Part shown: positions 1 through 34,596 of the stretch, one piece after another | Layout of the letters: every line of letters starts with the position of its first letter | Numbering within the stretch: the stretch's first letter is position 1 | Virus record (IMG/VR): IMGVR_UViG_3300033388_002434 | Location: 1 to 34,596 of that record | Reading direction: 5' to 3' (one strand) | Source of the DNA: a virus | Length of the DNA stretch: 34,596 bases | The notes under the pieces: model-generated | Database searches by the model: none | What the model saw: only the letters and a program-made list of their open reading frames with translations | What the model was told of the DNA's origin: nothing | Program-made: the position numbers and the translations under genes

Positions 1-91
1 CGATGTTTTTCTCGCCTTGGAATCTACCATCAGGGGCGGCAATCGTATAAAAAACAAACCTTGTTTTACCCGTTGAACAATCTCGAATCAT
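1..91 (-). CDS. Partial phage gene of unknown function (3' part missing)
   Basis: An open frame starts at the ATG read leftward from base 91 and runs off the left edge, giving about 30 residues beginning MIRDCSTGKTRFVFYTIA. The start has a good ribosome site (AAGGAAG, 7 bases before the ATG). Its first four bases overlap the stop codon of the preceding gene in an ATGA arrangement, typical of translational coupling in phage operons. It is the last visible gene of the leftward recombination operon. I do not recognise the family, and the visible part is too short for domain assignment. Confidence 0.6.
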   Translation of the reverse strand, partial: MIRDCSTGKTRFVFYTIAAPDGRFQGEKNI

Positions 92-354
92 TTTATTTCT
101 TCCTTAAAATATAACGTCAAAATCAGCGGTGGGGCTTTTTCCGTCCGGTGTATTTGCTTGTTATCCGTTAATGCTGGCTTATCTATACAGCCAATGCCGC
201 CATTCCCTAAGCAATAATAACCACAGACAGGGCATTGGATGTCTTCTGGCTTTATGCTATTTTTCCTGCAAGTACGTTTTTCAAAATAACGCTTTAGCCA
301 TTTACCTATGTTTGAGCCTGATTTATGTTTTTTATAATATTGTTTTACTTTCAT
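88..354 (-). CDS. Small putative zinc-binding protein
   Basis: An 88-residue basic protein. The middle holds CPVC followed by a cysteine at YYC and another at GIGC, a probable zinc knuckle in the segment CPVCGYYCLGNGGIGC. The N-terminus is rich in Lys, Tyr and Arg, which suits nucleic-acid binding. I chose the ATG at base 354 (ribosome site GGAG about 10 bases upstream) rather than the in-frame TTG at 363, which lies too close to that site. It sits in the leftward operon and overlaps the next gene by ATGA. Function is unknown; a DNA-associated accessory role is only inferred from charge and cysteines. Confidence 0.6.
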   Translation of the reverse strand: MKVKQYYKKHKSGSNIGKWLKRYFEKRTCRKNSIKPEDIQCPVCGYYCLGNGGIGCIDKPALTDNKQIHRTEKAPPLILTLYFKEEIK

Positions 355-386
355 TTTGGTCAATCTCCACAGATACCCATTGATTA

Positions 387-776
387 TCAGGCGCTTTTGC
401 CCTGATCCAGATTTATGACAGGGCAGTCGGCTTTGAGCTTTGATAGTTTTTTCTGGTCGGCAGAAATAGAAGACTCAATCTTTTCAATGTCTCTTAACCT
501 CTTTTCTTCAGCTTCTTTTTTCAATCTGGCCTCTTTCTGCCCTTCAGTTTCGCTCGGAACCGCTGTAAAAAACCGTGTGCCCTTTCCGTTGATCGGCTCA
601 ACCGTCATCGAATCAAACCCCATCTTTTTACCGAGTGCTTTCCATGCTCTGTTTGCGTTTTCCTGCGGTGAGCTGCCGACTGACCCACCTATCATCATAC
701 AGGGCGTTGATTTGCAAGCGTCTATTAATCCTTTTAAATCCGCCTCTGTCATTTCGTATTTTGTTCTTGGATACAT
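387..776 (-). CDS. Conserved phage hypothetical protein
   Basis: A 129-residue protein with a strong ribosome site (GAGGAGGAG, 6 bases before the ATG). The N-terminal half (roughly residues 8-75) contains SPQENANRAWKALGKKMGFD and FFTAVPSET, a pattern I associate with small conserved hypothetical proteins of tailed phages. Residues 78-115 are highly charged (Glu/Lys/Arg) and predicted to form a coiled coil (EARLKKEAEEKRLRDIEK). It lies downstream of the RecT and ATPase genes in the same operon, so a role in early recombination or host takeover is possible, but the sequence gives no direct clue to function. Confidence 0.7.
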   Translation of the reverse strand: MYPRTKYEMTEADLKGLIDACKSTPCMMIGGSVGSSPQENANRAWKALGKKMGFDSMTVEPINGKGTRFFTAVPSETEGQKEARLKKEAEEKRLRDIEKIESSISADQKKLSKLKADCPVINLDQGKSA

Positions 777-799
777 TGGTTTCTCCTCCTCTTTATTTT

Positions 800-946
800 T
801 TATTTTAAAACAACCTCATCCTCAATAATAACCTGGCATTCATCCCCCTTGCCGACTCGCTCCATCCAAATTTGATAATCGTTATCCCGGGCCATGTCTC
901 CGATCGAATAATAAAACAATTCGTATCTTAGGATTTGACTTTTCAT
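800..946 (-). CDS. Small hypothetical protein, 48 residues
   Basis: A short frame beginning MKSQILRYELFYYSIGDMAR and ending at a TAA at 800-802. It starts only 3 bases after the stop of the upstream zinc-ribbon gene and has no convincing Shine-Dalgarno of its own, so translation would depend on coupling to that gene. It fills an otherwise empty 170-base gap in a tightly packed operon, which is the main argument that it is real. The product is mildly acidic at its C-terminus (ECQVIIEDEVVLK). No family recognised. Confidence 0.5.
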   Translation of the reverse strand: MKSQILRYELFYYSIGDMARDNDYQIWMERVGKGDECQVIIEDEVVLK

Positions 947-949
947 GTT

Positions 950-1186
950 TTACTGCCCAGCCATAAATTCAGATTCGTCATTCTTTTTACGTATCCGGTA
1001 TTCCTTTATCTCTGCCTGGCATTCAGGACAGTAAAAAGCATTTGTGTTTGGCCCCTCGACGGGGGCGTACTTTGTTAATCGAAGCAATACTCCAAAGAAT
1101 CTTTCGCCTATTTCGGTACTATCGAGCTCCAGTATAACAGCTTTTTTGCATTTCTGACATTTTACGACTACCGTAAATTGATTCAT
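950..1186 (-). CDS. Zinc-ribbon protein, 78 residues
   Basis: A small protein with two cysteine pairs, CQKC at residues 10-13 and CPEC near residue 53, spaced as in a zinc ribbon. The flanking segments alternate hydrophobic and polar residues, as in beta strands. The ribosome site AAAGGAAAT precedes the ATG. It is part of the leftward early operon. Zinc ribbons of this size in phages commonly contact DNA, RNA or RNA polymerase, but no specific target can be read here. Confidence 0.65.
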   Translation of the reverse strand: MNQFTVVVKCQKCKKAVILELDSTEIGERFFGVLLRLTKYAPVEGPNTNAFYCPECQAEIKEYRIRKKNDESEFMAGQ

Positions 1187-1201
1187 TTTATTTCCTTTCG
1201 T

Positions 1202-1300
1202 TTAAAGTGTTTCAACGGCTTCATTAATTTCTTTAGCAAAGTATAGCAATTTTTCTTTGTCCGACCGTAGTGTTTCCAGCCGTTCTGATTTTTGATGCAT
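1202..1300 (-). CDS. Possible very small protein, 32 residues
   Basis: A 33-codon frame beginning MHQKSERLETLRSDKEKLLY in the gap between the zinc-ribbon gene and the MBL-fold gene. The product would be one amphipathic, charged helix, consistent with a small coiled coil. The upstream site is weak (AAGAAAA). The charged-helix composition and its fit to the gap favour it slightly; otherwise the gap would be untranslated. Confidence 0.35.
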   Translation of the reverse strand: MHQKSERLETLRSDKEKLLYFAKEINEAVETL

Positions 1301-1335
1301 CGTATTTTTCTTATAGCGTCCGTTGAAAATACATT

Positions 1336-2034
1336 TTATAATTCACATTTTTGGCACACCGTAACCTGAACCCCAGCAAGGCCCTGAATTTCGTTCTTAA
1401 AATATTCTTCAGAGGAATTCCCGTCCGATAAGTGCAATAAAAAGATTTCTCTCAGATTGGTCGTATCGTTCGCTTTAATGATTTTTTTAACCGAATCGAG
1501 ACTTAAATGTGATTTTTTCAACCGGTGTTCTTGCGCTGGATTGATATCCGGATCCATGGTTTCCTGGCTGTAATTGCATTCAACAGCAAGGTAGGTAAGC
1601 CCGCGGAATCTATATTTGATATAATATGTATCAGTTGCAAACAAAAGTTTGTCTGGCCCATTTTGAATCAGATATCCGACAGGCTCGGCACAATCATGTT
1701 GCGTATCGAATGGCAGGATTGTCCATGGCCCGATTTTAAACTGTTTCAACGGCTCGATAATGCGGAGTCTATGGCCTTCAAGTTTCAAAGCCTCCGCCGT
1801 TCCTTTACTGCAATATAAATCAATACCGGCCTGCATAATCTTTTTTGCACTCTTGGCATGATCTAAATGCTCGTGAGTGAGTAAGCAGGCGTCAATTTCT
1901 GATAGCTTGAAATCAAGCGCCTGCCTGATCTTTTTAATTGGCAGGCCGCACTCTATCAGGAGAGAAGAGATTTCGCTGCTCACCCGATAAAGGTTGCCTG
2001 CACTGGAGGAGGCATATGGCTGGAAGGATATCAT
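1336..2034 (-). CDS. Metallo-beta-lactamase-fold hydrolase of the recombination cluster
   Basis: A 232-residue protein with the MBL signature THEHLDH at residues 53-59 (metal ligands His, His, Asp, His). Further likely ligands are an Asp in LLFATDT (about residue 132) and a His in FLLHLSDGN near residue 200. The fold is shared by RNase Z, SNM1/Pso2 and YycJ-type nucleases, so a DNA or RNA phosphodiesterase role is plausible, and its place directly after recT fits DNA-end processing. I start it at base 2034 (MISFQPYASS). The frame extends 27 codons further upstream but only by running into the recT gene. The start lies 1 base after the recT stop, suggesting coupled translation. Nuclease activity is inferred from family and context. 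Confidence 0.85.
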   Translation of the reverse strand: MISFQPYASSSAGNLYRVSSEISSLLIECGLPIKKIRQALDFKLSEIDACLLTHEHLDHAKSAKKIMQAGIDLYCSKGTAEALKLEGHRLRIIEPLKQFKIGPWTILPFDTQHDCAEPVGYLIQNGPDKLLFATDTYYIKYRFRGLTYLAVECNYSQETMDPDINPAQEHRLKKSHLSLDSVKKIIKANDTTNLREIFLLHLSDGNSSEEYFKNEIQGLAGVQVTVCQKCEL

Positions 2035-2035
2035 A

Positions 2036-2800
2036 TTAAAAGTCCGGCCCTTGCGCTGTTTTCGATTCTTCTTCTGTAGGTTCTGGCTGTATGTCGATGA
2101 TATTTTGGTTTGCATGTTCGGCGGCCTCCTGCTCCGGAGTTTCGGCGCTATCCGCTGTCATGGCAGATATCATCTCAACAGACATGATGCCGTAATGCGA
2201 TAGTAGGTTGATTAATACCGTCTTAATTCCCATCTCATCCAAATTTGTTACCCAGGCCCCCTTTTTCCGTCGATAGCTTTCGCTGTACCGTTTTGCGTGA
2301 GCCAATATTCTTTCTTTCGTCCAATAGACAGCTTTCTGGAAACCATTCAGAGTTTCAATGTAAGCGAAATACCCAATTGATGTGTCGCTCGTTGCTACGC
2401 CTTCAATTGAAACATTCCCTCGGAGCTTATCAACTACAACAGTTTCCCCTTCAAAAACGATGTCCGCGTTGATAAACCGGTACTGCCCTGTTCTCTGCGC
2501 CAGCTGCAAATATCCTTTGTACCCAATTTGCATTTGCGCCTTGCCTTTATATGGCACAATGTAAGCAAAACCCAGATTCTTATTAATCGGAAGTTTCAAA
2601 GTCGCGGCTTTCAAGGCCTCCATCACTACGCTTTTGGGATCGCATTTTTGTAGGTAAGTATCTGATGCATAAATATCTACCAATGACGCGGTAAAAAGGT
2701 CCTTGTTGTCTGCAAGAGCATTTTTAAATTGCTCTTGAACCGATTCAGCGGATATAATATTTTTCAGGCGGTCAACCGGCGTAAGCTGTTTGTTTTCCAT
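2036..2800 (-). CDS. recT: RecT-family single-strand annealing protein
   Basis: A 254-residue protein recognisable as RecT. The core has the family's conserved stretches: VVMEALKAATLKLPINKNLG, AYIVPYKGKAQMQIGYKGYL and the DTSIGYFAYIE region. RecT binds single-stranded DNA and anneals complementary strands during phage recombination, usually with a 5'-3' exonuclease partner. No RecE/lambda-exo-like gene is visible; instead the neighbours are an SbcC-like ATPase and an MBL-fold protein. The start is the ATG at 2800 (MENKQLTP), 8 bases after GAGGAG. A TTG at 2815 overlaps this ribosome site and is rejected. The C-terminus is acidic and low-complexity (EPTEEESK), as in many single-strand-binding-associated proteins. 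Confidence 0.93.
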   Translation of the reverse strand: MENKQLTPVDRLKNIISAESVQEQFKNALADNKDLFTASLVDIYASDTYLQKCDPKSVVMEALKAATLKLPINKNLGFAYIVPYKGKAQMQIGYKGYLQLAQRTGQYRFINADIVFEGETVVVDKLRGNVSIEGVATSDTSIGYFAYIETLNGFQKAVYWTKERILAHAKRYSESYRRKKGAWVTNLDEMGIKTVLINLLSHYGIMSVEMISAMTADSAETPEQEAAEHANQNIIDIQPEPTEEESKTAQGPDF

Positions 2801-2801
2801 G

Positions 2802-4709
2802 TTATTTCTCCTCAAATCTCAAAGTTTTATCTTTTTCAGAAACAACCAGACGGATAATTTGGCAATCCATTTCCGGCAGCTTCACTACAGATTCAGCGTT
2901 ATCAATAAAAATCGGCGCTTTGTACCCGTAATGGGTTTGAAATGTTTTTATCTGATCAAGGCCCACCTGAGTTTTTCCAGCTGAATTGACAGAATCATAC
3001 GGGACGCCGTTTAGTGTCGTAATGCAGCACTCATTTAGGCCCCCATTAATCTGGTCAGAAAACAGCTTGAAGCTTGCCTGCCGGAATTTACCGTTTATTT
3101 TTTCTTCAAGAAATCTGACCTTGGCTTTTACGAAGCATTCTATCAGAAAGAGATCCCCTTCGATTTGCTCAAATTCTGAGGCGAGTTCTTTTTCCTGTCC
3201 GGTCAATTCGACGATGCGAGATTCGGTTTTTTTATTCGATTCGATTTGGGTTAAGATGAGCTGCTGGGCTTGTATTTGAGTTTCAAGATCACGAATAGTG
3301 GCTTTGAGCGGCTCAGTGTCGGTCTTTGTTTCAGTATCGACAATGGCTTTTTCTATCTCGGTCTTTTTTATACCCAATTCGGCTTGAATCAATCCTTCCG
3401 CCTGGATATCGGCGATATCTTTTTGAACATCGGCTATATCTTTTTTGACGGCCTCCAGTTTTCCATTTTCTGCCTTCTGTTTTTTTTCGATTTCTGTAAT
3501 ATTTTTTTGGATCAATTCGGTATCGGCTTTGGCCTGCTTGCCTTCGGTGTTGATTGCCTTAAGATTGTCTAATTTATTTTTGTTAAATGCGGCTTTAGCT
3601 GCCTCTATTTGGTCTTCAGGGAGTTCCTGACCACAGGTAGGGCAGACACCATCAGATTTAAAAATATTGTCTCTTGTGGCAAACCATTCATCTTTTAGCT
3701 GTTTTATATTGAGTCTAGAGCCTAAAATAGTCAGCGCGTAAGATGAAATATCATTCGCGTATTCTCGCAATGTCTTTTCGAGCGTCTCTTTTGTCTGATT
3801 TAATTTATCGAGTTCAATGCTTTTATCCTTTATTCGTACCGTTCGATCTTTTTCAAAATCATTATCAGCTTTCTGAATTTTTGCAACGACCTCCTGAAGC
3901 TCAACCCGTTTCTTACTGATATCACCGCCGTTAACGATATCGGAGAGTTCCTGTTCTTTTTTTCGTTTTTTTTCCTGCAAATTTGCAGACTCTGAAGCGG
4001 TAGCGGTTTCCGTGGCAGTGATTTCAACCCGGCTTTTCTTGGCTTCATCTATCCGGACCGGAATGTTTTTTAACTCGCCATTTATTTTTGTTTTTTGAGC
4101 GGTGACAATTTTTCGGTAGTCGTCAAGGGTCCGGCCAGCCAGCACTCCGGGAAGCGTGGTAAGCCGATGATCGGATTTGATCACATCTTCATCTGAGATA
4201 TCACCGCAGATTTCCAGAAGAAGCTTTCTTTTTTCCTGCCAATGAAGCCCATTAAAATATTTCGGATTCGTGAGGAGGCGGAACGTATCTTCTTGAATGA
4301 TGCCAGAAATTTTAGCCTTATATTCTTTTTCGTTGACTGGCACATCATTAACAAAATATGAGGTCGTGTGCCCGGTAAATTCAGCCGATGCCTGGCCTCG
4401 GCGCCGAGTGTATTTTTCAGCATAGACTCGCTTTAAAATTAGATCGATATCGCCAGCGGAGAGGATTAGCTCAACAGAGCAATCAAGATTATGGATTGCC
4501 TCGCCGTTTTCTTGAATCGGTTTAATATCGAATGTTGCTGAATTTGCGCTGTCTTTTCCGAACAAACACCATGTGAAGCCGTCCTGAACAGTTGTTTTTC
4601 CGGTTCCGTTATCGCCGAAAATAGATAGATTTCCACCGTTAAAATCTATGTTTAAACGCTTAACACCTTTGAAATTTTTAAGCGTAATTTCTTTAATTTT
4701 TATATTCAT
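2802..4709 (-). CDS. SbcC/Rad50-like AAA ATPase with zinc hook
   Basis: A 635-residue SMC-like ATPase. Walker A is GDNGTGKTT at residues 32-40, preceded by the typical LKNFKGVKRLNIDF start. Two long coiled-coil arms (about 215-350 and 365-500) flank a zinc-hook motif CPTCG near residue 355. The C-terminal lobe has a degenerate signature region (NSAGKTQVGLDQI) and a Walker B-like IFIDNAE near 598-604. SbcC is usually over 1000 residues, so this is the short phage form. Such proteins tether DNA ends and drive a nuclease partner. No SbcD-type phosphoesterase is present, so the MBL-fold protein is the candidate partner. The Walker B carries Asn-Ala-Glu where Asp-Glu is usual, so the catalytic Glu assignment is uncertain. 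Confidence 0.88.
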   Translation of the reverse strand: MNIKIKEITLKNFKGVKRLNIDFNGGNLSIFGDNGTGKTTVQDGFTWCLFGKDSANSATFDIKPIQENGEAIHNLDCSVELILSAGDIDLILKRVYAEKYTRRRGQASAEFTGHTTSYFVNDVPVNEKEYKAKISGIIQEDTFRLLTNPKYFNGLHWQEKRKLLLEICGDISDEDVIKSDHRLTTLPGVLAGRTLDDYRKIVTAQKTKINGELKNIPVRIDEAKKSRVEITATETATASESANLQEKKRKKEQELSDIVNGGDISKKRVELQEVVAKIQKADNDFEKDRTVRIKDKSIELDKLNQTKETLEKTLREYANDISSYALTILGSRLNIKQLKDEWFATRDNIFKSDGVCPTCGQELPEDQIEAAKAAFNKNKLDNLKAINTEGKQAKADTELIQKNITEIEKKQKAENGKLEAVKKDIADVQKDIADIQAEGLIQAELGIKKTEIEKAIVDTETKTDTEPLKATIRDLETQIQAQQLILTQIESNKKTESRIVELTGQEKELASEFEQIEGDLFLIECFVKAKVRFLEEKINGKFRQASFKLFSDQINGGLNECCITTLNGVPYDSVNSAGKTQVGLDQIKTFQTHYGYKAPIFIDNAESVVKLPEMDCQIIRLVVSEKDKTLRFEEK

Positions 4710-4957
4710 CTTCTCCCCTCATAATAATTTTTTTCATCAGCAAACGCCTGATTAACAGCGTCCTCGGCCCTCATTTTTTCAGAAAAATCTTTTTCATCGA
4801 TAGTCAAAAAAACCCCTTCTTTGCTATCCTCGCGATACGCATCAATTTCAATATCCCCATAAAATACTCGGATCGGGGTGTCTGCCATGCGTCTATATAC
4901 TTCACATAGAATAGCCTCGGTGATTAAAATTTTTGCATCTTCTGATAGTTTTTTCAT
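4706..4957 (-). CDS. Hypothetical early protein, 83 residues
   Basis: A small acidic protein beginning MKKLSEDAKILITEAILCEV. The start at 4957 is chosen because GGAGG lies 7 bases before it; an upstream in-frame ATG at 4978 would include that ribosome site. Its last codons overlap the ATPase start, again an ATGA coupling. Residues 1-30 look helical and residues 30-60 look like beta strands (VFYGDIEIDAY, GVFLTID). No family recognised. Position at the head of the leftward operon, directly before the ATPase, suggests early expression with the recombination genes. Confidence 0.6.
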   Translation of the reverse strand: MKKLSEDAKILITEAILCEVYRRMADTPIRVFYGDIEIDAYREDSKEGVFLTIDEKDFSEKMRAEDAVNQAFADEKNYYEGRR

Positions 4958-4961
4958 GCCT

Positions 4962-5168
4962 TTACCTCCAAATTTCATGATGCGTCATCCTCCAAGAACT
5001 GATCATAAAAATTATAACCCCTGCAATATTTCCCCAGGGCATCCACTCGCCATCTGATCCAGCCAGGAGTAGCCCGACCACCCACGCAATGCCAGTCGCA
5101 AATGTAGCGCAGGACACGCCAACAGATCGGCGTTTAAGAGTTTTATTAGCTAATAATTGTCGATCCAT
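4962..5168 (-). CDS. Small membrane protein with two predicted spans
   Basis: A 68-residue protein with two hydrophobic segments: about residues 20-37 (FATGIAWVVGLLLAG) and 46-59 (NIAGVIIFMISSW). The N-terminus is basic (LANKTLKRRS), so an N-in hairpin in the inner membrane is likely. Ribosome site GGAGG is 6 bases before the ATG. It is the first well-supported gene of the leftward operon. Two-span phage proteins can be holins or superinfection-exclusion proteins. The early position argues against a holin, but neither role can be shown from sequence. Confidence 0.6.
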   Translation of the reverse strand: MDRQLLANKTLKRRSVGVSCATFATGIAWVVGLLLAGSDGEWMPWGNIAGVIIFMISSWRMTHHEIWR

Positions 5169-5227
5169 TGGCGCCTCCGTTGCTTTTTTTTTAAGTGTAC
5201 TACACTATTCTTTGTCTTTGTTGCCAT
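5150..5227 (-). CDS. Possible basic leader peptide, 25 residues
   Basis: A 25-codon frame, MATKTKNSVVHLKKKQRRRQ and five more residues, with AGGAA 5 bases before its ATG. It overlaps the first 19 bases of the membrane-protein gene in another frame and spans that gene's ribosome site. It could be a small arginine-rich peptide, as for N-type antiterminators, or a coupling leader that opens the downstream start. Both readings are inference; the frame is short enough to arise by chance. Confidence 0.28.
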   Translation of the reverse strand: MATKTKNSVVHLKKKQRRRQWIDNY

Positions 5228-5432
5228 ATGTTCCTGTGCGGCTTCGCACTATATTTTAGTTGCTATCCATAGGCTTCTCCTTTTTTTATATGGGTTTAAA
5301 AAAATCAATCTTTTATTTTCTTTCCTCTGCCCTCCCGCCGCTACCCGATCAGGGGCGCTGCAAACGGTTGAGCTTGGCGTCGAGTGACCCCGGTTTCAAC
5401 GTTTCCGTCTCCGGCGGGGTATGCCCGACTTA
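5169..5432 (-). promoter_or_regulatory. Long GC-rich leader of the leftward operon
   Basis: About 260 bases lie between the predicted leftward transcription start (near 5432) and the first secure gene. Read leftward, the first 110 bases are GC-rich in an otherwise AT-rich region and can form hairpins. One closes ACCCCG (about 5415-5420) against CGGGGT (about 5385-5390). Another has CGC-CCC paired with GGG-GCG around 5340-5365. No run of U follows either hairpin, so they are not simple terminators. A 4-codon frame with a strong ribosome site (AAAGGAGAAG) lies near 5265-5285. Possible roles are antitermination (put- or nut-like) or mRNA stabilisation. Confidence 0.45.
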
Positions 5433-5438
5433 TGGTTG

Positions 5439-5467
5439 ATGTTACTGGATACCAGAAAAGATGTCAA
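5439..5467 (-). promoter_or_regulatory. Sigma70-type promoter of the leftward recombination operon
   Basis: Read leftward, a perfect -35 TTGACA (5462-5467) is followed by exactly 17 bases and a -10 TAACAT (5439-5444). The upstream 50 bases are AT-rich, consistent with an UP element. Transcription would start near 5432 and run through the ATPase, RecT and MBL genes. It diverges from the repressor promoters. Confidence 0.75.
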
Positions 5468-5486
5468 GCGCTATTTCAAAATAAAT

Positions 5487-5514
5487 TTGCATGTTGAATT
5501 TATATATATATATA
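5487..5514 (+). promoter_or_regulatory. Candidate upstream rightward promoter
   Basis: TTGCAT (5487-5492) followed after 16 bases by TATATA (5509-5514) inside a run of alternating TA. It would give the repressor message a leader of about 50 bases. The AT-repeat makes the -10 assignment ambiguous. Confidence 0.4.
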
Positions 5515-5538
5515 AGGATAGACTTCGTAAATTAATGA

Positions 5539-5567
5539 TTGCAAAAATAATTTGGTTAATTTATAGT
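5539..5567 (+). promoter_or_regulatory. Rightward promoter giving a leaderless repressor mRNA
   Basis: TTGCAA (5539-5544), exactly 17 bases, then TATAGT (5562-5567). A start 7 bases after the -10 falls on or next to the A of the ATG at 5574. There is no Shine-Dalgarno sequence before that ATG, which supports leaderless translation, as known for the lambda cI message made from PRM. Confidence 0.6.
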
Positions 5568-5573
5568 TAGAGC

Positions 5574-5768
5574 ATGGAAATAAATATTATTAAACTACAA
5601 CGAGAAATAAAAATGGCAGGGTATAAAAATAATGCTGAGTTTGCGGGCGCGGTGAATATTACGCGCCAGGCGCTCGACTTTATTTTTATGAGGAAAACTA
5701 CAACTTTTAAAACGCTCAGCAAAATATCTGAAGTGCTTGGGGTTGATGGAAAGGATTTATTAAAATGA
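5574..5768 (+). CDS. Small XRE/Cro-like HTH repressor
   Basis: A 64-residue protein that is almost entirely one helix-turn-helix domain of the lambda repressor/Cro type. The HTH spans about residues 20-42 (EFAGAVNITRQALDFIFMRK), followed by the usual support helix (TLSKISEVLGVDGKDLL). It lacks a C-terminal oligomerisation or peptidase domain, so it is Cro-sized rather than CI-sized. It is the first gene of the rightward early operon and sits beside two divergent promoters, whose operators it would be expected to bind. No ribosome site precedes it. Confidence 0.85.
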   Translation: MEINIIKLQREIKMAGYKNNAEFAGAVNITRQALDFIFMRKTTTFKTLSKISEVLGVDGKDLLK

Positions 5769-5781
5769 GCAGGAGAAAAAA

Positions 5782-5979
5782 ATGGAAAAATTCAAATCAT
5801 TTAACGACTGGTGGTCTGCGTATTGCAAAGTTTCATCGTTAAATAAAATCCACTTATCTTTTATAGATGTAGATATTTTAAGGAAAGAAATGGAGTTTGC
5901 GTTCAGTAGAACTTTACCAGTGAAAGGGGAAGAAAATGGCTGCAAGGCTGAAAGACATGACCGGAAAAACTTTCACTAA
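5782..5979 (+). CDS. Hypothetical early protein, 65 residues
   Basis: A short protein beginning MEKFKSFNDWWSAYCKVSSL, with an excellent ribosome site (AGGAGA, 6 bases before the ATG). It follows the repressor by 13 bases and overlaps the next gene by 44 bases in another frame; both have good ribosome sites. The C-terminal 15 residues (from EENGCKAERHD) are therefore read from DNA shared with the next gene. No family recognised. Confidence 0.6.
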   Translation: MEKFKSFNDWWSAYCKVSSLNKIHLSFIDVDILRKEMEFAFSRTLPVKGEENGCKAERHDRKNFH

Positions 5980-6571
5980 ATTGACAGTTATCTCCCGCGC
6001 TGAAAGCAGCACAAGCGGTGAAGCTAAGTGGTTCTGTGAATGCGAATGCGGCGGGACACGCATTGTAAGCGGAAACCAGCTTAGAAGGGGGGAGGCGCGA
6101 GATTGTGGCTGTGGGCGTGGGCGTAAGCGTGCAAGTAGGATGAGTAATTGGCCTCGTAGAACACGTCTAGTAAATAAAAAAATGGGGAGTAATTATTTAA
6201 CTCATAAAGAAATGTTATCGGCACTAGGCAAACAAGGAATGACTAGCGCTGAAATCGGGAAGCTATGTGAATGTAAAACGCAGACAGTTGCTAGCGCTAT
6301 GCACAGGGCAGGGATTAATCATCCAGCGCAACCACCTGCTTCAATTAAATCAAAGAAGCTGGTTATCCCTGCGGGCTTTAACGTAGCAGGGTATAAAGCT
6401 GGCGGATATAAGCGGCACTGCGATTTCTGCCCATGTGAGACACGAACAGATAAGAGATGTGAAACGTGTCTGCTCCGGAGCCGGGCTGCTGGCGATGGTG
6501 AAAAATCTATGTCTAGGCTTGGCGCGGATTTTATGAGTGAGGTTCAGGCTGCTTATGGAGGATGGGCATAA
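5936..6571 (+). CDS. Zinc-binding HTH protein, probable DNA-binding regulator
   Basis: A 211-residue protein in three parts. Residues 5-60 match the small zinc domain found at the N-terminus of phage AP2/HNH-type proteins: TGKTFTKLTVISRAE, then WFCECECGG, then DCGCG. Residues 85-125 contain a resolvase- or sigma-like HTH (MTSAEIGKLCECKTQTVASA). Residues 150-190 hold a second cysteine cluster (CDFCPCETRTDKRCETC). There is no HNH or AP2 catalytic core, so it is more likely a regulator than an endonuclease. A ribosome site AGGGGAAG precedes the ATG. It is the last gene before a strong terminator. An early or middle activator role is inferred. Confidence 0.65.
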   Translation: MAARLKDMTGKTFTKLTVISRAESSTSGEAKWFCECECGGTRIVSGNQLRRGEARDCGCGRGRKRASRMSNWPRRTRLVNKKMGSNYLTHKEMLSALGKQGMTSAEIGKLCECKTQTVASAMHRAGINHPAQPPASIKSKKLVIPAGFNVAGYKAGGYKRHCDFCPCETRTDKRCETCLLRSRAAGDGEKSMSRLGADFMSEVQAAYGGWA

Positions 6572-6601
6572 AAAAATAATCTGATCTGAAAAATAAATAT
6601 T

Positions 6602-6634
6602 AAAAAGGCGCAATTAAACATTGCGCCTTTTTTT
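6602..6634. terminator. Rho-independent terminator, probably bidirectional
   Basis: Perfect 8-base arms GGCGCAAT (6607-6614) and ATTGCGCC (6620-6627) around a TAAAC loop, followed by seven T and preceded by five A. It closes the repressor/regulator transcript and separates it from the promoter at 6638. Confidence 0.9.
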
Positions 6635-6637
6635 AGT

Positions 6638-6666
6638 TTGACATATATTTTTTTGTTTGGTATAGC
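6638..6666 (+). promoter_or_regulatory. Strong rightward promoter of the replication operon
   Basis: TTGACA (6638-6643), exactly 17 T-rich bases, then TATAGC (6661-6666). The -10 forms part of a 10-base palindrome TATAGCTATA (6661-6670), a possible operator. Its position just after a terminator marks a new transcription unit. Confidence 0.72.
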
Positions 6667-6703
6667 TATAGAGAAAGTTAACAATATAGAGAAAGAGGTT
6701 AAA

Positions 6704-6922
6704 ATGTATCATAAAGTAAAAGACGGACGAGGCCAACACATGAAGGCTATTAGGGCTGAAAATTTAAAAAAAATCATTGCTTGGATATCAAAAAACCCTG
6801 ATGCTAACGCAATGGAATGCTCAATCGGGACAGGGCTTTGCTATAGCACAACACGGTCGTTAATTAAAGAGCTGAAGGCAGGGGGTATAAAAGGTGAAAA
6901 AGAGCTTTATCCTTTACCATGA
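6704..6922 (+). CDS. Small HTH-like protein, 72 residues
   Basis: The frame from base 6704 begins MYHKVKDGRGQHMKAIRAEN, with GAGG 5 bases before the ATG. The apparent upstream extension to 6638 lies inside the promoter and is discarded. Residues 20-65 look like a winged-helix or HTH unit: AENLKKIIAWISKNPDAN, then SIGTGLCYSTTRSLIKELKA, resembling a recognition helix followed by a wing. It could be a replication or transcription regulator for the operon it heads. It overlaps the next gene by 29 bases. Confidence 0.6.
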   Translation: MYHKVKDGRGQHMKAIRAENLKKIIAWISKNPDANAMECSIGTGLCYSTTRSLIKELKAGGIKGEKELYPLP

Positions 6923-7154
6923 CCAGTTTGATGCGATAGAAGACTTGACCGTTGAGCAAAAAGGGAACCTTTTAAACGCTATATTTATATATAGTAGATG
7001 TGGCAAAATAAGCAATTTAGACCCAGTCGTTAATATGGCATTTAAGTTTTTTAGAGTTACGCTTGATAGGGACGCTGAAAAATGGAAACAGATAGCAGCA
7101 AGAAACAAAGAAAACGGCAAGAAAGGCGGGAGGCCAAAAACAAATAATGATTAA
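6894..7154 (+). CDS. DUF6291-like phage replication-region protein
   Basis: An 86-residue product starting at a GTG (MKKSFILYHDQFDAIEDLTV), with AGGGGG 8 bases upstream. The sequence follows the DUF6291 pattern I know from phages: an initial KKSFILY, then LTVEQKGNLLNAIFIY, MAFKFFRVTLDRDAEKWKQI, and a terminal RNKENGKKGGRPK. Family members usually continue well past GGRPK into a low-complexity Asn/Pro/Lys region. Here the frame stops, and that kind of region appears in the next frame. This may be the N-terminal part of a broken gene or one half of an overlapping pair. Confidence 0.7.
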   Translation: MKKSFILYHDQFDAIEDLTVEQKGNLLNAIFIYSRCGKISNLDPVVNMAFKFFRVTLDRDAEKWKQIAARNKENGKKGGRPKTNND

Positions 7155-7368
7155 ACCCAAAAATAACCCAGAAAACCCAGTGGGTTTTTTCGTAACCCAG
7201 AAAACCCAAGCGAACCCAGAAAACCCAAGCGAACCCGTTAGTGGTAGGGTTAATGTCAATGCCAATGTTTTTAAGCGAAAAAACCCTAACCAAAGAAAAG
7301 AATTTGATTATAACAGCATACTAGATATTAGGGGATTTTTAGAAAGCTGGAAATTTAGCAAACCCTGA
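7147..7368 (+). CDS. Low-complexity C-terminal continuation or overlapping gene
   Basis: A 73-residue frame, MIKPKNNPENPVGFFVTQ and onward, rich in Asn and Pro. It overlaps the end of the DUF6291-like frame by 8 bases. Its nearest ribosome site, GGGAGG, lies 13 bases upstream, longer than ideal. Composition and position match the tail normally fused to DUF6291 proteins, so it is probably part of the same ancestral gene, shifted +1. Removing one A from the run at 7136-7140 would join the two into a product of about 158 residues. The middle is built from direct repeats. Confidence 0.45.
   Translation: MIKPKNNPENPVGFFVTQKTQANPENPSEPVSGRVNVNANVFKRKNPNQRKEFDYNSILDIRGFLESWKFSKP
7165..7231 (+). repeat. 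Short direct repeats in the split replication gene
   Basis: The 15-mer AACCCAGAAAACCCA occurs three times, at 7165, 7194 and 7213. The last two belong to a perfect 19-base tandem repeat (unit ending AAGCG). Spacings of 29 and 19 are not multiples of three, so the repeats are read as NPENP, TQKTQ and NPENP in turn. Confidence 0.8.
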
Positions 7369-7543
7369 TATTTATCTCTGGTAAGGGGTTTAACAAACAT
7401 TTAAGCAGCATGTAGCAAAATGTTAGTAACCATATTTGGCAACTTTTATTAACTACTTTTTATTATAAAACCCGTCGTACCAAGCGTTTACGGGGATGTA
7501 AGTAAAGAAAATATTTTACTATGTATGTTCTATCGGGAGGTTT
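7369..7543. other. AT-rich intergenic gap before the helicase gene
   Basis: A 175-base, mostly AT-rich stretch without a convincing gene. It holds an imperfect inverted repeat near 7395-7425 (CATTT against AAATG) and a TTGGCA followed by TATTAT at a poor 19-base spacing. An origin or weak promoter is possible but not shown. Confidence 0.35.
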
Positions 7544-9070
7544 ATGTTAATTAAATTAAGGACATATCAGCTTGATGTTATTAAAAAAGTAAGAGATGAG
7601 CTCATAAACGGCAATAAGCGTCCGATTGTTGCCATGCCGACCGGAAGCGGGAAAAGCCCCACAATGTGCGAGATAATAAAAAGAGCTGTAAACAAAGGAA
7701 CTCGCGTTCTTTTTCTTGTACATAGGCGGAATCTTGTAACCCAGATAAACGACATGCTGGAAAAACATTATGGAATAACGCCCGGTATAATTATGAGCGG
7801 CCATGAGCTTGATCTTGATAATTCGGTTCAGCTTGCATCAATTCAAACATTTTCAAGAAGGGTTAAGTTAGAAAAACCGGAATATAATAAATTCGTTGTA
7901 GCAGCTGATTTAATTTTGATCGATGAAGGCCACCGCGCCGTAAGTAAGACGTATCAAGACGTTATAGATCTATACGAAGATAAAATAATAATAGGATTCA
8001 CAGCCACTCCAATAAAAGCAAATGGATGCGGCATGGGGATGGTATTTGATAGCCTTGTTGTTGGGCCCGAAGTCAGAGAATTGACAGAACTCGGGTATCT
8101 TTCGCCTGTCAGATACTTCGTTCCTGGCAAGATTGATCTTAACGGCGTGAAGGAGCTTGGAGGTGATTATCAGGCGGGGTCTCTTGAGAAAAAGATAAAC
8201 AAGAAAAAGCTCATAGGCGATATTGTAGAAAATTGGCTGAAACTTGCAGAGAATCGAAAAACTTTAGTCTATACCATAAACGTGAAGCATTCAATATCAT
8301 TATGCGAGGCTTTTCAATCAGCAGGGGTAAAAACAGCTAGGCTTGACGCAAAAAGTTCAGACGAAGAGCGGGATGATGTATTTCACGCAATGGAACGCGG
8401 TGATATTCAGGTTTTGATAAATGTTTTATTGTATGTCGAAGGCTTGGACGTACCTTCTATTTCTTGTATAGTATTTGCAAGACCGACCAAAAGCCTTGGA
8501 TTATATAGGCAAGCAGGCGGTCGCGGGCTGAGGGTTGAAGAAGGAAAAGAGAACCTAATTTTTATTGACCACGCGAATGTCGTAGAGGAACTTGGAACGC
8601 TCGACGAAGAAATAGAATGGACTCTCGACGGAAAAGAAAAGGCGTTTAAAAAACAAAAACGGGATGGTAAAGAAAAAAAATTATCTCAATGCAGTGTGTG
8701 TAAGGAGATATTTTCAGGGAGATTCACATGCCCACGATGTGGTACGCCTTTGAAAAGTTTTGGAAAATTGATTGAAACCGTTGACGCTGAATTGGTTGAG
8801 TTAAAAGCGAAGAAGAAAACGAATCTAGATATGTCATGGGCAGACAAGAGAAGATTTGTCGGAGCCCTTGAATGGCACGCGCAAAGTAAGGGGTATAAAC
8901 CAGGGTGGGTGTCGCATGCTTACAAAGACTATATGGGGGTTTGGAATAACGATCCGAGAGTCAAAAACGTTGGGCCAATAAAGCCAGAGGGGGAGGTAAA
9001 GAATTTATTAACCCATATGTTAATTAAGAAGGCTAAAGCATATCAGAAATCTAAAGGAGTGAGCGTATGA
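7544..9070 (+). CDS. SF2 DEAD/DEAH-type DNA helicase
   Basis: A 508-residue superfamily 2 helicase. The Q-motif-like start LRTYQLDVI is followed by Walker A MPTGSGKS (about 31-38), motif Ia VLFLVHRRNLV, motif II IDEGH (about 125-129), motif III GFTATP, motif V-like LLYVEGLDVP (about 297) and motif VI QAGGRGLR (about 324). After the second RecA lobe come two cysteine pairs, CSVC and CPRC (383-400), a probable zinc ribbon, then a unique C-terminal domain. Such proteins serve as phage replicative or branch-processing helicases. Ribosome site GGGAGG precedes the ATG. It overlaps the primase gene by ATGA, so the two are translationally coupled and probably act together. Confidence 0.9.
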   Translation: MLIKLRTYQLDVIKKVRDELINGNKRPIVAMPTGSGKSPTMCEIIKRAVNKGTRVLFLVHRRNLVTQINDMLEKHYGITPGIIMSGHELDLDNSVQLASIQTFSRRVKLEKPEYNKFVVAADLILIDEGHRAVSKTYQDVIDLYEDKIIIGFTATPIKANGCGMGMVFDSLVVGPEVRELTELGYLSPVRYFVPGKIDLNGVKELGGDYQAGSLEKKINKKKLIGDIVENWLKLAENRKTLVYTINVKHSISLCEAFQSAGVKTARLDAKSSDEERDDVFHAMERGDIQVLINVLLYVEGLDVPSISCIVFARPTKSLGLYRQAGGRGLRVEEGKENLIFIDHANVVEELGTLDEEIEWTLDGKEKAFKKQKRDGKEKKLSQCSVCKEIFSGRFTCPRCGTPLKSFGKLIETVDAELVELKAKKKTNLDMSWADKRRFVGALEWHAQSKGYKPGWVSHAYKDYMGVWNNDPRVKNVGPIKPEGEVKNLLTHMLIKKAKAYQKSKGVSV

Positions 9071-10014
9071 TAGACATAAAAGAGGAGACAACTGGACGCT
9101 GGCCCGGGATTTTTTCTGCGTTAGGGATAGAAGTTGGGCAATCTGGATGCCATACCGCATGCCCGATATGCCAGCCAGGAGAAAGCGGTTGTGATAGGTT
9201 CAGGATGGATGACAAAGATGGTTCAGGCTCGTGGATATGTAACAATTGCGGGGCAGGAGATGGATTCTCGTTGGTTATGAAGGTTCTAAGTATAGATTTC
9301 AAAGAAGCAGTTAAAGCGATCAGAGACGTTATCGGGGCATGTGATATGACAAAAACACAACCGGAACCAAAAATATCAAAAGAGCTACTTAGAAAAATTT
9401 ATATCGGATCAAAACCGGTTTACGCTGGAGACCCGGTATTTTGTTATCTTAAAAACCGTGGCCTTAAATTAACATCTGACAAATTAAGATATCATCCGGT
9501 ATGCTATGAACCCGAAACGCATTATAAAATGCCTGCTATGCTCGCCACCTTCGCATTGCCTGACGGGACAGCTATTACGATGCACAGAACTTTCCTAACG
9601 CAAAATGGCGATAAGGCCAGTATAAAAAATCCTAAAAAGGTTTTACCAGCGCTCCAGAGCATGGTTGGCGGCGCAATAAGGCTATATGAGCCGATAGATG
9701 GGGTAATCGGGATAGCTGAGGGTATAGAAACTGCTATGGCGTGTTATGAATTGAAAGGCATACCGACGTGGAGCGCTGTATCTAATACGATATTAGAAGG
9801 TTTTAAGCCGCCTAAAGGAATAAAATGCGTATTTATTTTTGGAGATAAAGATTTATCGTATACAGGGCAAAAATCAGCATATATATTAGCGAATAGATTG
9901 ACGGTGCAAAATAAGATTGACGTTGAAGTTTGTTTTCCTGATGAGAATGGGGATTTTTTAGATCAATTAAATCGTGAATCAGGCCCAGCTATTCAAAATG
10001 ATGTAGAGATATGA
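9067..10014 (+). CDS. Phage DNA primase with zinc finger and Toprim domain
   Basis: A 315-residue primase-like protein. The N-terminal zinc domain has C32-x2-C35 and C58-x2-C61 (SWICNNCGAGDGF), as in CHC2/gp4-type primases. The C-terminal half has Toprim motifs: the acidic IAEGIETAMA near 215-224 and IFGDKD near 257-262, where Asp-x-Asp binds metal. There is no P-loop helicase domain, unlike T7 gp4 or P4 alpha; the helicase is the separate gene just upstream. It would make RNA primers for replication of the phage genome. Its stop overlaps the ATG of a truncated downstream frame. Confidence 0.88.
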   Translation: MIDIKEETTGRWPGIFSALGIEVGQSGCHTACPICQPGESGCDRFRMDDKDGSGSWICNNCGAGDGFSLVMKVLSIDFKEAVKAIRDVIGACDMTKTQPEPKISKELLRKIYIGSKPVYAGDPVFCYLKNRGLKLTSDKLRYHPVCYEPETHYKMPAMLATFALPDGTAITMHRTFLTQNGDKASIKNPKKVLPALQSMVGGAIRLYEPIDGVIGIAEGIETAMACYELKGIPTWSAVSNTILEGFKPPKGIKCVFIFGDKDLSYTGQKSAYILANRLTVQNKIDVEVCFPDENGDFLDQLNRESGPAIQNDVEI

Positions 10015-10027
10015 AAAATCCAGTAAA
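10004..10027 (+). repeat. 24-base direct repeat, left copy
   Basis: Bases 10004-10027 are identical to 11064-11087. The repeat begins TAGAGATATGAAAA and covers a gene start in both places. The pair brackets the cassette-like segment. Confidence 0.9.
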
Positions 10028-10079
10028 CCGTTTTTTATACGAGAGGAGTAATAATGATAAATACAATGGAATTGCGTAA
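10011..10079 (+). pseudogene. Truncated 5' copy of the downstream TubC_N-like gene
   Basis: A 22-codon frame, MKNPVNRFLYERSNNDKYNG and two more residues, opening by ATGA overlap with the primase stop. The first six codons and 8 bases upstream are identical to the start of the gene at 11071, about 1060 bases away. After AGTAAA the two copies diverge but stay similar. It appears to be the gene start left behind when the intervening cassette-like DNA was inserted, or one unit of an older tandem duplication. Confidence 0.5.
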
Positions 10080-10422
10080 AGCTGGGCAAGCTATTTTTAT
10101 AGCTGTTGAAGAGCCTGTTGCAAAAGACATATCGAAAAAATTAATTGCAGCGGCAGACGAAATAGATGCATTAAGAGACTTTGCTATCTGGATGACCGCC
10201 TGCGAATATGATTTTTACAAAAGCTTTTATGAGGAAAATAGGGTCAGATTATTACAATATGAAAATTTGAGAAAACACTTTAGATTAATGGTTAACGATG
10301 TCCTCGGCAACGGTTATTATAATATGGCTATGGACGTGTACGAAGCTGATAGAATTTGTTGCAAAGATATTGTACGAATGGCTAATAGATCAGCAATAGA
10401 GAGACTGTTTCACACAGTATAA
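10054..10422 (+). CDS. Cassette-borne hypothetical protein, 122 residues
   Basis: Starts MINTMELRKAGQAIFIAVEE with AGGAG 5 bases before the ATG. The protein is mainly helical; residues 25-45 (KDISKKLIAAADEIDALRDF) resemble the amphipathic helices of small phage proteins, but I recognise no family. Its TAA stop lies inside the first attC-like site (10417-10477), the normal arrangement for an integron cassette gene. The DNA just before it (TTATACGAGAGGAG at 10035-10048) fits a cassette start. Cassettes are usually promoterless; here expression would come from the replication operon. Confidence 0.7.
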   Translation: MINTMELRKAGQAIFIAVEEPVAKDISKKLIAAADEIDALRDFAIWMTACEYDFYKSFYEENRVRLLQYENLRKHFRLMVNDVLGNGYYNMAMDVYEADRICCKDIVRMANRSAIERLFHTV

Positions 10423-10477
10423 CCCGCCACCGCACACGACCGCTGAATAGCGCGGCTTGTGAGCTTAGGCGTTATAT
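10417..10477 (+). other. attC: attC-like integron recombination site 1
   Basis: A 61-base imperfect palindrome. The left core GTATAAC (10417-10423) is complementary at 6 of 7 positions to the right core GTTATAT (10471-10477). Between them are imperfectly paired inner arms around GACCGCTGAATAGCGCGGC and the string GAGCTTA just before the right core. Length, core spacing and position immediately after a short gene agree with attC sites (59-base elements). It shares CGACCGCTGA, AGCG and GAGCTTA with site 2. Confidence 0.8.
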
Positions 10478-10487
10478 GCTCTTTAAA

Positions 10488-10712
10488 ATATGCGGGGATC
10501 GGAGTTGCCATCCGATCTTAGGGGAGCCTTGTGCGAGCAATAAATTCCGGATGCCACGTGAGAGCAGCCTCCCAACCAATATGGTTGAGTGCCAGGAGGG
10601 TAATGCGGCAAGCAAGCTTAGGTGACGAAGCATTTATGGGGGTGACCCTAACATCGAACAATCGGTGGTTGTTAGGTGAACTAAGGGTTGCGAAGATACC
10701 CCACCCGCATAT
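10488..10712 (+). ncRNA. Structured RNA element, possibly a standalone HEARO/omega RNA
   Basis: A 225-base segment closed by a perfect 9-base stem, ATATGCGGG (10488-10496) with CCCGCATAT (10704-10712). Inside are a 7-base hairpin GATCGGA/TCCGATC (10497-10517) with a GTTGCCA loop, a stem CCTCC/GGAGG (10568-10599) capped by CAACCA/TGGTTG, and a long hairpin CCTAACA/TGTTAGG (10647-10676). Around the last, GGGG (10639-10642) can pair with CCCC (10699-10702). Codon-like frames through it are composition artefacts. From memory, the GGGTGACC, GGTGAACTAAGGG and GCGAAGAT strings resemble HEARO RNAs, the guide RNAs of IscB/IsrB proteins, but I could not check this. No IscB, IsrB or TnpB gene is in the window. 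Confidence 0.65.
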
Positions 10713-10773
10713 AAACAGTTGCTCCAGCCGACCGCTGAGAAAAGCGGCGGGCGGCTGAGCTTAATCGTTAGAG
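10710..10773 (+). other. attC: attC-like integron recombination site 2
   Basis: The right half is classical: arms CAGCCG-A-CCGCT and AGCGG-CGGG-CGGCTG around a GAGAAA loop, the string GAGCTTAATC, then core GTTAGAG (10767-10773). A bulged base in GCTCCAGCCG versus its partner acts as the extrahelical base typical of attC. The left core is poor as it stands (TATAAAC); joining CTCT (10479-10482) to AAC (10714-10716) would restore CTCTAAC, the exact complement. This suggests the RNA element interrupts the site. Confidence 0.78.
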
Positions 10774-10780
10774 GGTGAAA

Positions 10781-11029
10781 ATGAAATTTGGAGATATTGT
10801 TATAAATGAATGGGCGGGAGGGCGAAATCCTCACAAGGTATTGATAGTCGTTCATCACGGCAGCAAAACAGTGAGGTGTTTATCGCTAACTGGCGAAGAG
10901 GTTTTATTCAGCAATGATAAAACCTTAAAGTTGACGAAAATCAGTTCAGTTGATTTTTCGGAGTGGGAAGCGATTGCATCTAACCAGTCGCTTGACTCTG
11001 ACGCCAAAAGCAGCAGGCCAACAAACTGA
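10781..11029 (+). CDS. Second cassette gene, small beta-rich hypothetical protein
   Basis: About 82 residues, starting MKFGDIVINEWAGGRNPHKV. The ATG at 10781 is preceded by AGAGG, which is the right core of attC site 2, so the recombination site also supplies the ribosome-binding site. A GTG at 10775 is a less likely start. The sequence reads as a run of beta strands (KVLIVVHHGSKTVRCLSL, EEVLFSNDKTLKLTKI), like a small SH3 or OB-type barrel. The last 15 codons run into what looks like the left half of a third attC, so the C-terminus may be an added read-through. No function recognised. Confidence 0.65.
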   Translation: MKFGDIVINEWAGGRNPHKVLIVVHHGSKTVRCLSLTGEEVLFSNDKTLKLTKISSVDFSEWEAIASNQSLDSDAKSSRPTN

Positions 11030-11036
11030 AACCGTC
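10978..11036 (+). other. Degenerate third attC-like site
   Basis: ATCTAAC (10978-10984) followed by CAGTCGCTTGACTCTGACGC looks like the left half of an attC, and it lies at the end of a short gene. The right half and a GTTAGAT core are missing; the sequence instead passes into phage DNA near 11037. It would mark the decayed end of the cassette array. Confidence 0.45.
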
Positions 11037-11063
11037 GTTTTTTAATAGGCGAGTCGGAGGATA

Positions 11064-11087
11064 TAGAGATATGAAAAATCCAGTAAA
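11064..11087 (+). repeat. 24-base direct repeat, right copy
   Basis: Identical to 10004-10027. This copy leads into the intact gene at 11071. In both copies the bases upstream of the ATG also include GAT(G/A)TAGAGAT, so the shared segment is slightly longer if one mismatch is allowed. Confidence 0.9.
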
Positions 11088-11382
11088 TTATCTGTTTTTA
11101 CGCGGCCTGTACGTCTATTTGCAGAACGATGTGGCCCGGATACACGGTATGGGCCGGATTTGTCCGGAACAAAGAGAGAAACTTCTCGAATATGCGAAAG
11201 CGTATAAGTCGGAAATTATCGAAACTTTGAGCCGGGAAATACCACGATGCCTTGGATTTGTTTGCGGTCATGTAGAATATCGAGAGGCTGATGAGATGCC
11301 GAATTGTTTGTGGTGCGGCAGGGCTGAGAAATTAGTATTTGATCTGGAGGAATGTCCTGAAGGGTATTGGAAAAAGGATTGA
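11071..11382 (+). CDS. TubC_N-like protein with C-terminal cysteine cluster
   Basis: A 103-residue protein. Residues 1-55 resemble the TubC N-terminal docking-like domain often found beside phage primases: MKNPVNYLFLRGLYVYLQND, then a central glycine, then CPEQREKLLEYAKAYKSEII. Residues 60-90 carry CLGFVCGH and CLWCG, a probable zinc site. GGAGG lies 12 bases before the ATG, longer than optimal. Without the cassette insert the gene would follow the primase directly, overlapping its stop by ATGA. It may assist the primase or helicase, but this is inferred from position. Confidence 0.65.
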   Translation: MKNPVNYLFLRGLYVYLQNDVARIHGMGRICPEQREKLLEYAKAYKSEIIETLSREIPRCLGFVCGHVEYREADEMPNCLWCGRAEKLVFDLEECPEGYWKKD

Positions 11383-11432
11383 GATTTTAAAAAAATATGG
11401 CGTTGCTGAAGAATTTAAAAAAAGAGGAAGTA

Positions 11433-11774
11433 ATGAATTATAAATTTTGCGGAAAAACATTGAACCTGGAACAAGAATATCGACGATTCAAAGTTCCCGC
11501 TTATTGTATGAAAGAGCTGTGCAGACTTTACGACGATAGCCGGAAGCTGTGGGCGTTTATCGGTGAAATTTACCCGCAGACAAAAGAATTTCGCGATGGT
11601 TGGAATTGGAAAATTGTGTTTCCTTCAGCATTTACCGCTGAAATTGTTGAAATTAAAAAATTAGATAAAGAAGGAGGAAAAAATGGAAAAAGCAGTAAGA
11701 AAAGCACTAAAATCCGAATTAAAACCAATCGAAAAAGCGCTTGCAAAAATACAGATTCGGCTGGATCGGCTTGA
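11433..11774 (+). CDS. Hypothetical replication-region protein, 113 residues
   Basis: Starts MNYKFCGKTLNLEQEYRRFK with GAGGAAG 5 bases before the ATG; an upstream start at 11397 is less well supported. Residues 1-80 form a compact domain with aromatic residues (WAFIGEIYP, DGWNWKIVFPS). From about residue 84 the protein becomes a Lys/Ser/Thr-rich tail that overlaps the next gene by 92 bases, so the tail may be a late addition. No family recognised. Confidence 0.6.
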   Translation: MNYKFCGKTLNLEQEYRRFKVPAYCMKELCRLYDDSRKLWAFIGEIYPQTKEFRDGWNWKIVFPSAFTAEIVEIKKLDKEGGKNGKSSKKSTKIRIKTNRKSACKNTDSAGSA

Positions 11775-11823
11775 AAACTTGGGGAAAAATCGGGCACAAT
11801 GGAATAGGGGAAAAAGATGTTAA
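11683..11823 (+). CDS. Small basic coiled-coil protein, 46 residues
   Basis: A frame with a strong ribosome site (GGAGG, 5 bases before the ATG) beginning MEKAVRKALKSELKPIEKAL. It is a single amphipathic helix (ALAKIQIRLDRLENLG) with net positive charge, ending GKNRAQWNRGKRC. It lies inside the end of the preceding gene in another frame and overlaps the resolvase start by 7 bases. The ribosome site and coding pattern make it likely to be expressed; function is unknown. Confidence 0.6.
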   Translation: MEKAVRKALKSELKPIEKALAKIQIRLDRLENLGKNRAQWNRGKRC

Positions 11824-12275
11824 TTTTTGGCATAGATACTGGGACCCGCACAGGTTGGAGCTTTTACGATTCAAAAAAACAGAAGGTGATTGAATCAGGC
11901 GTCATGGATTTTTCGAAAAAACGCGGTGAATCGAATGGTATGATGTTCCTAAGATTCAGGAAGTGGCTTAGAGATATGATTTTAGACTACGGCCCGGGGC
12001 TTATAGCGTATGAACAGGCCCATCATCGAGGCGGGGCGGCGACTGAAATCGGCGTAAATCTTACGGGCCGGGTACAGGAAGTTGCGGAAGAGTATGTAGT
12101 CCCGTGCGCGACCGTTCACACAGCGACTCTAAAAAAGTTCGCTACCGGGAAAGGCAATGCTGGAAAACTTGCTATGATCGAAGCAGCGAAGTCGTTTTTG
12201 GGGCGGGAGCCGATTGACGATAACGAGGCGGATGCTGTTCATATTTCGCGCTGGGCTGCGGAGGAATACGCATGA
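11817..12275 (+). CDS. RuvC-like Holliday junction resolvase
   Basis: A 152-residue RNase H-fold endonuclease. The motifs are FGIDTG with the catalytic Asp at residue 7, LIAYEQAHH with the Glu at about 66, and DDNEADAVHIS (about 134-144) supplying the last acidic pair. TGRVQEVAEEY and KKFATGKGNAGK match the conserved middle of phage RuvC-like proteins. Length is close to RuvC (about 170). It would cut four-way junctions and branched replication products before packaging, consistent with its position after the primase and helicase. The start overlaps the stop of the preceding small gene. Confidence 0.9.
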   Translation: MLIFGIDTGTRTGWSFYDSKKQKVIESGVMDFSKKRGESNGMMFLRFRKWLRDMILDYGPGLIAYEQAHHRGGAATEIGVNLTGRVQEVAEEYVVPCATVHTATLKKFATGKGNAGKLAMIEAAKSFLGREPIDDNEADAVHISRWAAEEYA

Positions 12276-12778
12276 AACTTATAATTATTAACGGACACAA
12301 TAAATCGGGCAAGAACACATTCGCGGATTTTATCGCTGAATACCACGATCCGACCGTGTGGCTTTCGAAAATTTGGAGCACTCAGATCCCGGCAATTGCG
12401 AGAGTAGCCGGGTGGGATAGTCAGAAAGATGAAAAAGGGCGGAGACTTTTATCTGATATTGAGGATGCGACAAATCGGTATAACGGTATGTCGTTCAATT
12501 CGATCTGCTTTCAAATAAACAAGTTTTCGAATGTCGTCGAGGATATATGGATTACGCTGATGTGTCGGAAGCCTGCTGAGATTAAAAAGTTTGTTGAGGC
12601 ATATCCTGGCCAGGCAACAACGGTTTTAATCCGGTCGGATCGGTCAAAACCGGCAAACAACCGGGCGGATCAGGGCGTTGAAGATTATTTGTATGATTGG
12701 ATTATTGAAAATAATGGTACGATTGATGAGTTTAAAAATAAGGTGTATTGGGTAGTAAAAGCGCTTGAAAACCAATAA
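12272..12778 (+). CDS. P-loop nucleotide kinase-like protein
   Basis: A 168-residue protein beginning with a P-loop, NGHNKSGKNTF (residues 7-17), a variant Walker A of the kind seen in phage deoxynucleotide monophosphate kinases. The remainder is compatible with a nucleoside-kinase fold, including an Arg-rich SDRSKPANNR in the region of a lid. A C-terminal IIENNGTIDEFKNKV matches the usual ending of such kinases (a base-recognition strand and helix). It likely phosphorylates dNMPs for phage DNA synthesis. Its ATG overlaps the resolvase stop (ATGA). The exact substrate cannot be read. Confidence 0.7.
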   Translation: MKLIIINGHNKSGKNTFADFIAEYHDPTVWLSKIWSTQIPAIARVAGWDSQKDEKGRRLLSDIEDATNRYNGMSFNSICFQINKFSNVVEDIWITLMCRKPAEIKKFVEAYPGQATTVLIRSDRSKPANNRADQGVEDYLYDWIIENNGTIDEFKNKVYWVVKALENQ

Positions 12779-12804
12779 ACAGAAAAACGAAAGACAATAG
12801 AGTT

Positions 12805-13089
12805 ATGAAAGAAACGGTGTGTTGCAATGGTGGTTGTGAGCGACAAGAAAAACATGTCGAGCTGAACAATGCAATAGATAGCATTGACCGAATTAATGAA
12901 CTTTTGAACGAATTAATCAGAAGAGTCCATCCGATGCCGGAAAGTAACGAAGAAAAAGCTTCGGAAGTAGCTGCCAAGCCGGTAATCCCATCATTATGCG
13001 ATGTATTGTCGCACGGCAGGGATCAAATTATGGATAAAATTGAATACGCCCATAACCAAATCAATGAACTTACAGAGCTTTTGTTTTAA
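12805..13089 (+). CDS. Hypothetical coiled-coil protein, 94 residues
   Basis: Begins MKETVCCNGGCERQEKHVEL. It has an N-terminal cysteine cluster (CCNGGC), then two amphipathic helices: NAIDSIDRINELLNELIRR and DKIEYAHNQINELTELLF, separated by a Glu/Ala linker. The ribosome site is weak (GAG 5 bases before the ATG). The heptad pattern suggests an oligomeric helical bundle. No family recognised. Confidence 0.5.
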   Translation: MKETVCCNGGCERQEKHVELNNAIDSIDRINELLNELIRRVHPMPESNEEKASEVAAKPVIPSLCDVLSHGRDQIMDKIEYAHNQINELTELLF

Positions 13090-13174
13090 ATTTTGTTAAA
13101 GGGCGGTAAATAGCTAAGCCTCTCTCGGTGGAGAGCGTTTAGTCTGGGCGAGTCTTGGCTGGGAAGGGTAATCA
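13090..13174 (+). other. Intergenic stretch with a short hairpin
   Basis: An 85-base gap with the hairpin CTCTC-GGTG-GAGAG near 13120-13136. No U run follows it. It separates two small genes in the rightward operon and may stabilise or process the message. Confidence 0.4.
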
Positions 13175-13372
13175 ATGGACGTAAAACTAAACGACGTAAA
13201 CGGTATGCCGCTGAACGACGGCGACACGGTAGAATTTCGAAAAGGCGCGAGAATGCAAAAAACAAAATTAAAATGGTCGGAGTCTTTGGGGGTTGTGATG
13301 TTGGCAACTGAACGGGGAATTGTGACCGGATGGTTGAGTGATATTGGGGCCGAAAACGTTCGAAGAATATGA
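13175..13372 (+). CDS. Small beta-rich hypothetical protein, 65 residues
   Basis: Starts MDVKLNDVNGMPLNDGDTVE with AAGGG 6 bases upstream of the ATG. The pattern of short strands (DTVEFRKG, KTKLKWSE, LGVVMLATERGIVTGWLSDI) resembles the small YopX- or SH3-like proteins common in phage early regions. It is the last rightward gene before the convergent accessory block. Function unknown. Confidence 0.6.
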   Translation: MDVKLNDVNGMPLNDGDTVEFRKGARMQKTKLKWSESLGVVMLATERGIVTGWLSDIGAENVRRI

Positions 13373-13382
13373 TTTAGATAGA

Positions 13383-13408
13383 AAAAAACCCCGGCTTTAG
13401 GGCCGGGG
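13383..13408 (-). terminator. Rho-independent terminator of the leftward accessory block
   Basis: Seven-base arms CCCCGGC (13389-13395) and GCCGGGG (13402-13408), with seven A before the left arm on the plus strand. Read leftward the stem is thus followed by seven U, a classical terminator. Read rightward the next T run is about 13 bases away, so it works poorly in that direction. Confidence 0.85.
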
Positions 13409-13416
13409 TGATAGCT

Positions 13417-13617
13417 TCATCTTTTTTTCCTCCATCCTGCCCGCCCGGGCTTTCGATCCCGGACGAGGTCAAGGTCTTTTTCGTCAATTATCCAGTTCCG
13501 GCCGAGTTTTACGGCCGGGAGCCTGCCATCTTTTGCCAGTCGTTGGACGATCCGGATTGATGTCCCGAGTTCGAGCGCTGCATCCGACGTTTCCATTTTC
13601 GTTCCGATCTTAACCAT
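13417..13617 (-). CDS. Excisionase/MerR-type helix-turn-helix protein
   Basis: A 66-residue winged-helix protein of the excisionase family: ETSDAALELGTSIRIVQRLA, then KDGRLPAVKLGRNWIIDEKD, with the basic tail RDRKPGRAGWRKKR. This is the pattern of small HTH_17-type proteins that bind DNA as Xis or as regulators. No integrase lies next to it, so a true excisionase function is uncertain. As the last gene of a self-contained leftward unit it could regulate that unit through the palindrome at 15223-15240. The start overlaps the preceding gene's stop by 8 bases. Confidence 0.8.
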   Translation of the reverse strand: MVKIGTKMETSDAALELGTSIRIVQRLAKDGRLPAVKLGRNWIIDEKDLDLVRDRKPGRAGWRKKR

Positions 13618-13867
13618 TTAAGCCCTCAATCTGATCCGGTCTGATGGTCCGCATTTCCCCGGTTGGCTCCATTGTATCCGGGTCGATCTCAAAATATGAG
13701 TTGTCCGCGTACTCAGGTCCAGCTGCCCGAAACAATTCTACAAACCTATCTCCGCTGCATGCTTCACGTGTGATTTTTGCTCGGATTGCCCTGGGCGTTT
13801 GTTTCCCGGTGTATATCTCGAAAGTTCCGCGTTCGCCTTCACCTGAGAAAATTATTAAGTTTTTCAT
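13610..13867 (-). CDS. Hypothetical protein, 85 residues
   Basis: Begins MKNLIIFSGEGERGTFEIYT with AAAGGG upstream of the ATG. It appears to be a mixed alpha/beta domain, ending in an acidic linker (FEIDPDTMEPTGEMRTIRPD). It lies in the leftward accessory block, overlapping the excisionase-like gene. No family recognised. Confidence 0.6.
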   Translation of the reverse strand: MKNLIIFSGEGERGTFEIYTGKQTPRAIRAKITREACSGDRFVELFRAAGPEYADNSYFEIDPDTMEPTGEMRTIRPDQIEGLNG

Positions 13868-13882
13868 GTTTTCCCTTTCTTT

Positions 13883-14083
13883 TTAATCAACATCAGTCCA
13901 TTTGCCATTTTTCTTGAAAGCCAGTTCAAGACCTGCTGGGGTTTCGATTGTCAGCACAGTCCCTTGGAATGCCTGCCCTGCGGTGGCCATCCGTTTTGCG
14001 GCTGTGAGGTTCTTCGTCCAGATGACCTGGCCGGTTCTGAGGCTTTGAAGATTTTGCCTTTCTGTTATGACGTATAATGTCAT
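13883..14083 (-). CDS. Hypothetical protein, 66 residues
   Basis: Start chosen at 14083 (MTLYVITERQNLQSLRTGQV), where AAAGGA lies 7 bases upstream; the longer frame from 14155 runs through a hairpin and the ribosome site. The sequence alternates strands and a helix (AAKRMATAGQAFQG, TVLTIETPAGLELAFKKNG). It belongs to the accessory block. Function unknown. Confidence 0.55.
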   Translation of the reverse strand: MTLYVITERQNLQSLRTGQVIWTKNLTAAKRMATAGQAFQGTVLTIETPAGLELAFKKNGKWTDVD

Positions 14084-14098
14084 GATTTTTCCTTTCCC

Positions 14099-14122
14099 CG
14101 GTTTGACCTCCCACCGGGAAGG
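14099..14122 (-). repeat. Intergenic hairpin repeat, copy 1
   Basis: Read leftward, CCCGGT and ACCGGG can pair around GGGAGGTCAA, upstream of the gene starting at 14083. The segment resembles the one at 14585-14609: both contain GGTCAAACCG and a C/G-rich block after CCTTCCC. Possible RNA processing or translation-control element. Confidence 0.5.
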
Positions 14123-14130
14123 ATTGAGCT

Positions 14131-14565
14131 CTAAAGGGGATTGTCTAAATCCCATTTGGGAACTGAGACACAGCCCCCTACCTCACCATCAGGACTAGTC
14201 CAGTACGCCCTAATAGTAACGTCGCCGATCGGGCCAGCAATTTTGAGAAACCCCTTTGCATTGAGTTCTCGCAGGAACTCAACGCTCTCTTCAAAAGAAC
14301 TACACGGCGCACCGACTAAACGCCGTTCCCTTTCAGCTATTTTAAAAAAGTTTTCACTATCGTTCGTCTCAGCCTTAAGGCTGGGACGGCTGGGACGGAT
14401 AGCATGGTCAACACACGTCCATGCATCACCGCATGGTAATCCAAAGTATTGGGCTGCCTTGTTTTCGCATACCCCGGCAACGAAATGCAAACAGTTGTCA
14501 CATGTACAATCATTGTCTCGATGCCGATTTAACTCTGCGTTTCTCTCTTCTGTGTTTTTCATCAT
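14131..14565 (-). CDS. Cysteine-rich hypothetical protein, 144 residues
   Basis: Strong ribosome site AGAGGAGA precedes the ATG pair at 14565/14562. Residues 18-52 hold a cysteine cluster (CTCDNCLHF, VCENKAA, LPCGDAWTC), likely zinc-binding. Residues 80-140 form a separate domain with FEESVEFLRELNAKGFLKIA. A long frame on the opposite strand covers the same DNA but has no ribosome site and conflicts with the promoter and terminator of this block. No family recognised. Confidence 0.65.
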   Translation of the reverse strand: MMKNTEERNAELNRHRDNDCTCDNCLHFVAGVCENKAAQYFGLPCGDAWTCVDHAIRPSRPSLKAETNDSENFFKIAERERRLVGAPCSSFEESVEFLRELNAKGFLKIAGPIGDVTIRAYWTSPDGEVGGCVSVPKWDLDNPL

Positions 14566-14584
14566 TTTTTTCTCCTCTTAGCTT

Positions 14585-14609
14585 ACGGTTTGACCCCCCC
14601 CGGGGGGAA
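14585..14609 (-). repeat. Intergenic hairpin repeat, copy 2
   Basis: CCCCCCCCGGGGGG lies within a segment similar to 14099-14122, again just upstream of a ribosome site in the leftward block. It could pair strongly with itself or form a stable structure in the message. Confidence 0.5.
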
Positions 14610-14621
14610 GGGTTGGTTGGG

Positions 14622-15173
14622 TTATTTGGATTCGATACTATCTTTGATAGCGTTATACATTTCGTACCAATCGAATTCTCCTTCTTCTATTGATTCTGCT
14701 ATCATTTCATCAGGACTTAATTTTCTACCATCTTCTGTGATCCACGCGTCTTTTTCATCGTCATATTTTGCCCACCCTTCCGCATACCAATCTTCATCGA
14801 TATTCCCACGGCCTGCGGTTTTGATAGTCGCGATTATCGCCCTGCCTTTTCCGCTTGGGCGTGTATTGCTTTCGTGGAATTCGAATGAACCGTCGTAGTA
14901 TATCCATACGCTCCCACTGCCTGAGAGTGCGAGAGTTTTCCGGAGTTCGATGAGGTCGATTTCTTCCATGATTTGATCGGTGAGTTTTTCCGGCGTCTGG
15001 GTCTCTTTCACGATTTTGCCGATCTCCATCTGAAAATCATAGTAACCTTGAGTGCCGTCGTATTCTGCCGGAAAATGATCTGCGACACATTGTTCAATTC
15101 TTTCGTCGCAGGGATCTGTAATTTCGTTGAGTTCGATCAATTTGATTATTTCGTCTCTGATTTCTTTTTTCAT
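14622..15173 (-). CDS. Acidic hypothetical protein, 183 residues
   Basis: The first gene of the leftward accessory block. GAGGAG lies 8 bases before the ATG. The protein is very acidic: residues 1-80 are helical (KKEIRDEIIKLIELNEITDP and onward) and residues 85-165 are rich in aromatic and acidic residues (VWIYYDGSFEFHES, DEDWYAEGWAKYDDEKDAWI). Very acidic early phage proteins can be DNA mimics that block host restriction or other DNA-binding proteins. That possibility rests on charge alone here. I do not recognise a family. Confidence 0.6.
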   Translation of the reverse strand: MKKEIRDEIIKLIELNEITDPCDERIEQCVADHFPAEYDGTQGYYDFQMEIGKIVKETQTPEKLTDQIMEEIDLIELRKTLALSGSGSVWIYYDGSFEFHESNTRPSGKGRAIIATIKTAGRGNIDEDWYAEGWAKYDDEKDAWITEDGRKLSPDEMIAESIEEGEFDWYEMYNAIKDSIESK

Positions 15174-15220
15174 TTTGCCTCTCCTCGGTTTGCGGTTATG
15201 TTTTCCTCACTCTTAAGTTC

Positions 15221-15249
15221 AATATACGCCTTGGCGTATAGTATGTCAA
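15221..15249 (-). promoter_or_regulatory. Promoter with palindromic operator for the accessory block
   Basis: Read leftward, TTGACA (15244-15249), exactly 17 bases, then TATATT (15221-15226), nearly full consensus. An 18-base inverted repeat TATACGCC-TT-GGCGTATA (15223-15240) covers part of the -10 and most of the spacer, an ideal position for a repressor. The -35 and 4 flanking bases (ATGTCAAGCG on the plus strand) are shared with the leftward promoter at 5439-5467. Confidence 0.85.
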
Positions 15250-15287
15250 GCGATATTTTAATAAAAAAGCATATTATTTGATTTATT

Positions 15288-15316
15288 TTGACATTTTTAC
15301 GCGTATTTGATACAGA
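15288..15316 (+). promoter_or_regulatory. Candidate rightward late promoter
   Basis: TTGACA (15288-15293), 17 bases, then TACAGA (15311-15316) with a TGA just before it (extended -10). The spacer contains an 8-base palindrome TACGCGTA (15298-15305). It would start the packaging and structural genes and diverges from the accessory-block promoter. Confidence 0.55.
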
Positions 15317-15360
15317 TATATTTTTGGGGAATAGGAGGCTGGCGGGGTGAGATAGATGGC

Positions 15361-15489
15361 ATGGATGAAATATCAAAAGTGCTTGGCGATCCGTTATCTT
15401 TTATTGAAAAGTTTAAAAATAGTTTAGATAATGAATGGCTTGATAATATGAACTTTGATATGAACTTTGATATGAACTTTGATTTGTAG
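15361..15489 (+). CDS. Small acidic protein with MNFD tandem repeats
   Basis: Begins MDEISKVLGDPLSFIEKFKN and ends in three copies of the tetrapeptide MNFD followed by L (12-base unit ATGAACTTTGAT at 15448-15483). The AGGAGG at 15333-15338 is 22 bases before the ATG, longer than usual. An in-frame TTG at 15307 lies inside the promoter, so it is rejected. This is the first gene of the late operon, directly before the small terminase. Function unknown. Confidence 0.45.
   Translation: MDEISKVLGDPLSFIEKFKNSLDNEWLDNMNFDMNFDMNFDL
15448..15483 (+). repeat. Three perfect 12-base tandem repeats
   Basis: Unit ATGAACTTTGAT, in frame with the small gene at 15361, encoding MNFD three times. Each unit also contains an ATG. 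Expansion or loss would keep the frame. Confidence 0.9.
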
Positions 15490-15497
15490 GAAATATT

Positions 15498-15884
15498 ATG
15501 TCTGTAAAGCCAGCTAAAAAAAAGAATGGCAGGCCGAAAAAAGAAATCGATCAAAAGGCATTTGAAGGCCTTTGCGGGTTGCAATGCACCCGGCAAGAAG
15601 TATGCCAATTTTTTAATATATCCGACAAGACCCTAGATAAATGGTGCAAGGAAACGTATAAGAAAAGTTTTTCCGCAATATTTGCAGAAAAGAGGGTCGC
15701 TGGTAAAGTGAGCTTGAGGAGAAACATGTTTGCGCTGTCTAAAACCAGTGCGTCTATGTCAATTTTCATGGCTAAAAATTGGCTCGGAATGCGAGACATC
15801 CCGGCTGATGATGATGGCCCGGCTGAGGCGCAACCTGTAACGGTGACAATCGAGGTGAAGAGTGCGAATAAAACCCAAGGCTAA
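15498..15884 (+). CDS. terS: Terminase small subunit
   Basis: A 128-residue TerS-like protein. The basic N-terminus (KPAKKKNGRPKKEIDQ) is followed by an HTH-like region (CTRQEVCQFFNISDKTLDKW), a helical oligomerisation core (SLRRNMFALSKTSASMSIFM) with the family-typical AKNWLGMRD, and a variable tail. It would recognise the packaging site and recruit the large subunit, whose gene begins 22 bases before this one ends. A ribosome site is weak or absent; the ATG is 8 bases after the stop of the preceding small gene, so coupling is possible. Confidence 0.88.
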   Translation: MSVKPAKKKNGRPKKEIDQKAFEGLCGLQCTRQEVCQFFNISDKTLDKWCKETYKKSFSAIFAEKRVAGKVSLRRNMFALSKTSASMSIFMAKNWLGMRDIPADDDGPAEAQPVTVTIEVKSANKTQG

Positions 15885-17151
15885 TATTCCTCAGGGTAGG
15901 TTTTTATCAATGCCGAATAAGTTTAGGGGTTATGTTGCCGGATATCGTGCCGGGAAGACATGGGCAGGGTGTATGGCAATGTGCACTCATGTTTGGGAGT
16001 TTCCAAAAATTAATCAGGGATATTTTGCACCGACTTACCCTCAAATCAGAGATATCTTTTATCCAACGATCGATGAAGTGGCCTTTAATTTTGGGCTGTC
16101 AGCTGAAATAAAACAGGGCAACCATGAGGTGCATTTTTATAACGGTCGTGTTTATCGTGGCGTAACGATTTGTAGGTCAATGGATAAACCGGGTAGTATT
16201 ATAGGGTTTAAAATCGGCAATGCTTTGATCGATGAAATTGATACTTTGCCGATAAATAAAGCGGAAGAATCCTGGCGGAAAATTATAGCCCGAATGTCTT
16301 ATAAAATAAGTGGACTCAAAAATGGAATTGACGTTTGTACTACTCCTGAAGGATTCCGGTTTGTTCATAAACTTTTTGTTCAACAGCCGATAGAACATCC
16401 TGAACTTAAAAATAACTATGGCCTCGTCCAGGCCAGCACCTACGACAATGAAGCCAATCTGCCAGATGACTATATCGCTTCCCTGGAAGAAACCTATCCG
16501 AAAGAGCTAATTGACGCTTATATTAACGGCCAATTTGTAAACCTAACCAGTGGTACAGTATACGGCAGCTACAACCGCGAAAGATGTAATTCAACCGAGA
16601 GAATAAAGCCAGGGGAACCGCTTACGATTGGGATGGATTTTAATATCGGTTTGATGGCTGCAACTGTCTATGTACAGAGGCCAAACGGATACCATGCAGT
16701 GGAAGAGTTACATGACATTTTCGATACGCCAGCGATGGCGAAGGCTATTTCTGCCAGGTGGCGAACAAGCGATTTCGATAAAAACAGGCAGATAACGATC
16801 TATCCTGATGCGAGTGGCGGGAAGTCGAGCGGTGGTACAGTGAACGCTCTCGGGTCTGATTTTGCAATCCTACAGCAGGAAGGGTTTAGCATTATATCAA
16901 ACCCTTCAAACCCGGCCGTTCGAAACCGCGTGCTATCAATGAATAAGCAATTCGAGATTGGTTGGCTCTGGGTGAACGCGCAAAACTGCCCAACTGTAGC
17001 GCGATGTCTTGAGCAGCAGGCTTATGACGTGAACGGTGATCCTGATAAAAAAACAGGATTCGACCATCAAAATGATGCAAGTGGATATCCGATGGCGTAT
17101 TTGTTTCCGATTATCCGGCCGATGAGCCGGATAAAACTCGTTGGAATTTAA
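15862..17151 (+). CDS. terL: Terminase large subunit
   Basis: A 429-residue packaging motor. The ATPase domain has Walker A GYRAGKT (27-33) and Walker B ALIDEID (about 120-126). The nuclease domain has an RNase H-like fold with acidic residues in IGMDFNIG (about 256-263), PDASGG and DASGYPMAYL (about 405). Translation starts at a GTG (MRIKPKA) with GAGGTGA 4-5 bases upstream. It drives DNA into the prohead through the portal and cuts the concatemer. It overlaps terS, and the portal gene follows 12 bases later. Confidence 0.93.
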   Translation: MRIKPKANIPQGRFLSMPNKFRGYVAGYRAGKTWAGCMAMCTHVWEFPKINQGYFAPTYPQIRDIFYPTIDEVAFNFGLSAEIKQGNHEVHFYNGRVYRGVTICRSMDKPGSIIGFKIGNALIDEIDTLPINKAEESWRKIIARMSYKISGLKNGIDVCTTPEGFRFVHKLFVQQPIEHPELKNNYGLVQASTYDNEANLPDDYIASLEETYPKELIDAYINGQFVNLTSGTVYGSYNRERCNSTERIKPGEPLTIGMDFNIGLMAATVYVQRPNGYHAVEELHDIFDTPAMAKAISARWRTSDFDKNRQITIYPDASGGKSSGGTVNALGSDFAILQQEGFSIISNPSNPAVRNRVLSMNKQFEIGWLWVNAQNCPTVARCLEQQAYDVNGDPDKKTGFDHQNDASGYPMAYLFPIIRPMSRIKLVGI

Positions 17152-17163
17152 AGGAGAAAGCCT

Positions 17164-18606
17164 ATGTCGACAAAGGCACCAGTAGAAACTCAACACCCGG
17201 ATTATATTAAGATGCGTCCGAAACGGAAACGGTGCAGAGATGCCATCGCAGGGCAGGACGCGATAAAAGCTGCTGGGAAAGAATATCTGCCGCCCCTTAA
17301 AGAGCAAACCGATGCAGATTACAACGCATACAAACTCCGGGCAAAGTTTTTCAATGCGACGAGTAGGACGGTGAAGGCTTTGAGCGGATTGATTTTGAGG
17401 AAACCTCCAGCAATCGAAGCCACCGCCGGGATTAAAACCCTCCTTGATGATGTGACGTTGACTGGTAAAAATATCTTTGTATTTGCTCGCGAGTTTATCG
17501 AGGATAGCGTGGGCGTGGACACGCCTGGCATCATGATAGATTATCCGACGCAATCGAGCGAGGGGCTTACGGTCGCCGATGCTGAGATGAACAACCTTCG
17601 GCCAACTATGCAGATGTACCCTTGCGAAAGTATTATCAACTGGAAGCATACGAGAATTGGAAACGCTACGGTTCTTTCGATGGTGGTGCTAAAAGAGGAG
17701 GCTGATATCGATAGCGATAATAAATTCGAACATAAAACTGAAGTCCGGTATCGTGTTCTTGACCTGGCGATAAGAGCCGGTTCGGATATCCCGGAAGATG
17801 AAGGAACTATTTATCGGCAAAGAGTATTCCGGATAAAAAAGAACGTGGCAGGGCAGAACGACGGACAAGAACAAGTAGGCGGCGATATCTACCCGCTGAT
17901 GGACGGGAAACCGCTTTCATATATCCCTTTCGTAGTCGATCTTCCACTTTCTGAACCGCCGTTGATTAACTTAGTTGATCTGAACATAGCGCATTACCGG
18001 ACATCCGCAGATTATGAAAATGGGTGCCATCTTACCGGATTATCGCAGGTAATTGTAGCTGGGTACCAAAAGGAGCCTGGAGAAAAGCTATATTACGGTA
18101 GCTCATACGCTTGGGTATTCACGAACCCGGAGGCTCATGCTGAAATCTTATCGATGAATAATGATTTTGTGGCGCTTACCGGAAATCTCGCAAAAACAGA
18201 ACAACAAATGGCTATACTTGGGGCGCGTCTCTTGACGGCCGAGAAAAAGGACGCGGAGACCGCCCAAACTGCCCAAATCCATAGAGCGGGAGAACAGTCG
18301 ATACTTTCAGAGCGGGCGCAAACGATTTCAATCATGCTTACTAAGGCACTTAATATTTTCGCTGAGTGGGCAGGATCTGCTGGGAAATGGTCAATAGAGC
18401 TGAATCGAGAATTTATGCCTGTCGGGGTATCTCCGCAGGAGCTTACGTCGCTGCTTATGGGCTGGCAGATGGGGGCGCCGGGGCTATCTGACGAGGGGTT
18501 GTTCGCAATTTTTAAACAACGTGAAATGATACAGGGTGACGTCACTCTTGAAGACGAACAGGCTCGGATTGGCTCAAAGCGGCCACCGGTGCCGGGAGAT
18601 GAATAA
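17164..18606 (+). CDS. Portal protein, DUF4055 family
   Basis: A 480-residue protein recognisable as the DUF4055 portal type. The start has a basic region (MRPKRKRCRDAIAGQDAIKA), then LSGLILRKPPAI, a typical portal clip/stem N-terminal pattern. Later LDLAIRAGSD and RVLDL-like strands, the conserved LVDLNIAHYRTSADYENGCH and the helical LGARLLTAEKKDAETAQTAQ fit the family. The protein forms the dodecameric DNA channel at one head vertex. AAGGAGAAAGCC precedes the ATG. Its place between terL and the minor head gene agrees with the assignment. Confidence 0.88.
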   Translation: MSTKAPVETQHPDYIKMRPKRKRCRDAIAGQDAIKAAGKEYLPPLKEQTDADYNAYKLRAKFFNATSRTVKALSGLILRKPPAIEATAGIKTLLDDVTLTGKNIFVFAREFIEDSVGVDTPGIMIDYPTQSSEGLTVADAEMNNLRPTMQMYPCESIINWKHTRIGNATVLSMVVLKEEADIDSDNKFEHKTEVRYRVLDLAIRAGSDIPEDEGTIYRQRVFRIKKNVAGQNDGQEQVGGDIYPLMDGKPLSYIPFVVDLPLSEPPLINLVDLNIAHYRTSADYENGCHLTGLSQVIVAGYQKEPGEKLYYGSSYAWVFTNPEAHAEILSMNNDFVALTGNLAKTEQQMAILGARLLTAEKKDAETAQTAQIHRAGEQSILSERAQTISIMLTKALNIFAEWAGSAGKWSIELNREFMPVGVSPQELTSLLMGWQMGAPGLSDEGLFAIFKQREMIQGDVTLEDEQARIGSKRPPVPGDE

Positions 18607-18607
18607 A

Positions 18608-18721
18608 ATGCAGAAACATTTTAAGTATGGACTGTTAGGAATATCTATATGCGGCGACGTAATGGTAATTAATGCGCATACGTTTACATTTGCGAAGGTT
18701 GGAAGAATATGTATATTGTGA
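18608..18721 (+). CDS. Possible small protein, 37 residues
   Basis: Starts MQKHFKYGLLGISICGDVMV immediately after the portal stop (2 bases), with GGAGA 10-12 bases upstream. It is hydrophobic with a small membrane-like character and ends ICIL. It fills most of the 146-base gap before the next gene, but coding evidence is weak. Confidence 0.35.
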   Translation: MQKHFKYGLLGISICGDVMVINAHTFTFAKVGRICIL

Positions 18722-18752
18722 ATGCGCGGTCGGTGTTTGGAGAGGTTTACCT

Positions 18753-18929
18753 ATGAAATTAATTGGATATATTCTGTGTGCGGTAGGTTGTATGATCGTT
18801 GCTATCGGGCGAATTAAGGGAATACATCTTACTGAGGGAGAAGCCTTTGTTCAGCTGTGGTATTATTGGCTTTTTGGGCTTTTGACTGGTGCCGGAGGAA
18901 TAATTTTGTGCAGCAAGGGCGATAAATGA
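18753..18929 (+). CDS. Small two-span membrane protein, 58 residues
   Basis: Starts MKLIGYILCAVGCMIVAIGR with GAGAGG 7 bases before the ATG; the longer frame from 18672 lacks a ribosome site. Two hydrophobic helices are seen (about 3-19 and 33-52), joined by a short hydrophilic loop. It overlaps the minor head gene by 4 bases. In the head module, such a gene could be a membrane-acting lysis or exclusion protein, but this is a guess. Confidence 0.6.
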   Translation: MKLIGYILCAVGCMIVAIGRIKGIHLTEGEAFVQLWYYWLFGLLTGAGGIILCSKGDK

Positions 18930-19960
18930 ATAAGCTCGACCTAAACATTGCAGATAAATATTTATCTCATCAAATCGATCTCCTGCGTTTTGCGGCCGGC
19001 GAACAAGCCAAGGTTATCAAACTCCTAAAAAAAATGCAGGCCGAACTTAAGGCGAAGTTGCGGGGTGGGATTATTGATTTGTATAAGCCTGCGAGGGTTA
19101 AGAAACTGCTAAAAGAGACCACTGCAATAATAGATGGATATTATTCCCAAACAGCCGGGAGTGTAGATTCTATTGCATTGGCTCAAAATGAAGCACAGTT
19201 TGTAACATCTACTTTTGCGGGGGTAGGGCTCGAGGCGACGCTGCCAACTGAAGCCGCCCTAAAGGCTATTGTAAGCAATTCGCTAATAGAGGGTGCCCCA
19301 TCAGCTGCATGGTGGGCGAGGCAGTCAGAAGATACGGCGTTTAAGTTCTCTAACCAAGTTCGTCAGGGGATCGCTCAGGGGGAAACGCTCCAGCAAATTA
19401 TCTATCGAGTAGCCGGATCGAAGAAATTCGGGATTCCCGGAATTATGGATATCACACACCGTAATGCCTCAGCACTGGTTCATACGTCGATTATGCAGGT
19501 TGCTAACGATGCGAGGATGGAAACATTTCAGGCTAATGATGACATAGTAAAAGGATTCCATTTTCTCGCGACTCTGGACAGCCACACAAGCCTTACATGT
19601 ATAGCCCATAGCGGTGCGGAGTGGGATATAGAAGGTAATCCTATTGTTGGAAATTTCCTGTTTGAGCCGCCACCGCTTCATTTTTTTTGTCGGTCATTAC
19701 TAACCCCAATTCTGATAACATATCGTGAACTAGGCATCGACATAGATGAACCGAAAGGGACGCGGGCAAGCGATCTGGGGCAGATACCTTCAGACATCAC
19801 TTTTGATGGATTTTTGAAGCGACACGATGCAGCTTATGTTGATGATAAACTTGGCCCAGGCAGGGCCAAACTTTGGCGGGACGGGAAAATAACATTATCC
19901 GATCTTGTAAGTCAGACCGGGCGGCCGTTAACTCTAAAACAACTTGGAGAGATGAAATAA
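18926..19960 (+). CDS. Minor head / head morphogenesis protein (Mu F / SPP1 gp7-like)
   Basis: A 344-residue protein. The central SVDSIALAQNEAQFVTSTFA region and the C-terminal ALVHTSIMQVANDARMETFQ, then TLDSHTSLTCIAHSG and PPPLHFFCRSLLTP, form the conserved minor capsid (gp7/F) domain with its Cys and His positions. It probably binds inside the head next to the portal and is injected or helps assembly. A C-terminal FLKRHDAAYVDDKLGPGRAK unit is common to this family in environmental phages. ATGA overlap with the preceding gene. Confidence 0.85.
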   Translation: MNKLDLNIADKYLSHQIDLLRFAAGEQAKVIKLLKKMQAELKAKLRGGIIDLYKPARVKKLLKETTAIIDGYYSQTAGSVDSIALAQNEAQFVTSTFAGVGLEATLPTEAALKAIVSNSLIEGAPSAAWWARQSEDTAFKFSNQVRQGIAQGETLQQIIYRVAGSKKFGIPGIMDITHRNASALVHTSIMQVANDARMETFQANDDIVKGFHFLATLDSHTSLTCIAHSGAEWDIEGNPIVGNFLFEPPPLHFFCRSLLTPILITYRELGIDIDEPKGTRASDLGQIPSDITFDGFLKRHDAAYVDDKLGPGRAKLWRDGKITLSDLVSQTGRPLTLKQLGEMK

Positions 19961-20130
19961 TGAGAAAATGCAGCTCATGCGGAAAGGAAATTGCGAAGTC
20001 AGCTCGGGCATGTCCGTATTGCGGTGGATGCGTGTGGCATCCTATCGAAATCAAAGTTACTATTTTTTTGATAGCGTTTAATATTGGATTATTTTGGTGG
20101 GTAAGTAGCATGTTTGAAAAAATTGGTTGA
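19960..20130 (+). CDS. Zinc-ribbon membrane protein, 56 residues
   Basis: Begins MRKCSSCGKEIAKSARACPY. Two cysteine pairs (CSSC, CPYC) make a double-zinc-ribbon-like head, followed by one transmembrane helix (VTIFLIAFNIGLFWWVSSMF). The ATG shares its A with the preceding stop (TAATG), so translation is coupled; GGAGAG is nearby. An inner-membrane protein with a cytoplasmic zinc head is expected. Function unknown. Confidence 0.65.
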   Translation: MRKCSSCGKEIAKSARACPYCGGCVWHPIEIKVTIFLIAFNIGLFWWVSSMFEKIG

Positions 20131-20199
20131 TAAATAAATTATTTATGGTATGTTATTGACAATAACAGCCGACAAAGTCGGCTAACACGGGCAAAGCCC
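20127..20199 (+). promoter_or_regulatory. Possible promoter and hairpin leader before scaffold and capsid
   Basis: TTGATA (20127-20132) and TATGTT (20149-20154) are spaced 16 bases and could be a promoter. They are followed by a perfect 7-base hairpin AGCCGAC-AAA-GTCGGCT (20167-20183) and a smaller GGGC-AAA-GCCC (20189-20199). No U run follows, so these are likely stabilisers at the 5' end of the highly expressed scaffold/capsid message. Confidence 0.45.
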
Positions 20200-20217
20200 A
20201 ACTCTGGAGGAGATAAT

Positions 20218-20850
20218 ATGGCGTTTGATGCAAATGATGCAGAAACAAAGGTGGCAGTGGCAAAGGCGGTTAAAGATGCAGTCGATGAAGCTGTAACCGG
20301 TCTTCAATCGAAAAACACAGAATTACTTGGCAAGCTGAAAAAGGCTCAAAAGGATGCGATTATTGACCCGGCAGACCATGCGGCGCTTCAATCCGAATTA
20401 GATGAAAATCAGACTAAGCTCGCGTCTGCGTTGAAGGATTTGAAAGTTGCTACAAAAGCAGCAGATGATTCGAAGAAAGCCTTTGACGGTGAAGCGAAAG
20501 TGACACATGACTTGCTTGTTGATAACGGTCTGTCAGCTGCGCTCCTTGCAAATGGAGTAAAAAAAGCATCGTATCTCAAAGCAGCAAAAGCAATGCTGGC
20601 TGGGCAGGTGACCCTAACTGCTGACGGAGATAAGCGTGTAGCTAAAGTAGGCGATAAGGCCCTTGCAGATTATATAAAAGAATGGGCTACCAGCGATGAG
20701 GGAAAAACATTTGTGGATGCTCCTGGCAATGTAGGCGGAGGCGCAATTGGAGGCGCAATTAGTGGCGCAAGCGATGAAACGCTCTCGAAAATGTCTCCAG
20801 AGGCTAGACTTGGCGCGATAAATGAGGCAGCAGCAAGTTCAAAGAAATAA
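20218..20850 (+). CDS. Head scaffolding protein
   Basis: A 210-residue, highly charged, Ala/Lys/Asp-rich and largely helical protein. The N-terminal 20-95 region is a coiled coil (VAKAVKDAVDEAVTGL, ENQTKLASALKDLK), followed by a more structured part (LLVDNGLSAALLANGVKKAS, MLAGQVTLTADGDK), then a Gly/Ala linker and short C-terminal helix. This composition, and its place directly before the capsid gene, identify the scaffold that guides capsid assembly and is then lost. GGAGGAG lies 7 bases before the ATG. Confidence 0.8.
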   Translation: MAFDANDAETKVAVAKAVKDAVDEAVTGLQSKNTELLGKLKKAQKDAIIDPADHAALQSELDENQTKLASALKDLKVATKAADDSKKAFDGEAKVTHDLLVDNGLSAALLANGVKKASYLKAAKAMLAGQVTLTADGDKRVAKVGDKALADYIKEWATSDEGKTFVDAPGNVGGGAIGGAISGASDETLSKMSPEARLGAINEAAASSKK

Positions 20851-20899
20851 CAACAACTTAAAAATTTAGCCGTTTCCTAACGGGGGATGGTACAACGGT

Positions 20900-20948
20900 A
20901 AAGCCGGACTTAATGAGTCGAAATAATTCATTTTGTCCGGCTTTTTTT
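20900..20948 (+). terminator. Terminator-like hairpin between scaffold and capsid genes
   Basis: Ten-base arms AAAGCCGGAC (20900-20909) and GTCCGGCTTT (20935-20944), with a partly paired 25-base inner part and seven T (20942-20948). It may partly stop transcription or protect the scaffold mRNA, setting the ratio of scaffold to capsid. With no promoter clear between it and the capsid, full termination seems unlikely. Confidence 0.75.
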
Positions 20949-20979
20949 ATTTAGAGACTAAAGACAAGGGAGAAATACC

Positions 20980-21918
20980 ATGGGAATGAGTTTACTGGAA
21001 TATGCAAAAGGCGCAGGCCTCAACACGAAAAGAGGAACGATCATTGAGCTTTTCGCAAAGGCAAACCCGATTTTAAACGCAATGACTTTTGAAACTGTCA
21101 ACGGTAGCGGGGTCGATTACGATCAAGAAGCGGCGCTCCCGGGCGTAGCTTTTCGTGGAATCAATGAAGAGTACACGGCGTCGGCTGGGGTTATTAACCC
21201 GATGCATGATCCACTCAAAATTGCTGGCGGGACTTTGGACGTTGACAGCGCGCTGATCAAAATGTTTGGGTCTGCTGTTCGCGCAAAGCATGAGAAGATG
21301 AAGATTAAGGCGCTTTCGCTGAAAATTGCCAGGATGATTATCAAGGGAGATTCGACTTCCGACCCGAAAGAGTTTGATGGATTACAGAGACGACTTGCGA
21401 ATGATCAATTGATTGATATGTCTGGAGACGGTGGCGAAGAAGATGCCTTGTCACTTATAACCCTGGATGAAGCAATTGATCAAACCGAAGATCCGACTCA
21501 TATTATTATGAATGCAAAACTCCGCAGACTTCTGACGCAGGCTTCCAGATCCACAACGACTGGAATCGGTGCTCATATTACAGAGACCATTGATAACTGG
21601 GGCCGTCAGGTTATAAGTTATGCTGGATTGCCAATTATTAATGCTGGCAAAGACAATACGAATACCGATATTATTCCGATAACTGAGGCCGCTGGAGATG
21701 GTGGCGCAACCGCTACGAGTCTTTATGTTGTTTCTTTTTCGGATGGACACGTTGAAGGCATTCAGCACGCTCCCATGGAAGTCAAAGACCTTGGCCTTAC
21801 CGACAGTGGTGTTATTTATCGTACTCTTGTTGAATGGCTTATTGGCATGGCCCTGTACCATCCGAGAGCGGCAACAAGGATCTGGAACATTTCAACCGCA
21901 ACGGCTGTGACTGCGTAA
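20980..21918 (+). CDS. Major capsid protein
   Basis: A 312-residue protein of the HK97-like fold type seen with DUF4055 portals. Recognisable features are the N-terminal MGMSLLEYAKGAGLNTKRGT, the E-loop/arm region with GVAFRGINEEYTASAG, the spine-helix segment KIKALSLKIARMIIKGDS, and the A-domain with GLPIINAGKDNT. Ribosome site AGGGAGA precedes the ATG. The protein builds the head shell; no protease domain is fused, and there is no separate protease gene nearby. Confidence 0.88.
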   Translation: MGMSLLEYAKGAGLNTKRGTIIELFAKANPILNAMTFETVNGSGVDYDQEAALPGVAFRGINEEYTASAGVINPMHDPLKIAGGTLDVDSALIKMFGSAVRAKHEKMKIKALSLKIARMIIKGDSTSDPKEFDGLQRRLANDQLIDMSGDGGEEDALSLITLDEAIDQTEDPTHIIMNAKLRRLLTQASRSTTTGIGAHITETIDNWGRQVISYAGLPIINAGKDNTNTDIIPITEAAGDGGATATSLYVVSFSDGHVEGIQHAPMEVKDLGLTDSGVIYRTLVEWLIGMALYHPRAATRIWNISTATAVTA

Positions 21919-21945
21919 TAAATAAAAACAGGAAGGAATAAAATC

Positions 21946-22413
21946 ATGACTACATATTTGAAAGAAGATTTTCTTTACGATGCGGATTTGCTGCTTGAGG
22001 ATTCGCTTGATAGCGCTGGTGATACTTCCGCTATTATCGTCTCGCAAGTCGGAAAAGTGCTGGATGTTGCAACTGAAATCGACATCGGAGACGGTCTAGT
22101 AGAAGGTGTTATGGTTGTTGATATCGACGCCATCGAACTCGGTACTGACGAGAATTACGAAATTAAACTTCAGGGGTCGAATATTTCCGGTTTTGGATCT
22201 GATTTTGTGGATCTGGCCATGCTTGAACTCGGCCATGCAGACACGTTGGTCGGGACTGCTGCAATCGGTGCGGCCGGTGATCGTTTTGTGGTTCCGTTTC
22301 GAAATACAAAAGCTGGGACAGTGATGAGATATGTCCGGGCTTATACTTTGGTCCTGAACGGGACAGCAGAATCAATCACTTACACCGCATGGCTGTCAAT
22401 TAAACGCAAATAA
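21946..22413 (+). CDS. Capsid cement/decoration protein, Bbp16-like
   Basis: A 155-residue beta-rich protein (EIDIGDGLVEGVMVVDIDAI, EIKLQGSNISGF, RYVRAYTLVLNGT). It starts MTTYLKEDFLYDADLLLEDS with AGGAAGG upstream. The order capsid then this gene, in a phage with a DUF4055 portal, matches the Bbp16 family of capsid cement proteins in Bordetella phage BPP-1-like phages. It likely binds the outside of the head to stabilise it. Family assignment is from pattern and gene order. Confidence 0.7.
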   Translation: MTTYLKEDFLYDADLLLEDSLDSAGDTSAIIVSQVGKVLDVATEIDIGDGLVEGVMVVDIDAIELGTDENYEIKLQGSNISGFGSDFVDLAMLELGHADTLVGTAAIGAAGDRFVVPFRNTKAGTVMRYVRAYTLVLNGTAESITYTAWLSIKRK

Positions 22414-22434
22414 TCAAATCCGGAGGATGAAACA

Positions 22435-22755
22435 ATGGCAACTGATTCAGGAATTGTTACGATTTATGATACAGAAAATAATGGGGCCCCGCTCCAATGC
22501 CATCGAATTGATGCAAAAGAATTTTTGAGTAATCCAAGATGGTCGGTATCACCTAAAGTTAAAAAGAATGCCGTGGGCGATGCTGAATCGCTGGATATAG
22601 GCGAGGATAGCGGGAGGGCTATGCAGCTAAAGTCTGAAACGAATAAGGCCCTGGTCACGATGTGCAAAAAGGCAGGGGTTGAGAATTGCGATGGCATGAA
22701 GAAAACAGAGATGGTTGAGGCATTGCTGGAAATAGATGGGCTGGCTAAGGATTAA
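22435..22755 (+). CDS. Hypothetical head-region protein with SAP/Rho-N-like C-terminus
   Basis: A 106-residue protein. The N-terminal part is beta-like (SGIVTIYDTENNGAPLQCHR). The C-terminal 35 residues (NKALVTMCKKAGVENCDGMK, then KTEMVEALLEIDG) resemble the SAP or Rho N-terminal helical motif. GGAGGAT is 7 bases before the ATG. Its position after the cement gene suggests a head or head-completion role; function is not recognised. Confidence 0.6.
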   Translation: MATDSGIVTIYDTENNGAPLQCHRIDAKEFLSNPRWSVSPKVKKNAVGDAESLDIGEDSGRAMQLKSETNKALVTMCKKAGVENCDGMKKTEMVEALLEIDGLAKD

Positions 22756-22868
22756 TCAACTTGCTGGCGGGAGGCCCTGTAAGCTTCCTCCTCCAGGCGT
22801 AACCGGGATAGAGCCGCTTCTCTGCCCGGTGAGGGCTTCCTGGCAGCATTTTAAAAGGAGAGATTGTT
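22756..22868 (+). other. GC-rich intergenic leader
   Basis: A 113-base gap with CCGGG (about 22807-22811) able to pair with CCCGG (about 22828-22832), and other short GC pairings. It ends in AAAGGAGAG before the next ATG. It may be a message-stabilising or processing element; no gene or terminator is seen. Confidence 0.4.
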
Positions 22869-23504
22869 ATGGAAAATAAACCTATTGTTGGCGATCAAGT
22901 GATAACGGGAAATGTATACATCGGGGGAGCAATTGAAAAAGTCGATGATATACATGCCGACAAGATCACACCCACTTTTCTAATCTTGCCAGAAAAAACC
23001 CCCGTAAACGCGGTGGCCTCATCTCTTGTTTTGACTTCCGACAATACCGACGTTGCCGATGCCGATACAGTCACAATCGGAACAACGGTATACACTTTTA
23101 AGGACACCCTGGCAGCGGCCTACGATGTCCAGCGTGACGGGACTACCGCAGACACCACAATGGGAAATCTTATAGCAGCTATTGATGCGTCTGGGACTGA
23201 AGGCGTAGAATATTTTGCCGGGACTCTGGAACATCCTGATGCTGAAGCCGGGGCACTGTCAACTCACGCCTTTACGGTTACCGCGAAAGTTTCCGGAGTT
23301 GCCGGTAATGCGATTGCAACGGCTGAAGACTCTGGACACCTGTCATGGGCTGGCGATGCGTTATTTTTGGCTGGCGGCGTTGATGGGACAGTGGGAGAGG
23401 CGAATGAGACATGCGCGGATGCTTCATATTTTTATCATGCGATTGCGGCGAATACGGTGGCAGATGCAAATTGGCGTCAAGTGACTCTCGGAGTGGCGTA
23501 TTAA
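22869..23504 (+). CDS. Virion structural protein with phage Ig-like module
   Basis: A 211-residue, Thr/Ala/Asp-rich beta protein. Residues 55-185 form the module I know from phage structural proteins: TVTIGTTVYTFKDTLAAAYD, NLIAAIDASGTEGVEYFAG, LEHPDAE and AKVSGVAGNAIATAEDSGHL with a closing GG. These modules decorate heads or tail fibres. The N-terminus (MENKPIVGDQVITGNVYIGG) may be the anchoring part. Position between cement and connector genes favours a head decoration or fibre role. Ribosome site AAAGGAGAG. Confidence 0.65.
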   Translation: MENKPIVGDQVITGNVYIGGAIEKVDDIHADKITPTFLILPEKTPVNAVASSLVLTSDNTDVADADTVTIGTTVYTFKDTLAAAYDVQRDGTTADTTMGNLIAAIDASGTEGVEYFAGTLEHPDAEAGALSTHAFTVTAKVSGVAGNAIATAEDSGHLSWAGDALFLAGGVDGTVGEANETCADASYFYHAIAANTVADANWRQVTLGVAY

Positions 23505-23517
23505 GGTGGAGAATAAA

Positions 23518-23886
23518 ATGGCAAAAGTTACTATAAAAAAGCCGTGGGCAACGATATCTGACCAGAAAGTCTATGGAGATGATAATGAACGCTGGGTTGT
23601 TTCAGACATTATAGCTCGTGCGAAAAATCTTCCGGTTAAAGATATCCCTATGGACCACCTTTGTATTGATGGCAAAATTGGCAATATGAAAATCCGTGAG
23701 TTTGTTTCGCACATGGAGCTTATCCTTAACGCAGATATGCATTATCCAATTATTTTAGACCAAGATGGATCTATTTTTGATGGGAGGCATAGGGTTGCGA
23801 GGGCTCTTCTGGAAGAATATGAAAGCGTAAAAGCAGTAAGATTTAAAGAAGATCCTCCTCCGACTTATATGGAAAATGGTAATTAA
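23518..23886 (+). CDS. ParB-like nuclease-domain protein
   Basis: The start at 23518 (MAKVTIKKPWATISDQKVYG) is supported by GGTGGAGA upstream; the GTG at 23506 overlaps that site. The core LCIDGKIGNMKIREFVSHME, then YPIILDQDGSIFDGRHRVAR matches the ParB/sulfiredoxin-like N-terminal domain, whose DGxHRxxA motif binds nucleotide. At 122 residues it lacks the HTH and dimerisation domains of true ParB. Such short ParB-like proteins occur in phages with unknown roles, possibly CTPase- or nuclease-like. Its location in the head module is unusual. Confidence 0.7.
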   Translation: MAKVTIKKPWATISDQKVYGDDNERWVVSDIIARAKNLPVKDIPMDHLCIDGKIGNMKIREFVSHMELILNADMHYPIILDQDGSIFDGRHRVARALLEEYESVKAVRFKEDPPPTYMENGN

Positions 23887-23888
23887 AT

Positions 23889-24389
23889 ATGAGTTTAATC
23901 GTTGAAGATGGAACAATAGTTTCCGGCGCTGAAAGCCTTTGCAGCGTAGATTATGCAACGACGTATCATGCAGCTCGTGGAAATTCTGCATGGACAGCAT
24001 TAGAAACCGCGCAAATGGAAGAAGCGCTCCGGAAAGCAACTGATTATGGGCGGCAAGCTTACCGGCAAAGATGGCAGGGCGTAAGAGTGTCAGAATTGCA
24101 AGAACAGGATTTCCCGAGATATGGAATAATAGTTGATAGTTGGGCGATTGCCCCGGATATAGTTCCTATCGACGTCCAAAATGCATGGGCAGAGCTTGCG
24201 CTAAGGTCTGCTTCAGCGGCACTTAACCCGGATCTGAAACAAATGAAAACGTCTGTAACTGTAGGCCCGATTAAAACAGATTATGACACGAACTCACCGC
24301 AGCAAAAAAGATACCTAGCAGTTGACCAAATGCTCAGGCCATTTTTTAAAGCTGGCTGCGGGTGCTCGACTGAATTAGTGAGGCGATAA
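23889..24389 (+). CDS. Head-tail connector protein (DnaT-like domain)
   Basis: A 166-residue protein. The pattern MEEALRKATDYGRQAYRQRW, then QGVRVSELQEQDFPR, then PIDVQNAWAELALR is that of the DnaT-like phage connector proteins that cap the portal (gp6/gp15-like). It starts 2 bases after the preceding stop and directly abuts the next gene. It likely forms the ring that joins head and tail. Confidence 0.78.
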   Translation: MSLIVEDGTIVSGAESLCSVDYATTYHAARGNSAWTALETAQMEEALRKATDYGRQAYRQRWQGVRVSELQEQDFPRYGIIVDSWAIAPDIVPIDVQNAWAELALRSASAALNPDLKQMKTSVTVGPIKTDYDTNSPQQKRYLAVDQMLRPFFKAGCGCSTELVRR

Positions 24390-24779
24390 ATGGCTTTTGA
24401 TTATTCGGAGATTGCTGATGTTGCAGATGAAATACTCGAAGAGTTTGGGCAATCCGTGACTCTTACTCATATTACACCAGGTGAATACGTGCCAGGTGAG
24501 GAGATCACAAGCACGTCTACTACGCAGACTGGAACAGGAGCAATTCTCGATTATAACACGGCGCAAGCCGGAATTTTTAGCGCTCCCGGGTCATTAGTCC
24601 AGATGGGCGATAAATGGTTACTATTATCTCCAATAAACACGTCTGGTGGAATTCTAACCGCACCGGTCAATAGTGACACCGCTACAGATGCATCTGGTAA
24701 AGTTTGGACGATAACGCAGACGAAAACAGTCTCACCGGCAGGCACAGCAGTACTTTATGATTGCAATTTGAGGGCGTAA
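24390..24779 (+). CDS. Head closure / head-tail joining protein
   Basis: A 129-residue beta-rich protein, MAFDYSEIADVADEILEEFG and onward, with SVTLTHITPGEYVPGEEITS and VWTITQTKTVSPAGTAVLYD. The size, strands and gene order (after the connector and before the gp10-like gene) match the head-closure protein (SPP1 gp16-like) that plugs the filled head. The fold cannot be proven by eye. Confidence 0.65.
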   Translation: MAFDYSEIADVADEILEEFGQSVTLTHITPGEYVPGEEITSTSTTQTGTGAILDYNTAQAGIFSAPGSLVQMGDKWLLLSPINTSGGILTAPVNSDTATDASGKVWTITQTKTVSPAGTAVLYDCNLRA

Positions 24780-25219
24780 TGGGCTTTTCAGACGACATGA
24801 ATAAATTTTCGCAACATGTAAAAATTAACGCCGACAAAGTAGTGCGCAAGGTTGTCCTTGATATCGGGAAAAGTCTTGTCGAAAAGACTCCGGTAGGGGA
24901 TGCCAATTACTGGAAAATGTTACCACCTCCAGGATATGTTGGCGGACATGCCAGGGCGAATTGGTCACACTCTGAAGAAACTCAGATTATTAAAGAGTTT
25001 GAAGGCGTTGACAAATCAGGAGCCGGATCTATAAATAGAATAGCCTCAAGCGTACCAGCCAAAGCAGCTGGCAAAGTCCATTTTATACAGAACTCAGTGC
25101 CGTACATACAGGCGCTCGAGGATGGACACAGCAAGAGGCAGGCTCCACACGGAATGGTAGCGCTCACAAGAGTTGAATTTGACGGAATCATTAAAAAAAT
25201 AACAGACGGGCTTAAATAA
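24779..25219 (+). CDS. Tail completion/neck protein, HK97 gp10-like
   Basis: A 146-residue protein starting MGFSDDMNKFSQHVKINADK; the ATG shares its A with the preceding stop (TAATG). The motifs VVLDIGKSLVEKTPVGDANY, then GHARANWS, then VPYIQALEDGHSKRQAPHGM are the classical HK97 gp10 pattern. It joins the tail to the head. The next gene starts by overlapping its stop. Confidence 0.85.
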   Translation: MGFSDDMNKFSQHVKINADKVVRKVVLDIGKSLVEKTPVGDANYWKMLPPPGYVGGHARANWSHSEETQIIKEFEGVDKSGAGSINRIASSVPAKAAGKVHFIQNSVPYIQALEDGHSKRQAPHGMVALTRVEFDGIIKKITDGLK

Positions 25220-25626
25220 TGTCGATAGCTTCGATCAGAACAACATTGGAAACGAAACTCAATTCGATGGCCCCGGCCTTGGCCACTGCCTGGCAAAATG
25301 TAAAATATGATCCTGTTTCAGGTACGCCATACCAAGCCTGTTATCTTATGCCAGCAACACCATCCAACCCGACTATTGGTGATGGATTTTATCGGGAGCA
25401 AGGTATATTCCAAGTTTCATTATTTTATCCGCTTCTTGCTGGCCCGGGGGTGGCTGAAACGCGGGCGGAATTAATCAGGACAACTTTTAAACGCGGTACA
25501 GCGATGGCTTCAGGATCTATAAAAGTGATGGTCGATACAACCCCGGAAATCGGACAGGGAATAGTAGATGGTGATCGCTGGCATGTGCCGGTAAAAATAA
25601 GATGGTCGGCAGGAATAATAGCATAA
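25219..25626 (+). CDS. Tail terminator protein, DUF4128-like
   Basis: A 135-residue protein. SIRTTLETKLNSMAPALATA, the Cys/Met-rich YQACYLMPATPSNPTIGD, and FYREQGIFQVSLFYPLLAGP fit the DUF4128/gpU-like tail terminators. They form the ring that ends tail-tube growth. Its position between gp10-like and tail-tube genes agrees. The ATG overlaps the preceding stop. Confidence 0.75.
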   Translation: MSIASIRTTLETKLNSMAPALATAWQNVKYDPVSGTPYQACYLMPATPSNPTIGDGFYREQGIFQVSLFYPLLAGPGVAETRAELIRTTFKRGTAMASGSIKVMVDTTPEIGQGIVDGDRWHVPVKIRWSAGIIA

Positions 25627-25639
25627 AAAGGAGAATGTC

Positions 25640-26902
25640 ATGACAGTAGCAAATAATATCAATAAAAATGTAGTCATAGCCTTACAATCGGGGAAAGGGA
25701 TAATCGCTGAGGCAGGGGCTGCAAGTGCACAAAGTTTAAGGTTTATAAAATTTAATCAGGACCAGACAAACGAAAATTACATGTCGAACGAAATCCGTCC
25801 GGATAGGCAGATTGGTGATGTAAATATCGGGCCTCAGGACGGGAACGGGGCGTGTAACGGGGAACTGACGCCTGGAACATATGAACTTTTTGAGGCAGCT
25901 GTTTTGCGGAAAAACTTTGTGGCTGGAAAAGTTGCGGGTCCTGAAACTGATATTACATCAGCGGTAGTTCTCGGGGCAAAGGCGACCTTTACTTCAGCTG
26001 CTACTGCCACATTTATCACTGACGGGTTAAAAGTTGGAGATGTGGTCAGATTTTCCGGGTTTGCGGTGACCACGACGGATGCAACAGCCAATAACGACCA
26101 TAACTTTCTGATTACCGATTTGACGGAATTAGTTATGACTGGAATCTTTATTGATGGCGTCCCCGCGGTAGCGAAAGCCGAAACTGAAGCCGTGACAGTT
26201 ACGGTAGCCGGTCAAAAATGCTGGACTCCGGCAACTGGGCATACCGAAGACTGGTTCACGATTGAGCATAATTATAACGATGTAGATTTATCGGAAGTGT
26301 TCTGGGATTGCAAGCCTACATCGATCTCGGTTAAGGCCCCCGCGACTGGAATCCCGACGGTTGATTTCAACATTCTCGGACTTCAAATGACTCCGAAAGA
26401 CACAGCTGAAGCGCCTTATTTTACTGATCCTGCGGATATTACGGCTACCGATGCAGTCCATAGCGGGAAAGCCGTGATTTTGATTTCAGGGGTTGAGCAG
26501 ATTCTTGCAACCGGAATTGATTTTGAAGTTGCTGGGAATAATCAAACTATGGCGCCCGTACTCGGGACCAACATAAAACCTGGCATCTCTGATGGTCGGC
26601 TGGAAAATAAAGGCAATATTTCCATTCTCTTTGAAGATGATACGATTTCCGGAAAATTTAGAGCAGGGGAGGAAGTTTCTATTTTTATTGTTCTGCCTGT
26701 TTCTGATGAGCCGGATGCGGAATTTATCGCGTTTGCAATCCCAGTGGCAAAACTGACTGGGGCAACAAAAGATGGTGATAAAGAAATCACGCATAGCCTT
26801 CCATTTACGGCGAGATTCAATAGCGCTGGAGATGACGGAACCACATGCACGGTAAACACGTTGGCTACAACGATGAGCATGCAGGATTCGAGTTTAACTT
26901 AA
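25640..26902 (+). CDS. Tail tube (major tail) protein
   Basis: A 420-residue protein, long for a tube subunit. The N-terminal MTVANNINKNVVIALQSGKG, the conserved SNEIRPDRQIGDVN and GPQDGNGACNGELTPGTYEL segments, and the later WFTIEHNYNDVDLSEVFWDC fit the phage tail-tube family (tail_tube_2 type). An inserted beta domain (about 95-190) resembles an added Ig-like unit. It polymerises around the tape measure to make the tail. Ribosome site AAAGGAGA. Confidence 0.82.
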   Translation: MTVANNINKNVVIALQSGKGIIAEAGAASAQSLRFIKFNQDQTNENYMSNEIRPDRQIGDVNIGPQDGNGACNGELTPGTYELFEAAVLRKNFVAGKVAGPETDITSAVVLGAKATFTSAATATFITDGLKVGDVVRFSGFAVTTTDATANNDHNFLITDLTELVMTGIFIDGVPAVAKAETEAVTVTVAGQKCWTPATGHTEDWFTIEHNYNDVDLSEVFWDCKPTSISVKAPATGIPTVDFNILGLQMTPKDTAEAPYFTDPADITATDAVHSGKAVILISGVEQILATGIDFEVAGNNQTMAPVLGTNIKPGISDGRLENKGNISILFEDDTISGKFRAGEEVSIFIVLPVSDEPDAEFIAFAIPVAKLTGATKDGDKEITHSLPFTARFNSAGDDGTTCTVNTLATTMSMQDSSLT

Positions 26903-26912
26903 TCAATAACTG

Positions 26913-26931
26913 GGCGGGTGAGATTCCCGCC
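26913..26931 (+). other. Hairpin after the tail-tube gene
   Basis: GGCGGG (26913-26918) and CCCGCC (26926-26931) around TGAGATT form a short strong hairpin just after the tube stop. There is no T run. It may protect the abundant tube message or lower expression of the chaperone genes downstream. Confidence 0.55.
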
Positions 26932-26954
26932 TATTAATCTGGAGGAGAAAAACA

Positions 26955-27377
26955 ATGGATAACGCAAAAGTAATTGATTTGGCTGAAATTGATACAGTAA
27001 AAGGGTCAAACGAAGGTTTTGATGTAAATATCTATCATCCTGGAACGATGGTAGACCTGGGGATAATTATCAATGTACTTGGCAAAGACTCAGATGAATT
27101 CCAAAAAGTTTCCCGCGCACAATCAAAAAAGCGCATGGCAAAAATGACAAAAGGCGGGTTTCGCGTTCAGAACATGACCCCGCCCCCTGAAGAAATCGAA
27201 GCTGACGGAATGGAATTGCTCGCGCGCTGCACAAAGTCGTGGAGCGGGGTGATTGTAGAAGGCAAGGAAATTGAATTTTCATATAAAAATGCCCTGATGA
27301 TTTACGGTAGATTTCCATGGATCAAGGAGCAAGTCGATACCGCAATAGGTGACCGGGCAAATTTTATCAAGAGCTGA
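26955..27377 (+). CDS. Tail assembly chaperone, short form (G-like)
   Basis: A 140-residue protein starting MDNAKVIDLAEIDTVKGSNE, with GGAGGAG 7 bases before the ATG. The beta-rich first half and helical second half (EEIEADGMELLARCTKSWSG, ALMIYGRFPWIKEQVDTAIG) are typical of the G-type chaperone that coats the tape measure before tail assembly. A slippery heptamer lies 4 codons before its stop and fuses it to the downstream T frame in a minority of products. Confidence 0.85.
   Translation: MDNAKVIDLAEIDTVKGSNEGFDVNIYHPGTMVDLGIIINVLGKDSDEFQKVSRAQSKKRMAKMTKGGFRVQNMTPPPEEIEADGMELLARCTKSWSGVIVEGKEIEFSYKNALMIYGRFPWIKEQVDTAIGDRANFIKS
27359..27365 (+). promoter_or_regulatory. Programmed -1 frameshift site A AAT TTT
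   Basis: In the G frame the bases read A-AAT-TTT, a canonical X-XXY-YYZ slippery heptamer. It lies 9 bases before the G stop (27375-27377) and just after the upstream stop of the T frame (27350-27352). A -1 slip continues as KFYQELIGEP and onward. A following GC-rich stretch (27381-27420) could provide a stimulatory structure. Confidence 0.85.
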
Positions 27378-27766
27378 TCGGGGAACCGGCCTGGGAAGAT
27401 GCTGCCTTCCCGGGTTATGGCCTGATCGGTTTTGCAGAACATGAATTCGCGCTTAGCAAAAAACAGGGTGACGGATCATCTGGAAAAGACCATTTAGAAC
27501 ACGCAGCGAGAAATAATCTTTTGATTGGGAAACCGCCTCCGAAACAGCTCGAAGGAATAAACCTGCCTTACTGCTTGAGTTATTTGTGGGGCTGGTTTTG
27601 TGAGCTTTCAGGCGGTCGTGACTATTCGCAAGCTGGGCCATTGCCGCTTAAATATTCAGAGATTGAGTCGTGGGCAAATTTATTAAAGATCGATCCATCG
27701 ATATGGGAAGTACAGATAATCAAAGCTATTGACAGGGTATTCATCACAGAGGTGGGGAAAAAGTAA
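27365..27766 (+). CDS. Tail assembly chaperone extension (GT-like, reached by -1 frameshift)
   Basis: The frame is open from 27353 to the TAA at 27766 but has no ATG near its start. Its first usable start would be a TTG at 27521. This is expected for the T part of a G-T pair, made by -1 slippage at 27359-27365. The fusion would have about 270 residues: 137 from the G frame and 133 from here. The extension includes IGKPPPKQLEGINLPYCLSY and IESWANLLKIDPSIWE. It likely recruits tail-tube subunits to the coated tape measure. The tape-measure gene starts at the next base. Confidence 0.85.
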   Translation, partial: YQELIGEPAWEDAAFPGYGLIGFAEHEFALSKKQGDGSSGKDHLEHAARNNLLIGKPPPKQLEGINLPYCLSYLWGWFCELSGGRDYSQAGPLPLKYSEIESWANLLKIDPSIWEVQIIKAIDRVFITEVGKK

Positions 27767-30700
27767 ATGCCAGATTTAGCATCGTTATATATCAAGGTGG
27801 ACTCTAAAGGCGTTGTGACGGCTGGTAAGGATCTGGATAAACTCACCGGAACAAGCCATGGTGCAGAAAAGGCCACTGAATCAGTTACAAAAAGCTTTTC
27901 AAATCAGCTTATGGTCGTGAAGACATTGGCTAAAGGGTACGCCGCTCTGAAGATGGCTCAGTATATAAAAGACGCAACAATGCTTGCTGCCAGGTATGAA
28001 ACGCTTGGCGTTGTCATGCGCGTTGTTGGAAATAACGCCGGGTATACAGGGGCGCAAATGGATGAGTTTACTCGTAGCCTTCAAGAGACGGGTATTTCGT
28101 TGGTGGAATCGAGACAGTCAATAACTCGGATGGTCCAGGCACATCTTGATCTTACTAAAGCATCAAAGCTTGCTCGTGTCGCCCAGGATGCAGCAGTTAT
28201 TGGCAATATTAATTCATCTGAGGCATTTCAAAGGTTGGTTTATGGTATTCAATCTGCGCAGGCTGAAGTATTACGAAATATTGGAATCAATGTAAACTTT
28301 GAAACCAGTTATAAAAAAGTAGCTGATGCAACGGACCGCGCCACCACATCATTTTCTGAAGCTGAGAAAGCAGAGATCAGAATGGACGCTGTTCTCGACT
28401 CAAACACAACGATTGCGAGTTCTTATGCAGCGAGTATGGAGACTGTCGGGAAACAAATGCTGTCCCTTCCAAGATATCTTGAAAATATTAAGGTTGGTTT
28501 TGGTCTGGCATTTACTCCGGCATTGGCTGAAATTATAGAATCAATTACCGGATCTTTAAAAACTCTTAACGGCGAATTAACAGAAGGCAGCAAAGAAAAA
28601 ATAAATGATTGGGGCGTGAATTTCCGAATTGCAATAATTTCCATTGAAGCAGAATTTATGCGGCTTGCGATGCTAATTGATAAAATTGGCGGGACAATGA
28701 CTTCAGCCCAAATGTTACTTTATGGGCCGGGTGCCGCACTTGGCATTGAAAGCAGCACGAAAAGATTTGAAGCAGCAGCAGATGCAAATATGGAATATAG
28801 GCGAAGATATGAGGAAACAGACAAGGCGCTTGAAGCCCTTGCTCTTAAACAGATTCGTCTTGAACAATCTTTGACAAAAGAAGGGAAAGCCACTGCAAAG
28901 GCAAGGGCTGATGCCTTAGAAGCTACACGTCTTGCGTCAAGAGAGCAGACAGAGGAAACCGGAAAAGAAGAAAAAATCCTCAAGGAATGGACAGAATTAC
29001 AGAAAGGAATAGGGCTTACAAGTGTAGAAAACGAATTAAGGTTACTTGATATAAAATATGAAAATTTTAAAAAGGTGGCTGAAGATGAAGTAGCCCTCGA
29101 GAAATGGAAACAAGATCAGATCCTTGAAATCCAGGCCAATGCCGCAAACCAAAGTGTAGCACTGTATCAGGAGCTTTATGAAGCAACCGGCCTTGATGAG
29201 TATGCAGAAAAGGCAATCTCAGAATACGCAAAAGTTTTAGATGCCGCTGAATCAACCTGGGGCGGAATATTAGAGGATGAGGAAGATATAGCAACTCTCA
29301 GGCTCAAAAAAGAAGAGGAATTCGCTGATAAACTTTATGGTATTTTTGACGACATCGTAGACGCTGAACAAGACGCGGCCGATGACAGATTGAACGTAAT
29401 CCGGGATTTTACAGACAATCGAATATCTGAAGAAGGCCGAGGTGGCGCAGCAACGAAAGAAAGCATGGGGATAAGAGGAGAAATTGTCCCTTTCGAATCA
29501 GATACATCTTTTCAGATGACATGGGATTCTTACGTCGGATGGCTTACTCCGGGAGTGATTAAGGAGCTTGATCGTAACCAGGCCATTATCGAAAACGCCC
29601 CAAAAATAGCGGCGGCGGCGGCGGCAAGAGAAGCGGCGGCGCAAAAAGCCGCTACGGATGCGCAGAGGGCATCGGCAGACGCACAACGGGCAGCGGAAAG
29701 AGAGGCGCAAAGGCTACGAGGCATTGCAGACCAGAGAGTCAGATTAGAAATTCAAACGCTTGAGGCGACTGGATACGCAGAAGAGGCACTCGGAGTTCAA
29801 AGGCTTTTTGAGTTATCTGCGTTGGATGAATCGTTGAGGCCACTCCAACAACGACTTTATTACCTTGAGGACGAAGCCAAGGCGGCTGAAGAGGCGGCGG
29901 AGGCATCAGAAAAACTCATAGAAGCGCAAAAAGCATCTCTTGATGTATTCGAAGATTCAATTTCTGCTCTCGTTTCACAAGGCAAAGCAATCAAAGATTT
30001 TATCAATTCGCTGGGCGCGGCTGGCGGAGCGATATCACTTTCAGCTGCTCGGGCATCATACGCGGCAGACCTGGCCGGAGCAAAAACAGGGGACCCGGAA
30101 GCTTATAGCCGTGTCACACAGAGCGCTGGAACTTACATTTCAACCGCTGGCCAAACTGCCAGAAGCTCGGTTGAAATGGCCCGTATAGTTGCTGGAATCA
30201 AAAGCGAATTATCAGCATTGCAGCCAGTAGTTGACCTTGAATCAAATATTGAACTTTTGAAGGCGATCAAGGAAGCTACGAAAGACACTGCTACGTCTAC
30301 TGATCGACTTGACGTTCTAGGAATTAAGGCAATTTTTGATCTTGAACAGACATTGACGCTGGTTGATAATTCGGAAGGTTTGCCGGATCACTTGAAAAAA
30401 ATGATAGTCGCTCAGTCTGGGGATTATACGCTATGGCTTAAGGCTCAGTTAGATTCTTCGGTGAGTGATGATTTAAAGCGAGTTTTGATTGACGGCGCTG
30501 GGATATACGCAGCATCAGTTACGGCAACTATCGGAACGGTAGATGCAAAAAGCCAGAAGTTGGTATTTGATACAGCAAAGCACACATTTCAAACCGACAT
30601 TAATGCAGTATTTGAATCAATGGACGCAAAAAGCCAAGCGCTTGTATTCGATGCGGCACGTAAATATGAAACTGATGTAAGTTCAGTCTACGGCAATTCA

Positions 30701-32083
30701 GACGCTAAAAGCCAAACGCTCGTTTTCGATGCCGGGCGTGATTACGAGACTGCCGTGTCAGCTGCGTTTGAGACAGCGGACGCAAAAAGCCAGAAGTTAG
30801 TTTTCGATGCGGCGAGAAAATACACCGCGAATGTTTTTGCTTCGTTTGTGTCGGCTGATGAAGAAAGCCAAAAATTAGCTATCGACGCAAGAGGGCATTA
30901 TGCCGCAACGGTGGACTCAATAATGGGTAGCTGCCTTGATGACGAAAGTAAAAAACTGGCTATAACGGCTGAAGGCGGTTATCTCTCGACTGTAACCGCT
31001 GTAATCGGAAATGTTGACGATCACGTAAAAAAGATTATTTTTCCATTGACTGAAATAATAAAAAGAACAATCGATGCCTCTTTAAAGCCTGGAGTATTAG
31101 AGTCTGATGCCGGCAAATTAGCTCTCGGTGAAACAAATGACATGACTACACGCGTTGCGGCGGTGATGGGAACGCTTTCGGATGGCACGGTATCAACAAA
31201 AGACGCGCTGAAAGCTCTTGAAACATATTCAGACTTGCAGACAAACGTTGCCGCAGTGATGGGCGCCCTTTCAGACGGCACCGTAACAGACGATACCGCA
31301 ACGAAGATTTTGCAAGGGACTATCGACAGGACTGCGAAGATTGCAGCAGAGCTTGACAACCCAGCATGGGCGTCAAATCCAGCAGCAAATCCAGCTTATC
31401 AACTCGCTCTCGCGGAAGGGAGCGCATATTCTGCATCGGTTACCGCAGCGTTAAAAGATGGTGATATAACCGCTGACGAACTTTCAGCTTTATTGAGTGG
31501 AACGGGGCTGGCGGTTACAGAGATTGACGGGATTATGACGTGGAGTCCGGAAAAATCGTTGAAAACTATATGGGAAGCTATACAGTCGTCAACTCAGGGG
31601 ACAGCGGCCAATACAAAAAAATTGTTGCTAGCGTCTGTCCCAACAACGGCTACTACCGTAGAATCAGTAAGCGAGGTTCTTAATTATATAGATGACTGGG
31701 GGGTCCCTCATTACAAGACCGTAAATTATGCGACAACCACTAGCCATGGAATTAATTATTTTACTGACGGCACAAAATCAACTTATGCAGATGGCGGAGT
31801 TTTTACAAACGGAATTGTTACAAAGCCCACCCTTTTCAATAATTCGCAAATGGGGGAAGCAGGCCCGGAAGCAATCATGCCTCTAACGCAAGGCCCTTCA
31901 GGCCTCGGGGTCAGAGCAATAGGAGCCGACAGCCCTGAACTTTTGGCAGAAATAAAAAAGCTAAGAGAAGAAGCGAAAGCGGGTGATCTCGCACTCGCGA
32001 AAAATTCAACCAAAATAGCAAAGATTCTGTCCAGATTTGATGATGACGGAATCCCTGCAGAAAGGGCTGCAAATGGGGGCTAA
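27767..32083 (+). CDS. Tail tape measure protein with 26-residue repeats
   Basis: A 1438-residue protein that sets tail length. The N-terminal 200 residues (YIKVDSKGVVTAGKDLDKLT, then VMRVVGNNAGYTGAQMDEFT) are typical. Alpha-helical coiled coils follow, including an Ala-run (AAAAAAREAAAQKAATDAQR near 620-640). Residues about 924-1085 consist of repeats of 26-27 residues (core DAKSQKLVFDAARKY). The C-terminus ends with ADGGVFTNGIVTKPTLFNNS and MGEAGPEAIMPL, a common tail-tape ending. If every residue spans about 0.15 nm, the tail would be near 215 nm. No lysozyme or peptidase domain is apparent. Confidence 0.93.
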   Translation: MPDLASLYIKVDSKGVVTAGKDLDKLTGTSHGAEKATESVTKSFSNQLMVVKTLAKGYAALKMAQYIKDATMLAARYETLGVVMRVVGNNAGYTGAQMDEFTRSLQETGISLVESRQSITRMVQAHLDLTKASKLARVAQDAAVIGNINSSEAFQRLVYGIQSAQAEVLRNIGINVNFETSYKKVADATDRATTSFSEAEKAEIRMDAVLDSNTTIASSYAASMETVGKQMLSLPRYLENIKVGFGLAFTPALAEIIESITGSLKTLNGELTEGSKEKINDWGVNFRIAIISIEAEFMRLAMLIDKIGGTMTSAQMLLYGPGAALGIESSTKRFEAAADANMEYRRRYEETDKALEALALKQIRLEQSLTKEGKATAKARADALEATRLASREQTEETGKEEKILKEWTELQKGIGLTSVENELRLLDIKYENFKKVAEDEVALEKWKQDQILEIQANAANQSVALYQELYEATGLDEYAEKAISEYAKVLDAAESTWGGILEDEEDIATLRLKKEEEFADKLYGIFDDIVDAEQDAADDRLNVIRDFTDNRISEEGRGGAATKESMGIRGEIVPFESDTSFQMTWDSYVGWLTPGVIKELDRNQAIIENAPKIAAAAAAREAAAQKAATDAQRASADAQRAAEREAQRLRGIADQRVRLEIQTLEATGYAEEALGVQRLFELSALDESLRPLQQRLYYLEDEAKAAEEAAEASEKLIEAQKASLDVFEDSISALVSQGKAIKDFINSLGAAGGAISLSAARASYAADLAGAKTGDPEAYSRVTQSAGTYISTAGQTARSSVEMARIVAGIKSELSALQPVVDLESNIELLKAIKEATKDTATSTDRLDVLGIKAIFDLEQTLTLVDNSEGLPDHLKKMIVAQSGDYTLWLKAQLDSSVSDDLKRVLIDGAGIYAASVTATIGTVDAKSQKLVFDTAKHTFQTDINAVFESMDAKSQALVFDAARKYETDVSSVYGNSDAKSQTLVFDAGRDYETAVSAAFETADAKSQKLVFDAARKYTANVFASFVSADEESQKLAIDARGHYAATVDSIMGSCLDDESKKLAITAEGGYLSTVTAVIGNVDDHVKKIIFPLTEIIKRTIDASLKPGVLESDAGKLALGETNDMTTRVAAVMGTLSDGTVSTKDALKALETYSDLQTNVAAVMGALSDGTVTDDTATKILQGTIDRTAKIAAELDNPAWASNPAANPAYQLALAEGSAYSASVTAALKDGDITADELSALLSGTGLAVTEIDGIMTWSPEKSLKTIWEAIQSSTQGTAANTKKLLLASVPTTATTVESVSEVLNYIDDWGVPHYKTVNYATTTSHGINYFTDGTKSTYADGGVFTNGIVTKPTLFNNSQMGEAGPEAIMPLTQGPSGLGVRAIGADSPELLAEIKKLREEAKAGDLALAKNSTKIAKILSRFDDDGIPAERAANGG
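30538..31017 (+). repeat. Six tandem 26-27-codon repeats in the tape measure gene
   Basis: Consecutive units begin VDAKSQKLVF, MDAKSQALVF, SDAKSQTLVF, ADAKSQKLVF, ADEESQKLAI and LDDESKKLAI, each followed by a D/Y-rich second half. Unit length is 78-81 bases. The later units are diverged and grade into VAAVMGTLSDGTVS-type repeats near 31155-31290. Confidence 0.85.
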
Positions 32084-32909
32084 AGACGGAAATAGAGAAA
32101 TGTCGCAGGATGGGCATGATATCACAGCAGCCTCTGAGATGCCTTCCGGCGGCTGGGGAATCCGCGGTTGGCTGTCCGCGATTTATAGACGGATACATGA
32201 CGTCAATGTGATTGGCCGCGAACCGTGGGATAAACTAGGATTTAACGCCGCAGCCACAGTTGATGAAATAATTTCTCCTCAAGGCGGGGATTACGTGTTT
32301 CCGGACGTAGAACAGCAGATGCACGTTATTGGTGGCACAGAAGACACGGCTGGCGGGACTGGGATTAGAACGCTAACAATTTATTATCTTGATGGGCTAT
32401 ATGCCGAAAAAAGTGTCGATGTGATACTGACCGGAACCACCGCAGCCGTAACGTTGGTATCGGATATCTTCAGAGTTCAATCGGTCAGAGCTAAAACTGT
32501 CGGTTCTGGCGGCGCAGCTGATGGAAATATTTCTATCGAAAATGCTGCCGAAACAATCACTTATGGGTATATCGAGCAGGGGTATAACAGGCAGCGGCAA
32601 CTTGCTTGGACAGTTCCGGCTGGTAAGATTCTATATATCGATGAAATGAACGCCAGCGCGATAAACACGGCTGCGAATAAATACTGCATCATAGAAGTCA
32701 AAGCGACTTATGACGATAAGGCTGGTATTGCGTTACCGCCCGGAGTTTACATGGTTTATTCCGAAATAGGGCTAGCAAGCAACGCTATTCCGATGAGTTC
32801 TTTTAGGCCACTTGTATTTGTTACCGGAACCGATTTGCTGGCAACGGCTACGGGCAATAGCACAGCTACAGTAACCGTAGGTTTAAGAGGATGGTTAGAG
32901 AAGGCTTAA
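32073..32909 (+). CDS. Tail protein, probable fibre or tip component
   Basis: The start is uncertain: ATG 32073 (MGAKDGNREMSQDGHDITAA) has GAAAGGG 7 bases upstream, and an alternative ATG lies at 32100. The protein (about 278 residues) has PSGGWGIRGWLSAIYRRIHD, a common start of phage tail-fibre-like proteins, then beta strands such as NRQRQLAWTVPAGKILYIDE. Its gene overlaps the end of the tape measure by about 10 bases. It probably belongs to the distal tail; a sugar-binding role is not seen directly. Confidence 0.65.
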   Translation: MGAKDGNREMSQDGHDITAASEMPSGGWGIRGWLSAIYRRIHDVNVIGREPWDKLGFNAAATVDEIISPQGGDYVFPDVEQQMHVIGGTEDTAGGTGIRTLTIYYLDGLYAEKSVDVILTGTTAAVTLVSDIFRVQSVRAKTVGSGGAADGNISIENAAETITYGYIEQGYNRQRQLAWTVPAGKILYIDEMNASAINTAANKYCIIEVKATYDDKAGIALPPGVYMVYSEIGLASNAIPMSSFRPLVFVTGTDLLATATGNSTATVTVGLRGWLEKA

Positions 32910-32910
32910 A

Positions 32911-33843
32911 ATGATTATTATTCGACCGATAGCGATTACCGATGCAATATTAACCAGCTCTAACGTCCCTGAGACTGATGGAACGGCTGGAGAATGGAGC
33001 GTGGCTGTTCCTTACACGAAAGGAGATACGGTCAGGGTCACAACGCCTGAAGTTCACAAGGTGTACGAAGCTCTTGAAGATGTGACAGGAGGAGACTCAC
33101 CGGAAGATGATGTTTTAAATTTGGTCCCAAAATGGCTTGAAATTGGTGCGACAAACCGCTGGGCAGCTTTCGATGATAAAGTCGGCTCAGAGACAAAACA
33201 GGCCGAGTCAATCACTTGCGAATTAACTCCAGGAGTAATAGTGGACTCAATTGCATTTCTTAATCTTGGCGCTGTCACAATTCGACTTGTTTCTACAGAC
33301 CCGATTGAAGGGGTAGTTTATGATAAAACAGTGGATCTGGTGTCTACAGTAATCGCCGGGTATTCAGGAATTTATGACTGGTATTCATACTTTTTCAGCT
33401 CAGATTATTTGATAACAGACGTCGTGAAGCTTGATTTGCCTCCGTATTTAAACGCAGTGCTATCTATTACGGTATCTTCTGTTGGAGACATAGCATCGGT
33501 AGGTGAAGTAGTTATCGGAGTTCAGGCAAATATCGGAAACACGCAATACTCACCGTCCATCGGCATTCATGACTATTCGATAAAAGAACAAGATCAATTT
33601 GGGATATGGTCGATCGTGGAGCGGTCTTTTTCGAAAAAAATGTCATGTGATCTCGCAATAAATACGGCTTCAATTGCAAATGTTCAAAACCTATTGGCAT
33701 CGTATCGAACTACTGCACTCGTGTGGGTTGGTTCGGTTGATTACCCATCACTTATCGTTTATGGATTTTATAAAGATTTTTCGATTCTTATCTCATACCC
33801 AGCATATGCAATTATGAATTTAGAAATAGAAGGTTTAACATAA
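32911..33843 (+). CDS. Distal tail protein with carbohydrate-binding-like N-terminus
   Basis: A 310-residue protein. Residues 20-75 (WSVAVPYTKGDTVRVTTPEV, then HKVYEALEDVTGGDSPEDD) resemble a chitin/carbohydrate-binding type 3 fold found in many phage tail proteins. The remainder is beta-rich with KPTLIV-like strands and SVGEVVIGVQANIGNTQYSP. It starts 1 base after the preceding stop. Position after the tape measure suggests distal tail or baseplate. Confidence 0.68.
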   Translation: MIIIRPIAITDAILTSSNVPETDGTAGEWSVAVPYTKGDTVRVTTPEVHKVYEALEDVTGGDSPEDDVLNLVPKWLEIGATNRWAAFDDKVGSETKQAESITCELTPGVIVDSIAFLNLGAVTIRLVSTDPIEGVVYDKTVDLVSTVIAGYSGIYDWYSYFFSSDYLITDVVKLDLPPYLNAVLSITVSSVGDIASVGEVVIGVQANIGNTQYSPSIGIHDYSIKEQDQFGIWSIVERSFSKKMSCDLAINTASIANVQNLLASYRTTALVWVGSVDYPSLIVYGFYKDFSILISYPAYAIMNLEIEGLT

Positions 33844-33858
33844 AAAAGGAATAATATT

Positions 33859-34563
33859 ATGGCAATTTCTAATTTACCGGAGCCGCCGAGCAGAGCAACC
33901 CCGGCCACGTTTTCACCGTTGGCCGATGCTTTTATAGCTGCGTTACCGGTTTTTGTCGACGAGGCGAATGCCACCGCTCAGGCCATGAATCTAAACGACA
34001 CCACAGCAAACAGTACAACCAGTGTAACGATTGGCTATGGCTCAAAAAGTTTCATAGTGGATCTTTCAAAAAGCTATCAGCCCGGGATGTCGGTAAAAAT
34101 TGCCGTCACAGCATCGCCGTCAAACTGGATGCACGGTGATATTACTAGCTATAATGCGGCTACCGGCGAGTTAATAGTTAATGTCACAACTACTCTTGGC
34201 GACGGGACATTCGCAGCGTGGACCATAACTCTGTCCGCCCCAGGCACCGCAAATTCTGGCGTAAATGATGACATTACTGCCATGACTGGGTTAGATGATG
34301 GCGGAATTCCGGTAGTAAAAGTGGACGGGGCTGCTAAAAAAGGTCTTTTCGGCATCGGCACTTTCGCATCAGATACAGGCGACACAATAGACATCACAGC
34401 CCTTGCGATCGGTACAACCTCCTATCACGTAGATATCACGCCGGATATTTCAAGCGGCTATATCGGAGAAATTAGCGTTGAGTCAAAAGCAGAAAATTCA
34501 TTTGTAGTGAAAAATTCAGGGAGTGATATTACAACAACATTTACATGGAGCTTAACATTATGA
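33859..34563 (+). CDS. Tail fibre-like structural protein
   Basis: A 234-residue protein. MAISNLPEPPSRATPATFSP and ADAFIAALPVFVDEANATAQ are the hallmark opening of many phage tail-fibre proteins. The middle TTSVTIGYGSKSFIVDLSKS, YQPGMSVKIAVTASPSNWMH and GDGTFAAWTITLSAP forms the conserved beta module, followed by a variable C-terminal domain (residues 145-234). It probably contacts the host surface. AAAGGAATAAT precedes the ATG. Confidence 0.8.
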   Translation: MAISNLPEPPSRATPATFSPLADAFIAALPVFVDEANATAQAMNLNDTTANSTTSVTIGYGSKSFIVDLSKSYQPGMSVKIAVTASPSNWMHGDITSYNAATGELIVNVTTTLGDGTFAAWTITLSAPGTANSGVNDDITAMTGLDDGGIPVVKVDGAAKKGLFGIGTFASDTGDTIDITALAIGTTSYHVDITPDISSGYIGEISVESKAENSFVVKNSGSDITTTFTWSLTL

Positions 34564-34596
34564 AACCTAACGTAACGATATTGAATAATATATTAA
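34560..34596 (+). CDS. Partial gene at the right edge
   Basis: ATGA overlap with the preceding stop opens a frame MKPNVTILNNIL that runs off the window. The overlap matches the style of the operon, so it is likely the next tail gene. Only 12 codons are visible. Confidence 0.55.
   Translation, partial: MKPNVTILNNIL

Follow-up and report, generated by a model that had tools for sequence, protein, structure and literature searches.

An integrase-less array of attC-bearing cassettes in a phage replication operon, with signs of cassette turnover

Can the replication operon of a phage carry gene cassettes of the integron type, and how might such cassettes come and go between phages? The question is raised by the IMG/VR viral record IMGVR_UViG_3300033388_002434, whose entire 34,596 bases form the window analysed here. 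The window encodes a RecT-like annealing protein, an SbcC-like protein, a helicase, a DNA primase, a RuvC-like resolvase and a terminase, the last with about 57% identity to enterobacterial phages (the best among the matches listed from a collection of named phages). Behind the primase gene, a sequence-only reading had proposed an array of short cassettes, ending in attC sites and lacking an integrase. The features concerned are listed below, with scores from the attC covariance model (R1) described in the next paragraph.

2036-2815, minus strand: gene of the RecT-like annealing protein, a candidate agent for attC-attC exchange (phrog_148, E = 1.5e-70)
9067-10014, plus strand: DNA primase gene (Zn ribbon, Toprim), abutting the array upstream (PF08273, PF13362; phrog_510, E = 1.9e-61)
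10000-10027, plus strand: left copy of a 28-nt direct repeat, containing the stop of the primase gene and the start of the following one (27 of 28 positions identical to 11060-11087)
10028-10471, plus strand: cassette c1, left edge uncertain, with a gene at 10054-10422 for 122 aa (open reading frame; Vibrio phage homologs)
10417-10477, plus strand: attC1, cores GTATAAC and GTTATAT, crossover between G 10471 and T 10472 (R1, 24.8 bits, E = 1.8e-4)
10472-10767, plus strand: cassette c2, without a clear gene, possibly a structured RNA (RNA fold)
10709-10773, plus strand: attC2, crossover between G 10767 and T 10768 (R1, 17.9 bits, E = 0.012; fold)
10768-11040, plus strand: cassette c3, right edge uncertain, with a gene at 10775-11029 for 84 aa (open reading frame)
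10978-11044, plus strand: what remains of a third attC, at most its left half, left core ATCTAAC at 10978-10984 (sequence)
11060-11087, plus strand: right copy of the 28-nt direct repeat, through which the downstream gene regains its start (repeat comparison)
11071-11382, plus strand: downstream gene, 103 aa (open reading frame)

Because Rfam offered no useful match (of its four matches, three at chance level in 4,501 bases and one in 311 bases, none came near the gathering score), we built a covariance model of our own for attC. Class 1 integrons were located in plasmids with a known attC as query and sixteen attC sites were extracted, 13 of which (60-90 bases) make up R1 together with a hand-written structure of R-box and L-box; no phage sequence went into it. 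A search of both strands of the window with filters off returned 8 matches in total. The two best in the 34,596 bases are attC1 and attC2, followed by a match of 13.5 bits (166-109, minus strand) and one of 11.8 bits; the E-values of R1 are only rough, owing to a short calibration. An independent model thus places first and second the very sites proposed earlier at 10417-10477 and 10710-10773, the latter at 10709-10773.

How far these scores stand above background can be judged from three controls in other phage loci. R1 reached at most 11.9 bits in 56,470 bases (including L003-L005 and L008-L010) and at most 10.7 bits in a second set of 70,348 bases (including L047-L052); a third set, of 68,807 bases, contained an attC-like site of 20.4 bits in the contig L044, the next match being a short palindrome of 12.9 bits. 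Known attC sites of three types that had been left out of R1 scored 20.6 and 24.8 bits (two copies of arr-3), 43.6 and 53.2 bits, so that attC1 lies at the weak end of the held-out range and attC2 under it. The latter is also below 20 bits, a threshold which in PMC9892861 pertains to another model. A CALIN calls for two or more attC sites within some 3 kb; the window holds two and the array of a sister phage described below holds four, counted with R1 rather than with the model of IntegronFinder. A third, decayed site had been proposed from 10978; a good left core, ATCTAAC, is indeed there, but R1 gives no match at E up to 10 and the stretch has no fold, with 118 and 140 of 200 shuffles folding equally well on the two strands.

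The cargo of the array is partly of phage type. Homologs of the c1 protein occur in 4 Vibrio phage records (54-57% identity over 69-76 aa), and at the DNA level one Vibrio phage among the phage records resembles the c1 gene (70% over 140 bases); in these 4 records the R1 search gave nothing above 10.7 bits. The longest open reading frame of c2 spans 75 codons, a length reached by 117 of 2000 shuffles, and its GC content is higher than that of the surrounding DNA. Its predicted RNA fold, closed by a 9-bp helix, was equalled by 2 of 200 shuffles, and c2 is possibly a non-coding RNA cassette. A suspected resemblance of c2 to a fragment of a group II intron found no support in Rfam. Cassette c3 matched nothing in the phage and plasmid records and, of the viral contigs, the sister alone; the attC of c3 has lost its right half. 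Protein structure predictions for c1 and c3 were too poor for use (mean pLDDT 53.3 and 50.7). Compared with plasmids, the array DNA gave no meaningful match (1 record at E = 3), and we found no bacterial integron carrying these cassettes. All cassettes are oriented in the sense of the adjoining phage genes, so their expression would be possible without an integron promoter.

The most informative comparison is with a sister phage (L002, part of a 45,304-base record), which was found by a primase search and has the replication module in common with the window. The two match over window positions 373-14,123 at 98.2-99.9%, over 14,132-15,268 at 88-94% and over 34,256-34,596 at 89%; against the sister record (L021-L023) the window has no further DNA match at E = 1e-5, including the stretch from 15.3 to 34.2 kb. 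A near-identical module beside that unmatched stretch suggests that the replication module was recently exchanged between two phages. Around the array the likeness is closest: there are 3 differences in 1,900 bases on the left flank (window 8501-10400) and 3 in 3,687 on the right side (window 10414-14100), a fourth, at 10413, marking the junction. The sister is about 1,142 bases longer between c1 and c2, and this surplus holds two further cassettes.

L002 7403-7691, sister array: cassette X1, with a gene for 72 aa (without a Pfam match at E up to 5; in PHROGs nothing better than 0.1)
L002 7692-8547, sister array: cassette X2, with a gene for a 238-aa Rha-type phage regulator (PF09669, Phage_pRha, E = 2.7e-13; phrog_2657, E = 5.2e-34)

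Genes of the X2 type were found in 47 phage records, and the related loci L008-L010 show no R1 match above 11.9 bits. PADLOC returned one match, of X2 to PDC-S22 at 2e-6. Scans of the sister array for promoters (7 versus 6.5 expected by chance) and for terminators (1 versus 1.8) were both at chance. Applied to the whole sister record, R1 places the four cassette ends first, with 24.8, 22.4, 17.9 and 16.6 bits, the fifth match having 9.1 bits. The comparison with a related phage that the sequence-only reading had called for thus speaks in its favour: a sister that is near-identical on both sides differs by segments which end at attC sites. Elsewhere in the sister, a LAGLIDADG homing endonuclease region (PF14528, 2.8e-10; PF05204, 3e-6) lies in frame within the 854-aa terminase gene (L021 7629-10193, minus strand) and by these matches is probably an intein, and L022 13341-19739 (minus strand) encodes a 2,132-aa protein that, from its translation, looks like a multi-domain phage protein.

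The attC sequences themselves bear on how the two arrays came to differ. The site that follows c1 in the sister is not attC1 of the window; attC1 is instead the same as the sister's site behind X2, and the two sister copies (behind c1 and behind X2) are 86% identical over 57 nt. Had an integrase excised X1 and X2 in one step to give the window, c1's own site would be expected up to G|TT, and the window has the X2-type site from its 5' end. A one-step integrase insertion giving the sister should have left the window's site behind c1, where the sister's site is a different one. Given these sequences at the position behind c1, neither direction is a single integrase step, and homologous exchange between attC copies fits better, as the simpler reading of the difference. 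On the strength of this comparison, we take the pair as natural evidence for the gain or loss of cassettes between phages whose sequences hardly differ on either side of the array.

A second locus, near the start of the record and missed in the sequence-only reading, adds a different kind of junction. Its features are as follows.

1-114, minus strand: start of a further gene or cassette past Y1, broken by the contig end (sequence)
88-376, minus strand: candidate cassette Y1, with an open reading frame from 354 (88 aa), behind a phage gene at 776-387 (minus strand); homology with the sister ends near 377
109-166, minus strand: attC-like site of Y1 (third-ranking R1 match of the window, 13.5 bits, E = 0.18)

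At 13.5 bits, the Y1 site is barely over the best control palindrome (12.9 bits), and 45 of its 58 positions are as in the 20.4-bit site of L044. That site, at L044 630-687 (IMGVR_UViG_3300002180_000114), lies behind an 83-aa gene and is of the Y1-site type. A stretch of 50 residues of the Y1 gene product is 54% identical to the product of a gene in another viral contig. What the sister carries at this locus is the opening part of X1 in a second copy, identical at 84 of 87 nt; this copy starts exactly from the G of G|TT, has different DNA to its left and is truncated before any attC. To judge by its sequence, this junction is the kind of joint that an integron crossover produces. The genes past it in the sister give the impression, from their translations, of lysis genes. 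The rule of the G|TT joint is obeyed by X1 and its second-locus copy, and not by the difference between the two arrays. At the junction of the X1 copy an integrase step is supported; at that of the array it is ruled out as the sole cause. The idea that cassettes had moved between an integron and a phage is upheld in part: a cassette start occurs at two loci from an exact G|TT, but the bacterial integron that would have supplied these cassettes did not turn up.

Cassettes c1, X1 and X2, as well as the candidate Y1, are gene-then-attC units in one direction. Once a cassette is free and circular, its start is paired with the left core of its own attC. For X1, X2, c2, c3 and Y1, the true assignment of left cores to starts was the best of 120 permutations when a one-base bulge was allowed, the bulge having been chosen post hoc after c2. 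When no bulge was allowed, 5-9 of the 120 permutations equalled the true assignment at 7-9 bases and 20-22 did so at 10; with Y1 also left out, the counts were 5-8 of 24 at 7-9 bases and 15 of 24 at 10.

Single-strand folding gives a mixed picture of the sites. As single-stranded DNA, attC2 was equalled by 1 of 200 shuffles on the plus strand and 6 of 200 on the minus strand, while attC1 was equalled by 30 and 36 of 200 and is unremarkable, though its cores pair. The sister's c1 site was matched by 30 of 200 shuffles, its X1 site by 130 and the Y1 site by 5, so that among the predicted site folds those of attC2 and Y1 alone are better than most shuffles. Pairing of the cores is predicted for attC1, the sister's c1 site and Y1, and is absent in attC2 and the X1 site; in attC2 the outer bases of both cores are also unpaired in the R1 alignment. 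The bottom strands of two clinical attC sites fold at -18.8 and -19.0 kcal/mol, versus -11.9 for attC1 and -13.6 for attC2. The attC sites here score and fold more weakly than clinical ones.

The borders of the array may hint at how it entered the operon. Its 28-nt direct repeat, covering the stop of the primase gene and the start of the following one, also flanks the array of the sister, as though a duplication that made the next gene whole again had accompanied the array's arrival. The sequence-only reading had the array interrupting a primase gene followed directly by the next gene; the repeat agrees with this, but a relative with the empty site was not found. No junction lacking the array was seen among 3 loci of primase relatives besides the sister, nor at 6 loci with relatives of the downstream gene besides the sister, where matches span only 17-20 residues; the inspection covered the L003 sequence behind the primase and the open reading frames of L003 and L004. 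The label TubC_N-like, given earlier to the downstream gene, finds no backing in Pfam, where none of the families matched at E up to 10.

Neither of the two records, window and sister, both of which may be incomplete, has a recombinase match to PF00589 or PF00239 at E up to 1, and the sister record has none to TIGR02249. A complete integron requires intI, and a tyrosine recombinase match is lacking in both. Taking the R1 matches, the cassette anatomy, this lack of PF00589 and PF00239 and the two additional cassettes of the sister together, the integrase-less cassette array in a phage replication operon, as first proposed, is real. We consider it probable that this CALIN of a tailed phage, which sits in the replication operon and is accompanied by a second cassette site at the module's edge, was shaped by a host integrase in trans and by RecT-mediated exchange. 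Under this model, an integrase of a host integron, or of another element in the same cell, would act in trans on single-stranded DNA of the replicating phage and might insert cassettes at attC or at relaxed 5'-GNT-3' sites. PMC10127599 names 5'-GNT-3' as the conserved motif that intI1 requires, secondary sites being lax in the second base. The attC copies could then serve as short homologies for annealing recombination by the phage RecT, through which cassettes would be added or deleted. Since the cargo is partly phage-type (the Rha regulator, and c1 with its Vibrio phage homologs), the array may let related phages swap accessory genes. A bolder version, possible but in our view somewhat unlikely, is a phage lineage that uses integron cassettes for gene exchange from phage to phage, with attC-bearing accessory genes, capture by host integrases at attC or GNT in two places of the module, and turnover fast enough to differ between phages about 99.9% identical around these places.

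Much of the same evidence could be accommodated by a more passive history, in which a piece of a bacterial array entered once, by homologous or illegitimate recombination, no integrase acted since, and all later changes were ordinary recombination between repeats in phages. The direct repeat bounding the array, the decay of the third attC, the absence of an integrase match from the records and the RecT gene within the module all agree with such a history, as does the fact that window and sister differ within attC homology (86% over 57 nt), just where homologous exchange would act. A single passive entry, however, does not predict a copy of X1 that starts precisely at G|TT at a second locus, and cargo that is partly phage-type also speaks against it; we regard it as unlikely.

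More radical doubts concern the nature of the sites and of the contigs. If the sites were no more than palindromes between genes (terminators, for instance) and the cassettes were plain phage genes, the fold of attC1 (equalled by 30-36 of 200 shuffles) and scores under those of most known attC sites would come as no surprise. That a model of known attC sites has its best matches in both phages at cassette ends, and that the segments differing between the phages end at these same sites, makes such a coincidence very improbable. An assembly chimera of a phage with a bacterial cassette array has to be considered for the reason that both sequences are metagenome contigs; with c1, c2 and c3 lying within the same phage flanks in two separate records that have different structural genes, it is exceedingly improbable. 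We thus retain a CALIN that an integrase acting in trans and RecT-mediated exchange would probably have shaped.

How common such arrays are is a separate matter. A strict attC pattern hit the sister alone among IMG/VR contigs, near copies of the window possibly having been left out, and among GTDB genomes one stretch in one Dadabacteria contig, itself with only 7.7 bits under R1; a similar pattern was found in 1 of 57 genomes of that phylum, at this very site. As the patterns are very strict, these counts say little about prevalence. The contig in question (L012, from a Dadabacteria MAG) has attC-like sites at 5930-5873 and 3481-3359 on the minus strand (25.3 and 25.1 bits), apparently a bacterial attC cluster, along with two more matches of 8.4 and 7.7 bits at control level. 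The pair of window and sister suggests that phages take part in the trade of integron cassettes. If the changes were made by an integrase, phages would be active partners in the cassette pool, with cassettes carrying phage regulators besides bacterial genes. Natural uptake and loss of cassettes by phages also becomes testable, with metagenome reads or a simple laboratory assay.

Known systems place these findings in context. Phage morons are accessory genes that lie between the genes of a phage operon in the same sense; the units described here are alike in position and sense, and are bounded by attC recombination sites. The cassettes of class 1 integrons have the same anatomy of cores and L-box, the GTT crossover and a gene followed by attC in one direction, whereas the array here has weaker scores and folds, no integrase match, partly phage-type cargo and a decayed third attC. 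The closest counterparts are the phage CALINs of Qi et al. 2023 (PMC9892861), which in the sections consulted are likewise attC clusters in phage genomes without an integrase: the 10,705 genomes surveyed gave 17 CALINs (at least two attC, no integrase), IntI1 was active on 5 of the 6 virulent-phage attC sites that were assayed, and two of the virulent phages described have their cassettes in one direction. Sister phages that differ in their cassettes are not compared in these sections. With such CALINs already in print, the kind is known rather than new, and the rarity in phages asserted by the sequence-only reading was overstated. Among the papers listed from the open-licence literature, the titles and abstract openings yielded no other report on cassette content in sister phages. 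Compared with the CALINs described in those sections of PMC9892861, the present case, known from sequence alone, has a sister with two cassettes gained or lost, a cassette start at two loci and a cassette with a Rha regulator. What our analysis would add to the known systems are direct signs, drawn from the comparison of two records, of cassette turnover among phages.

Follow-up and report, generated by a model that had tools for sequence, protein, structure and literature searches.

In phage lambda, the tail assembly chaperone is made by the G/GT frameshift (Levin 1993; Xu 2004, 2013; as reviewed in PMC5009743), in which the genes run in the order tube, G, T and tape measure, the shift is −1 and falls near the end of G, the site is an in-register X XXY YYZ heptamer (G GGA AAG), and T has no start of its own. 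Predicted −1 slippage in the chaperone preceding the tape measure, at heptamers other than that of lambda, has also been described for Acinetobacter phage Loki (AAAAAAC) and Caulobacter phages phiCbK/Colossus (AAAAAAC, GGGAAAC; PMC5313236, PMC3556154). The window analysed here is the whole 34,596-base virus record IMGVR_UViG_3300033388_002434, a single metagenomic contig. It holds a locus that shares with lambda the gene order, a predicted −1 frameshift near the G end, a T frame lacking its own start and an in-register X XXY YYZ heptamer; this likeness is one of architecture, and no claim is made that the sequences resemble G or T of lambda. Unlike Loki and phiCbK/Colossus, the locus carries the heptamer A AAT TTT, and it differs from lambda both in this heptamer and in a strong predicted hairpin 4–6 nt downstream.

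We consider it highly probable that the locus belongs to a long-tailed phage or prophage and encodes its G/GT tail assembly chaperones by means of a −1 slip at A AAT TTT. The frames, the heptamer, homology, conservation and the predicted RNA fold are read from the sequence, and from them we infer the slippage, its rate and the action of the chaperone. The architecture is that of the known lambda G/GT class; what is new, and well supported, is a further member of the family, in a phage probably of sediment bacteria.

Gene order and overlapping frames

Gene order in the window is that of a long-tailed phage: terminase, portal, head morphogenesis, capsid, head–tail connectors, tail terminator, tube, chaperone pair and tape measure. 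Two overlapping frames lie between the tube and tape measure genes, with T in the −1 register to G. The features of the locus are:

25640–26902, + strand: tail tube (major tail) protein gene (Pfam Phage_tube_2, 75.6 bits)
26955–27377, + strand: G-like tail assembly chaperone gene, zero frame, 140 aa (phrog_313; model match to 2OB9)
27350–27352, + strand: −1-frame TGA stop just 5′ of the slippery site, retained in most close relatives
27359–27365, + strand: slippery heptamer A AAT TTT, in the zero-frame register and found at the same site in related loci
27366–27371, + strand: spacer from the heptamer to the consensus hairpin (only its first 4 nt when the window itself is folded at minimum energy)
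27370–27433, + strand: predicted stimulatory hairpin of two stacked stems (fold energy, recoding tests, paired changes in relatives)
27375–27377, + strand: zero-frame stop TGA, by sequence reading
27365–27766, + strand: T-like domain after the −1 slip, 133 aa (Phage_TAC_18, PF23812), within a frame open from 27353
27767–32083, + strand: tape measure protein gene, 1438 aa (phrog_1538 tape measure, E = 0.0016, and size)

Zero-frame codons across the heptamer read GAC CGG GCA AAT TTT ATC AAG AGC TGA. Direct reading of the sequence bears out the account of the frames given in the initial annotation. The −1 frame is open over 27353–27766, beginning six bases 5′ of the heptamer, behind the TGA at 27350–27352, and closing with a TAA at 27764–27766; the zero-frame TGA falls nine bases past the heptamer; the downstream frame has no ATG, GTG or TTG before a TTG at 27521; and its −1 register is kept in every close relative found. 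The G/GT assignment made there is likewise supported, by homology, gene order, register, heptamer conservation, startless relatives and a downstream stimulator-like hairpin, the last of which it had not mentioned and which was found in this analysis.

The TAA of the T frame abuts the tape measure ATG at 27767 without a gap. In several relatives, the two codons (window 27764–27769) overlap as TAATG. Given this abutting or overlapping arrangement, translation of the tape measure may be coupled to the rare ribosomes that read the −1 frame.

Chaperone homology and the predicted fusion

Both halves of the locus match tail assembly chaperone families. The G half, which has no Pfam match, matches the tail assembly chaperones of phrog_313 (E = 3.6e-17), and the best solved match to its AlphaFold model (pLDDT 86) is the HK97 chaperone 2OB9 (Z 5.8, rmsd 5.6, 100 residues aligned of a 107-residue chain), followed by a next row at Z 2.4. 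This is a match at the level of the model, with a sequence identity of 8%, and at a Z below 8 it lends moderate support to an HK97-like tail assembly chaperone fold in the G half. The T half matches Phage_TAC_18 (PF23812) over residues 59–131, at 54.4 bits against a cut-off of 27; the model of the T domain, of moderate quality (pLDDT 77), had no meaningful PDB match by Foldseek. A sequence search of solved structures returned nothing for the T half and chance-level matches only for the G half. The alignment used for protein folding was built from the related loci, without the rows from annotated phages.

Joined through the slip, the 270-aa fusion matches the tail assembly chaperone family phrog_8233 in one stretch across the junction (residues 78–249, E = 4.7e-8, covering only 160 of 271 positions), compared with E values of only 0.098 and 3e-4 for the separate halves. 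Because this match spans the junction and is stronger than that of either half, it argues, at the level of sequence, for the fused protein as the natural unit.

In the proposed mechanism, most ribosomes would stop at the TGA at 27375 and release the 140-aa G-like chaperone. A smaller share, delayed by the hairpin 4–6 nt downstream while Asn and Phe tRNAs occupy AAT TTT, would slip back one base to AAA TTT and read on in the −1 frame, yielding a 270-aa fusion in which RANF is joined to YQELIG. The initial annotation had given RAKFYQELIG as the junction peptide, which is wrong: the Asn codon would be decoded in the zero frame before the slip, so that the junction is RANFYQELIG, and a targeted peptide search for the Lys form would therefore miss it. 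The predicted tryptic junction peptide of the fusion is ANFYQELIGEPAWEDAAFPGYGLIGFAEHEFALSK, with Asn as its second residue. If the locus works as in lambda, G would serve to coat the tape measure and T to bring in the tube protein, with the rate of slippage setting the ratio of G to GT.

The slippery heptamer and the predicted downstream hairpin

The bare 7-mer AAATTTT is rarer in the window than expected, with 17 occurrences against 29. Across the 25 putative genes, in-register X XXY YYZ heptamers stand at 0.7% of codon positions, and 0.05 would be expected by chance in the 7-codon overlap. A AAT TTT occurs in register twice in these genes, at this site and once inside the tape measure gene, and the junction heptamer is the only X XXY YYZ lying within 30 nt of a stop.

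This in-register heptamer inside the overlap is conserved. Of the 21 related loci whose upstream protein is about 46% or more identical, 20 have A AAT TTT at the corresponding position, among them four from bacterial genome bins. Because there are a few near-duplicates in this set, the 20 occurrences do not amount to 20 independent events. The exception, L015, has the imperfect heptamer C AAT TTT and retains the register and the hairpin. Codon choice is also held at the junction: among 17 aligned genes, codons 135–137 (Ala-Asn-Phe) are GCA in 16, AAT in all 17 and TTT in all 17, compared with 48 other conserved amino-acid positions upstream, at which on average 58% of sequence pairs use different codons. 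A Phe codon upstream of the junction is likewise invariant in these genes; one frozen codon by itself may be fortuitous, and three consecutive ones at the junction are, on sequence grounds, not likely to be.

The −1-frame TGA, six bases 5′ of the slippery site, is formed with the Gly132 codon, which is GGT in 15 of 16 relatives. An internal Shine–Dalgarno sequence at the same place (GGTGA, 27348–27352) was considered as a 5′ stimulator and is not favoured: its spacing is 6 nt, shorter than usual for −1 sites, and the Gly132 codon is never GGA or GGG. Either of these codons would also yield a Shine–Dalgarno-like sequence; the conserved T of GGT fits the −1-frame TGA better.

Near the equivalent junction, distant relatives carry the heptamers TTTTTTC/G/T, AAAAAAC, AAATTTC and GGGAAAC/G. 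The initial annotation had set A AAT TTT against lambda's G GGA AAG; the difference holds, but not as a distinguishing feature. A heptamer other than lambda's is ordinary, since other phage chaperone sites and the relatives described here use varied heptamers, and the use of A AAT TTT is a matter of detail. The literature searched, which took in few subscription papers, yielded no earlier record of this heptamer in a phage tail chaperone. Two candidate precedents were rejected: AAATTTT in a Wolbachia phage hydrolase is part of a +1 proposal, and in a fungal construct it is sequence downstream of the shift site.

Downstream of the heptamer, positions 27370–27433 are predicted to fold into a hairpin of −36.4 kcal/mol, with z-scores of −3.2 against dinucleotide shuffles and −3.5 against synonymous recoding. 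Only one in 500 recodings of the same −1-frame peptide folds as well, and when all 85-nt windows on the + strand are compared, just one other place is more stable than the hairpin. Its arms are the two LIG-coding repeats. The spacer is 6 nt in the consensus and shortens to 4 nt if the fold of the window itself is taken with its weak basal pairs, compared with a usual 5–9 nt between heptamer and structure at −1 sites (PMC5009743).

Folds of the relatives gave synonymous-recoding z-scores of −2.1 to −6.8 in 13 of 15. In the window's subgroup, pairing is preserved in 93% of pair cells, five pairs have changed on both sides, and the subgroup's covariation score exceeds those of all 500 shuffles and all slid controls; the covariation rests on six and four sequences and is supportive, not conclusive. 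The locus has, in sum of fold and spacing, a stable 3′ structure at typical distance and under selection, for which a stimulatory role is predicted, and it offers a clear candidate stimulator hairpin. Another subgroup forms a different hairpin from the same stretch, and short-form relatives form a third, weaker one; no significant downstream fold was found in the short-form relatives L016 and L022, so the structure is not universal. There was no real Rfam match at the frameshift hairpin, and one lncRNA match lay upstream, on the other strand and far below the cut-off. Tentatively, these relatives may represent a Syntrophales-associated phage clade that combines A AAT TTT with at least two downstream RNA structures built from different T-coding parts and with a −1-frame TGA six bases 5′, making T reachable via the slip only.

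Elsewhere in the window, the most stable + strand RNA fold (−49 kcal/mol, z −3.25) lies in a short stretch between two genes downstream of the capsid gene, at 22756–22860; it matches no Rfam family and lacks a T run of the terminator kind.

Relatives, host and other routes to the T frame

Relatives of the locus occur in Syntrophales and Smithella genome bins, and two others lie in bins assigned to Eubacteriales and to unclassified Deltaproteobacteria, respectively. Since relatives sit in Syntrophales and Smithella bins, they suggest syntrophic sediment bacteria of these groups as hosts. The relatives were found by protein searches, and a DNA-level search of phage records gave no match. In the annotated phage relatives inspected (L049–L063), the T part is a separate hypothetical ORF or unannotated, and a joined G–T gene is recorded in none of them. 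The G/GT reading would thus make a missing 270-aa gene product annotatable in a group of uncultured phages, and would extend the usual G/GT logic, with A AAT TTT, to phages probably of syntrophic sediment bacteria.

Deposited records often show the T part as an ORF of its own with a late start. On such a reading the downstream frame would be a separate gene, begun at the TTG at 27521 or at a rare non-AUG codon near 27374, with no fusion made. The TTG lies just 5′ of the Phage_TAC_18 match, and its 81-aa product would hold the whole domain. We regard separate initiation as very unlikely, given how poorly a start in the T frame is conserved: the first candidate is codon 101 of 129 in L006 and codon 125 of 140 in L064, inside or past the T domain and too late to make it, so that independent initiation cannot explain the family. 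The T frame has no usable start of its own in the window and in some relatives. In addition, the roughly 50 residues before the TTG at 27521 are themselves conserved protein (FYQxLI...AEHEF...DG), the CTG at 27374 is CTA in L002 and L023, and the frozen heptamer codons and the hairpin would be purposeless under a separate start.

The two frames could instead be joined by slippage of RNA polymerase; in favour of this route, the junctions of some distant relatives (L019, L055) contain at least seven T in a row. Transcript slippage usually needs runs longer than three A or four T, whereas the site in the window has only three A and four T, and the conserved downstream hairpin with its typical spacer fits ribosomal slippage; we judge the polymerase route to be extremely improbable. 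Although the locus itself is known from a single metagenomic contig, the chance that misassembly or a disrupted gene accounts for the overlap is negligible, as the same overlap and register recur in about 20 other contigs and four genome bins.

Beside the ribosomal −1 slip favoured for the window, two annotated relatives show other registers. In L050 (Limnohabitans phage DC31, 1892–2287), the T-like domain lies +1 (or −2) relative to the chaperone gene and not −1, no X XXY YYZ heptamer was found, and another kind of shift may be used. In L061 (Pseudomonas phage PaMx28, 1092–1878), the T-like domain is in +1 at a T-run junction, in a phage whose relative A1432 is in −1; the +1 register reflects either a misread T run or a shift of another sort.
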